A DNA stretch of 64,000 bases from Bolinopsis microptera (lineage: Eukaryota > Ctenophora > Tentaculata > Lobata > Bolinopsidae). The notes below the pieces were generated by a model. It ran no database searches. It saw nothing but the letters and a program-made list of their open reading frames with translations, and was not told where the DNA came from. Each line of letters begins with the position of its first letter. The stretch's first letter is position 1. The translations under genes were made by a program, and so were the position numbers. The stretch lies in contig NC_087080.1 in assembly GCF_026151205.1 (NCBI RefSeq), positions 13,587,337 through 13,651,336 on the forward strand, written 5' to 3'. This document shows, in pieces, positions 1 to 64,000 of this stretch.

Positions 1-1785
1 CTATCTTGTAAGTCGTCCGATCAGTTGTGACCACTGGTAAGTGGTAACTAAGGTCCAGGTCCACACTAGACAAATTTTAGTGTGTAAATAGGTTTGGACG
101 GTCACCACATTTGGTAGTTATCACATTATCACATTAATTTCAATGTAAACTCCAGAAACTGTAACTATAGCGAGGTTTGCTGTCTCAAGTTCTATGTATA
201 ACTTATAACATATATATAGTAGTAACTAACAACAATCAACATTTTAACGTTATGAGGTAACCTCACTATTCTAGGTCTTAAATAAAAAGCGAGGAATTTA
301 AAAACGATGGCCTCTTACATTCCCACACCCTTGCAATCAACTATAATCATTTGGAAAAGCCCATACATTAGCTGATTACGCAATATGCAAAGGACTCCAG
401 ATAAATATCCTTATAAACTGACATAAAGATAGATATAAATATGACTCTTAATGAGTCTTAATCTAAAACTTCCATATAAAGCATAATAAAAGATAACTTA
501 ACCACCAAACATACAACCATTCCACTTCAGTCTACCCACACATTAGCCACACATATTATAATAATAATAACGTAGTAAGGTACGCCGTGTGAGTGTAATT
601 ATACAGGGCCCCCTGGCGAGGATTGCCCCATTGAGTTGACAGGTGTCATATTTCCATAAAATACGGCGGTGGTTTAACATTTCTGGCCTGCTGGCCCCCT
701 CAGATGTAATGAGATACTTTATTACCTCGTCACGGTAATAGGTTTTGTAAATATGTTGTACAGTCAGCTTCAGGTACAGAAAGTAACTACAATCAAGACT
801 GTGCAAGTTTTCAGTTTCACCTACTAGATAAATTCTATACAAATTCAGAATTTGAAGGGACACGCCCTAATGTGTTCCCTAATAGCAAGGCTCAGGAATG
901 GCATCAAGTTTCTGTGTACAGTCAGCACTCAATAGTAAGGTAAGAGGAATGTATGCTCCATCCAATGTAACTGTTTTGAAGAATGACGTATTTACTCCGG
1001 CAATATTACAGAGCAAGTTCAGATAGGCATCCTGTTATATAGCGACTTATTTAAAATTGGTTATGACAGTGTCAACGTTCACTTTATTAAATCCTGTATC
1101 TTATATCGATAATGGCCTCAACAATGGTTGAAAGCACTTGATTGATGGTAGGACGTTATTGAACATACGATCACGTGATATAACTGATGAGGTTATGTTT
1201 ATAAATGTGTTTGGAGCTTATCAGGTTTATTCTAGGATATCAAAAACAGGAATGTCATTTCAACCTGAACAATTTTCACACTATCTCTATTTATATAAAA
1301 CTCAATAATTTTATTATGCAGGATATTTCAGGCTGTGACTCGAGTCACTGTTCATCATTCCTTTTAGCTATGAATATATGACCAAGGGAACTAATTGGCA
1401 AATATTTGGTCAAAGGAATAAAGTAGGAGCGGTATGGCCACATTTGTTCATACCTAGATGAGCTCAGATTTGAGGGTAACACCATGCTGATAATTTTGTT
1501 GAGCAAGTTCTTGGTACACAGACTCCACCTTCACACACGGACAATGGACAATAAATAGGCCACTGAAGTCTTGCACTAAGTTACCGCTCAGCATTTGCGG
1601 TTCAATAAAATCAGATATGATGGAAATATGATATAGATACGTATACTACTGACCAGTAGAAAAACGTGATCATGATTGAACTTTACAGATAATAGAATGG
1701 AATAGGATTATTTGCACGATCAAGAATACAAATGTATTGATTACATATCACCTTAGTTAAATAAGTTATAAGTAAGAAAACTAAC
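1..1785. other. AT-rich non-coding stretch, left edge
   Basis: No open frame here has a recognisable protein signature and I see no RNA gene. It probably is intron or 3' flank of the minus-strand coiled-coil gene whose exons start at 1786. A short coil-like frame at 1454-1528 (minus) ends in a stop, but its splice phase does not fit the neighbouring exon. Confidence 0.4.
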
Positions 1786-1882
1786 TTGAGCTGCTTGGAG
1801 AGGTTTTCGTTTTCGATTATGAGCTCCTCATAGCTCTTACCAAGTGTCTGACTTCGGTCTGTCAGCTCGGCATTTTCATTAC
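1786..1882 (-). CDS. Coiled-coil protein, internal exon (gene unidentified)
   Basis: On the minus strand a TTTCAG acceptor precedes base 1882 and a GTTAGT donor follows base 1786. The 97-base exon encodes about 31 residues of heptad-like, Glu/Asn/Leu-rich sequence (ENAELTDRSQTLGKSYEEL...), a typical coiled coil. Its phase continues from the exon at 2719-2826. The gene runs towards the left edge and I could not find its end, so it is partial. It is a different gene from the ODF2-like locus, whose stop codon lies at 21.76 kb. I do not recognise the family; the ciliary/centriolar neighbours suggest, but do not show, a related role. Confidence 0.5.
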
Positions 1883-2718
1883 CTGAAATTTAACACGTGA
1901 ATGACAAGGGATAGGGAGAGAAAGAGGGAGGTAGTTGCATAACTAAGGTCTCAGCAAACACCGCTCACGCTGTGGGGGGACAGTGCCATCAGAAGGAATG
2001 CTTTTCCCCAAATATAACATTTCTTTTGCAAAAAATCGTCCAATTTGGCAGCAAAATGTACTACATAACCTAATAAAAATGTTTAGAGGTACAAAAAGCT
2101 CCGGGGGTGCTGAAAAGCTGTAGAGGGCACCAAAAAGACCTAACTTTACGCAACTAGAGAGAGGTGCTCTATTCAGTGCAATTTTTTGGAAAATGGCAAT
2201 AGTGAAAGGTTACGAATGGACGTTTTTGCAGAAAAACGTGGATTTTGGAGATTGTGGTAGGTGGGTCTGAGTATGTTGTGTTCCTTCCGTTAGTTACCAT
2301 GTTAACTAGCGCTCGCCGCTCAGTGTAGCGTGCGAGTATTGCTTGCGGAGATATGATGTATAAAGCTAGCTTGCCAATGAGTGAGCGGCGCGATTGTATT
2401 TTAATGTATACTTTGAAATGTATAGTATTAGTTAATGAGCCCAAATTGTACGTGGCATGCGTAGTATATAGTGTACTGATGTGTATCAATATTATTATTA
2501 TGAAGTGAGCTGATTGGAGCCTATATTTATATCTAAATAGTGAATGGAAATCTAACGTCCGCCAAAACGAAACAACGGGCGCAATTCTTGTTAAAATCTG
2601 TTAGAATATAATACTTCTAACTTCAATCAGACAAAACAGGCAACAACCGAAATAATTTAGAACAACAATAATAACAAATGGAAACAACTGTTACTATAAG
2701 ATTTGAGTAAATACTTAC

Positions 2719-2826
2719 TTAGTTTCTCATTTTGGTTTTTCATCTCAACCATTTTTTGCTTTATGATCTCCATTGCTCTCATGCGGGAGTCCGTGAGACA
2801 TTTGATATCATCCGTCATACTTCTTG
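2719..2826 (-). CDS. Coiled-coil protein, internal exon (gene unidentified)
   Basis: This minus-strand exon is bounded by an ATCATAG acceptor before 2826 and a GTAAGT donor after 2719. It is 108 bases long and encodes a Met/Lys/Glu-rich helix (MTDDIKCLTDSRMRAMEIIK...). It joins in phase to the 1786-1882 exon, and together they give about 67 residues of uninterrupted coiled coil. The exon needs one codon base from an upstream exon that I did not find among the repeats at 3-10 kb. Function unknown. Confidence 0.5.
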
Positions 2827-2829
2827 CTA

Positions 2830-4160
2830 TGATAGATAGGTAATTTTAAGCAATTTTCTTTATTCAAAAGAAATTCATAACTGACTTTACCTGACTAGAT
2901 AAAAATCTAGCACTATACATCGTAGTAAAAATTTCTTATCTTTGATATCTTTAAATAGTTTTAAAATTATACAGTGATAAATGACCTGGGCCTGGGGAAC
3001 CCTCAACCCAATTGAGCAGGTAGCTGGTGCACTTTAGAAGACACGCTAGGAGCCACTTAAATTTACTTGCTGTACTGTTTCTTGGGTTCCCACTAGCCAT
3101 TGAGCATTAATCTCAGGGAGATTAACAGATTTACTGGTTCCTCAAATGCAAACGTTTTTGAAATAATCTTTACAATTATGTTCTGAACAGACAAGAGTTG
3201 CAAGACAGCATACATCTACGCTATGGCTGTGGCAATGTGAACAGTGTCTACCACGCCCTTGATCATAAATTAGGTGAATACTTTTCCATGCACCACAATA
3301 CCATAAGAGACACTGCAGCTTTCTACTTCCAAGAAGCAAAGTGTAAGGATGTAAGGATAGAATCCACACTCCTGCATGTCCAACTAACTTCATTCTCAAG
3401 GAAGGCCAACATGAAGCAAGTCTCAATGTTGCAGGTGTTAGACAGTATGCACCCATCGAAAGAATATACTTAGACATCAGGGTCACACATCCTAACTGCA
3501 ACTCAAGTAGCTTAAAACCACTTCGCTTCACTCAGAACAAGGACCCTTTGTTCCACTACTAGGTTTGTATATCATATCTCTGAGATGATAGCTGATCAGA
3601 AAGAAACTAAGAGTCAGGTCAAAAAATCATATCATAACACAATTCAGGTTTTAACTGCTACGAAGCACACTCATTCAAGAAGAAAACAACAATTTCAAGA
3701 AAACAACAATTTTATTTAGTATCAATTAAAGCAGACAAAAATATATTTCATATATATATAACTAGCACGAACTTTAGATCAGATATCTTAGGGGACTTGA
3801 AGTAGCAAGAGATTGACTAGAAGGTATATACCTTTTACAAAGATACGTCGAGAAGAATCCAGGGTGATACAGGATCGGAGAGTGCAGACCATTGCACTAA
3901 AGGGAATCACAGGATGATCATATGAAGATCAACAGTTCAGTATCCTGGATGAGATAGGACCAGTAGCGTAAAGTTGCATGTCGATGCCCCTCTACATAAT
4001 ATATTATAATTAAATGTGATTATTATATACTAATTAAAATCTGGCCTACAAGTATAAAGTCCTTTAAAACGATTAGAAAACATATCCCCGAAAATCAGCA
4101 AACTACAATTAATGGACACAGATTGAGTTATTATTCAAGTCATAATCATTCTTGTTTCAA
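2830..4160. other. Non-coding stretch
   Basis: Nothing here looks like an exon. Positions 3676-3715 hold a doubled CAAGAAAACAACAATTT motif that reappears inverted at about 11490-11525, just before the second LINE. Overlapping open frames at 3142-3531 show no domain and no splice-site support. Confidence 0.35.
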
Positions 4161-4164
4161 CTTA

Positions 4165-4614
4165 CCTGGGGACCCCAGGCTATTATGTTCAAATAAAGAT
4201 TCGTCGGAATGACAGGCTGAGCGCCGCCCAGTAAGTTTCGACAGGATAGTTTTCATGGTTTGTAAAATAATTATTTGGAAGGGTTGGCATTGCAATATTG
4301 CATCGTCAACTAAGATCTTAATATTTTGTTAAAGACGCGTACAGCTTTGATTCACAATGTCAATCTTTCACAGCTCGGCGAGGCCAAGTGGTGCATCTCT
4401 CCGATCTAGCGAGAAACATTATTTGATGCACGGCGCGGCCCAGTAGTGCAATGTGCATCGCACTACAACCAACAACGCGTACTTCAACAACCAAGTTTAA
4501 TTTTGGTGACAGTTATGCTGCGCTCAAATTACTGGGCCGCGCTCAGCCTGTCATTCCGCCAAATCTTTATTCTTTTATGTTAATGAACACAATAGCCTGG
4601 GGTCCTCAGGTAAC
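4165..4614. mobile_element. MITE-like palindromic element with CCTGGGGACC termini
   Basis: The left end starts CCTGGGGACCCCAGGCTATT and the right end closes as its approximate reverse complement (AATAGCCTGGGGTCCTCAGG). The subterminal blocks AAAGATTCGTCGGAATGACA and GCTGAGCGCCGCCCAGTAA (4195-4233) recur inverted at about 4525-4580. The middle (4350-4450) carries GC-rich palindromic sequence (CGGCGCGGCCCAGTAGTGC) shared with the element at 9.45-9.85 kb. There is no transposase frame, so this is a non-autonomous element. Related pieces occur at about 31.85-31.97 kb and 33.02-33.30 kb. Confidence 0.6.
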
Positions 4615-4754
4615 GCTCAAAAACAAAAAATATTTTAATCTTAGTATATATATATAAACAAAACAATATATGTATATATTGAATTGTATTTGTTCATGCC
4701 ATTTTACTGATACCTTAAACATTAAATGTATGACGGTTACAAATGGCAGCGTTT

Positions 4755-7700
4755 AATCCTGTATCTGACTGAAAAGCCGCACAATGTTTTGAGTATACGA
4801 GGTTTGTGATGTTATTTGGGTTTATTGGGGTATATAGATCAAAAAAAATTTGGGTAGACAAAAAGTTATGTGTCCACCAGGTCTGTGGCCACGCCCTTTT
4901 ATATGATCGTGGGAAAATCTTACCTTTTCCTAATATAAATTCATATTTGCTCAATCAAAGCAAGTAGGGTATCAAAACTAATGTTTTTTGACCCAAGAAA
5001 CCGATTGGTGACATCTATTTGACTTTCAGACCACTCCCAGATAAGATAACCACGCCCATATTTACAATTGAGCGTAAAAATTTCCAAAAATGTAAGCAAT
5101 TTTTTTGGGCAAATTGGGTGTTGAGACCTATGTTTTTTGACCCCAGAAATCGATTGGTGACATCTATTTGACTTTCAGACCACTCCCAGATAAGATAACC
5201 ACGCCCATATTTACAATCGAGCGCCAAGAATTCCCAAATACTCATATGGATCTGAAGACATTCCCGTCTATATAACTTCCGGCCCGGGGTTTGAGACTTG
5301 GAATAGCTCAAGTGACCCATCAGAAACAAATATGGCCTGGGTAGAAATTGTTACTATGGTGCCGTTTTGCGCAATTGACCACGCCCTTTTTTTGGCACTT
5401 TTGCGACTTTAAAATCAAAATAACTCCGCTTCTAATTGGAATTAAAAGCTCAACTTGGCTTTGAAGTTGTTCAGAATCATCACTTTTAGGGGGGTAGAGC
5501 ATATTTCTAAAGTCACTAGACATCAGGTTGTTGAGTTATATGACCACACCCTTTTTTTCTCTCGAGAGTCATAATTTGCACACTTAATACGAGATATCTC
5601 GGCTTCTGATTGAGCTAGGTGCTTATCCGGGGCATTAACTTGTTCAAAATCATCAGTTTAAGTAGGGTAGAGCATAATTTCAAAGTCCTCAAAGATCAGG
5701 TTGTTGAGTTTTTTGGCCAAAACCTATTTTTACGCTCTTGCGAGTAGCAATTGCAGCGCTTAAAATTAAAATTACTCAGCTTCTGATTGAAGTTAGGAGC
5801 TAAACTCGGGCAGCAAAATGGTCAGAATTATGATATGGAGTGGGGTAGAACGTGGTTTCAAAGTCCTCAGACATCAGGTTGTTGAGGTATTAGGCCACAC
5901 CCTATTCTTACGATATCGCGAGTAGCAATTGACACACTTAATACAAAATATATCGGCTTCTGATTGGAGTAAAGAGCTAAACTCGGGCAGCAAAATGGTC
6001 AGAATTATCATATTAAGTGGGGTTAAGCATAATTTAAAAGTCCTCAAACATCAGGTTGTTGAGTTTTTTGGCCAAAACCTATTTTTACGCTCTTGCAAGT
6101 AGCAATTGCAGTGCTTAAAATTAAAATTACTCAGCCTCTGATTGGAGTTAGGAGCTAAACTCGGGCAGTAAAATGGTCAGAATTATCACATTAAGTTAGG
6201 TTTCAAAGTCCTCAGTCATCAGGTTGTTAAGTTGTTAGGCCACACCATATTTCTAAGCACTTACTTGCAACAATTACAAAACTCATTAAAAGGTATCTCG
6301 GCTTCTGATTGGAGTTCGGTGCTTAGCCTGGGCATGAAGATATTTAGAATTAGAGCAGTAAGGGGAGTAGAGGCTAGATCATGGTTCTACCTGATGTCTG
6401 TGTACTCTATTCAATGCGAAGCTTTGATCATTTTAATGTCCAAGATTAACACTCAACTCCAACCAGAAGCGGAGATATCTTAGTATTTCATTATGAAATG
6501 CTGTTATCACAAATGCGTAAACTACTAATACCACTACTACTATGTCAGAACTAAGTCCGATCTACGCCAGATAACCCCCTCCATACATCCCTGTCCCGCA
6601 TCAAGGTTCGCAGTTCATCTTTAGAGTTTGTCGGTTGTCCCAACTACCTTCAGTAACATAGACAAGTAGCTTTGTCTTGGTCGCGTAAAGGTTATGGTCT
6701 ATTAACTCATAAACCTGATACCAGAGGACTTTGAGATTACTTCTCATGTGATAGTTCTGAACATAATAAGCATGTTAATGGCCAAATTCAGCTTCGAACA
6801 AGGCCTGACCGAGGCCGAGGAAAAATCGCTATTCCTCGGTAAAACCGAGGCCGAGGCCGAAGACTCGGTCGACACTTGGCTTCGAACTCCGATCAGAAAC
6901 CGAGTTATATTGATTTTAAGTGCTATAATTGCTACTGGCGAGAGCGTCAAAATAGGTTTTGGCCAAAAACCTCAGCAACCTGATGTTTGAGGACTTTTAA
7001 ATTATGCTTAACCCCACTTAATATGATAATTCTGACCATTTTGCTGCCCGTGTTTAGCTCTTTACTCCAATCAGAAGCCGATATATTTTGTATTAAGTGT
7101 GTCAATTGCTACTCGCGATATCGTAAGAATAGGGTGTGGCCTAATACCTCAACAACCTGATGTCTGAGGACTTTGAAACCACGTTCTACCCCACTCCATA
7201 TCATAATTCTGACCATTTTGCTGCCCGAGTTTAGCTCCTAACTTCAATCAGAAGCTGAGTAATTTTAATTTTAAGCGCTGCAATTGCTACTCGCAAGAGC
7301 GTAAAAATAGGTTTTGGCCAAAAAACTCAACAACCTGATCTTTGAGGACTTTGAAATTATGCTCTACCCTACTTAAACTGATGATTTTGAACAAGTTAAT
7401 GCCCCGGATAAGCACCTAGCTCAATCAGAAGCCGAGATATCTCGTATTAAGTGTGCAAATTATGACTCTCGAGAGAAAAAAAGGGTGTGGTCATATAACT
7501 CAACAACCTGATGTCTAGTGACTTTAGAAATATGCTCTACCCCCCTAAATGTGATGATTCTGAACAACTTCAAAGCCAAGTTGAGCTTTTAATTCCAATT
7601 AGAAGCGGAGTTATTTTGATTTTAAAGTCGCAAAAGTGCCAAAAAAAGGGCGTGGTCAATTGCGCAAAACTGCACCATAGTAACAATTTCTACCCAGGCC

Positions 7701-8280
7701 ATATTTGTTTCTGATGGGTCACTTGAGCTATTCCAAGTCTCAAACCCCGGGCCAGAAGTTATATAGACGGGAATGTCTTCAGATCCATATGAGTATTTGG
7801 GAATTCTTGGCGCTCGATTGTAAATATGGGCGTGGTTATCTTATCTGGGAGTGGTCTGAAAGTCAAATAGATGTCACCAATCGATTTCTTGGGTCAAAAA
7901 ACATGGGTCTCAACACCCAACTTGCCCAAAAAAATTGCTTACATTTTTGGAAATTTTTACGCTCAATTGTAAATATGGGCGTGGTTATCTTATCTGGGAG
8001 TGGTCTGAAAGTCAAATAGATGTCACCAATCGATTTCTTGGGTCAAAAAACATTAGTTTTGATACCCTACTTGCTTTGATTGAGCAAATATGAATTTATA
8101 TTAGGAAAAGGTAAGATTTTCCCACGATCATATAAAAGGGCGTGGCCACAGACCTGGTGGACACATAACTTTTTGTCTACCCAAATTTTTTTTGATCTAT
8201 AGACCCCAATAAACCCAAATAACATCACAAACCTCGTATACTCAAAACATTGTGCGGCTTTTCAGTCAGATACTTGATTA
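4755..8280. mobile_element. Long fold-back element with ~1.4 kb inverted arms
   Basis: The sequence from 4755 to about 6170 is nearly the reverse complement of about 6880 to 8280. Matching blocks include the outer GTATCTGACTGAAAAGCCGC at 4762 versus its complement ending near 8273. The outer part of each arm has a ~150 bp module in two copies (4990-5240 and mirror). The inner part is a ~175 bp module in about five divergent copies (5510-6300 and mirror), each with GGTTGTTGAG, TTGCGAGTAGCAATTG and GGGCAGCAAAATGGTCAGAA. CCACGCCC/GGGCGTGG recurs throughout. The ~0.7 kb centre has GAGGCC-rich repeats (6808-6865). Mirror frames of 104 and 67 codons in each arm arise only from the symmetry. I see no transposase. 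Confidence 0.8.
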
Positions 8281-8283
8281 GTT

Positions 8284-8313
8284 TGCAGATGAAATGAAAT
8301 GAAATGAAATGAG
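8284..8313. repeat. (GAAAT)n microsatellite, LINE 3' tail
   Basis: Four to five GAAAT units (ATTTC on the element's strand) mark the 3' end of the minus-strand LINE. Confidence 0.8.
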
Positions 8314-9430
8314 GTATTTATATCCCGCTCATATGATTGACCAACAACACAAGGAAGAGGTTAACCATGTCAGAGCGGCTGACTGTGAGTAATGTGAGCA
8401 AATGTGTAAAATGAACAAAAGTATAACTCAAAAGGGCTTAAGACAAAATTAAAACATCTTTTATTGTAAACACCACACTAAACTAAAAAGAAACAGAAAC
8501 CATACAATACGTGTAGGTATTATAAATGATAATACAGTGACATGATCAACAAAAAAGAGAGACAGATCCTAGAAAGGTAGAGATCAGGACATAAAATGGA
8601 GTGCAGTAAAAAATAAAAGCCAATGTGTCTTGCAAAGTGAAGACAAATGGGAAGAAAAAACATCAAAACTGATTATATAAATGGTTCTTTAACATTCGCT
8701 TGAAGCAGTTGGTATCAGTAATACATCTCAACATTATTGGAAGAGAGTTCCATGCAATCGGTGCATGGCTTGAGAAACGTCTGTCATCAACTTTGGACCT
8801 TTTATTCTTTGGTACCTTTAACATGAGATGGTCACCAGATCTTTTCGACCTGGTCATGGTGTTTGAAAGTTCTGTATCCACTACAGCCACATCTAGTAAT
8901 GCTTTTAGGTAATCAGGTGCAGTACCGTGAACTGATTTGTGGGTTAAAAGACAGACCTTAAAGAAGATTCGTTGGTCTATAGGGAGTATGTGGGCCTTCT
9001 TATAGAAGGGAACCAAGTCCGTGGTTCTGTCTTCTATGTTATAGATGAAACGAACTGCCCCATTAAGGGTGGATCTAAGTTTGTTTAGTCTGGTCTTGGG
9101 TAGATTCATGTATAGAGAATTACAGTAATCTAACTTAGATATAACCAGTTGTTTCACCAACATCAATTTAATGCCTTCATCTAGGTAACGACCAATAGTT
9201 CTTAGGTTCATCATTGTCCAGCTACATTTCCTTTTGACATTATTGATCTGTCTTTCCATATTTAAAGTTTCATCAAATTTGACACCCAGACTCTTCCAGC
9301 TGTCTCCTTTGCACTCCGTAGGTAGAATTTCAGTGCTTCCAAATTGCAGTCTGACACTGAGTTCACACTTTTTTAGAATATGGCTCTTTCCTAACACCAA
9401 TAGTTCGAAAAAAATCTGGTTTCAATTTAA
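8288..9430 (-). mobile_element. 5'-truncated CR1/L2-like non-LTR retrotransposon
   Basis: Read on the minus strand, this copy has a 3' part of a reverse transcriptase frame (9400-8663), a ~350 bp untranslated tail, and ends in about five ATTTC units at 8288-8313. Short microsatellite tails of this kind are typical of CR1/L2-type LINEs. It abuts the right end of the fold-back element, so one of the two inserted beside the other. No endonuclease or catalytic YxDD box is present, so the copy is dead. Confidence 0.75.
8663..9400 (-). pseudogene. Reverse transcriptase C-terminal fragment (LINE)
   Basis: The 245-codon frame matches the region after the catalytic core of CR1/Jockey-type reverse transcriptases: SLGVKFDETLNMERQIN (thumb start), LVKQLVISKLDYCNSLYMNL, LRSTLNGAVRFI, then LPIDQRIFFKVCLLTHKSVHG and APIAWNSLP near the end. 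This region normally ends the LINE ORF2. The palm motifs, including YxDD, and the N-terminal endonuclease are missing, so it is a 5'-truncated insertion and not a host gene. The frame is otherwise open to its TGA at 8663, suggesting a fairly young insertion. Confidence 0.85.
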
Positions 9431-9449
9431 ATAACGCGCGCCGCTAAAC

Positions 9450-9850
9450 AGTCCACATAATATATGATATAATAGCTTAATATTTTGATTCACGATGTCA
9501 TGTCAATGTTTATCGCAGCTTGGCAAGGCCCAATGGTGCATCTCGCTGATCTGCGAGAAGAATTATTTGATGCGCGGCGCGGCCCAGTAGTGCATCGCGA
9601 TTCGCGTTGTAGCTTGACCATTGTTAATGGTCTGACCCGGCGCGCGCTACTCTGTGGCACTTGCCATCGGGCTAACATTTCGAGAAGAAAGCGGCGCGCG
9701 CTACTTCGAAGAAATTTAGACGAGTAACATCCGTCAACGTTGTAGCGCGATGCACTGCTGGGCCGCGCCGCGCATCTTCTCGGTAAATGCACCACTGGGC
9801 CTCGCCGAGCTGCGAAGGATTGACATCGTGAATCAATGCATCGCGTTACA
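9450..9850. mobile_element. GC-rich palindromic MITE-like element
   Basis: The left half (9485-9600: GATTCACGATGTCA..., GGCAAGGCCCAATGGTGCAT, CGGCGCGGCCCAGTAGTGC) is repeated in inverted orientation at 9745-9845 (GCACTGCTGGGCCGCGCCG..., TGACATCGTGAATCAATGC). Related sequence lies at 4330-4450 and 33340-33415. The centre (9600-9740) has two GGCGCGCGCTACT blocks. Overlapping open frames of 80 and 101 codons on opposite strands come from the high GC of the palindrome and are not genes. Confidence 0.65.
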
Positions 9851-9854
9851 ACTT

Positions 9855-10220
9855 AAATTTATGAATGAAATTTAAAATTTTAATGTTTGGATCATAAGTT
9901 CAAGGATTTAAAGCATAAAGATATTATCAATTATTGCAATAAGTTGCTAAGTCACCTTCTTAACAGCTTTTTGTACTTTTTGCATATATATTAGTCGTTT
10001 TAATGCACCAATGCGGTTGCACTAACTGTTTCACAAGCGTAAGAGCTCTTTTTCTGCCAAGTGTTTTAAGAACAAAAATGTAATTTTTTGCTGCGTCTTG
10101 CTGAAACCTAAAAAAGTGAAGGAAAAAAAAACTAACCGAATTTTAGATTTTTGTTGTAATCGCATTTTTGTAATTTTCATGATCTGAATTGTGAATACTT
10201 TGGGGTGGTGCTTTTGTAAT
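9855..10220. other. AT-rich non-coding stretch
   Basis: No supported gene. A minus-strand run of Lys/Gln codons near 9950-9990 followed by a GTGACT donor-like site could be a tiny exon, but there is no convincing acceptor. Confidence 0.3.
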
Positions 10221-10226
10221 TTGTAC

Positions 10227-10324
10227 CTGTTGGACTGTTCTTGTGTTTGAATAGTGAAGTTCCCTTGCTGCTTGCATTCACGAATGCCAATTGCATTCAC
10301 AATACCACTTTGGACTGATGGCAT
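10227..10324 (-). CDS. Candidate first coding exon of a minus-strand gene
   Basis: On the minus strand TTCCAG lies five bases before an ATG at 10324-10322. The frame (MPSVQSGIVNAIGIRECKQQ...) runs 98 bases to a CAACAG|GTACAA donor at 10227, in phase 2. The AG-then-ATG layout matches the other gene starts in this window. It may be the start of the coiled-coil gene seen at 2.8-1.8 kb, but the phases do not join directly, so intermediate exons would be needed. No domain is recognisable; it could be a chance frame. Confidence 0.35.
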
Positions 10325-10329
10325 GATGA

Positions 10330-11520
10330 CTGGAACGAATTATTCCTTCGTGTATCAACTATAGTTTTATTTACGATAAATACTCTTTCGTAGTTAACTA
10401 TTATGAGTATTGCTGAAAGCACAGTGTAAGGCCTACACGGACCGCCTCTAACTAGCCAATCCCTGTTTACATGCCGTGTAGCAGGGGACTAGAAAGAGCT
10501 AAACTAGTAAGCGGGGCATAGCCAATACACTATACTCCCATCATTGAGTATATTACCAACCAGAAGGAAAATTTCCTTGTGTTTGGAATCTACCAAGACG
10601 AAAGGTGTACAATCCAGCGAAATTCCGAAGATCCGCATTATGTTTTCTAGTAGTATATAATTTTCAGTCTAACATTTTATTAGACATTTGCATCAGTATA
10701 GTTGTACATTACTCTACCAAATTTTATTGCTCTGATGTGTAGTATTGCCAGATCACAATTCAGTTTGTTACAGAGTTTTATATTAACAGGAAACGATGTA
10801 ACAAAGTCGATATATTTTAATGTTGCCATGGGGTGGCAAGTCCCCATTTATCGTAGTCCGATAGTTTCACTGCATTAATAAATATGCAAGTGTATCCAAT
10901 ATTTCCCTACCTATCTGTAGAGTCATCTGCATATCCAACTTGTTGGGAGAAGTGTTTGAATTCCTTTCGTCTTGTTTGATTTTCTTAATAACTGAATCTC
11001 CTTTAAATGAATGACCATATACTGCTAAAGTAAGTAAGTAAACTTGCTTTGTTGTAACAGTATAATGAATGAGCCAAGGATTCTGTTGGATAAACAGTAC
11101 ACATCTGTGTAAAATCTCGGTTGACTCGGTCGACTGGGAAAACCGTGATTGGGGGTTGAATTTAATGTAAATATATCACTATGTTATATCAATTGATATT
11201 AGACAATAAGTATTGAATTTGTGCCTATTTGCTTCTGTTATTTATTAGTGAGACAATTTTGTATTCAAGTGGTTTGTGTACTAAGGCACTCCCATTTTAA
11301 CTCCCATTTTTGTCCTCTAGCACTTGCTGTCATTAGCTTATTTGCTTGCTCCTGACTTTAAAATTATAGTTACAAATCTTTTTTTTTGCGTCCTAAGTAT
11401 GGTGTGAGATGTTTTGCATTTTGATTAACATGTCATCATTTAATGTCCTTTCTCAACTGTGACAGAAAGTCAGACAAAGTTTAAATTGTCAGCAATTGTT
11501 TTCTTGAAATTGTTGTTTTC
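10330..11520. other. Non-coding intergenic stretch
   Basis: AT-rich, with no long open frame, no recognisable repeat boundary and no RNA gene that I can see. It lies between the possible minus-strand gene start at 10.32 kb and the LINE at 11.5 kb. The end (11490-11525) carries the doubled AATTGTTGTTTTCTTGA motif shared inverted with 3.7 kb. Confidence 0.4.
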
Positions 11521-11524
11521 TTGA

Positions 11525-13456
11525 CACAGCAGTGATGACACCCTCAAAGAGCTTGTTGAAAAGCGTCACGATCTCCGACAGCTACTTAACAATAATCAAT
11601 CTCTTGATCGATCTACATTAAGGTCATCCATCAACCACCTCACTAATAGTATCCAGAAAAGATTAGTTGAAGTGAGGTCTGCTCAAGCTGATCAGACCTA
11701 TAGTGATATTACTAACACAAACGATTCAAGGAAAATGTTTGAAGCAGTAAGACATCTTCAGAAAAGTAAACCACCTAATAACTCGATTGGTGTTCATGAT
11801 GAAAATGGCTGTTTGATTGCATCTGACAACATGAAAGCTTCTGTTGTTAGAGACTATCTCGAAAAACAGCTGACTCGCAATGAGCAACCTCTCGAGCCTT
11901 TTGAGGGTCTACCACGTGCTCTCAATGTCCCTTTTACTGGAGTTGAAATACATGCAGCCACCTCTAGCTTGAAAAATGGGAGGGCTAATGGTCCTGATGG
12001 AATACCCAACGAGCTAATTAAGTACTCTAATAGTACAGTCCATGAACATTATGCTGGAATCATAAACAGTTGTTTCAAGACACATACTTTTCCCATTTCC
12101 ATTGGAGAGGCTACTATAACACCCTTACAGAAGCCAAAAAAACCTATTGGTCCTCTGAAGAATTTACGTCCACTCACCTTGTCCAATGCAGCCAGAAAAA
12201 TTTTGTCTATGGCTACTCTTAAAAGGATCGAAGAAAAAGTGAACGCCTTCACTGGTCCATGGCAGTGTGCATATAAACGCGCTCGTTCTTGTGCTGATAT
12301 TGTTTGGTGTCAGCGAGTTCTACTGTCAGTTGTCCAAAGGAAGAAATGGGAGTATCATCGCATGGGCATTGATATGTCTAGTGCGTTTGACACGATCAAA
12401 CGGACTACGATTCTTGAACTCCTGAAACTGTGTGGCTGTACTGAGGATGAGCTGAGGATTGTCCGGTTGTTGTTGTCCAACACAAAGCTACGGGTGAAGG
12501 TAAATGGAGTTCTTTCAGCTGAGTTTTTAAGTCTCCTTGGAGCTTTCCAAGGTGACTGTCTATCCGGCTGTCTGTTCACCCTTGTCTTGGCTGGTGCTTT
12601 GAATGAACTTAGATGGACTATAACAATCAGTTTAGATAGGCCGATTCCCCCGATTACTATTGCTGGCCTTCCACTTGACACTGAATATGCTGATGATGTT
12701 GACTTCAATGATGAAGAGGAAGACAACTTGAGAGCTATTTTGCCCCAGGCAACAGCTATACTCGAGAAATGGAACCTCTTTGTCAATGAAGACAAAACGG
12801 ACTTCACTCATGTTTATTTAGCTAGTACGGGTGAAGTCGACAATGATGGAAAATTAGTGTCGGGGAATGAAGCATGAAGGAAAAGTATCACTCTAGGGTC
12901 CGTCTTGTGTAGCAAAGCTGATATTCAGCGTCGCATAAACCTGGGATATGCTGCTTTCAACAATTACAAGAAGGCCTGGAGTGATAAACTGCCCCTAAAC
13001 AAACGTCTAATACTGTACAATGCTTTAGTCGTATCGGTTCTTATGTACAACTCATCCTGTTGGGCCGTCCCCAAAATATTCCTTGAAAAACTAGATGTTG
13101 TTCACCGCAGACATCTTCGCACTATTTTGAATATAAAGTACCCAGGAGTCATCTCCAACAAAAACTTGTATAAACGCTGCAATGCTGAACCATTGTCAGA
13201 AAAAGTGGCCCGTAGTCGGTGGAGAATGTTAGGACATGTTTTGCGGGGTCCTTTTGACGGACCAGCGTTTTCTTCCCTCATTTTTGCCATCAATACACTG
13301 GACTTACCAGGGAGAAGAGAAAGACCCCAAAGCAATCTATTCTCGCTGATTGTGCATGATTTATGTAAAAGAAATATTTATTTGAATAATATCTTTGACC
13401 TGCATTATCTCCGTAATTTAGCGTATGACAAGAGATATTGGCGGGAATTACAGTGA
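11525..13456 (+). pseudogene. Non-LTR retrotransposon reverse transcriptase, 5'-truncated, in-frame TGA
   Basis: One reading frame runs from 11525 to the TGA at 13454-13456, broken only by a TGA at 12875-12877; a tryptophan codon there would restore continuity (context NEA-stop-RKSITLGSVL). It contains the reverse transcriptase blocks in order: RANGPDGIPNELIKYS, LKNLRPLTLSNAARKILS, GIDMSSAFDTIKR, LGAFQGDCLSGCLFTLVLAGA and the catalytic EYADDVDF (about 12683). A C-terminal region with YKKAWSDKLPLNKRLILYNA follows, as in LINEs whose reverse transcriptase is followed by a connection domain. The N-terminal endonuclease is absent, so this is a truncated, dead copy. It shows no close resemblance to the LINE at 8.3-9.4 kb, so two families are present. 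I cannot assign a clade with certainty. Confidence 0.85.
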
Positions 13457-14175
13457 AGTTTTTGATTTTTAGTTTTTATTTTAGGGAAAGATTAGACTTG
13501 GGCGTTGTTTTTTAAACTATCCCTTGTTTAGAACTTTGATTTAATAATTTGATTTGTACAACTCAAAACCCTGCTCCGAAATTGATTCTCTAAATTATAA
13601 TTCGTAGTTTGTGTTGCCAAGTTTCAAAAACGATCCCATGAACATTATGAAGAGTAGGGAATTTAAAAATTGTCAATTTTGGTTGATATTTTGTGTGCAA
13701 TAGGATAACACATACACTCTGACCTTCAAGGACCCATAGCTTTGGCCAGGATTAATATTCTTTGATAAAAAGCATCTGGAATATCTCACTCTTTGCCTTT
13801 TGAAAATTTTAAAAATAAATTATCCACAACATTGAGACCCCAGCCCCCTTAACGTATTCTCCATAATTTATAGTATACCATTTTTGAATTCACATTTTAT
13901 TTATTTTAAATTTGATACAAACCAACTTGGTTTTTAAATCTCTATCTTTTAAATAGTTTATATAAAGATGTTTTTTGAAGATTTAATAATAAAAACTGCC
14001 TATTTGTGAGAAAAAATAATATATTTAAACTTTGAATTACAGTTTCCATTTAATTTAAACAGTTGATCAAATGAATGTTACTGAACAGTGAACATGACTT
14101 TGTTATTTGTTTTTCATTGGCAAAATACGATTAAATGGGAACAGTTGCCACTTACCAATTATGCGTATTATGTAC
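13457..14175. other. AT-rich stretch between LINE and RIIAD1
   Basis: Probably the LINE 3' untranslated part followed by host intergenic DNA. I see no poly(A) or microsatellite tail that fixes the LINE end, and no gene. Confidence 0.35.
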
Positions 14176-14355
14176 TTACTGTCACCAAGATGTAACTAGG
14201 TCCAACGGAAAAATTAGGTCTCACGCAGGAATTAGGTCTCAAGCAGGCGCGGCTTTTAAGTGTATTTATATGTATATCACGCGCCTGCGTGAGACCTAAT
14301 TCCTGCGTGAGACCTAATTTCTCCGTTCGACCTAGTTACATCTTGGTGACAGTAA
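14176..14355. mobile_element. Palindromic MITE with TA flanks, next to RIIAD1 start
   Basis: The arms (TTACTGTCACCAAGATGTAA... at 14176 and ...TTACATCTTGGTGACAGTAA ending 14355) are inverted copies over about 75 bases. Each carries two ATTAGGTCTCACGCAGG-like units, around a ~30 base centre. TA lies at both edges, as for Tc1/mariner-type insertions. The element ends 20 bases before the acceptor-like AG and 25 bases before the RIIAD1 start codon, so it sits in the promoter or leader. Confidence 0.75.
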
Positions 14356-14365
14356 TTTAATATTC

Positions 14366-14379
14366 CAATTGTCAGTGTC
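14366..14379 (+). promoter_or_regulatory. Splice-acceptor-like site just before RIIAD1 ATG
   Basis: CAATTGTCAG ends four bases before the ATG. It could accept a spliced leader or join a 5' untranslated exon. The same layout precedes the next three genes. Confidence 0.45.
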
Positions 14380-15648
14380 ATGGAGCATGCTGTGATCGAG
14401 AAAGCTAACCCAATAGCTTTATCAGAAGACCAGAAAGCAGCTTTAAATAAATATAAGATACAAGCTCGAAAAGACAATGAGATATTTCTGCGTCAGCATC
14501 CTGAAGTATCCTGTCTCATTTCAGATTTCCTCCATGAGGTTAGAAATGACATATTTCTGCATTTGATTCGCAAAATGAAGGTGTTTCAATAAAAAGGCTA
14601 CAGCTTTGAACTAAATAATTACACCGTGTTAGGAATCTTTAAGACGTTGAAGATATTTTATAGTTCTTCATTGTAACCAGCTTTGTCGATTTTCTGTTTT
14701 GTCAGGTTTTATTAAAAAGACCAGAACAGGTGGTAGAGTTTGCTGCGAATCATTTTACACAGCCTGACATCAGACCTCGAATAAACTCTCAGGTAACAAA
14801 TCTAGGACAAATTTAAATAGTTGAGTGACACATATAATGTCTTCTTTGTAAAAATTAGACCTACATATTACATATATAGGATATGAATTGTTCAAAATCT
14901 TACTTAGATGAATAATAGCAATTAGCAGAAAATTTATCGAGAAAACGAGACAATAGTCAATCATAACCCAATATGACACTCGCTTTTCATGTTTTATCAA
15001 TTAAAGATAAATAATGTACTGGAGACAACATTAAAAGCTATTAATACAATTAATACTCCTATTGACCAGCTTATCTTGTCATCTTTAGTGCAGTGTGGCT
15101 TGTATTTAAATTGGAATAAATTGGCTAGGGTTTTAATCACTCAATGAATCCACAAAACTTGTAATTAAATGCCAAAAAAGTTGTTATAACGTTAGGATTG
15201 GAACATAAAAAGTGCTATCAATATCATGAGATGAATTAGTATTTAAATATCCGGTGCCATTAAACAATGGTAATGTGGTTTGATTGCTGGTTAATGTGAC
15301 TGAAACAGCTATTGGGGAGGTTAACCTTTAAAACTTTATTTCAATATTGTGCCACGGTCTCAACTCATCTCGTTATCTCGGTGAAAGTTGTATTTAACAG
15401 CTTTTAAGGTTGAAGGGGTCAACAAAATTTTATTCCTATTTTATTAACTGAAACAATTACCCAAATTATACGCTCTAATAGAGGGTTAAAACAGGCCATC
15501 ATGAAGGTACTACTTACTACTATGGTGGAAAATGGACTTTCAAAATCTTATCATTATATTATAATCGTTATATTTTCAGATTAAAGAGGAGAAGAAGCTA
15601 CTCCGACGGGAAGCAAGAAAAGCTGTTAAATCAGCAGAAAAAGCGTAG
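14380..15648 (+). CDS. RIIAD1: RIIAD1, RIIa-domain protein
   Basis: Three exons, 14380-14538, 14706-14792 and 15580-15648, all join in phase 0 with GT-AG borders and give 104 residues. Residues ~14-75 form the dimerisation/docking fold of the PKA regulatory subunit family: LSEDQKAALNKYKIQARKDN, HPEVSCLISDFL, then LLKRPEQVVEFAANHFTQP. This order is that of RIIAD1; the human protein is 92 residues. Such folds dimerise and clasp amphipathic helices of AKAP-like partners, often in cilia and sperm tails. The last exon adds a basic Lys/Arg/Ala helix. The ATG at 14380 follows a TTGTCAG acceptor by four bases. A palindromic MITE lies just upstream, and DNAJB13 follows 769 bases after the stop. Confidence 0.9.
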
Positions 15649-15654
15649 ACTTAG

Positions 15655-16410
15655 TCAAAACATTCATTTTAGAAAGTGAAATGAAGTGTATAAAAAACTT
15701 GCACACATATCGATCAGATGCGGACTGCGGAGACAGTTTGAGCTTGCCATAAAATTGGAAAAGATCGTTTTTTATATTTATATCTGCAAAGTGGATTATG
15801 CTGGTTTTCAACATATCAATCGAAATAAGTTCCTCTTATTTACTCGCGTCTTTAAGAGGAGTTTACAAAATTCCGTATGAAGCTTGTGTGAATAATTAAA
15901 GGAAAAATTCACTCTTACACTACAGCGAATATGGTCGCCTGTTTTTATTATTTGCACGTTTAAGATGCATGCTGATTGAAATTAAAGCATGCGACTTGTA
16001 TTCGACTCTGAAATCCTGTAAATTGTACATTAGAATGTTAACTTGTATAGTAGTAGAATGTGATAAATTGTACGGTAGCATGTTAAATTATGAATTATGA
16101 TATGTTTTAGTGTCAGAAAACAAAACTGATGTAAAATCACATTCTCTATTTAACTGAATCCCGATTTCAATTATTAGTATTATATCTTTGGATTTGAACA
16201 ATTTGACAGTTTGTCATTTTAGAATTGAGATGTTATTCCCTCCCACAAAGTTTTTCAATTTACTATAACTATTAGAACATGCTCAGTTCTGCTTTATATG
16301 TAGAAATAACAGAACTGACTGGGACAGACAGGATTTAGGTGCCATTTGTAAAACATCGAATAATGTTTTGGATTATTTTAATCTGCAAGTTATCTCACAA
16401 AAATTTAAAA
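15655..16410. other. Spacer RIIAD1-DNAJB13
   Basis: AT-rich 3' flank with no supported gene. Short open frames at 15626-15880 lack any domain. Confidence 0.5.
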
Positions 16411-16417
16411 TATAGCC

Positions 16418-18236
16418 ATGGGAAAGGACTACTACCATATCTTGAATTTAACAAGGAGTGCGTCAAATTCAGAAGTGAAGAGGGCGTACAGAAAGCTTTC
16501 TCTAAAACACCACCCAGATCGTTCAGACGACCCCAAATCTGAGGAACTCTTCTTGGAGGTACCTTTTCACATCACTTGCTTCAATCTAAATTGACTTCAG
16601 CTAACTCTTCAATCTTCATTATAACCGTCCGTATCATCTATACTCGGATATGTTTTAATTTCCTACAACTGTTTACTGTTTAGGTAGCAGAAGCGTATGA
16701 TGTACTCAGCAGTTCCAACACACGTGCTGTGTACGATCAGTTCGGAGAGGAGGGGCTGAAGAGCGGTGTCCCCACTACCGATCTAACTGGAGGTTTCTCC
16801 GGGGGTTACGTCTTCCATGGTAACCCAGATAAAGTCTTCAGAGAGTTCTTTGGTGGTGATAATCCCTTCAATGAGTTCTTTGAACCCCCAAAAGATCCTG
16901 ACATGGCAATCGGTAGGTAGCGTCATTTTTGATTGTTGGTTATTGTTGATAGGCTAGTTGAATTTATGGTCATTAAAATGAACAAAACCTTACGAGATTG
17001 ACATAAATAAACAATAGACCTCGAATTTTAAACTTTTATCAGGATTTGGGGGACTCCGTGGACGTGGTCGCCCAAAACAAGACCCACCAATCGAGCGAGA
17101 TTTAGCATTAGCGCTGGAGGAAATCTACTCTGGTTGCATCAAGAAGATGAAGATCTCCAGACGCGTGATGAATGATGACGGTCACACTTCCAGCATCAGA
17201 GACAAGATCCTGACTATCAATGTCAAACAAGGGTGGAGTGCCGGAACTAGAATCACTTTCCAGAAAGAGGGAGATCAGGGTAAGTGTATGATGCGTAAAA
17301 CAAGTTAACTTTACTACTTTAGAAGGGCCCTACTAAGCTAATACAGTTTATTGACTTTAATCGTGAATTATTGCAGTATGAAATATTTACTATTCCCTAT
17401 TACACAAACCAATGCAACTGTTTAAAACATATGTATTTAACCAAGTTTGGCGAAATTTCGCAAATTTTGAATGTTTACAGGTCCAAACAGCATTCCAGCG
17501 GACATAGTTTTCATTGTGAAGGATAAAGATCATCCCTTGTACAAGAGAAACGGAGCAGATCTGCACTATGTGGCAACGGTTCCTCTCAGCAAAGCTCTTA
17601 TTGGCTGTGTAATTGAAGTAGGTGCAAGTCAGCAAGTTCTATTTTAATATTACATAAACTAGATTTCGAACATTCCAGATCCGTATTTTTTAGGCAAACC
17701 CCTCCCCCTTGGGTGGCTTACTTAATACATGAACGACGAACGTTGTTGTAATCACTTTATAAGTCTCGAGGAATATATCACAAGCATAAAAGAATCAACA
17801 TGAACAACCTGATATTTCTTGATAACTCTGAGCTCGACTTTAAAACTGTATAAATACTTTTGTATTTCGAGGTTGACACAATCTTATTGCTCATCTTCGT
17901 TATTTTTCGATATTCAAATTGAAATGTGTTTTCAATTTCCAGCTCTGTTCAAGAACAACACTTTGTTGTTTCAGCACAATTGTTTGCAAGACATATTTTG
18001 ACCAATAATTAACTATTCTATAATCACAGGTCCCAACATTAGATGGGAGGACGCTTAGCATTCCAATAAACGATATCGTACAGCCCGGATACACTAAGAG
18101 GGTAGTAGGCGAAGGAATGCCAGTCTCAAAATCAAAAGACGAAGAAAAGGGCGATCTTGTAATCTCCTTTGACATTGTATTTCCGACAAAGCTGGAAGTT
18201 CACCAGAAGAGTCTGTTGAAACAGGCGCTTATGTAA
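16418..18236 (+). CDS. DNAJB13: DNAJB13, axonemal radial-spoke DnaJ protein
   Basis: Five exons (16418-16558, 16684-16912, 17043-17279, 17481-17617, 18030-18236) join in phase with GT-AG borders and give 316 residues, the same length as human DNAJB13. It is a type II Hsp40. Residues 1-70 form the J domain ([34 protein letters not shown] with HPD at 32-34). A Gly/Phe-poor linker with [15 protein letters not shown] follows, then two C-terminal beta-barrel substrate domains ([46 protein letters not shown]) and the dimerisation end. In mammals the protein belongs to radial spokes, and its loss causes immotile cilia. The acceptor-like ATATAG lies two bases before the ATG. The small ORF follows 494 bases after the stop. 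Confidence 0.96.
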
Positions 18237-18712
18237 ATAGGTCGAGAAAACTATGAGACACATTCTTCCTTGGTTCGTTGTTCGGAACCACCCAATACAG
18301 TCAAGTGTTAGATTAAATTAATAATAAGTTATGCGCCAATATTAAGTGAGAAACCAGGATCAGATGATATAATTTTAAAACTGACAATTTCCATATTGTC
18401 GGTAGCAGAATTATTTACTTTCATGAACTGGAATACTTGCAGTTATAAATAAGCCAGAAGCCTGTATATAAGTTCTGTACATAATCGTTTGATATTGAAT
18501 AATGGAGTTTTTGTTTCCAATTGTCAAATGTTTTTATATAACGCGTTTTTCCTGTGAATTTTGATACAGTGATATGTTTGGTCAAAATTCAAATCACCTC
18601 AAATAATAATCACGCGACATTTAAATTAGTAAGCGAATTTTGTGTACTCTATTATCATACTACTCTTTTATTATACTCTGATTGGGTTCATGCCATCTAA
18701 CTCAAAATGTTT
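18237..18712. other. Spacer DNAJB13-small ORF
   Basis: AT-rich, no gene seen. Its end, TGTTTTTAG at 18706-18714, is an acceptor-like site before the next start codon. Confidence 0.5.
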
Positions 18713-18730
18713 TTAGCACTGATCTTTAAA

Positions 18731-18913
18731 ATGGAGAATAAGAAAGAAGAATCTTTGGAGGATCTGGCATCTCTGTTCACGAAGCAAGTACAGGGTTCCG
18801 AGTGGTTGAAAGAGCACACTCCTGAAAAATGGATAGGAGAAAATAAGGAGCTTTATCAGGAGATTCAAAATGAATATAAGAAGATTGACAATGCGATGGA
18901 AGGGAAAAAGTAA
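18731..18913 (+). CDS. Unidentified 60-residue acidic/basic small protein
   Basis: From ATG 18731 to TAA 18913 the frame encodes a highly charged, helix-prone peptide: MENKKEESLEDLASLFTKQV, then EWLKEHTPEKW and a Lys/Glu/Tyr-rich helix ending in EGKK. It has one Leu/Phe hydrophobic face, two Trp, no signal peptide and no membrane segment. I chose this ATG, not the one at 18707, because TGTTTTTAG (acceptor-like) lies between them, 16 bases before 18731, as at the other starts in the cluster. It is flanked by DNAJB13 and SPAG8 in the same orientation at spacings of 494 and 481 bases. I do not recognise the family. It could be an axonemal small protein, or an exon of an alternative SPAG8 transcript, though it carries its own stop. 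Confidence 0.5.
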   Translation: MENKKEESLEDLASLFTKQVQGSEWLKEHTPEKWIGENKELYQEIQNEYKKIDNAMEGKK

Positions 18914-19385
18914 AGGAACAATTTTCCCTAGTTTGGTTTTATAATGGGCCCATTTCCACCCCAGCTTTTTTCATATTAAAATATTTTCACCAAGATTAAA
19001 TTGTATTTTTCATTGACATTTTTGATCCACCAATTGGCACGACTGGTTAGAAATGAATTTTAAGTTTCTCAATTTCCACTATATTTATTTTATGTGCTAT
19101 TTGATAACGTTATAGAGGTGGGAACATTGTTTTTTGACTGGATACAACATGCGATAATTTAACGTTTTACGCGCAATTATAATGCGCGGCTCGTTTGGTT
19201 GCTATAGGAACAGATCAAACTATTGTTAAATTAAAAGTGTCAGCAGTCTGTAAGAAGAATTTATCATTGCATTTGGCGCGCTGTGACTGATGAAAAATGA
19301 GCAATTCCTAACTGAGTATTGAATCTATCTTTTTTTCTATCTAGTTATCTCTTTATACTTAAAATAGCTAACGAATGTTTTCTCA
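18914..19385. other. Spacer small ORF-SPAG8
   Basis: AT-rich, no gene seen. It ends in a pyrimidine-rich TTTTCTCACCTTTAG acceptor two bases before the SPAG8 ATG. Confidence 0.5.
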
Positions 19386-19394
19386 CCTTTAGAA

Positions 19395-20347
19395 ATGACT
19401 CAAACCAACGGAAACGGCAAAGTTTTAATAGAGAATTGGGTGGAAGAGAGAGCGTGCGAGACGTACGATAAAGACGCCCACGGGCCAGAGGTGAACAGAT
19501 CAGGGCATGTGGGGATAATATCGACTAAAGAACCAGAAACCATGGAATCCCTGAGTACAACTGTTCGAGAGACGTTCAGACCTCCTTCCAGGCCTGATAT
19601 TAGACAGAAAGGTAAAGAAAATTGTGAATCTTACTGATGCAAAAGTCTGCTGCAGAATTTTACATTTTGTATGTGTCTGTACCTTGTTAAATTGACTCAA
19701 ATTTAAGATTCTTCGACCAGGCATATATTTATTGAATAGTGTTCTTCTTTCAGGATCAAGGCTGTCACTAAGGGAAACTGCAGTTTATGACCAGATCTCT
19801 CAAGCAGTTGAAGAGGAAAGCAAACCACCGAAGGTATTTCTAGCTTTTAGCCCTTTATAATATGCATCTGAAAAACATACGAGATATTGTCTATACAATT
19901 TATTTGAAACTTCTATTAGTTCTAGCATCATGATATTTCAATTTCAGATAGTACCTGATTACCAGAGTACAATGCAAAAAGATTTCCACAGAGAATTTGA
20001 CTCTGACTGGCCTGAACCTCTGTCCCATCACAACGTTTTAAAAGAGCTGCCCGTTTCCTACTGGACCGACGGAGTCGCTAAAGGTTTGTAATTATCACTT
20101 TAATTGCTGATGAACATATAAGGGTACAGATATGACAGTTAGATACCAGTCGAAACTGGTTTAATGATTAAAAAGAAATTTAAATTAATTGTTCGCAGGT
20201 GTTGAGGGAGTAACGCAGATACGATGTGAAGGATCGCCCTTCAAGAAGAACACAGCATTCAGCACGCCTACTGAATTCTACATGGATCAGCCTAAACCTT
20301 ACGAGGATACCCAATTAGTCAAACAGCATGTTTCCAAGTACTGTTAA
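19395..20347 (+). CDS. SPAG8: SPAG8, ciliary microtubule-associated protein
   Basis: Exons 19395-19611, 19754-19833, 19948-20083 and 20199-20347 join in phase with GT-AG borders and give 193 residues. Features follow the C-terminal half of vertebrate SPAG8 in order: LIENWVEERA near the start, GHVGIIS, a Gln/Glu helix at 73-99, DYQSTMQKDF, ELPVSYWTDGVAKGVEGVTQIR, and SPFKKNTAFSTP near the end. The long low-complexity N-terminus of mammalian SPAG8 is absent. Mammalian SPAG8 is a sperm and ciliary protein of the inside of axonemal doublet microtubules. The start is fixed by the acceptor TTTAG two bases before the ATG. An AATAAA at about 20395 could serve polyadenylation. It is convergent with the ODF2-like locus. 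Confidence 0.88.
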
Positions 20348-21761
20348 CTAAACTCATGGCTTTAGAATTAAAGCAGAATATAACTTTGGTTCAAAATAAA
20401 GGATCGCACCGAAACCAGATAAAATTCGTGTTACAGATTAGCTTGAACTGGATTTTTGCTATTCATTCGAGACGATTTTATTACCCACGATTAAACATGA
20501 CTTTAATTATTTCTTTTGACTTATATAACAGTTTCTTCTCATCATGACTTGGGGATTCCAATATAAGATGACGCATTTAATTTCTGACCTCCGATTTGAC
20601 CTTTCCTGTTGTAACCATGATTTGACCATTCATATAACCATGATAACAGTATTGTATAGATATTCATGTATTATTGTAAACTGAACATCATATTGATTTG
20701 TATTTTGATAATTTTCCCTTTCAATCCCATGCCTTTCTTATTCGCTGTTTGTTAATTATCATTCCCTCAAAATAAAGTGTTCTGACACAAATAGCCATGA
20801 CCATTCTTAATAGTCAGATTTGACTCTTCTGTCTGTCTTTTTATTCAGTCCGATACAGTGGAGAATGGGGATTACCTAAGATCACCTACAATATTTTAGC
20901 CCATCTTAATGGACGGTAATTTTGTAATACATTTAATAAAGCTAGTGTGTAAAAGGAAAACTTTTTAATTCATTTAAGCAATTACGTTGGTTATATTCAA
21001 ATAAAATATCGTTACCATGGATACAGTGATGGTAATCAGGGACACGTTAGTTGTATTTTAAAAGAAAATATTCTTAGTAATACCATACTATGCAAGTTTA
21101 ATTTTGAATATTGTGTGCACACATCAGTTAAGTCAAGTAAGATAAGGAAATCATGTCATTTAAAGTCACACCTTCTTTTAAATTAGGTCTGTTAAGTAAA
21201 CAGTAGTATAAAACTTAACTTTTCGTATGTCATTGAACGAGCTTTGTACAATAAAGCCCTTATTTACCGCGGAGTTTGGGGGAAGGAAACACCCGTGGTA
21301 AATTGGAGTTTGCGATAAATCGATGTATTGATTGTTCACCCTATGCATATTGAGCCTTTATTTGGGGAAAGGAAACGGCCGCAATAAATCAGAGTATGCG
21401 GTAAATCGGGGTTTTACTGTAATAAGTGAAAACGAAATGCTACTGAAAATCATGCAATTATTTTTATTCCATTGCAATAAGAAGCATTTTCGAAATGCCA
21501 AATACAAAAACAGTTTAAATTGAATAAGAAAATACGACACTCTGTTATAATTATAATATAAAGTCTCGGTCAACCAACTCTTTTGATCTCAATAATGTTC
21601 CCCAAACCAATCTGAAATACAAATAGTAATCACAGCCCTCTCTAACTCACTCAAAACAATTAGTGTATTTAACGAACGTCCTCCAAAAAGTTTGCGTTAA
21701 TTTTGTCAAGTATAAAATTGAGTCTGATGACGTCATTTGATGATGTCACTTGGTGATGTCG
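20348..21761. other. Convergent intergenic region SPAG8/ODF2
   Basis: This holds the 3' ends of two convergent genes. AATAAA on the plus strand at about 20395 and 20771, and TTTATT (AATAAA on the minus strand) at 21463-21468, are candidate polyadenylation signals. At 21255-21420 a ~110 base block with TTTACCGCGG/GATAAATCG is present in two divergent copies. No coding exon is seen. Confidence 0.45.
21724..21760. promoter_or_regulatory. Triple CRE-like repeat after ODF2 stop
   Basis: TGATGACGTCA, TGATGATGTCA and GGTGATGTCGC follow one another within about 36 bases directly beyond the ODF2 stop codon. The first contains the palindrome TGACGTCA, a bZIP (CREB/ATF) core. Similar clusters lie in two introns of the same gene. 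Confidence 0.35.
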
Positions 21762-22232
21762 CTAGTAATCCACATTGAAGCTGGCTGATTTAATGGGAGA
21801 CGGGGCACGTTTAAAGGTTGGTGAGAATCTGCCAGTGTAAGGAGTGCCCTGCTCCAAGGTCGTGTCTCCGAATACACTGCTGTACGACTGCTTCAGGAAG
21901 TTCACATAGTTCTGAGAAGAAGAAAAGGGTTTGATACAGGGGGACAATGCTGAACAAATAATTCGCCTGCCCCTAATTTATTTAACATGTTATAACACAT
22001 TCAGCTTAAATGTAATGTTATCGCCGATGTAACTTTGTAGATTAGATTCGATTTTTAGATTGTAATTACATCTTTTTAATAACATTTGCACACCGCCTTA
22101 AAAGAGTATAATATATCCTATTCAGATATTGAATCGATTTTAACCCAGTACCTGCATGCTTCTTGTGGTGTTATTAGCTTGTTCCAACCTCTCCCTCATT
22201 TCGTTTATTCTCTGTTGGGAGCGCTTCTCAGC
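21762..22232 (-). CDS. ODF2: ODF2/cenexin conserved C-terminal tail (two exons)
   Basis: Minus-strand exons 22232-22152 (27 codons) and 21911-21762 (49 codons plus stop), both in phase 0 with CAG acceptors and GT donor, encode MRERLEQANNTTRSMQNYVN and FLKQSYSSVFGD, then a Ser/Pro tail. This is the highly conserved end of ODF2/cenexin, where vertebrate proteins have a closely similar RSMQNYV-FLKSSYANVFGD block followed by a short Ser/Pro/Arg tail. The preceding match is found 15 kb upstream: the exon ending at 37598 is the ODF2 segment that normally comes directly before. This is therefore the orthodox 3' end of the locus, reached by splicing over two other 3' exons and a lectin gene. A possible further mini-exon at 22540-22600 was not accepted. 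Confidence 0.85.
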
Positions 22233-22239
22233 CTGGACA

Positions 22240-23715
22240 GGATTATAAATTGTAAAACTTGGCTTACTTGTTTGTCTAATTGGAGAAGACAAACAAGTTG
22301 AAAACTTGGCAACATGTCGATTACAATCTCGAGTTAAAAATATAGATTATTACGTCATATAATAGAAAAACAATTTAAAATCACTCTCGCACACACACAC
22401 ATTTGTCGGTTTGTCAGTTTGTCAAGTATATAAGTATAAGTGAATATAATTGAAGTAAATGGTATCATTTTTATAATCTAGAAAAAAGTTAGAAATGTCG
22501 AATATTGAATTGATGATAATTTCTATAGCTAAATGCTAGAGTCTGGCTTCCCAGAAGTAGCGGCTCTTTTGAGGAGACCTGAAAGAGATGACTGAATGAT
22601 TAAATGAAAAATAATTATTGAACTAGACTGTATTATTGAATCAACTATCTAACACTCAAGTAACGACGAAGCAACCTTTCCCAAAGCGAGGGTATAAATA
22701 TGCTTTGTTCATTACACTTCCCAAAAACTGGCTAATAACGACAGTAAGAGTATAATGTGTCGTAACTGTCAGCATTAATGTTAATAAAAACTTCACAAAA
22801 CGCGTCGCACATATCGCAAAGTAGGTATGATGAAAGCGCAAAAATGAATTTAGTGCCGGACAAGTTGGCGATATATTTTACTGGTGCTATCTTCAAATTT
22901 TCATTTGACATAGTAATTGTTAGATTATTAGTATTACCCCGACCCGTAATAAATATGATTCATCTAGGGATGACTGGTTATTTTCTGGTAAAAATGTGGA
23001 ACTTCGTTTTGGAAATTTGCCAAATCCAAAAGATCTTACATTGATGAATTTGCCAACCCGACCACACTAAAATCCGAGCACAGCGAATAAAAAGCGGATC
23101 AAAGATTGCATCACGAGCGGCGAATGATTTCATCCTCCGTACCCCATATTTAGTGGTTATCATATTACAAAAATATTATGGCTAAGCAAGGTGGCTGCAC
23201 CGGTAGCAGAATCAATGTAAATGGCTTATACATATTGCTTAATAAGTTGAAGTCAAAGTTGAACTCAAAAAACACCATTAATGCTTAAACCTAACTGAGT
23301 CAGAGGGTGGTGAGCAATTACTAGTCCTGGTTGAGGCCGGAAGTTTGAGATCAAACCAGTGCAAGTGCTTAATTATTAATACTGAAATAAAATGTGTTGC
23401 TCTCCCTGCACATCTCAACTTGAAAGACGTTTAGGCAGTTATGTTCTGGTACATAACAAGTAACTTCCCCTCTAATATACTTAACGATCGCGATGAACGA
23501 TAAAACTGCAAATTGCAAAACCGTACAAGTTGTAGATTACTACTATACTGTGGTATGAACTTGACATGGCAAGCAGGAGGAGCTGAGAACTGATTAATGA
23601 AATGTAAGTTTATTAACCGCCGTATATAATATTTACCCATGTTACACTACCAGGGTCAGCCTCAGGGCGGTTATATATACAGGGCCCTATATAAGTATAT
23701 ACCATGGAGCCTTGG
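22240..23715. other. Intron of ODF2-like gene, non-coding
   Basis: No exon I can support. An open minus-strand piece at 22555-22590 after TTTCAG reads as a short tail with stop (SPQKSRYFWEARL), but it has only one splice border and is doubtful. Confidence 0.4.
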
Positions 23716-23717
23716 TC

Positions 23718-24880
23718 ACAGTGACGCGTAACCATGGTTACAGTGTACACATTACCATGATCACAGTGTACACGTTACCATGGTCACAGTGTACACGTAA
23801 CCATGGTTACAGTGTACACGTTACCATGGTCAGATTGTACACGTTACCATGGTCACAGTGTACACATTACCATGGTCACAGTGTACACATTACCATGATC
23901 ACAGTGTACACGTTACCATGGTCACAGTGTACACGTTACCATGGTCACAGTGTACACGTAACCATGGTTACAGTGTACACGTTACCATGGTCACATTGTA
24001 CACGTTACCACGGTCACATTGTACACGTTACCATGGTCACAGTGTACACGTTACCATGGTCACATTGTACACGTTACCATGGTCACATTGTACACGTTAC
24101 CATGGTCACATTGTACACGTTACCACGGTCACATTGTACACGTTACCATGGTCACATTGTACACGTTACCATGGTCACAGTGTACACGTTACCATGGTCA
24201 CCTTGTACACGTTACCATGGTCACAGTGTACGCGTTACCATGGTCACAGTGTACACGTTACCATGGTCACCTTGTACACGTTACCATGGTCACAGTGTAC
24301 GCGTTACCATGGTCACATTGTACACGTTACCATGGGTACAGTATACACGTTACCATGGTCACAGTGTACACGTTACCATGATCACAGTGTACGCGTTACC
24401 ATGGTCACAGTGTACACGTAACCATGGGTACAGTATACGCGTAACCATAGTCACAGTGTACACATTACCATGGTCACAGTGTACACATTACCATGATCAC
24501 AGTGTACACGTTACCATGGTCACAGTGTACACGTAACCATGGGTACAGTATACGCGTAACCATGGTTACAGTGTACACGTTACCATGGTCACAGTGTACA
24601 CGTTACCATGGTCACAGTGTACACGTAACCATGATCACAGTGTACGCGAACTACCATGGTCACAGTGTACACGTAACCATGGGTACAGTATACGCGTAAC
24701 CATGGTTACAGTGTACACGTTACCATGGTCACATTGTACACGTTACCATGGTCACAGTGTACACGTTACCATGGGTACAGTATACGCGTAACCATGGTTA
24801 CAGTGTACACGTTACCATGGGTACAATATACACGTTATTATGGTCACAGTATACGCGTAACCATGATCATAGTCTACACA
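23718..24880. repeat. 23-bp minisatellite made of two palindromes (~50 units)
   Basis: The unit GTAACCATGGTTAC + A + GTGTACAC is 23 bases. The 14-mer and the 8-mer are each perfect palindromes in the purest copies; common variants are GTTACCATGGTCAC and CACATTGTACAC. The array reads almost the same on both strands. Because 23 is not a multiple of 3 it is open in several plus-strand frames, giving long HCTRYHGH/VTMVTVYTLPWS-type frames that are not genes. It lies in the long ODF2 intron. Confidence 0.95.
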
Positions 24881-24889
24881 AAATTGCAT

Positions 24890-25818
24890 GATTACAAAAA
24901 GCCAATTACTAAAAAAACAACTATCAAGATACATTCGGGTCAACCCAAACACACCATGTACGATACCACAGAAAAAGTCACACATTAGAAAATGCTACCG
25001 CTCCTTCCGTATATCACTTATTATATTATATAAACATCACATTATGTAAGGGGGCACGCTAAGACATTATGCGGTTCTGGTTACATGAGAATACAGACAG
25101 TCTACGTGAAACGCCGGCTCCTTACTCGTCATCGCTCACTTGGGGAATTTAATTTAAAGTTCAATAATACTTGAAGACTTTAATCGTGAATTTCGTGAAT
25201 ACTATTTATAAAGTTGCCACTTTAACTCTTTTCTAAGTGCGACCTCATACTTAAAACGCTGTTTAAGTATGACCTGAAGCCGGTTGGTGAATACGGGCCT
25301 AAGATGATATAGGAATCCGAAGAATCAGTTCTGAGGAATTGGTAGTGATTTTAAAATTTGGAGTTCACCTAATTTATAATTTTGGGAAGATTTCCGAGAG
25401 TTTACAATAGCTGATCCTCCCAATACTTGAAGGCGCCAATAATAGGGTTACTGGGTTAGTATTAGATGTTCATTCCTGACAGTATTCCAGTAACTTCATA
25501 ATAAGGGTGATTATTAATCTTAATCTCTATGCGTGACTAACTTTAACACGTTTTATATGTGGCTCTGATAAACAAACTAAAACCTGACCCCAACCTTTAC
25601 CGAAGCATCTACAAAAACCGTAACCTTAACGAGAAATTTAACCCACTTCCTTATATGCGCCATGTCACACTCACATGATCAAAACAGTTTATTGCTGATA
25701 ACTCTCTATTTTAACTCGATTTTATTTAGTTAGATTCGGAATAAGTAAAACGGTAAAAAATACGTCAAATCATGATACCTTCAACCGCAGGGGGCCCTTT
25801 AAATTTTTAATTTAATTA
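24890..25818. other. Intronic non-coding stretch
   Basis: No coding signature; ordinary AT-rich sequence between the minisatellite and the DNA-transposon remnant. Confidence 0.4.
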
Positions 25819-25824
25819 GATGTA

Positions 25825-26643
25825 TTACCTTATCGGACCTTATTTGGACGGACATTACTTGAACGCTGGAGGCCCTAGCGTTCATCTTAATGTCCGTTCA
25901 AATAAAGTCCGTTCAATTAATGTCATATGACAACTATGAGAACTTTATTGTGCCGTAAGTTAACGACGGAAAGGTTCTCCTTGGTCTGCCGGAGGCCCAG
26001 AAAACTCTACTAGTATATGATGTTTTCAAGGGTCACTTGGCGGAAAAAGTCAACGAAATCATGACACTCAACAACATTATAGTTCATGAGCTAGTCCCCG
26101 CCAACATGACAAACTTGTTCCAGCCTCTAGATATTACGGTAAATCGTGTTGCCAAGGACATTGTCCGACGTTTTTATAGTTCATATTACTGAGGGGAGGT
26201 AATGAAACAGTGCTAGGAAAGCTCCACGTGATGTTAAGGTTAACCTTAAGTTGTCGAAGATAAAACCACTTCACGCCGAATGGCTTGTAAAAGTTAACAC
26301 TGAAATGCAGGACCAGGGTAGTTTGATAAAAAAGGTTTCCACAAAGCTAGAAATCACTGATACTTGTTTAAGCATGGACTATTTCATGCACGAAAACCTA
26401 TTTAATGAAGATGATATGTGATATTAGACACTGATGATGTACACATATTTTAACATTTTTACTGCTTAATGACTGCTATTCTTACTTACTGTATAAAAAA
26501 TGGATTAAAAAATCATTTGCTGAAATTAAAAAAACGTCAAAAATTTAAAAAAATTCGGATTTTTGATGGTTTTGAATGCCTTCGAGCGTTCATATTAATG
26601 TCCGTTCACAATTATGTCCGTCCAAATAAGGTCCGATAAGGTA
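25825..26643 (+). mobile_element. Decayed DNA transposon with TIRs (pogo/jerky-like)
   Basis: Terminal inverted repeats TACCTTATCGGACCTTATTT (25826) and its complement ending at 26643 frame an 818-base remnant. Further inverted blocks with GGACGGACAT and AGCGTTCAT extend inwards. GATGTA flanks both sides (25819-25824 and 26644-26649), a candidate target duplication. Inside are the remains of a DDE-type transposase on the plus strand. The short length shows a large internal deletion. Confidence 0.7.
25968..26192 (+). pseudogene. DDE transposase fragment
   Basis: The plus-strand frame reads LPEAQKTLLVYDVFKGHLAE, then NNIIVHELVPANMTNLFQPL and DITVNRVAK, ending at TGA 26190-26192. The spacing of an Asp after a hydrophobic strand, GH, and the P-x-N-x-T-x-x-x-Q-P-L-D motif is that of DDE_1 transposases (pogo, Tigger, jerky, CENP-B relatives). 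Only about 75 codons remain; the sequence beyond is full of stops. Not functional. Confidence 0.7.
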
Positions 26644-26719
26644 GATGTAGATTGATTAAGCACTCTAGAAATTAGTAACCTATTGGCTTGGAGGACTTCG
26701 CCGCTTCGACGCGCCGCGC

Positions 26720-26785
26720 AAACTAGCATTCTTGCTAGTTTCTCTCCTGACAAGATCGTTGCTCTGCTTCGCAGAGCAACGATCT
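26720..26785. repeat. Two adjacent perfect hairpins
   Basis: AAACTAGCA/TGCTAGTTT (26720-26741, 9-bp stem) is followed by AGATCGTTGCTCTGC/GCAGAGCAACGATCT (26753-26785, 15-bp perfect stem with a TTC loop). They sit in GC-rich sequence within an AT-rich intron, probably the core of a small non-autonomous element. Confidence 0.6.
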
Positions 26786-26789
26786 GGAA

Positions 26790-28280
26790 GGGTTGACATA
26801 GTCAATCAACCTATTGGCAAATGGGCTTGGATAATAATACGATAACACAAAGCAGGCATGTAGCAGCAGTATATTTAAAGTAAAATCTCATATTAAAGTA
26901 TATAGTGAGATAATGTCCATAGCCAAATAACCAAGTGTCTACATTCTGCAGCAATGTGTCCTTAAGATATAGTTCATATAGCAACTAAGTAGCAAATCAC
27001 ATTTATCAATAAATTAATTCAATATCATAGTGTCATACATAATTACTTTCCCAATTTCATCTATACATCGTAAATCCGGTAAAAAGTGAAGCGAGGAATT
27101 ATTCGTAAGGCCAGAATCGACACATTACAGCCATGAATGCTATTTTTGATGAATATGTATAGTTTTACTGAGTCTGAACGTCGCCAGCAGCTCCTCTCTA
27201 TCTCCACCATTCCTTCAATCGTTTAGTAACAAAACCTGCAGTCCTCAGGGAAGTTTAGCTAAGATAGAACTGCGTGTAAACGGTTAAGGCATTATATTTT
27301 GATAGATTAGTGCATTATATTCTGATAGACCAGTGCAACTGTTTGTGTCGAAACAAAAGCTTCTTTGAGTTTGACCTCCTGGAGTTTTCCACTCAAGTAC
27401 TCAACTTCACTTGGACAAAGCTAGCCGCTATAACGTGGAGGGAAGGTTTGAACACGACCACATCGAATGGGGTGAACACTGAACAGTAATGATATCATTC
27501 AACAACGTCACTGCATGACGCAAAAAGAAAGATGGTCTTGTTTACAAAAACTTTCACCGTATGAGTATTTTTCCGATTTTTTACGATATCCCGATCGAAT
27601 ACTTATTTTAGAAATATCTTTGCTTTCTAATTCTCATTCGTCACATAGTGACGAAAGTTTGGACTTTCGATAAGTACTTATTAAATACGTAAATTTAAAA
27701 GTACGACTAGTGCCACGTACTTTTTCGAACCAACATGTTTATTTTTAAAGATTCGACTTTTTTTGTGATAAGAAATATTATTATTGGACGCAATATTTTT
27801 AGCCAATGAACAATTCAAAACTCGTAATTTAAAAAAGTAAATCAGGACAATCAGGATAAAAATCAAAGCCAACTTAGCTTGTATTTCTATTTTAATACAG
27901 TCGTATTACTATTTTTAGACATTTTTCTTTCGTGCGTGATTTTTTTTGGGACAGTCCTTTTTATAAAAATTTAAAGGTACGTATGACACCGTCGAATTGA
28001 AAAGTACGACTAGTCCGTACTATTCATCTCAGATCTGGATCATTCGTGACATTTAATTAACACTAACAGAGGGATGGATAAAAGAAGACACCATTTTTTA
28101 GATAACTACAATACTCACTATGAAAAACTATAGACAGTACACAAATAAGCGACAAACATTTACAATTCATATCACATTCAACCATGCTAATATTTTTTTA
28201 AATGTCGAAAACTATACCAAAATCATCGTAAAATAAGATGCCAAATAATCAAGATCAAGAATGATCCATAATGTTGACTG
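26790..28280. other. Intronic/intergenic stretch downstream of lectin gene
   Basis: AT-rich. A GTACGACTAGT motif occurs at 27700-27715 and 28000-28012. No gene seen. Confidence 0.4.
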
Positions 28281-28289
28281 TCCAATGAT

Positions 28290-29315
28290 CTAAGAATCTG
28301 GGCACTGGCAAGCAAACGGTCTCCTCCTACCCTTTTTATTGTCGAATGAGTCGTCGAATTGTCCCCATCTGGAGATCGCCAGAGCATGCTGTCCGCCATT
28401 GCCTGACAGAAACTGAGCGTTATCCTTACCTGGTTTAGTCCTCCACGGCACATTCCACGTCTCCACTAACTCTCCATCCAGCCATTTCCAGACTCCCTCT
28501 TCTTCCAAATCGTTTCCACCGACCCACACCCAGTTGTTGTTGTCCCAGGTTGTCCAGGAATCGCTAGCATTCCCCAAAAAGTGCACTATAGCAGATTTTA
28601 TCTCCTGGACCTCTGCACCATTCCGAACCTTGGCCAGGTGGAGTCCAGCTGCAGCACACGCATCTTTGGCACTTTGCCAGGTCTTTGGCGTGTTGGAAAG
28701 GACGTATTTACCCTTGTAGTCGCAGGCATATGGATGTGTCTTGTACTTATAGGTGTCGTCCCATTTTCCATCGTGGTTGATCCTCATCTGGTTTTGATAA
28801 CACATTGGCTTTTCATTGCAACCCTTTTTACCATTCTTATAAGTGTTCTGGTCGGGCTGGTTTTTCATCCATTTCTTAAAATCAGTAGGATTAGATCCAT
28901 CAGCCCACTCCCAATCCGATCCATCGTAGGGTCCGGGTTTCTTCAAAAGGTTGTTCTTGGTCTTTCTTAGACCAGCCCAGACCCATTTTGTGTCAGTCCA
29001 CTTACTTTTTGGCTGCTTTTTCTCCGGGTAAGCCATTTCAAGGAGGATTTGGAGATCTTGGTTCTTTTCTTGTTCATTCACCGTCACCAGGTTTCCTTTC
29101 TCCCCCACTCCAGAGCCAATGTCAAAATTCTTGCAGTTGTTGTCCGCTTCATCGTAGGTAACTTTTTCAGAGAAGAAGACAATGTGACAGGTGGTGAAGA
29201 CTCCAGCGTCAAGTCCCTTCAATAGTTTCTTGAGTCCCTTAATCTGTCTCTTGTCCATACCCCCTGCAGCAGTGCACCCTAACACTGCCAGCAGAAGAAG
29301 ACAGTGCTTAATCAT
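28290..29315 (-). CDS. Secreted protein with two C-type lectin domains
   Basis: A single-exon minus-strand frame of 341 residues. I start it at ATG 29315 because the codons upstream are TTG and GTG. Residues 1-18 (MIKHCLLLLAVLGCTAAG) form a signal peptide. Two C-type lectin-like domains follow: CTLD1 at about 37-193 (CHIVFFSEKVTYDEADNNC, WVWAGL, QPD at the long-loop site, GKWDDT, YACD) and CTLD2 at about 197-338 (TWQSAKDACAAAGLHLAKV, WVWVGG, WKWLDGE, WGQFDD, FACQC). CTLD1 has QPD, the calcium/galactose-type motif; CTLD2 lacks EPN or QPD and may not bind sugar through calcium. A role in mucosal defence or adhesion is plausible but inferred. A TATA-like box lies upstream. The gene sits inside an ODF2 intron on the same strand, with no acceptor-like AG before its ATG. 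Confidence 0.85.
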   Translation of the reverse strand: MIKHCLLLLAVLGCTAAGGMDKRQIKGLKKLLKGLDAGVFTTCHIVFFSEKVTYDEADNNCKNFDIGSGVGEKGNLVTVNEQEKNQDLQILLEMAYPEKKQPKSKWTDTKWVWAGLRKTKNNLLKKPGPYDGSDWEWADGSNPTDFKKWMKNQPDQNTYKNGKKGCNEKPMCYQNQMRINHDGKWDDTYKYKTHPYACDYKGKYVLSNTPKTWQSAKDACAAAGLHLAKVRNGAEVQEIKSAIVHFLGNASDSWTTWDNNNWVWVGGNDLEEEGVWKWLDGELVETWNVPWRTKPGKDNAQFLSGNGGQHALAISRWGQFDDSFDNKKGRRRPFACQCPDS

Positions 29316-29354
29316 GATCAGCTCAAAACGCACCAATCAGGAGTAAATCAAGGA

Positions 29355-29370
29355 AGATTATATAATATGT
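29355..29370 (-). promoter_or_regulatory. TATA box of the lectin gene
   Basis: ATTATATAAT on the minus strand lies about 45 bases before the ATG, a fitting place for a TATA element with a short leader. Confidence 0.5.
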
Positions 29371-29379
29371 AGATCAAGA

Positions 29380-31690
29380 TATGTTCGATTAGTAAGTTAA
29401 CAATTGCACAACTGAGACTTGCAGTTTTGAGGACCTGGATAATAGTCCTCCTCCTCATCGAGAATTACAAGAGCGGTCACAGATTACGTAACCACTGACT
29501 GGAGGGTGGTCATCTTCAAATTCTCTGTTTTGATTGATAGTTTTGTGTCACGTGGTACAAAGACCGTGTTCTAATTGGTTACTCAGTCAAAGCCCATAAA
29601 GGCTCATCGAGTTCAGTCATTTTAGAGGTTTGTAAATATGAATGTTAAGCTCTACGCGTTCTACTGTTCGTAGGAAACTGTTTATAATAGTTACACATGC
29701 ATTGTTTTCTAATTACTAAAACCCTCATGGTATCAAACTTTCAGTGTACCGTGTGAACATGTGACCAGAACACTAACTCGTCAAAAGGACGATAGCTTTT
29801 ACTTTTGCTCCCCTAAAATTGCTCCATCTATACTCTGTACAGAGAAAATGCACTACAAATAAATTGAAGATGGAAAAATGTTAGATCCTCGCTAACAGTA
29901 ACAAATCTGTTTGGGCTGGTACAGTGGTACCAGTCAATTGACAGCGTCAGCTTCTATAATTGGAACTAGTCTTTAACGTGTCCGTGAGTTCTTCAGAAAA
30001 CTTCTAGACAATAATTGTGAAATTATAGAGTGGTGATTTAAGGGGGGAATGGGTATTTTTGAGAAACTTGATTTCGAGATAGCTGACCAACAAACTAGGA
30101 CTTGACACACGCTGCAACCCCTTTTGATCGCTTCGCGTGCACGAGTGGTATACAACGTGTAGCAAAATAGGACCGGTAACTGATTTTTTGAGGGGGTCCC
30201 GGACCCCAACCGCCAAACGTTGCCCGCGGGGCGACCACGCCCATATTTGGTAAATTAGGCCTAATTTAGCCATATACCCTTAACATGCCCAAAACCCAGG
30301 TTTATAGTACTCTTCTTGTAGTTAGTGGTCTCCTAAACTCGAATATGAAATTTCATCAAGATTGGACAAAAAATGACTGAGTTATGACCCAAAAACCATA
30401 TGTCCATATTTGGGCATACGCACCAAATTTGGTAAATTTCGTCCCATAAATTGGTCAAATATCAATATTTTTGAATGAGACTTACTTTATATGAAAGGTG
30501 AGCCTAAACTACATATTCTCTGTAAGTTATAGCTTTATAAATTTGTTTAAATGTGATCGATACTAAGGCGAAAAGACCACCAAAAATGAACTAAACTGCC
30601 CGTATCTTGGTTCGCGATATTCGCAGAATTGATCTCATTAAAATTGTAACAACTCAATTAGTTTTCAAAATTTTGGCATGAAATTTTCGGAATCGACTCG
30701 AAATCGCATCTCCACCTTATTTTGAGAAAAGATTTTTGATTTAGGCCTCCAAAGAAATTTGGCGGCCAAATTCCTAAATTTGCTTTGTATCACGTTGTGA
30801 CACCGACGGTCGTTTCACGATACAGGGGGAGTCGCGCACTTCGTGCGCGGCGGGTCATACAACGTATGACAAAATTTGCTCAGCAAAAAATGCCCCCCCC
30901 CCCCCCCCCTAAACAGACAAGTAGCTCAGCGCCTCTTGTATGTGCTCCAATTGATATATTAATATTGATAGATTCCCGAATTTAAAACATTAGCAATAAT
31001 AATTGTCAGTTATGCACATTGTGAGATTGAAAGATCTAGTCTCATTGTTCTAGACTCATTGTTCCACTGGCACTACTAACCTCGTTTTCTTTATTACGTA
31101 AGTCGACATCAGAAACGAGGTTGTTCGAGAGAGAATAACTCAACTTTACTTGACCTAGCTTGCTACATTAGTTTTATCCTTTATTTTCTTTTTTAAAGTT
31201 CACATGTTCACGACTCACGTAAAGTATAACTATAGATGTTGTTGCTTGTATGAGTATCATTCTTACAGTATTATCAAACTTCATGGCGTATTCTTCAAAC
31301 TTCATGGCGCACTTGCACTTCAAATTCATTTAATATTTTGAGGCATATGTTTAGTCAGTTTAGAGATGTCGAACGAAGTTCTATTAATCAAGAACTAGAA
31401 GATTCTTCGGGGGATAGCGGAGAGCAAGTACTATATATAGTAGCGGTTAATTTTAGAGGATATCAATTATCGTTGTGCGTTGGGTCGCTGGATATACATT
31501 AGATTCGAAAGCATAATAACTTGGTTCCTCGTAAACTGTAACGCAGCTGTCGCAGCCAGGAATAAGTGCGGCGATCTGTTTTCTGAAGGTGAGAGTTTTA
31601 AATTTTTCGCACATTGCCTGAATGTAAATTGAATTGCAAATTCGAGAATCTTTATTAGTAGCCAAATTGAAATAGTGAATGCTTCTTATC
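29380..31690. other. Intronic stretch with unclassified repeat-like sequence
   Basis: Positions 30180-30860 contain phrases like those of the fold-back element (GACCACGCCCATATTTGGTAAA at 30231, mirrored CGTGCACGAG/CGCACTTCGTGCGC pieces at 30137 and 30834), suggesting a related degenerate repeat. A run of about 18 C lies at 30892-30909. No coding exon is supported. Confidence 0.4.
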
Positions 31691-31696
31691 GCTCGT

Positions 31697-31794
31697 GCGC
31701 GCCACCCGACTACCATGAGCCTAAGGCTCATGGTAGTCGGGTGGTAGTCGGGTAGTCGGGTAGTCGGGTGGCTCATGGTAGTCGGGTGGCGCGC
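31697..31794. repeat. Perfect inverted repeats with GTAGTCGGGTG tandem
   Basis: Positions 31697-31721 and 31770-31794 are perfect 25-base inverted copies. A 20-bp inner hairpin (31702-31721/31725-31744, loop TAA) uses the same left arm, so two alternative folds compete. Between them lie short tandem GTAGTCGG units. Confidence 0.75.
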
Positions 31795-31799
31795 AAGTA

Positions 31800-33975
31800 T
31801 ATTATTATTGCTGAATGTGCAACCATTGTACTTTCAGGCGAATGCAGTGGTTTACCTTCTAGTTTCTACGTTACCTAGCTTGCTAGTCTATTGCTCGCTC
31901 CTCTCAGGTATAGAGGTTCAGGAAGCTTCAAAAGAGCGCCGCGTACAGTACAGAAATTGGCGAGACAGGTAACCGCATACGTATTATTATTTTTTAAAAT
32001 AACGGGTGATACTCGTAAAATATTTGTTTCAACTCGGCGCGCGTCCTGGTAGGTTATAAACCTACAACATACGTAGACTGGTGTGGATACAGATACTGGG
32101 CCTGGGTTCCATAATCAAAGACAAAACAGGAGCAGAAATGACTGTTAAGTGCAGCTCTTTAGCATCGCCATCAGGTCTGTATTTTTACGAACGAAATGTT
32201 TTGTTAAGGCCGGGGTCTATTTTAAAACAAAATCCTTTCTCAATCTGATCAGATCATATTTTGACCTGAAAACACAATCAGTCAAACATAATATGCATAT
32301 GATACTGGATGCAATTAGAAATAAAATAGTTATGCTGAGATGTTTAGATATTAAGACCACCATAGAAAATTAGAAATCTAATTCATAGTTTTACTTTTAG
32401 GTTATAAACTTACTTCTTTTACTTTTATTAAACCACTGTGTACTGTAGTTTCTAAGCTATGCATATAGAGAAGAAATCTAATAATGTACAACTAAGTACA
32501 GTGTACACTGTTTGCTCATTTTTACATTTTAGGTTTCTGCGCGCGTTGACATACGCTGCATGCCACTTTTTATCTCACAAATTATCTCTGATATTTGGAT
32601 ACGAAACATGTATCAATGCGCGCGTAGTTGTGAATTTTTTACTGTGACTGTGATGAGTGTGATGGCGCATCTAGCGATGACGATGTAAAATCGAGCTAGA
32701 CTAGGCCTAGCCTGAGCTGAGTGAGCAATTACTTATACCCTCAAAATACAATGTACAATCATGTTCGTTTTAGGTTTAACCAGCGTCTCCTATACTGTAT
32801 ACTCAAATATATCAGTCAATCTTACGTATAATGTGGCTATGATTTATTCGTCTCCAGTTTTTTTCAGGCAATTCAGAGTAACGTGGTATTGTATTTAAAT
32901 GTGATACTGCTTTTGTAGCCCAACCAGACGATAGTTTCTGCAAAATTTGAGACAAAATTATATTTATAATGCAAGCCTAAATATACCGCGAATGTTTACT
33001 TTAAAAAGAGTTCAGCTTATAACTTTTCCTGGGGACCATGCTTAGCTTACTAGTCTATAAATCTATTGTTCGCTCCTCTCATTGTTCAGGAAGCTCGAAA
33101 AGAGCGCCGCGCACAGGGATTGGTGAGCCAGGTAACTGGGGACCCCACTATAAGTATAATGTTGATAAATAAAGATTCGGCGGAATAACAGGCTGAGCGT
33201 TACCTCATACCTTGTACCTGGCACGCCAGTTCCAATGCATTGAGAGGAGCAAGCAATAAACTAGCAAGCTAGGTAAGCTGAGCACCGCCCAGTAATTTAT
33301 AACTTAGAATTAGATTATCTAGATCGCGATCATCTGTCATCGTTCTTGTAGCGCGGTGCGCTACTAGTACTGTGCCGCGCCGAGCTGCCATGAATTGACA
33401 TCGTCAATTAATCATCGTTCATTTTGTTTACAGTCTAGTTAACGGCAACGCCAAGACTTATGTTTTCCTTATCATTTCCTTATGACTTAACTATATTATA
33501 TGTATTATAATTTTATCTTTTACTTTTAGATTAGCCGTGGTAATAAAACACGACAGTCAGATAGTGATACACGGTCGTCATACAGCTACGATATTTAAGA
33601 ATTACTGATACAATTACATGCATGATAAACGATCTACCGTCACAATCACAATGTATGAGTTCAGAATTATAGTGTTCAGATACGCGTCACGTGATAGGAA
33701 AGTTGTTTACAAATTCAATAACTCAGTTTTACTATGATAATAAAATGTCGAGTCATACCTATAGTTTTGAATCGGTGCAAATAAAATGTTTTAAAACAGC
33801 TAAAATAAATTAATCAATTAAAGTCAAACAAAAATAAATTACTCGCTTGTTATAAGTCTGTTAAGAAAAAACAATCCGCGTCATATGTTAAGAAAATTCA
33901 TGCAACCTATTCCAAAAGTATACAACTTAACAAAACACATTATTACAATTCTTCCGAGAGTTTAAAACTATAGCT
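31800..33975. other. Intronic stretch with MITE fragments
   Basis: Blocks at 31845-31970 and 33035-33135 share TAGCTTGCTAGTCTATTG..GCTCCTCTCA and AAAAGAGCGCCGCGTACAG. A further inverted set lies at 33140-33300, with AAAGATTCGGCGGAAT as in the 4.2 kb MITE, and 33340-33415 resembles the GC-rich palindromic element at 9.5 kb. These are fragments of the same non-autonomous families. No gene seen. Confidence 0.5.
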
Positions 33976-33985
33976 ACATTGTGCG

Positions 33986-35134
33986 CTATGTCGCAGCAAC
34001 TGGCTCACCATTTTTCTTACCCTTACTCTTATTCTTATTCTTTGATCCCTTTGTCCACGGAAACAAATACGATTTCGATTTGGTTTTCTCATCCTGATGG
34101 GATTCAGGTGAATCGTGCCCGTTTTGTAAATGATGCCCGTTCAATTTCCGAGTTGTTCGTTCGTCAACATATTTAGTGGCATGAGGCATGCTGAGAACTC
34201 CACCCAACATCATCTGATGCTTATCATCACTGTCGTCATCAGGGGAGACAGCCCTACCTCGGGGTACGACAGGGTATACCCCAGATTGGTGTTCCCCTGG
34301 GTACTGTCTTGTAACCCTTATAAAAGGAGGAGGTGGGGTGGGTTCTCTGGTTAAAACCTCCTCGGGCATGATGCAGTTATCTACTAAATGCTCTAGTTCA
34401 GTTAAGGAGGAAGTTCTAACAATATTGCTATTAGACTTGTCGAAGTATCTATGAGTACGAGTGGGAAGTTCAGAGGAGTGAGTTTTCTGGCGGCAGGGAT
34501 CCCGATAGGTTGATCCAGCCCTCTCGAACTCACCATTGTCACTGATATTTCCCAGTTTGGGAGGGTTCAACAAGCTATGATCGGACCTGGCAGATCCCAC
34601 TTTCCAGGGTGTTGAATAGTGAGGTAAAATCTCTGACTGAGAGGACCCCGCTCTCTCTGCAAGCCTCTCTCTGGGAGTAGCAGCCACCGAATCTGACTTT
34701 ACACTGAGCGCCTTTTCTCGTTCTACCAACATCTGGTGAAACAGGTCGGTTTGACTACGGAGGAACTCCTCGAAATGAAGCCTGGAGAGGATGTAAGAAT
34801 CCAGGAGACGAGGGTCACACGAATCATAGGGACCTGCCAGGGGACTTGACGAGTGGTACTGGTTACCCTGGTGACTCGGACTAGTTCTAGTGTGTACTGC
34901 GTGTCTGGCTCGCGACGTCAGGGACTTGTCCTTGTCAAGGACTTCGTTGGAGATATTGGTAAATTCGGCTGAATGTGAAGGATTGAGAGGGAAATTAGCG
35001 GGACAATGGGGTGGAAAGTTAGTGGGGTACCCAGACAAGATGGAGGGGCCGTTCTTGTCCCTTTCTATCTGAACCTCGTCTCTATACGCTCCAGCTGTAC
35101 TCTCTGTGGATGTAGCTGCCCCGTGGCTCCGCAC
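33986..35134 (-). CDS. Alternative 3' exon of ODF2-like gene, disordered 382-residue tail
   Basis: On the minus strand TTTGTTTAG precedes base 35134, and the frame runs 383 codons in phase 0 to TAA at 33986. It must be a 3' terminal exon: no ATG lies near its start and the reading opens exactly at the acceptor. The product is Ser/Pro/Arg/His-rich and largely disordered. It includes a helical stretch (LDSYILSRLHFEEFLRSQTD, residues ~110-140), TSSLTELEHLVDNCIMPEEV, TREPTPPPPFIRV (proline-rich, SH3-like) and a Lys-rich end (KGSKNKNKSKGKK). The nearest compatible upstream exon is the phase-0 ODF2 exon ending at 37598. Mammalian cenexin and ODF2 isoforms likewise differ at their C-termini. It could instead be the last exon of an unrelated gene with unseen 5' exons. 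Confidence 0.65.
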   Translation of the reverse strand: MRSHGAATSTESTAGAYRDEVQIERDKNGPSILSGYPTNFPPHCPANFPLNPSHSAEFTNISNEVLDKDKSLTSRARHAVHTRTSPSHQGNQYHSSSPLAGPYDSCDPRLLDSYILSRLHFEEFLRSQTDLFHQMLVEREKALSVKSDSVAATPRERLAERAGSSQSEILPHYSTPWKVGSARSDHSLLNPPKLGNISDNGEFERAGSTYRDPCRQKTHSSELPTRTHRYFDKSNSNIVRTSSLTELEHLVDNCIMPEEVLTREPTPPPPFIRVTRQYPGEHQSGVYPVVPRGRAVSPDDDSDDKHQMMLGGVLSMPHATKYVDERTTRKLNGHHLQNGHDSPESHQDEKTKSKSYLFPWTKGSKNKNKSKGKKNGEPVAAT

Positions 35135-35139
35135 CTAAA

Positions 35140-36875
35140 CAAACAATTGAGCATTTCTGCTGGAGAGTGTAGGGTAACTGTTAATGTTAGCATACAGATG
35201 ACAGACAAGCAGTGGGAAAATATTGCCTCAAACCATGTTGTGCTACAAAATGTACACAAAATCTGCAGCTAAAATAAGCCCCAATATCAGTGTTTAGGCC
35301 ACGTTATCAATCAATTAATTTATTTGATATCATCAGTGAAACAGAAACGTTTCTAATAAACTCTGAAAAAAGGGACTGTGTTTATCATTGCTCTGCTGTA
35401 CTAGGGTACTATACAGAAGAGTTGGCAGGGCTATGTCTATATCAGGAATCAAGAGAGGAATCTCAGTGCTTTGGTTGATTTTTCAAGAACAATGTAAACT
35501 TCCCGAGATTTTGATAAAGAGGACATTTAGTAGGAGTATGACTCGCGACGATAGAATAGATTATGCCCAAATTTATACAGTCACGTGGGGTCACGTTTCG
35601 ATACAGAACGTTTTGTTGGGCAGAGCAAGCATAAGGAATACTAAACTCAAGTTGAAAGGTGCTTCAAACATTTGCAAATTATCAACGCTTCTTGATAGTG
35701 CTAGAAACGAAAAACCGTTAAACCCACACGAGCATTGGTGAAGTGATATGATGTGTTGCGGTGGTGATTTTCGGATAAATAAAGAGATCAATTAGAGGAT
35801 AAAATTAATTATAAATTTGAATTTTCAATCAATTAACGCAGACTAACGCATTTCAAAATTTTTAGTTGCACATTAAAAACATAATTAGCAGCGAATAAAA
35901 AGGGGGGGAAAACGGCCGTGTCAAAGTACTTCAACCATGAACCTTTATTTATCCTCTGTCAACATGAACTAATTGTATAATATCTAAAGTAAATCTTAAA
36001 TACTTAATATATTTTAATCATATTATATATAATATGTCCTATGGCGTGTCATTAAATCTATAAATCATTGATATAAAACTTTGTACTGTGTTATAATTCG
36101 ATATATTATATTCTGTCTTTTTAAAAGAATCGAAAATTTGAAACGATCGATCTGAAAACGTTTCAACTTCACCCGTACTGCGACAAACTTAGAACACTGA
36201 AGGAATAGGTCTATTGTTGCTGTTAGTTGTGTACAGAGCAATTTCGTAAACTTGCCATTTCGTACACACGGAATTATTCAAATTGAAGCCAGGTTGCCAA
36301 CATTAATGACGGGAAAATAAAATACTGGAAGCCAATCTCGAAAAATATTTCGACATCGGGAACACACAACAACAGACCGTCAGACCCATTTCATAAGTTT
36401 GTCACAGTTTTACTACACTCATATAATTTTACTGTGTAATATATCCATGGTTACAATACTACAAAAATCAAATCAACATAAATTATTATAACGTAAAAAA
36501 GCTGGTTCATCATACTGTTCGTCATCACTGTCCAGCTGAAGTGGAGTAAAAATTGAGGATCCAAATATCTTTAGGGTGCCCCGTATCTTGTGGCAATGAA
36601 AAAAGGTCTTGTCAGTAGAGGGGGGTTTTGTAGGTATTCTCAGCAGTACAAGTAGGATGATGTAGGATGATGTAGGGAACACATGTATGAGACAGGAATT
36701 TCAGCAACATGAGAATAATACAGAGTGAGTTCCAACGCGATCCCAGCACGTGTTACAGCCTTGAACATGCACTTTTTAAAATAGGTCTTCTTAGGAAGAT
36801 GTATTGTAGAATATATGTAGTATTTTTTGACAGGAAATTTGGCGAACTTGGTACCATATCAACAATGTGGTATAA
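35140..36875. other. Intron/3' flank between two alternative ODF2 3' exons
   Basis: AT-rich. TTTATT (AATAAA on the minus strand) at about 35943 could be a polyadenylation site of the 36883-37440 exon. A small frame at 35388-35741 (plus) has no domain. Confidence 0.4.
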
Positions 36876-36882
36876 AATCTGA

Positions 36883-37440
36883 TTAGAATCCTAGCAGGGC
36901 CATGCTGGTGCCTCCTTTCTTGGCCCTTCGACCCCCTGATCTCCCAGATCGGTCCTTTCTGCCAGCTCCTTTGTTATTAGAACCAGACTTAGTGTTCCGT
37001 TTACCTCCATCCATTCCAAACAACATAGCTCTATTCTTCATTCCCTTCCTTCCACTCATTCCGCCCATAGCTCCGTTATACTTGCCATTCATCGGTCTTC
37101 CGAACTCATCATACCCCATGAGTTGGTTGGTGGCCATCCTTTGCATGTAGTCCTCGGTGGTGAGCCCGTTCTGCTCCTTCTTCTTGGGAACCCTGTTTCC
37201 ATTCTCATCCTCAGTGCTCTCGCCGTCACTCACTTCATCCAGCCCGAGACGCTCTCTGTTCTGTTCAGCGCTCTTCAGCATCTCACTCCAATCAATTTCC
37301 TCCTCACTTTCACTCTCCGAGTCACTTCCAGTCTCACTCCCACTCTCCTCCATCCCCTTCTCTGGCTCTGACATGTTGTTATCAGTGCTGGGGGAGGCAG
37401 GAGGAGGGGGCAGGTTTGCAAGCTGCTCATCCACTGAAGG
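36883..37440 (-). CDS. Alternative 3' exon of ODF2-like gene, acidic then Gly/Arg-rich
   Basis: After a CTCCCCCACAG acceptor the frame runs from 37440 to the TAG at 36883, 185 residues in phase 0 with the exon ending at 37598. The tail is Pro-rich (LPPPPASPS), then acidic Ser/Glu (SETGSDSESESEEEIDW), then a possibly folded piece (MLKSAEQNRERLGLDE, LTTEDYMQRMATNQLMGYDE), and ends Gly/Lys/Arg-rich (GRKDRSGRSGGRRAKKGG). It replaces the conserved ODF2 C-terminus in this isoform. The family of the tail is not recognised. Confidence 0.75.
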   Translation of the reverse strand, partial: PSVDEQLANLPPPPASPSTDNNMSEPEKGMEESGSETGSDSESESEEEIDWSEMLKSAEQNRERLGLDEVSDGESTEDENGNRVPKKKEQNGLTTEDYMQRMATNQLMGYDEFGRPMNGKYNGAMGGMSGRKGMKNRAMLFGMDGGKRNTKSGSNNKGAGRKDRSGRSGGRRAKKGGTSMALLGF

Positions 37441-37597
37441 CTGTGGGGGAGAGTTAGCTGTTAATTTTAATACAAAATATTTCCTTGTGTTTGCCTGAGG
37501 AGAGTGTTACATATTCATATTATATAGGGTCTGTCAGGTTTGTAGGGTCGGTCAGCTCTCAGTTTCTCACACTCACTCTCACTTTTACCAATGTTAC

Positions 37598-40500
37598 CTC
37601 ATCTTTCAGTCTCTTTAATTGGGTCTGAGTGTTTGAGGCTCGGCCGAGTTGAGCCTCCAGTTCCTCAATGCGAGTTGTTGAACTGCGCTCCTAAATGTTG
37701 GACAGTTTAATTATCGTACCTCGCACCACCCTCACGACGTCACGACACGTGATGACCATATTAGGAGTGCCACGTGACGTGACGTCACAGCACTGCGCTC
37801 ACACACAGTTGAGAGGGTTTATGAAATGGAATGATCAATGTAATGAAAAGTTATCCTAGTCTTCTTGCAAGAGTTAATTAGACAGGCTAGGGAATGATAT
37901 AGTAGGCATGGAAAGGTAGACGTGGAAAGGTAGGCATGGAAAGGTAGGCATGGAAAGGTAGAGAGGGCAAAAGAGACCAGATTTGGACTATCACGTGACA
38001 TTTGAAATGCAGGTACTACCTTCAGCAGGGTCTTCTCCTTGGTTGTTTCTATTTGTCGTCTGCAGTCACCTAGAGCTGTCTCAAGCCCTAAAGACAGCTC
38101 AGCATTTTCTCTCATAAGCTCCTCGATCCTTAGCTACAGACGAAAGGTATAAATCATCATGTGCTAATTCATTCAATCAAAATGTTAATTTGTGTATGAT
38201 TTAAGGCTCATTTTTATTTGACAAAAGATTTGTTTATTTTTAATGTAATGATAATGGTACTGATAGTGAAATGGTTGAAAAATGAGTGATGATAATCTCA
38301 CAAGCTTGCTCACAACACGAATAGCTGAAATTGAATGCTTGAAATCAACACACTCGCGCACATATATATTCGTAGTATTAGCCTTGCACGTGCATTGTAA
38401 TGAAGCGCATTACTTGCTCTAGCTGAAACACACGCACCAGTGCACGTGCAAAAAACACGGTGCTTACTTCAGCGGATACACAAGTACACAACAGAATTCT
38501 CAGCAAACACCCACACACAAGCCTACACCGCGTAACACACGAGTGAAATAAAGTCGGTTCGACCATCTAAATTTCACAATGGTTAACCAGGCAGGATACT
38601 GATTATCGTGGTCTAGTTATTCTGGAATACTCTACCTGATGTGCCTCGACCGCATCGTCCTTCTTAGATACCAGATCCATTAGATTTTTGTTGTGTAAAT
38701 CAGCTTCCAGAACTTTCCTAGAAGAAAGACGCCGTTACAACAATACTGCGCGTTCATATCTAATAATTTACGATGTGCTCAATGCTTCATATATTTTCCA
38801 TAGCACGGTAAATGACCGATAGCCACTTTTCTTGTTATTTAAAACACTTACAGATAAGAATCTCGTATCTTACTAAAAATTTATTTACCTCTCGTGACTC
38901 TGAGATTTGTTTGATAACTCGATATTATCCTCGTTCACAGCATGTATTTTCGTCTTTAGTTTTCCAATCTGACCCTGGAACAAATCTATCTTTTTCTGTA
39001 GCTCCTCAACAGTCTGGTTTTTATCAGCTAGCTGAGAATTTAGTGCCTCTGATTGTGCCTCTGCGTGTTGGTATCGAGCCTCTGCTGAACTCAACTTCTC
39101 CGGGTATTGGGATAGTTCGTTTAACTTTTCTTGGTATTCTTCTCGCACCTGTAGGGTAGTGGGGATGAAACATATTTCAATACATTCACTACCATTATGG
39201 ACGTCACAAAGATCGAACATAACAGAGAATTACAATTTTACTAGGGGTTTTACAAGTACGTTAACACTTTTACCTTAGTGAAGATAGCAATACAATCCAG
39301 GATTGTTAAATTTAATAGAAAGTTAAATCAGGTGAGAGATGGGGGGGGGGGGAGTTGGGAGCACTGAAGCAGTTAAACTTAAGATGCTAAACACCCACCT
39401 TCTCAAGTTCTACGTAGTTGCCATGCTCCGAGGCGCCCCTATCTCTTTCAGCCATCTCGACTCGCTGATGAAGCATCATGTTGTCTGTCTTATATCTATT
39501 CAATAGTTCCTCCGCTTCCCTCAATCTCTCCTTAAAGAATTCTGCTTCTTGTGCAAGACGCTCCGCTTCAGCATTGTTTGAGGCGGCCTGAAAACGTTCA
39601 ACAAATTTAGAAAACAAGTTTAAGCGGACAGCTTATTACTTTATTAGCTTAACTACAGGATTTCCAGACGGACAGTTGATGAAAGCTTGATTAAAGTCAA
39701 ACGCGGTCAGACAGAATTAATTCTGTGACTTAACTCTTACAACAGAGTATGATGAAAATATAACTTACAGCCACTACAACTTCTTCCTCTTTTTCTGCTA
39801 ATTTATCGTTTAAACTGTCAACAGATACCTGGATGGTTTTATACTGATTATAAACTAACTAAAGTTTCTAGTTTTTAGAGCAGCAAGAACACACTTATAA
39901 TCGTTAGAACAATTTTATTGAGTTGCAAGTTGCAACTGTTGAGGATAAAACATATTGTCAATAAACCAGAGTTTCGGAATATAAAACAGAACTAAAGCTT
40001 CTCACCCAATTTCAAACCCTGCCACATTCCACACACATTAAAATGTTTGTACAAGATGCAAACACTCATCACACCATAATATTGTACTTCATTCACACAG
40101 AATTTCCAAAATTTTAGCGCGGAAATTTGAACCTACTTGATTAGGAATGGGCGCTTTTGAAGGATTTTTCCGATGACGCAGGCTCATATCTTGAAAATGT
40201 GTGCCAAGTTTTGCAGCATTTTTGCTAGGTAGTCTAGTTCTGGGCATCTTTACAAATCCCAAACAATTATCAAGAATTAGGAAAAGATCGAAGAAGTAGC
40301 AACAAGAAACTTTGTGTTTGTAAAATAAAGCATCACGGCGGGAGAGAGAGTATGTCATTAGCTCGCTCTCCGTCTACATGCGGAAATTTTAGAGCGGCTA
40401 ATTGATACTTCTTCTTAATGCTTCATTAGCATCTAAAGCTTGTCATAGCCAGCATTCTAAAATTTAAGTAGCAATCTGACAATTAGTTTATGAACAATAA

Positions 40501-43002
40501 TCAGCAGCGTAGCGCAGAGTGCCATAAATCAGGATAGATAAAGAGAAATAGTTTAGACTTTTGATTTAGTTTACTAAAAGAAGAAGTATATAATAGCAAT
40601 GAAGATTGAAGATAAGTTTGACGAAATCATTCAACACACAGCAGAAGATTGATCCTATTTAACCGAAAGTTTTACGCACTGTCTTTTAAAGATTTAAAGA
40701 CTCGTGGCAACGTTTTTCAAAGATCGAGGAAGATGGTCAAATTTCGGATGTAAAAAGTCACTCAACCTACCATGACCCATTCACTAAAACTAGGAATTGG
40801 GCAATAGACCCACTGGTAGTCAGGTCTATAGTGATACTGTCTATACGTCATATTCCTAACGAGTTGTGAACGTTAAGAGGTTGTTTGTTATTGGTTTTTT
40901 GTTCATTTTTTGTACTCTTTAATAAAAAGTATTTCGTAGAACTGTACTCCTTACTCCTTACTAATACTTCAATGTACACTTCACGACTATTACAATCATA
41001 CCGATTGTCACCAGTGCTCATCACCTTCTCAACAACTACATCTCCTAGGCATTCTCTCCTAGATATCTCCTAGACTAGATATCTCCTAGACTAGATATCT
41101 TGTAGACTAGATATCTTGTAGACTAGATAACCCCTCTACTGTACCTTGTCTGCCACCTCCTCGTTATCATCTACAGTCAAGTCAGCCAGGTCCTCCGTTA
41201 CGGAGAGCTCTGGGGCCGAGGGACTGGGGGGAGAAAGGTACGGCTCACGGTTCTTCTTTTTCTTCTTCCATTTGAAGGAGGGTGTTTTGAATTTTCGGGA
41301 ATTGTTCCGTCTTAATAAGTTCACTCCGTGCTGTAGGGGAGGGTATTTTTAGGGGGAAAACTCAACTTAGCACCATTGTAAAAAGTTGGAAATGGCGTGG
41401 GGAGAAGGCATTCTAATGTCAAGAATTGTTCAGTGTTTAGGTTCATCTTATGGGGATTATTTAGCTTGGATGCCATCTACTAGAATCGATTAGGGGTTAA
41501 ATTTCGTCCAAAGTTTGTTTATTAAAGCGAATTTAAGCATGGATTCTGCGGAACAGCTCGATTACGCGGATGTTCAATGTTTATTGAACATTGTTCAAAC
41601 TACAAGCAATCAACTCTGAATCTGTTCTAACAAAGTTGAAAAGTTTCACAGCACAAAATAACATGTGCTTACCCTATGCTTACTTATCAGCCAGACAACC
41701 AACGAAAAACATGACAATCATAAATGAGGTTAACAAAAGAGCTGGGAACTTTTCCCATATGCCTGAGAGTGAACGTGAGGGGCGTGGCGAGGTAAAATTT
41801 ACAACCTTCTCGAACAATCGAGAATAATACAAAGAGAAAAATTACACCGAAAGGAGTATAATGACAACTTAAAGATAGTTGATGCGAGATATCATCGCTG
41901 GTTGCAGGCGTCTTTATGTAATTATTACTAGTTTAGAATTTGATTCTTGGGTAGTAGGTATTGGCAGAGTAGGCCATGAATTGTCAACTACTTGCTTCTT
42001 ATAACGAATATTACCCTGCACTTTATGAGTAAGGTTGTATCACTTTCTCACCAAATACTCAGTTTAACAGACCATCTCATCAGTACATCTAAATTATGAT
42101 AGTTTTAAATCTACACGATCTCTGTGCGAGTGTTATCAACCGCGATTCATATTGTCGCACATTTATATGAAGGTGGCTAGTTTCGATCCTTGACAATCAG
42201 TTCCCTTTGGTCCGACCCAGCCATTTCACAATTGGTGAGAAATAAACTTGCGAGTGGTAATGCATGAGAACCAAACATTGAGGAAGCGACGCCACTAAAT
42301 TTTAAAAGAATATAATAAGATGTACACGGATCATTACACACATCGTTACATTGACAATAATTGACATTAAAGCTGATCTTATCTGTTTCAATGCAGAAGA
42401 TTTGACCATTGCTCAAAGCAAAAGCACCCAAACTTGACTGTATCACAAACTGTGATGAAGTCAGGAGTGTGTGAAGTATATCCAATACCTCAGGTTCAAT
42501 AATCTCCGGAGCGGCTGGTTCTGGTTCTGGTGGTGCCTCTTCCTCATCCACTGCTTTCTCCTCCCCATCTACCTCGTACAGGCTGGCCGGCTCCTCCTCC
42601 TCCACCTCCTCTTCACTATCCGATTCTAGCGTCTTTTCCGGCTTCTCGTCGTAATCAATGTTTTCTTGCGGCAGGTATGACTGTGGTAAAGGGTTACTGC
42701 AGATAGCGACACACTAGCGCAAAATATCATTCAACTCAAACTGTAAATAGCTCTCAAACTGCAAACTGTGCTTTGTGAGAACTGTGCTTTACGTGTACAT
42801 TCTTCCAGCAAAAAAAAACCATGATTCAAACCTTTCCGTCAGTAATTCTCTCAAAGAGGTCCCGTGCTAAGAACGTGACGTTGTGATGACATCACGTGAC
42901 GCTATGATGACGTCACGTGACATTTCACGCGGTACTTACGTGAGTGTAGGCACGAGGGGCTTCCTCTTTCTGGGCTGAGAGACAGTAGTAGAAAAGTTCC
43001 AT
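37598..43002 (-). CDS. ODF2: ODF2/cenexin-like centriole and sperm-tail protein, common exons
   Basis: Minus-strand exons, in order: 43002-42940, 42680-42489, 41330-41145, 39828-39769, 39587-39399, 39148-38889, 38717-38636, 38133-38020, 37690-37598. All have GT-AG borders and compatible phases, giving 413 residues before the alternative 3' ends. Residues 1-147 are acidic then basic and disordered (SDSEEEVEEEE, KWKKKKKN). From 148 on it is continuous coiled coil. NELSQYPEKLSSAEARY, LSLGLETALGDCRRQIETTK and RIEELEAQLGRA follow the order and spacing of the distal half of vertebrate ODF2/cenexin, a subdistal/distal appendage protein of the mother centriole and of sperm outer dense fibres. The first ~400 residues of mammalian ODF2 have no counterpart here, so upstream exons may be missing and the first three exons are less certain. 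CAG lies seven bases before the ATG. Confidence 0.8.
37771..37790. promoter_or_regulatory. E-box plus CRE palindrome in ODF2 intron
   Basis: CACGTGACGTGACGTCAC joins the E-box CACGTG and the CRE palindrome TGACGTCA. Confidence 0.35.
40137..40247 (-). CDS. Candidate alternative first exon of ODF2-like gene
   Basis: ATG at 40247 opens 37 codons (MPRTRLPSKNAAKLGTHFQD...), Arg/Lys/Pro-rich, ending in AATCAA|GTAGGT in phase 0, which fits directly onto the coiled-coil exon at 39828. It would give an isoform without the acidic N-terminus. An AG directly precedes the ATG, but the pyrimidine tract is poor. No homology is recognised; it may be a chance frame. Confidence 0.35.
41058..41130. repeat. 16-bp tandem repeat (CTAGATATCTCCTAGA)
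   Basis: About 4.5 copies, two variants (CTCCTAGA and CTTGTAGA), directly beyond the donor of the exon at 41145. Confidence 0.8.
42872..42922. promoter_or_regulatory. Tandem CRE/E-box sites in first ODF2 intron
   Basis: TGATGACATCACGTGACG and TGATGACGTCACGTGAC stand in tandem at about 24-base spacing, each fusing a CRE-like core with CACGTG. They lie 20 bases from the first exon's donor, where a promoter-proximal enhancer would fit. Confidence 0.4.
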
Positions 43003-43009
43003 GATGTTG

Positions 43010-46000
43010 CTGGGGGAACACTATCTGATAGAAGGGTTTACTGGAACTCAAGGAGTGATCATGTGACTACCATAGCTTAGAGAATATTGCGTAAAGGGAG
43101 TCAAATTTATTAACAAAGAGGGAGCCATATAATAACAAAGATACAGTCATTGGATGGCACAATGTTTAATTCAAATAGTATGCAGCATCGTACGGTGATA
43201 ACCTAAATGAGCAACTTAATAAATCTAACTATAATAGCCATTCGTGTTGACTCTATGCTGTACTAAGTAAATGTAAAAGATAGCATTAAGTTGCCTGGTC
43301 TTATAAATACATGATATAATCAAAGTGACGATGTAAATTAAAATAGCGTATGTTTGACGTTTGTGGGCAGAGATTTACGCCTCCACCGAACGCTTCAAAG
43401 CCGGCTGCTTTGGCGCTTTATTTTCTAGCGTGTGATCACGTGATCAATATTGAGTTTGTAGCGGCCAAATTTGAGTTAACATGAAGCCTGTTCGTAACTG
43501 TAGAATAAATCATATGAGTTCCGAGTACTTAGTAAAAGTCTTTGACATCGAAATTTGAATTTAAATTGTTTTGCGCTGTTTGACAGAAATGGACCAGCGC
43601 TCATCTTTGTTATGCAAAAGATATTGATAGTGATTTAAATTAGCCGAATCTGTATACACTGCACTATTAAATTGTTAAAACTTCAAAAGAACAAAGCGAT
43701 CTATATCTGTAGATCCCAGAACAAAAGATCATCAGAGGGCGTGACGATACCAGTACACGGTATCTCTTTTGATCAAATTACAGTTACCAACGCTGAACCC
43801 TGATAATGAGAACATCTAATTATTTCACACTTAAGTTCCATGTTGTGGGCGTCACATTCCGCAAGATATTACACACACAGACTGATGAACAATGGACCAA
43901 CTGTTCTCACATTCAGGGGCCACAAATATCAAAACAAAACAGCTGACTCAAATAAACTTCTACGATATCGCACGATTTATAAGTAAGCAATAAATCCCAC
44001 AGCCCATATACCTAGTTAAAGACACATTCTAAACCTCCTGACTCAGTGGTTGGTCCAGCACTAACCAGTAACCACCCCCTATTAAATTAACCGCCACCCA
44101 GTGGTTAACAGGAGTAGAGTGTAAGCACGGAACACTGTTCTTAAAGTTAATCAAACAAAGGGACACATCACCACCGAGAACATGGTCACGGACTCCGTGA
44201 TCTGAATATTTGCTTCCTAATTCCAGTGGCTTCTTTAGCCTGGCGATAATTCGATTTGAATAATAATGTTGCACTCAAATGTTATGTCGAAACGGCGGGA
44301 CTAACCGTATTCTTAGGAAATTATTTCTCGTGGGTTTTAAAGGTTTCTGAATAAAAATGATTAGATAAAATATAATAATAATAAATAACTGCATATAATA
44401 TGTAACGAAATTTAACACAGTCATGGCTTTGACAATAATTAGATTATAACGAACATGTTTATAATTCATTATTTTTCTAAGAAAGAGTATTACGTAGGAA
44501 CAAACTGAAGAACGAAACCATCGAAAGATAATAATGAAATTAAACATCAAACTCTACTTTAACGAACAATATTTGGCTTGAGTTTATTAAATTACAACTG
44601 ATTTTATCGATTTCTCGGATGATTTTCTATTGAGATGGTATGACTCTATTAATAGAAGTAACAAGTTATACACACTACGTCTTGGCCGCAAATCGTAACA
44701 ACAAGTAGAAGATAAATTATTACAATGCAAGCATTCAGGAAATGGGTGGGATGAATATAATTATTAACAACGAGGTATTCATTAAATTAACTAACAGTAA
44801 CAATGATTTAACGATAAAAGGCGGAATCGCCGTGCCCAATTGCTGCTATTTGTGTCACACGGAACGACAAAGGCGTGAGAATTTTTGTCACAGTTGATGA
44901 AGGAGTAATGATACGAATATATCATGGAGTGAGCCACTATGGCAGGTCATGATGCCTGATGCCGGAGCCTGCTATATCCGAATTGGTGACCGTAGTCCTG
45001 TCCCAGGACTCGACCTCTTGCTATGCGACTTTGTGGCCCAGTTTGTTATGGATGATAAGAACGTGTTACAGGACTATAATAGGGTCGTATCAAGGTTTAG
45101 GGGTAGGAGTTAACTGGGGTTATGGTTAGAATGTGGGGATGGACAACAAAAGCCATCAGAACTGAGAACAAACGTGGTTCAATTGAGTGCTCAATGCTGC
45201 AGTGTTGCTGAGTCATCATAATTGACGAGTATTAAGTTAAATGTTTCATGATGGGATTATGTAATGAGGGCCGGAGCCAACATGTCCCGACTGTATCGAA
45301 CACCTACTACAGTAAGTCCAGCCCTGTTTGGAGCCGGTATTATAGCCAGGTACTGAATAGTTATAGCTTTATGATTTATGACTATAAGTAATAGCGTGTA
45401 GATGACGGTCATCATGGGGAGGCGGCGCGAGTGTTTTACATGTGATAGTGATTAACAAATCAACTGCGAGTATGTTTTACACGTGATAGTGATTAACAAA
45501 TCAAATAGCAGCTTCTGTTATTCAGAATCACTGCCTCGTGACGAAACAAAATAGCGTTGAACCTCTCCGCGATTACCGTTTAAATCTATTAATATTCTGA
45601 AACAATTATCTTAATTCTAAAACAAATTTTCAAGAAAACATTTCGAGAGAGGAAGACACAAATTATATCCTCCTCCACCGTCAAAACAACCCCAACTACA
45701 CAGCTACTTCAGATCAGTATACAAAGCAAAAGACAGAGTATAGTAACGGACAAGCAGACAGAAGTGGGCTACTACAAAGCAAAGATCTGTCATCTGACAT
45801 GGAGGGTATTTACATCCATCACTTATCCAACAAGGTACACCAAACTGATACTAATAGGTACACCAAACTGTACGACCTCCTCATATATCCTGCAGTGTAC
45901 ACATACAGGCCTCAAACAGCTGGGCCGGAAATTAGAATAGTGGATCATACTCCTTACTAATACTCCTTTATAATACTCCTTGCTATATAACAGTCTGATA

Positions 46001-48130
46001 AGCAATCAGCTCAAAGACTCATTAGTTAATACAGAGTACGGTGTATATATAAATATATATAAGATAATGTACACATTGCGGATACAGTCTAGTGTACACA
46101 AATTAGTAACTGAAATTAAATGTACAGTTGCTACTACTAAGATATAAAGTGTAAACTTTAATGTGGTTCACTAAATCACGGTTTAGCAAGAGAAAGGTTG
46201 TGAAGGTTGTAGCAGCATGAAGCGTAATGAAGAGGTCGTATGCTGACTATATTGCGAACATTTATACTTCAGTTTAATATTGTGTATAATAGCGTGCACA
46301 CAAAGGAAGATTGTGTGTAAATAGTTGTGGGGAGGGGGGCTGTGTGTGTGTCATGGCAGTGGTGAGTATTCAAATGTACAGTGTAGAGAGTGTACCATGC
46401 TGCTTTCTCTCTATTTCATTCTGTATGTAGTACAAGTTGTGTGTTCTACTTACGTTATGTGTAGTGTGTATTAGGGGTGAGAGTGTCAAGGTTGGGGAGG
46501 TTTTTAACTGAGCACAAGATCAAACAACAGAATATTAGAGAGGGAGTGGTTTCGTTTAATGGATTACGTAAAACGGTTAAAATACGGAACACGGGACCGG
46601 ATTGCTGGCTCGCTGTCTCAGCCAGAACGAAATACGCAGAATAAGGATGTTAAATAACTGCAGCATTTCAAGATATACCAGACAGAGCAATATCGGCTGC
46701 GATAACACAGAGTAATCTCGTTTAACGAGCATAATATGCACTAGTTATGGTTATATAACATGATTTTAAACATAAGTAGTAATGGCTCTGCTGGACGAGT
46801 CGCCCAAACACAAATTTATTTACCAACTCAAAATAATATAAGTTACAGGGGCCAGTGCAGACAGGATGATACTTATAAGCTTATAAAATTACGTTCATTC
46901 GATAACTTTAAATACTTCCTCTAATATAACGCATATAACGGAGAGGGTTTAATGTTTTAACTTTGGGAATATATTCAAAAGTAACGGATGATCTGACTTA
47001 TAGCTGCAAAACCAAGAAAAAACATTTTGTTCAAGAAAACAACAAATTCATTATAATGAAGAGTATGTGACTTAATAAATGTGAGCCGCTGCAATTAGAT
47101 TACTGCAATTAGAATTTGTTTAGAGTCCAAGTAATCTGGATCTCGATTGAATTAAATGGCTGGAAATTCAAGGAAAGGGGTATTTTTCCCTCACTGACAG
47201 CTAGCTATGCACGTCCTTTCCTTAAAACTGGCAAATGAATTTGTATATACAATTATAGCAATTTTGGATGTATGGAAATGTTCAGCACTACTTCCATACT
47301 TATTTCGACAGCAGTATTGGCTTGGTCTTCGTCCGAATAAATGTCGCAAAATATAAACAAAAGATTTCTGTTATGCTGTGATATTTATATTGTAACGCTG
47401 AACACTAAAAAGTAGTAATACTAAAAATATATAATACTATATTATAAAATACTATACTATAAAGTATTTCAGATCCCTATGATATCGAGCTCGAGAAAAG
47501 AATTTGAAAGACGCTGCACTGTGCAGTATTATAAGTGTGAGTGTCGAGTAGTGATACATATCTAGTGGGAAGCACTTCCTAATTAGACCAGCGACAGAAC
47601 AAATTACTGAGTTATTAAATAATTATGGAGTCATTAAATCATAATTAGCAGTTATTAGTGCCACTTTCATATCTCTTTACCCTTAATTGCACTTATAATC
47701 TACGATAGTTTTATACACTACAATACTTATGACACGCTAGTTTTGACAAGAAACAGCTGATAGATAATCAAAACAAGCACGCAGTGGAGATAAAAGCTAT
47801 CAATCACGAGTAAGAATAATACGAAAACACGAAACAAAAGCAAATATCTTGGTCCAGTTTTCATAAGAATCAAACTATTTTCCTTTGAGGGAAGAACGTA
47901 GGTAGCCTGTGGACGTGGTATTGTGGTAAGTTTGATACTAAATAACTAGATAAAGAGGAAACACTCTGTTAATCAGAGTAAATTAAAACATCAATAACTC
48001 AGTACGACTGCAATACTAAGTGTAGATCTATCAAACAACACTGTTAGACATGTGGCCTGTGAAAGTTGTCTCGTTAATTAGTTAATACAATGCAGGTTAG
48101 AGAGTAGTTATAAAGCTGGTAAGATACTGC
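43010..48130. other. Upstream flank of ODF2-like gene, no supported gene
   Basis: About 5 kb of AT-rich DNA. Frames at 44029-44274 and 44275-44550 (minus) have no domain or splice support. A 53-codon frame at 44951-45112 (plus) is unremarkable. A 5' untranslated exon or the missing ODF2 N-terminal exons may lie here or further right, but I could not identify them. Confidence 0.35.
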
Positions 48131-48144
48131 AGGGGGCATCTTAA

Positions 48145-48348
48145 CCAATATCTCTCTAGTATCATAACTAATATCTCTCCAGTATCATAACTAATATCTC
48201 TCCAGTATCTTAACCAATGTCTCTCCAGTATCTTAACCAATGTCTCTCCAGTATCTTAACCAATATCTCTCCAGTATCTTAACCAATATCTCTCCAGTAT
48301 CTTAACCAATATCTCTCCAGTATCATAACCAATATCTCGCCTAATAAA
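48145..48348. repeat. 23-bp tandem repeat (AATATCTCTCCAGTATCTTAACC)
   Basis: About nine copies with variants CATAACTAA and CTTAACCAA; period 23. Confidence 0.9.
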
Positions 48349-48599
48349 CACTCGTCTAATAGTTCAACGAGCTCAACTTCTAGTTTAAATACTACACAAT
48401 ATTGCAAGACAATTATATTAGATAAATAAACTTTGAGCTAGAAGAGAATAGATGTCATTCGGTCGCGTCCGCGTGACACCAGTGAATATTACAGGTTGGA
48501 TATAATAGCAAGTGTAGTTAGATTAGCTGAACAACAGTGTAAAATATCTAATCTTGAAAAGAGGAAGATTACAGCAATGTCACTGGCTCAGATGTAACA

Positions 48600-48715
48600 A
48601 GCTGGTTGCTGATTGGTTATCGTGTCTCACTTTGACTCCTGATTGGCTAGCGTGTCTCAGTCAGATTGCTGATTGGCTGGCGGGTCTAAGAGTGATTCCT
48701 GGTTGGACAATGCGG
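48600..48715. repeat. Direct repeat with TGATTGGCT (CCAAT) units
   Basis: GCTGATTGGTTATCGTGTCT, CTGATTGGCTAGCGTGTCTC and GCTGATTGGCTGGCGGGTCT recur at ~30-35 base steps, with a weaker fourth copy (CCTGGTTGGAC). Each carries an inverted CCAAT box. Confidence 0.6.
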
Positions 48716-49124
48716 CAGAAACTCTGATTAAGTACTGCTGTACTGATGGCACGGCTCTGGAGGGTAAGAGGACCTCATACTACAATTTGTAAGGTCTGAC
48801 AAATACAAGACTGATTTGCAGGAAATGCTACAACTTTACAATAGTGACACGTAATTACATCACTATTCTTAGCTAAGCAAATTAATACCTGGGTCCTGGT
48901 GTCAGTACAGATTTAAAATAAGATTTCCTTCGGGCTCTGCTGTCGGCCTCCTAGGGAAGACTAAGGGCTTCATATAAGGTTAAACACCTTGTTTGGTTCG
49001 GGTTGGTTCGGGTCGCCAACAAGGCCAAGGGTTCCTTATATGGAAATTAAAATATTATTATCAAAGGGTTCCTAATGAAAGTGTACCAGTTCAAAGCAAT
49101 AATTGTTTTTCATACCTACAAAGT

Positions 49125-49870
49125 TATGAAAGGAAGTTGGCTGGTCTATAAATTTATAAAGTTAAGGTAGAAAGTTCAATGGTCTACAAAAGTACAAAGG
49201 TAGGAAGTTTACTGGTCTACAAATAGGTAGGAAGCTTACTGGTCTACAAATAGGTAGGAAGTTTACTGGTCTACAAATAGGTAGGAAGTTTACTGGTCTA
49301 CAAATAGGTAGGAAGTTTACTGGTCTACAAAGGTAGGAAGTTTACTGGTCTACAAATAGGTATGAACTTTACTGGTCTACAAATAGGTAGGAAGTTTACT
49401 GGTCTACAAATAGGTAGGAAGTTTACTGGTCTACAAATAGGTATGAACTTTACTGGTCTACAAATAGGTAGGAAGTTTACTGGTCTACAAATAGGTAGGA
49501 AGTTTACTGGTCTACAAATAGGTAGGAAGTTTACTGGTCTACAAATAGGTAGGAAGTTTACTGGTCTACAAATAGGTAGGAAGTTTACTGGTCTACAAAT
49601 AGGTAGGAAGTTTACTGGTCTACAAATAGGTAGGAAGTTTACTGGTCTACAAATAGGTAGGAAGTTTACTGGTCTACAAATAGGTAGGAAGTTTACTGGT
49701 CTACAAATAGGTAGGAAGTTTACTGGTCTACAAATAGGTAGGAAGTTTACTGGTCTACAAATAGGTAGGAAGTTTACTGGTCTACAAATAGGTAGGAAGT
49801 TTACTGGTCTACAAATAGGTAGGAAGTTTACTGGTCTACAAAAGTAGGAAGTTTACAGGTCTACAAAAGT
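49125..49870. repeat. 27-bp minisatellite (GGTAGGAAGTTTACTGGTCTACAAATA)
   Basis: About 25 copies. The core, 49362-49830, is almost uniform, and copies decay at both edges, as expected from unequal exchange. Since 27 is a multiple of three it gives a 161-codon GRKFTGLQI repeat frame; no start context, splice site or non-repeat coding part supports a protein. Confidence 0.95.
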
Positions 49871-49889
49871 AAACAAGAAGTAGACTATA

Positions 49890-52025
49890 ACCTATTCCAG
49901 ACATTGGAAGTGTGCTAGGAAGGTCTACCTGGATAGTTTTTGTCCTAATGGTACTGCAATTCTTTGTTGACAGCTTACAGCAGCTAGTAATGCTGTTCAC
50001 ATTATATCACTTACTCTGGGTTATAAGGTTCGCATTATATCCCACACATGGTTCGATTAAATCAGAGCTCAAGGATACCAACAAACACTAGATACTATCA
50101 ACAGCAAAACCTTAATAAGTAGATACCAATGACAGAAAATATCGATTGAATTAGAACGTTTTCAGGATATGACTGGATACAATACACAGCAGCAGTCTAC
50201 ATTGCTCAATACAAGTCTGAGATACGGCAACAAAATATGAGTATCACAATAACTTCAACGACTTTAAATAGTCATCCCAACTAAATTAAGATATCAAATT
50301 TCTGAATACCTGAAAAACAAATGACACCTGTTCCAATTACAGCTGGCAATCAATATAAAATCATGTAACACTAAGATATAAACAATAACACCAATTACAC
50401 AAACGCATAGGAGAAACACCAGTATCACCATGGTAACGGGTCAAGTGATACAGAAACAGTGAACACATTTAAGGGTCCAAACACACACACACACACACAC
50501 CAACACTCACTCACGTATATATAATAACGTACGAAGTAATGTGATACATTATGCGTGTACAGACTTTTCATTTTATTTTCCTGGCCGGGGGTGGTAGGAT
50601 AAACAGAATTATGTTTACCATGGACCGCTAGGAACTCTTCCATCATTGGCTGCTGGACCTGTCATGTGACCCATACCTACCACTCAGTGTCGACGTGGCT
50701 GCCCAATGCCCATGTGGGTACACACGTGCTAATCAAATGAACATTGCTGAAATTAGGATGAGTCCAGGCCATCACGAGGGGCAGTTAGAGGGGTGTCATT
50801 GGAGGGGACTGCGATATCGTATATTGGAATATTATGTACAACTTCACCTAATTGTCCTTTAATATCATTTGTGATGGAATCACCAGTGTTAGCTCTACAG
50901 GGGTTCAAGGAAACGAACCTGAAAATAAGCTCACATGACCCCACACTCGGCCCTGATTGGCGGATGATGCAGGCTGAGTCGCTAGTTGGGATGGCTGTAA
51001 CTAAGGTCCGTGGTTCTGTACACCTATTGGTTAGATTCACAATGCTGATTGGACAGTTACTGCAACAAAAGAAGCTGATCGGCTAGTTGTGAGGAATCTG
51101 AGAAATCTAATTGGAGGATTTAGCCACCTGCTTTATTGGATTACAGTTGCGTAACAAAAAACAGGACAAGTGTTACATTACAAAGTGCCGGCTACCATTA
51201 AGAGCACACATCTTGTTACTTGTTGTGAACGTGATGAGTATATACGGAGTTAGTTACAGTCATTACAATACAGGTCACGGTTGCAACTCGGGGAAAAACA
51301 AACTTGAAAGCGTGACGCCATAAAATGGGAATAATCGGAATAATCTGATGGCAACACGGTTGGCTGAACGTTGGTGAAGAAAACCAAAAAACGAGCTAAT
51401 TTGACAGGAGGCAGGAGCAATGAGCATGCAGGTGGAACACAAAATTGAAAAACTCAAACCATTATAAAAATCCGGCAAGTCAGCAGTCAGCAGTGCCAAG
51501 AAAACATTGGCAACATTTTAGTCTTGCGGCAATCAAATTATCAATGGTATGCATTTCACAAGAGCATTCCATTTTAGCCTCCGGGTTAAACTGAGCAGAA
51601 TAAAACCTTGAGTTTGGTGATTTACAAAAATAAATACGGGGTATAAATTGCATTTGCCACATAAAGTGATTGATTACATGGCTTTAATTGATATTTTATT
51701 GGGCTGCAAGCCTCAAATCCCGTTATGGATATAAATCTATTGGATTGCATCCCTCTGTTCATGACTACTGGTACACCTTGATTACAGGACATTATGATAC
51801 GTGGTATATTGGATAACGGAAACATTCATCATGTCAATATGTGTAAATCTCATTAAAAGTGGCCATGGCCACTGTATTGGCAGGCCACTATGGTAATTGT
51901 AGGCTGTAGCCATCTTACTACTCGCTGAACGTGAATATTAATGTTCGCTGAACGACAAGATTAATGCTGCTCACTCAACGTGAAAATGAAGGCGTCTTAC
52001 TCGACGTAAAAATTACTACTGATCA
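49890..52025. other. Non-coding stretch with CA microsatellite
   Basis: (CA)n at 50481-50500. Overlapping frames on both strands at 50753-51086 have no recognisable domain. No gene supported. Confidence 0.4.
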
Positions 52026-52029
52026 GACT

Positions 52030-54090
52030 AGACACCAAACAGAAGAAGTTCTAGGAGGATAGAAGTTTATATCTTAATCTATCTGAATTCTGCTAACCCC
52101 TCCCCATTCCACCAAGACGGAGGAGGGGTCAAAACAATCGTCATGGGGTACCGGCTATTCCTGATGGTAGAATTTGAGTCAGATAGGTTTGTTTTTGTAC
52201 TGGTCAGGTTTAAACCGTTTGCTGTGTGAGCTCCGGTGACTTGTTCGAAGATACAGGTAATCCAATTATGGCTTCTTAAAACCAAGAAAATGCACAGAAT
52301 ACCTAAAACATAAAGAGAAAGGAGCCCTGTCAAGAGAAAATGAAATGTCAGATACCTCAATCTAGAATGTAAATGAAGGTAGCACCGTGGGAGGGAGGCT
52401 CAGAGCGCGTGTTCAAATATAACGCACTTTATCTTCACGGAAAGTTCAAACAGAACCGCGGTCCATATAAAGGATAATGTTGATTTCAGAAGGTTGGCCA
52501 GAGCTTTATCTTGAATCGTATTATATTTATAAAGTTAGAATACGTCTGCAACTGGTGACCAGTTGATAGCTGATAGGTTGACGGCGGTGTGGTTGGTCAT
52601 CTGTGGAGTGCATTGTAACGGGGTACACGATACCACACATGACGCACACGATACCGCACAAGACGCCACAACACGACATGACCGTGTCTGATGTCAATAG
52701 TTGACAGCTTCACGTTTTGTGGAGAGATCGGTAGTAGAAGGTGTCCTTGAGTTTGCTGTCATAACTTCAGGGAGCTGGATATTGGAACTTGCATTATGGA
52801 AACCTGATAGAGATGTTACAGGTAGAAAAGTAGAGAGAGAGAGAGAGGAGAGGAGAGAGAGAGAGAGAGGGAAGGGAGTGGTAGTATAAGGGAGGACATT
52901 ATTACTGATTACAGATTAACCACTTTAACTGAGAAAGTTAGAATAATTAAAATGTCATTTGTAAAATTGTAAAAGTGAGTAATTGATAAGAAGGCTGAAG
53001 GGATAGCCGATGTCTCCCAATTATGTGGTCTTCGGGTGGAGTTGAAACTTGAAGCCCCTGACTGACTGACTAATACTTCATCCTCCAAACTGTACCAACT
53101 TTGTATAATTGTATCACGTGATAATAATACGTTGGGTTATCTACCCTAAAAATCAAAGCATCAAGCAACCTGATCAATCATGACGTATCAAAAGAAACAA
53201 GAATTAAATCAGAGTGCAGAGTGTGTATAGTTGAGATTAACGATTACAACATTAGCTGGAGTATCAGAATGTGTAACAAAGACTACAAGACACTGGACCA
53301 CATGGAATACCTACACATTATAACATAATAATACACAGTGCTAAAGGGCCCCCGACTTGCAGGCTACCCGCTACAAAGTCACTGCAACAGATTCGGAAGA
53401 TTAACGTTCACAGTGAAGGACATCTGTGCGAGTCATACGGTTACCTATATAGTTACCTATATAGTGGAGATTGATTGGGGCTTGACCGTTTGCCACGTGG
53501 AGGATCGAAGTTGGTGTACCTGAAGGGATGTGGTGCCCGAGCCTGTCATTTAAACGAGTGATGACAAATAATAAATGATCTCAAATTAATGTAAGTCCAT
53601 ATTTTAGAGTGGCACGCAGTAACAACAAGAGAGAACAGTGGGTCACCACATGTGTTATTTAAACAGGAAACACAACATTGTTTAGCATGTGTCAAAGAAA
53701 AAACAACATGGTCACAACGCGGCGGGGGAGCTAGCATACGGGAAACACGCTAAATTACACGGTCTAGGTATATAACTGGTGAGTGGTATAAATATAATGT
53801 ACTTTAAACCTCGACCAACAGAGCCTCATTAATATCGTCATGCCCTAGAGTAACGAGGCTAATTGCTAATTAATTGTTCTTACTTCATACCCTAAAGACC
53901 GTTGTTTTAATGGTACCTCTTATTATCTTATCTGTACTAAACACGAGGCTAGAGAGTAGAGACTAGCTAACAGTTGTAAACAGGATCAAAACCACGAACA
54001 TGTAATTATTACAAGGGTACACTGGTACAGACAACCACTGCAGGGGTACACACAACCACTGTAGGGGTACACACAACCACTGTAGGGGTG
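52030..54090. repeat. Duplicated block, copy A
   Basis: From AGAAGTTCTAGGAGG (52041) on, this block is matched in the same order by 54400-56150. Shared markers include ATCTATCTGAAT, GGGGTCAAAACA, AAAGTTAGAAT, GTATAAT..CACGTGATA, ACAAATAATAAATGA and TTATCTTATCTGTA. It contains (GA)n at 52831-52872 and a 21-22 bp tandem (GGGGTACACACAACCACTGTA) at 54020-54085. A 93-codon frame at 52079-52360 (minus) with one hydrophobic segment is not supported by copy B. Confidence 0.65.
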
Positions 54091-54399
54091 GTTATATATC
54101 AAACAAATGCCCCTTCTAGCCCACAAAAGGGGCTTTTGTTATGAACTTGTACTCATCGTTAGCAGTAGGCACACTACCTTCTAGGCTATCCATTATCGGT
54201 ATGAAATCTTTTATCTAGATAAACAGATAAAAATTTAGGTTTTATCTAGATAAAACCGATAAAACCGATAATTTTTCTGCTGAAGGCCAAAGCCAAAATG
54301 TTTTCCAAATTTCACAAAAACTGATTGTCGACTTTTATTACTGTTTACCAGTAATCTTGCTAAAGTACAACTTCCTTTCTTTTGAAAATATTAGAGCAT

Positions 54400-56150
54400 C
54401 AGTTTTGCTCCAATACAGAAGAGTTCTAGGAGGTACAGTTTCTCTTAAATCTATCTGAATCTGCCGTCTCTCCTAAAACAAGTGTGACGGGGTCAAAACA
54501 TAAGTCATGTAGATACCGGTCTTCCTAAAAGATTTGGTAGCAGTTTGTTAAATAGATCAAGGGTTTTACCGTTGCTGTAAGTGACTCCAGTCCTTCAAAA
54601 CAGTAGACACCAGTTTTGCTCTCTTAAACAAAAATCACAATACCTACAAAAAGAGAACGTCCCTTCAAGAAAACAGTAGTCAACAGTTCTCATTCAAAAT
54701 AGACACTGTAGGTCCCTGAGAGTAACGGCACTAGTGTCTCAAACGCGGTTTAAATAAACCGTTTCCTTCACCGAGTAACAGAACGCGGCCATAGTAATTG
54801 ATTTCAGAACGGTTGCCGAGCTTATCTTGATGTTTTCTAAAGTTAGATCGTCTGCACTGTGACAGTGAAGCTGAGGTGACGGCGGATGTTTCAAACTGAG
54901 TCATTGTTTCGGGTTCCCTAGAAACAGTAACGCAACGATACGAAATATCAAACACGTCATGACCGGCTGATCATGTTGACCTTCACGTGTGGAACATCAG
55001 TAGAGCGTCCTTGAGTTTGCTGTCATAAACTTCAGGGACTGATATTGGACCTTTCTTAACCTGTGAGAAGTAGAAAAGTAGAGAGAGCACAGTATCGGAG
55101 AGGAGAAGAGGAAGCGAGTTGAGACACAGGGACTTTTCTGATACGATTAACACTGTATGAAAAGTTAGAATTAATTTCATTTAAAATAGACAAGGAGTAT
55201 TGACTACGAGAACTGAAGGTAGCCGTGTTCCATGTGCTTCGGTGAGTAAACTTACCCTGATGACTGAAAATTCATCCCAAACGTACAACTTGTATAATGT
55301 ACACGTGATATAAACGTTGGTTTCTCCCTAAACAGTAAGCACCTGATCATCAGACGTTCAAAGAAAAAAGAATTAACAGAGTGCGTTGCTTATGAGGAAT
55401 TGAACGATACAAACATTCTGAAATGAAAAATTTAAAATGATCACTGAACCGTTTCCCCTGTACCTAAACATTTAACAATATACACAGTGCCTATGCTCCG
55501 AAGACAATGTTCTCGCTAGAACACTTACGAATAATATGCCAACGCTCGGATATTTTACTTAAGTTACAGTAACGAGTCTCGTTACCTCTAGATTACTTTA
55601 AGTAGAACGCGGGACTCCTCACGATACAGTGAGGATCTCTAAGTGTTACTGAGTACAGTTGCCACAGTTCCATTAAAGGTAGATACAAATAATAAATGAC
55701 TCAACATTAATAAATCCATCTTCTATGCACCATAAAACGTTAGGGACTGCTTGGATTAGGAAGTTGTAAATTAAACTGAAAACTTGTTTGATGTGTCAAA
55801 GAAAAAATCATTGTTTCGGTAATTCCAGGATGTATTATACGATAAAACTACTAAATTAACAATACCTTTACGTTATCGAGATAATTATCGTACGATATCG
55901 GAGTGGATACGGTGAGTCCTTAACTTACTGTACTTTAAACTACGACAACGAGCTAGTTTTCGTTCTCCTAAGTTTCAGCAATTCATTATTTTCACTCCTT
56001 ATGCTAACTTAGTGCTTTTAATGTAACCTATTATCTTATCTGTATGTAAACCACGCTAGGACTGGTATACTAACTGTATCCTAAGCGATCTAACATGTAC
56101 ATTTAATTATACTAATATGTAATGTATCAGACAACCATTTGACATTCACA
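54400..56150. repeat. Duplicated block, copy B (shorter, indel-rich)
   Basis: Collinear with 52030-54090 but about 15% shorter. The differences are largely 1-5 base losses and swaps every few bases, not clean substitutions, which is unusual for ordinary genomic divergence and resembles poorly corrected long-read sequence. Confidence 0.6.
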
Positions 56151-56164
56151 ACAACATGTATGTG

Positions 56165-57045
56165 TGTTCATAACAAAAAATCAAATATCGCAAAATAACA
56201 AGTAGGTAATCTAGTTAATGAAACAGGTATTCATCGTAAGATGAATTACAAGCCTTAACTCCTAGGCCTAAACCACACCGGAACGCAGGCGTATTATCTG
56301 GGGTATCTAAATTATCCGCTACAGTCATATGTTTAGACATCAGCATTTGAGTAAGGAAGGTGAATTCACGTAGTAATTTAGTAGTGTATCTTGAGGTTGT
56401 AAACTGCCCAGGTCATAAGTGTAACTTACTTGAGGGACACGACTCTATTACTATATTTAATTATATTATGTTGTGATATATAATACACATTACTATAACT
56501 ACTATTAACCTGAACTAGTAATAGATCCTATTTTATTAAACAAGAAATTTAGCGGAGTAAAAAGATCAAAGTAGCAACGAAACAAGTAGGTAATCTAAGG
56601 ATTAAAGAAACAGGTAAGTTCAGTACGAGGTGAAGATGAATTACAAGCCTGTATAGCCTAGAGCCCAAACCACACGACCTGGAACCCAGCCGCGTAATTA
56701 CTGATCACTAATGCCCGCATAATATATGCGCTCATACATCATAATCCATTTAAGACATCAGCATTTGAGGTGAAGGAAGGGTTAGAATTCTCTAGTATAA
56801 CTTAGTGAAGTTGTAAGTGTAGGGTTCTAAAGCTGCCGCCAGGTCAGCAGGGTAACGGTTTATTACAGAGGGACACCAGACTGTGTTTTCTATAAGTTGC
56901 GTAATTATATTCATGTTGTGATATAGTGAATAAACAACGAGATTATATGAACTACTATTTAGACTCTGACTACTAAGTAAATAGATCCTATTATTATTAG
57001 AACAAAGAAATTTATGCGGAGTAAATGTAAGGAGTCTGTGAAGCA
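56165..57045. repeat. Second duplicated pair, two ~420-base copies
   Basis: 56190-56570 and 56580-57040 share, in order, ACAAGTAGGTAATCTA, GATGAATTACAAGCC, GACATCAGCATTTGAG, TATGTTGTGATAT/CATGTTGTGATAT and AATAGATCCTATT. Again the copies differ by dense small indels. Confidence 0.65.
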
Positions 57046-57155
57046 AGCCGCAAGGCATATAAGTCTCGAACAAATGATTACACAGCTACATAACAGTGGC
57101 GTAACAAATGGTCCTGTTGGGGGGATTTTTTACCAAAACACTCCAGTGGCCGGGG

Positions 57156-57212
57156 GGGGGGGGGGGGCGCGCCAAAAAACCTGATATTTGGGGGGGGGGG
57201 GGGGGGGGGGCC
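57156..57212. repeat. Long poly-G runs
   Basis: Two runs of about 16-20 G (57156 and 57192) are separated by CGCGCCAAAAAACC, with CCAAATGG after them. Confidence 0.9.
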
Positions 57213-57219
57213 AAATGGT

Positions 57220-59010
57220 AACGTTACACAGCTAACAGACCACTAGAAAAAGTAAACATGAACACCGGCCGAAGTGTCAGTGTCTGTGATCTCGAGTCGA
57301 TTAAAATGTAATATTGCTCGTTACTGCTTGTCATATCTTTAATTAGCTGATTAGTTCCAATTACCGGATAATCAACTTTAAAGAGGAGTCTGTAATAATC
57401 ACTCTCGTCCTCATAACTTACCAGACAAATTTGTATAACTTATTTGCATTATAGAAAGTCGTGATTCATGTGTTTTACATTGAATGCTCAGTTGTAAAGT
57501 TGTAATAGAGTTTCTTCGGATGCCTCGGGAAAAATGTACAGATAATAATTAGCAAGGCAATAGAGCGTATAGTATGAATGTTTAAATAGAAATGGTCGAT
57601 AAAACAAAAGTAAAGCTACCCTCCCAAAACACTCAACATTTATACCAACAGCTGTGATATAAATCGATCAAAATAACAAAAACCAATTTGGAGGCTAACA
57701 AACAAACATAGGGCCAGGGATGCTGGTGAAAGGTAAGAGGTAACCATGGTAATAACGAAGTAACGTGATAACAGGGGTATAATAATATGTTCTGTCAAGG
57801 TATGTGGTGCCCAGTTTGGTATCAGGTATCATATCTAATTATACACACAACACATCACGTGACAGCTTCAAATTGTCCACATTTCCACCAAAAATTAGCG
57901 GAGTATTTGTGTTTAACAAGGTGTGATAGGGGTAATATATCCCCAAAATACCTGGGTATTTCATGAGGGTACACAAAGAACACGTGCAGTTACCAACAAC
58001 AGTAAAAAAACAGATCTACTACTACTACTACCTAACTACCAACGGACGAGCTACAGTTACGAGCAAAATGAACTCTTAAAAGCTCCGGAACAAAGCAACA
58101 AGTACAAAATACCACATACTGTACATCTCTAGTATTCGACAGAAAAATATGAGAGAACTGTTAAAACAGAGTGTATCAGAGTTTCGCACATGTCCACGGG
58201 ACCAGGTCTGTTAGCTGTAACGTATATTATACCCTGTTAACACACACGATAACATAGGAACCCTGAACAGGACCTAAACTTTGGTAGCTCTCACCTTACT
58301 CATCTACTACTGTGTATCACCTCCCTGCAGTAAAGGGCGGCACTGCAGCAGGCGGCTACTACTAGAACAAGTACTAATCGCATTTTAACACGGCTATGTT
58401 ACTATGGTTACTAGTACAGTTACTATTGTATCACGTATTATATCAGTGAGAACATATTCAGGATTCTGGAGTTACTCTTAGGGGTTCCTTTCAGCCTGAC
58501 AGCGGAGGAGTGGCCTCAAAAATAAAGCTGAGAGAAGTAGACGTGGGAAAATGACACAAATCACGAACTGTAATATCTAGGTATCTAGTATAAGTATATG
58601 TAATGAGAGTAAATAAAACTGGTGATCGGAGAGTTATTAAAGCATCACCATCTAACTTTTTTTCTAGATCATTGACACATAAACAGGACGGTTGAGTTAT
58701 TAAGGCACATCATAATGTTAGCCGTGCAGATGACCGTGAAAATCCAGACAGACAAATATTCAGTTTTCTGAGTTTATTTCGCGGTGTTAATTGGGTGTCA
58801 CAACGTAGGCTTGTCATACACTAAACAGTTGTCTAGATCTCAGGCTGTAGTCTTACTGGCTGCTGCACTACCCCTCACATTCCGAGAGAACATTTTGTCT
58901 GGCTTTTAAACCCGACGCTTATTTAGGAGAGAAATTGGATTTTTTCTGAGGAAAGGTGGTTCGTATTATTAAACGGAGAAATGACATTAAAACTGTGATT
59001 TTAGACAGAT
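57220..59010. other. Non-coding stretch
   Basis: No gene, RNA or clear repeat that I can support. A 69-codon frame at 57923-58132 is without domain. Confidence 0.4.
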
Positions 59011-59015
59011 ATATC

Positions 59016-59116
<101 letters not shown>

Positions 59117-59119
59117 TGA

Positions 59120-62100
59120 CTGCGCTTGAAGCTGCTGAGCAGTAAAAGCAAATCATCCGAGGAAAAATACCATTATAGAAATAATGGCTCGATGCTAACT
59201 CATAAAAAAGGAGGGATGCTTGCCGAGAGACCATTAAATCTAACACATTTTTGTCCAGATGAAGGCACGTGACATTACGAGGTCGCTTCTCTAGTTAAAG
59301 TTTCGTAACCCAATATAGAGAAAAATACTGGTCGATAACCAGGCACTTTGATTAGAGAGGGAGGAGGAGGGAGGGGAGGGAGGGGGGAGTGGGGCCTGGG
59401 GGATTGGCAGGGACAATCATATCAAAATCATGGTGATTAGGCAAACTTTCAATTACTATATTTAAGAATGCGAATATGTTGTCCCGTGACCGAATTATGT
59501 TTTACGGTTTGAGCGTTGGGCAGTAGCCCAGGATCGCAGTTTTAGAGATAATATATTTAATTAATACAAGGTGCAGCGAACCAAATAATTGCAAGGACAT
59601 AAGATCAGAGATTAGAAAGGGGTAGAACTTTGCGAATGATGACAGTGTGACATTTTTCTCTTTCTTGATGGTTACGTTACAAAATACTTTAGTTTGTGCT
59701 GGTGTGAGACGAAATTCCGATGCGAGCGTGCGTTCCTCTTTAATAGCTTAAAAGGCGGAGGAGACCGTGCGCAACCTTTACTTATCAGACGACAAAGACT
59801 TGAAAATGCAAATATTCTTAGGAAAGCATAATATCATAATTCGTATTTATATTCAACTGGTTCTGTGAAGAAATTTCTGCAAGATCCCTTAAAACCCTGG
59901 GGGAGGGGTTAGTGGGCGTGGCGCGTCTCCCAGAAACTATCCTATATTGTCTGAGATTTGAGTAGGGATTTGAGATAAAGGAAGGATAAATTGTTAAGTG
60001 TGATATTAAGTTGGAGATTCAAAGAATGAGACGATATATTAGCAGACAAAATAATCCTCTTAGAAACAATGAACAAGGAAACGTGATTAAGTCTCAAGCA
60101 AGCTGTGAGTAATACTTTGTATTTCAAACAGAAGTTGAAAGCGCGATTAAACCAAAATTCACTGACCTCACAGAAAAGGGGCCAGCCAAGGACAACAACA
60201 CACGAAGCCCAATTTTCAAGTGATCGAATAATTGAATGTAACATCAGAGTCCCGGCTAGTAATTTGAGAGGCTAATTATTGAGCTGGTTGCGCGAATGAC
60301 TGACACCAAATCACGGTAACTGTACTATGGGTTGTGGTGAGTACTGAGTAGTAGTGAGAACAGCAGATTTGTCAGTTGTTACTGTCTGAGCCAGGATTCC
60401 GTATTCATAGCATAGCTATGATTCATCATTCTATTTATGAATCGGTATTCACGGTAATTTGATGATTTATGCATCGACAAATTCGGTAAAGTCCAGATTA
60501 CTCTACAATTTGGACTAGAGAGTGCTAGTTTATGAAACGAGTGCCACGAATCCTTTAAATCGTGTAAAATCAATCCTTACAAGTTGTAGTCCCAGTAATT
60601 TTAGTGGTTATTGACGCTTTCTGTCAAATCCTTCCCATATGTCGTCTGAGCTGTTGCGGATTTAATATGACCATATTACCAGTGCAGCATTATAAAGTTA
60701 TGAGTTTCGAAGCTCAGACCTGCGCGAAGCTATAAGCCTCCCACCTAGGCCTGGCCAGCAAATAACGGCTGAGATGCAGCTCACAGAAAACCAATACGGA
60801 CGGAAAGGAATACTGTAAACATATTATAAAGGAGTCAAGTGCAAATTGGTTTGATGAGGCTGTGGCTGACTTCACACCGGATAAACGGGAGGACATGGCG
60901 AACGCTCACACACGTTACGCTCTTCAGTTTGGGCTGTGCATAAGACAGCTAGAATAGCTGATACGTCTGGGTGTACAGCCGATAATACGATATTAGCGAT
61001 ACCAGGCTGTCGGGAGATCCTATCGATTAGGTGATATAATGATAGATTAGGTGATATGATGATAGATTAGGTGGTATAATGTTAGACGCGTGTAGTTTTA
61101 CAAGACGGACGTGGCAAGTGTATAAACTGAAGGTGTATAAACTGAAGGACAAATATTTCAGGGGCGAATGTTTGTGTAGGAAGACTTAGAATAAATTTCA
61201 TAAAATCATAAAACATATCATTATAATTCATAGAAATATAATTCTGAAGAAATGGGCCCATATGAAGATGCGTGTTTTTATAAGGAGTAAAAACTGAAAG
61301 AGCTAAGAACCATATTTTACCACCAATATGGCAAAGAAAAGTTTGTTAGCGAGGACCAGACATTTTACCACAGACATTTTACCCGTAGATTTAGGGTTGG
61401 GTGTAAGGTCAATTTAAAGGCTTTGTATTTGGGGACGAATCACCCAAAGATCAATTGTCAGAGGATCAAATGTCTCACACTTATTCTTAAGGAAAGTTGG
61501 TTGGCTTTTATCTTTTTACAGTTAAATTAAAACCAAGCGGTTGGCTTTTATCAGTTAAAATAAAGCCAAGCGGTTGGCTTTTATCAGTTAAAATAAAATA
61601 TGACGAACCAGTCAGATCCTTGTTGAATAATGGTTAAGAAATATCCCAAGTGTAGAATGACAAAGTGCTAGTAAAGGTCACGGCTTATAAAACTAACGTT
61701 ACCGAATTTATGTAGCACATCGTGATAATATGCATTATAATATGCAGGTCATATGTCTATATGTAAAATTAAGGTGACACTTTACGATTCAAATAAGCCG
61801 CCCCCAGAATGAATCATCTCCGACACAGACCAGAGACACGTTGTCCCCGGGTGACATCATGCCAAGTGCACTGACTAGTGAATACTGCTGTTAATTATGT
61901 GGTCACTACTCATGGAAACTTGCTGGTAACAGGGGTGGATAACCCTCGAAGATTATAATTAAATTATATCTGAGTGTAGTAACGATACAAGGTATGATAT
62001 AATTATAACGAGTATTGAGTATTAACTATTAAGGTATACATCAGGTCATCAGTGGAACTAGTGCAGTTGATAGACGGACTAGGTTGGATCTCCAACCATG

Positions 62101-62640
62101 TCTGCTGAGTAACTGAGTGGTAAACTGCGAGAGAAACCGACTGGGAAACTGAATGGGCAACTGAGTAAACATCTAGGTTAGCATTTATGTGAGCAACTAA
62201 ACAAGTAGCTGAGCGATCAGCTGAGCGATCAGCTGATTGGGCAAATCTGTGGGATAAACTAGGTGAGAAGTTGATGAGTAAGAGTGCTTGAGAGCCTGAC
62301 CTGTCAACTGTGTGCTAGGATTATCGATTAGGATTCACCTCGCAACAGTTGCAACACAAATAGTGCCAACCCAACAGTTTACAGCTACTCCAAAAAAGTT
62401 TGGGTGCTAATATTCAACTCTTCCTCTGTCACCGCAGTTGTCAGAACACAGTGTAAGACAACATGAAGACAGCAATATAGCGGAGCACGTCACAAAGTGA
62501 AAATAAACACCAATTAACATCAATCAGACGTGATGAAAGCATAATAACGTGTGCGCTGGAAAAGTGTAAATCACAAATTCCATAAGGTCACATAGCGTGG
62601 CAGTGAGGATTTTTTAGCTATGAAATATCCTGCTGAGCAG
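59120..62640. other. Non-coding stretch with short tandem repeats
   Basis: A GATTAGGTGATATAATGATA unit occurs about three times at 61024-61085, and a GGTTGGCTTTTATC...TTAAAATAAAGCCAAGC unit three times at 61497-61600. A purine-rich GGAGGGAGGGG run lies at 59358-59400. No coding feature supported. Confidence 0.45.
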
Positions 62641-62727
62641 ATCACAGGTCATATAGCGTTTGAATATAAAAGTATAAAAATGTAATATCCTGCAACACAG
62701 TGAGGGCGTCATTCTGCCGAAAATTCA

Positions 62728-62969
62728 CTTTTCGTGGAGAAAGGAGTACAATTTGGCGGCCAATTTCTCCCAGCTCGAAAAATATTAATGTTGGCGCCGA
62801 AATATGCAAGAAAAAACAGTAGCATTTATATGAGGAGGCGAACTTTTCGTGGAGAAAGGAGTACAATTTGGCGGCAAATTTCTCCCAGCTTGTAATTGGA
62901 ACGAAAAATATTAATGTTGGCGCCGAAATATGCAAGAAAAAACAGTAGCATTTATATGAGGAGGCGAAC
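62728..62969. repeat. Tandem duplication of a ~118 base unit
   Basis: ACTTTTCGTGGAGAAAGGAG... to TATGAGGAGGCGAA occurs twice, nearly identical apart from TGTAATTGGAA present only in the second copy. The unit contains TTGGCGGCCAA and TTGGCGCCGAA palindrome-like cores. Confidence 0.9.
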
Positions 62970-62999
62970 AGGGGCTGGTAATATGTAATCTTACAGTGT

Positions 63000-63592
63000 A
63001 ACAGTATAATGACAGTGTAACAGTAATATTATTGCAGTGTAACAGTGCAACAGTTTAACATATTAACAGTGTTGCAGTGTTTTAGTGTTACAGTGCAACA
63101 ATGTTACAATGTTACAATGTTACAATGTTACAATGTTACAATGTTACAATGTTACAATGTTACAATGTTACAATGTTACAATGTAACAGTGTTACAATGT
63201 TACAATGTAATAGTGTTACAATGTTACAATGTAACAGTGTTGCAATGTAACAATGTCACAGTTTTAAAATGTAACAGTGCTAAAATGTAACAATGTTAAA
63301 ATGTAACAATGTTAAAATGTAACAATGTTAAAATGTAACAGTGTTACAGTGTTAAAATGTAACAGTGTTAAAATGTAACAGTGTTACAATGTTAAAATGT
63401 AACAATGTAACAGTGTTAAAATGTAACAGTGTTACAATGTAACAGTGTTAAAATGTAACAGTGTTACAATGTAACAGTGTTACAATGTAACAGTGTTAAA
63501 CTGTTAAAATGTAACAGTGTTACACTGTTAAAATGTTACAGTGTTAAAATGTAACAGTGTAACATTGTTACAATGTTACATTGTAACAGTGT
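63000..63592. repeat. 8-bp-period array (GTTACAAT/GTAACAGT/GTTAAAAT)
   Basis: About 70 units of three interleaved variants. The 81-codon frame with LQCYNVTM repeats is a by-product. Confidence 0.95.
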
Positions 63593-64000
63593 ACGTGTCA
63601 CTCCACTATCAAATCTTGACGGGGATTTACATCATAGCACTAGCACTCTAGCGGCGTAGAACAAACAATAAGATCCACTTATCATGACTCCTGATGGTTA
63701 ACTCAAGACTAAAAGTATCCGAGAACCGTCAAATTATGAAATTTAACGAGGGATATACAAACTCTGAAGTTAAAGTGACAGACAGAATTATTAAAATTGA
63801 TCCGGCTGAAGTTGGGGTCCATGGAGGGAGAAATTAGCAGATGTAGGTATAATTAAGAGATACAGTTAATCAATTAGACCATTAATTAGTGTGGAGAGGA
63901 ACGCAGCCTACCTTACAAAGAGACACTGCCTACAACTGCAGTACTGTAATAAAGTAAGGCACATCTACCGCAGCTCAATATATCGTCATAGCGACTCTGG
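63593..64000. other. Right edge, non-coding
   Basis: No feature I can support. Confidence 0.4.

What the first reader, a model, noticed from the sequence alone, without database searches (positions are those of the whole stretch)
21762..37690. Three mutually exclusive, phase-compatible 3' ends for one ODF2/cenexin gene
The exon ending at 37598 is in phase 0. Three terminal exons open in phase 0 exactly at an acceptor: 37440-36883 (acidic/GR-rich), 35134-33986 (382 disordered residues, PPPPF motif) and 22232-21762 (the conserved ODF2 end). Mammalian ODF2 and cenexin isoforms are known to differ at the C-terminus, so this animal may have a parallel, more elaborate switch with novel tails that could decide centriole versus axoneme targeting.
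Basis: partly seen in the sequence, partly recalled or inferred. Interest (0 to 1): 0.78.

Follow-up and report, generated by a model that had tools for sequence, protein, structure and literature searches.

The report
ODF2 gene with possible alternative tails
An animal's gene for ODF2/cenexin, a centriole and sperm-tail protein, carries its normal conserved end plus two unrelated protein-coding pieces in the long intron before it; they could be alternative ends of the same protein, but without RNA data they could also belong to other genes.

Summary
The exons are real; the three-way switch is plausible but not shown. The exon ending at 37598 is phase 0, and T1 (37440-36883, 185 aa) and T2 (35134-33986, 382 aa) are open in phase 0 behind usable acceptors. 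The third end is two exons, 22232-22152 and 21911-21762, not one. It is the true ODF2/cenexin end: similarity to human ODF2 (recalled letters) runs through both junctions. T1 and T2 have no relatives in Pfam, the PDB or the viral and prokaryote collections, no similarity to ODF2, and are single-copy in the animal's own genome. ORFs this long do not arise by chance. Phase agreement is weak evidence: 11 of 13 modelled ODF2 junctions are phase 0. ODF2 continues about 14 kb beyond the window: human 197-828 is collinear with exons from 77.9 kb (continued coordinates) to 21.8 kb, with introns of 35.5 kb and 15.4 kb. An extra ATG exon trio lies in the first; T1, T2 and a lectin gene lie in the second. 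Best reading: T1, less surely T2, are intronic-polyadenylation last exons that remove ODF2's conserved end. Rivals: an interleaved gene, or genes with their own ATG behind very strong acceptors inside T1 and T2.

The parts
42940..43002 (-). ATG exon of a trio (MELFYYC...), possible alternative first coding exon in the 35.5-kb ODF2 intron
   Evidence: phase 0, donor GTAAGT top 0.8%; single copy
42489..42680 (-). trio exon 2, acidic
   Evidence: acceptor top 16.6%, donor top 8.4%; single copy
41145..41330 (-). trio exon 3, basic/SP-rich
   Evidence: acceptor top 6.5%, donor top 6.5%; single copy
39769..39828 (-). ODF2 core exon; canonical ODF2 reaches it from 75326 (continued coordinates)
   Evidence: collinear with recalled human ODF2 across the junction
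39399..39587 (-). ODF2 core exon
38889..39148 (-). ODF2 core exon, ends in phase 2
38636..38717 (-). ODF2 core exon
38020..38133 (-). ODF2 core exon
   Evidence: 53% identical to recalled human over 38 aa
37598..37690 (-). last shared ODF2 core exon, ends in phase 0; branch point
36883..37440 (-). T1: candidate proximal last exon, 185 aa, acidic then G/K/R-rich, stop TAA
   Evidence: single copy
35944..35949 (-). AATAAA that could end T1 transcripts
33986..35134 (-). T2: candidate middle last exon, 382 aa, mostly low-confidence model with one helix 108-147, stop TAG
   Evidence: single copy
28290..29315 (-). Lectin_C gene with its own ATG, same strand, inside the 15.4-kb intron (not part of the switch)
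   Evidence: Pfam PF00059 E 5.3e-8
22152..22232 (-). T3a: conserved ODF2 penultimate exon
   Evidence: 13 of 27 identical to recalled human
21762..21911 (-). T3b: conserved ODF2 last exon (NYVNFLKQSYSSVFGD..., stop TAG)
   Evidence: first 17 residues 12 of 17 identical to recalled human; of the remaining 32, 14 align and 4 are identical
21463..21468 (-). AATAAA after T3

Best explanation
This is a single-copy ODF2/cenexin gene whose canonical transcript ends with the conserved exons T3a and T3b. In the 15.4-kb intron before T3, T1 and probably T2 act as alternative last exons. If the donor at 37598 pairs with the acceptor 157 nt downstream (37440) and the message is cut after AATAAA 35949, the protein keeps the coiled coil but ends in an acidic, then G/K/R-rich 185-aa tail. 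If T1 is skipped and 35134 is used, it ends in the long T2 tail. If both are skipped, the conserved SMQNYVxFLKxSYxxVFGD end is made. Either tail removes the best-conserved end of the protein, so the switch would act mainly by taking away or replacing a docking end. Shown: exons, phases, ORF significance, identity of T3, single copy. Inferred: splicing of 37598 to T1 or T2, polyadenylation, function.
For: Long ORFs in phase behind usable acceptors. The T1 intron of 157 nt is like the gene's small introns. To make T3 the donor 37598 must skip T1's acceptors (8.0 at 37440, 11.7 at 37387), so proximal use is expected to compete. T2 needs a coding exon upstream: its first in-frame ATG is residue 135, the predicted helix 108-147 spans that point with its best-scored part at 121-140, and in 36882-35160 the only ATG-to-donor exons in phase 0 with donor score 1.5 or more encode M, MGLT and ML. 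AATAAA follows T1 and T3. ODF2 C-terminal switching by splicing is known in mammals (passages).
Against: No RNA data. No relative of T1 or T2 found, though no animal sequence collection other than this animal's own genome was available. No similarity of T1 or T2 to recalled human ODF2 (145 and 164 of 200 shuffles score as high). T2 codon use is weak, and its nearest AATAAA is about 1.1 kb after the stop. Phase 0 is expected anyway (11 of 13). Very strong acceptors lie 13 nt before the first in-frame ATG of T1 and 49 nt before that of T2 (11.7 and 12.0; 0.3% of 1770 minus-strand ATGs have as much within 60 nt), which fits separate 5' ends. Splicing 37598 to 37387, the strongest nearby acceptor, would give H and a stop.
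Confidence: 0.5

Rival explanations
1. A separate same-strand gene is interleaved with ODF2: the ATG trio 43002-41145 splices straight to T1 (332 aa) and/or T2 (529 aa), skipping the ODF2 core exons. T1/T2 are then not ODF2 ends.
For: The trio and T1/T2 show no ODF2 similarity and bracket the core; all are phase 0. Canonical ODF2 does not need the trio: joining 75326 to 39828 aligns with recalled human ODF2 at score 116, the trio join at 95, a modest difference. Trio and T1 share an acidic stretch, but 7 of 200 shuffles score as high.
Against: It must skip six core exons. No known family is recovered from either join (best E 0.17).
Confidence: 0.15
2. T1 and T2 are small genes of their own nested in the ODF2 intron, each starting at its first in-frame ATG (T1 residue 23, T2 residue 135) behind a spliced or trans-spliced leader at 37387 and 34781.
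For: Acceptors of 11.7 and 12.0 lie 13 and 49 nt before those ATGs; only 5 of 3499 minus-strand AGs in the window reach 11.5, these two, the ODF2 acceptor 21911, and two at 55060 and 52326 where I modelled no gene. A same-strand nested gene (the lectin) already lies in this intron.
Against: T2 is open for 134 codons before that ATG (1.8% of 5000 Markov copies of that stretch, 0.04% of copies with window composition), and the predicted helix spans it. The T1 tract is a CCN-rich run that encodes LPPPPASPS. Whether this animal trans-splices is unknown.
Confidence: 0.22
3. Only T3 is a normal ODF2 end; T1 or T2 is an internal cassette (for example 37440-37234, phase 0 in and out) or a rarely used cryptic exon.
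For: A phase-0 donor of 7.9 at 37234.
Against: T1 stays open for another 116 codons after 37234, and T1 as a whole has coding-like codon use.
Confidence: 0.13

Closest known systems
Mammalian ODF2 versus Cenexin1 C-terminal splice variants
   Same: One ODF2 gene, C termini said to differ by splicing; the Cenexin1 end is said to bind Plk1 and Rab8 (passages of PMC2894780 and PMC8061701).
   Different: Here the branch lies 76 residues before the conserved end and the alternatives add long new tails; in mammals, by recall, the short form stops about 190 residues earlier.
Alternative last exons by intronic polyadenylation
   Same: Proximal acceptor, stop and (for T1) AATAAA inside an intron of a longer gene.
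   Different: Two such exons plus a nested lectin gene in one intron; usage not shown.
Nested genes in large introns
   Same: The lectin at 29315-28290 is one.
   Different: T2 lacks an early ATG, so is less gene-like on its own.

Membership tests
ODF2/cenexin | Collinear similarity to ODF2 along the coiled coil | tested here: met
   recalled human 197-828 aligns collinearly with the assembled exons, score 784; BLASTP E 5e-39, 36% over 253 aa; human letters from memory
ODF2/cenexin | Conserved C-terminal block (SMQNYV.FLK.SY..VFGD) | tested here: met
   T3 only; T1 and T2 lack it
ODF2/cenexin | N-terminal region (human 1-196) | tested here: inconclusive
   not located: no match to it better than E 0.34, none in the 104-kb stretch; an ORF at 82.1 kb looks similar by eye only
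ODF2/cenexin | Centriole appendage or sperm outer dense fibre location | not testable with these tools
   none
Alternative last exon of ODF2 | Phase-compatible acceptor and in-frame stop | tested here: met
Alternative last exon of ODF2 | Poly(A) signal after the stop | tested here: inconclusive
   AATAAA 35949 for T1, about 0.9 kb after the stop; for T2 the nearest is 32848, about 1.1 kb after
Alternative last exon of ODF2 | Junction reads from 37598 | not testable with these tools
   no RNA data held
Plk1 polo-box docking as in Cenexin1 | S[ST]P motif in the tail (motif recalled) | tested here: inconclusive
   T2 has SSP and STP; T1 and T3 none, T3 has PSP; short motifs occur by chance

The most novel reading that the evidence does not exclude
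A compact inner gene sits inside ODF2: its own start (trio 43002-41145) and its own ends (T1 or T2) borrow six ODF2 coiled-coil exons, giving 598- and 795-aa proteins that share only a middle part of ODF2 and lack both its N-terminal half and its conserved end, beside the full-length ODF2.
Probability: 0.25. Interest if true: 0.6.

Novelty: new variant of a known kind. Interest (0 to 1): 0.38.

Why it matters
If T1 or T2 is spliced onto ODF2, an animal swaps the best-conserved end of a key centriole and sperm-tail protein for tails with no known relatives. That would give a natural test of what the conserved end does, and show C-terminal switching of ODF2 with tails unlike those described in mammals. 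If not, the locus is a warning about calling isoforms from phase alone.

Tried and rejected
Searches for relatives of T1 and T2 gave nothing: Pfam, PDB (best E 0.67 and 0.2), viral contigs and genome contigs. The last two collections are viral and prokaryotic, so absence there says little. A second ODF2 copy or retrocopy that would show a splice junction was sought and not found (7 of 12 matches are this gene, the other five have E 0.09 or more). The trio-core-T3 protein has no clear PDB match (best E 0.053, a coiled coil of another protein). Single-sequence models of T2 (mean pLDDT 46.6) and T1 (58.3) were not searched against fold libraries because they are low-confidence. An exon scan was not used as evidence for the trio or T1, because its codon table was trained on them. 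Of five paper searches, two looked for ODF2 in invertebrates and for ODF2 with alternative last exons (top 20 of 505 and of 404 seen): none of the titles was on point, 1 of 20 and 0 of 20 hold the word ODF2, and that one (PMC5602094) was not opened. The primary Cenexin1 papers are not held. PMC8816381 and PMC6702985 were read by passages only and gave nothing on the tails. A COX1 search to place the animal did not complete. No Rfam match at gathering score in the window.

Full report
What was checked. The window is one stretch of a 264.65-Mb, 232-contig assembly (C9:13587337-13651336); the animal is not named and I could not place it. The gene lies on the minus strand. From their acceptors T1 (37440-36883) and T2 (35134-33986) are open in phase 0 for 185 and 382 codons, while the other two phases close after at most 54 codons. 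Forty order-2 Markov copies of the window gave no ORF as long as 185 codons (longest 171). Generic splice-site scores put the T1 acceptor in the top 2.0%, T2 in the top 6.8% and 22232 in the top 2.3% of minus-strand AGs, and donor 37598 in the top 2.4% of GTs; the modelled core exons themselves range from the top 0.5% to the top 30.1%, so these scores allow but do not prove use. T1 has the codon use of the ODF2 and lectin exons (0.03% of 3000 random stretches reach it); T2 is weaker (1.0%; synonymous use alone 7.3%). T1's frame is in fact open from 37506, and 37494 is a second phase-0 acceptor (7.2).

The third end. It is not one exon. 22232-22152 (AEKRSQ...RSMQ) and 21911-21762 (NYVNFLKQSYSSVFGD...) are separated by a 240-nt intron, and the frame after 22232 closes after 30 codons. 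The block NYVNFLKQSYSSVFGDT is the best conserved part, 12 of 17 identical, against 21 of 63, 21 of 87, 6 of 28, 20 of 38 and 11 of 30 aligned residues for the core blocks; the last 32 residues align poorly, 4 of 14. So T3 is the ancestral ODF2/cenexin end.

The gene is larger than the window. The recalled N-terminal part of human ODF2 (1-588) has one clear match, C9:13663779-13664300 on the minus strand (E 3.3e-12; the only other match has E 0.34), about 12 kb beyond the window. Reading 40 kb further gave exons at 77936-77808, 77289-77158, 76892-76443, 76121-76012 (its donor looks like GC, uncertain), 75767-75716 and 75409-75326 in continued window coordinates. Joined to the core and T3 they align collinearly with human 197-828, score 784. 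Exon 39828-39769 therefore most likely continues from 75326 over a 35.5-kb intron; the local alignment across that join scores 116, against 95 for a join with the trio. The ATG exon trio 43002-41145, which looks like the start of the gene inside the window, lies inside that intron. It is an alternative start or part of another gene. Human 1-196 was not located. Trio, core, T1 and T2 are each single-copy in the genome at E below 0.09.

Is phase agreement informative? Hardly. 11 of 13 modelled canonical junctions are phase 0, and so are the three trio donors. What does bear on T1 is position: the intron 37597-37441 is 157 nt, next to core introns of 171-502 nt, and a transcript that makes T3 has to pass over strong proximal acceptors. 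What bears on T2 is the lack of any other start: its first in-frame ATG is residue 135, the best-scored element in its otherwise low-confidence model is a helix at 108-147, and in 36882-35160 the only ATG-to-donor exons in phase 0 with donor score 1.5 or more would encode M, MGLT or ML.

What speaks against. Two of the strongest acceptors in the window lie inside the tails, 13 nt before the first in-frame ATG of T1 (score 11.7) and 49 nt before that of T2 (12.0). Only 5 of 3499 minus-strand AGs in the window reach 11.5: these two, the ODF2 acceptor 21911, and two where I modelled no gene. 0.3% of 1770 ATGs on the minus strand of the 104-kb stretch have an acceptor of 11.7 or more within 60 nt. 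That is what genes with their own spliced or trans-spliced 5' ends would show. The T1 case may be an accident of a proline-rich run. For T2 the 134 open codons upstream argue against it (1.8% of 5000 copies by its own composition, 0.04% by window composition). A lectin gene with its own ATG lies in the same intron and strand, so nested genes do occur here. A separate gene made of the trio plus T1 or T2, skipping the ODF2 core, also fits all phases.

How it most likely works. I give 0.5 to T1, T2 or both being alternative last exons of ODF2 chosen by competition between proximal splicing with intronic polyadenylation and skipping to T3. The effect would be loss of the conserved end. By recall, the human Plk1 docking serine of Cenexin1 lies in the last ten residues (SSPIRS), and T3 has a similar SPIKS; T1 and T2 would lose it. 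T2 carries SSP and STP, and PPPPF, which fits the recalled PPxxF motif of Homer EVH1 ligands; T1 carries LPPPP. These short motifs are leads only.

Comparison with what is known. [quoted passage not shown] The locus here would be a variant of that known kind, with different tails and, by recall, a different branch point. I found nothing in print on ODF2 alternative last exons in invertebrates in two searches, which see only open papers and of which I saw the top 20 listings each.

Verdict. Interest 0.38.

Noticed in passing
43002-41145 (minus): Three-exon ATG unit with an acidic then K-rich 147-aa product inside the 35.5-kb ODF2 intron; single-copy, no Pfam family; possible intronic promoter or separate gene.
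   Followed up: partly
29315-28290 (minus): Lectin gene in one open frame with an apparent signal peptide (by eye), nested in the ODF2 intron on the same strand; Pfam finds one Lectin_C domain, a second upstream is suggested by eye.
   Followed up: partly
23713-24879; 49198-49867: Large tandem arrays of 23-bp (about 51 copies) and 27-bp (25 copies) units that stay open as long repetitive ORFs.
   Followed up: no
5015-8019: Units of about 178 bp at 5409-6252 and 6885-7563 look reverse-complementary, flanked by near-identical 111-aa ORFs at 5015-5350 (minus) and 7684-8019 (plus): a large inverted repeat by eye.
   Followed up: no
11525-13456 (plus): Reverse-transcriptase-like ORFs of a non-LTR element (by eye).
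   Followed up: no
L020/L019, continued coordinate 76012 (minus): ODF2 exon whose donor appears to be GC rather than GT.
   Followed up: no
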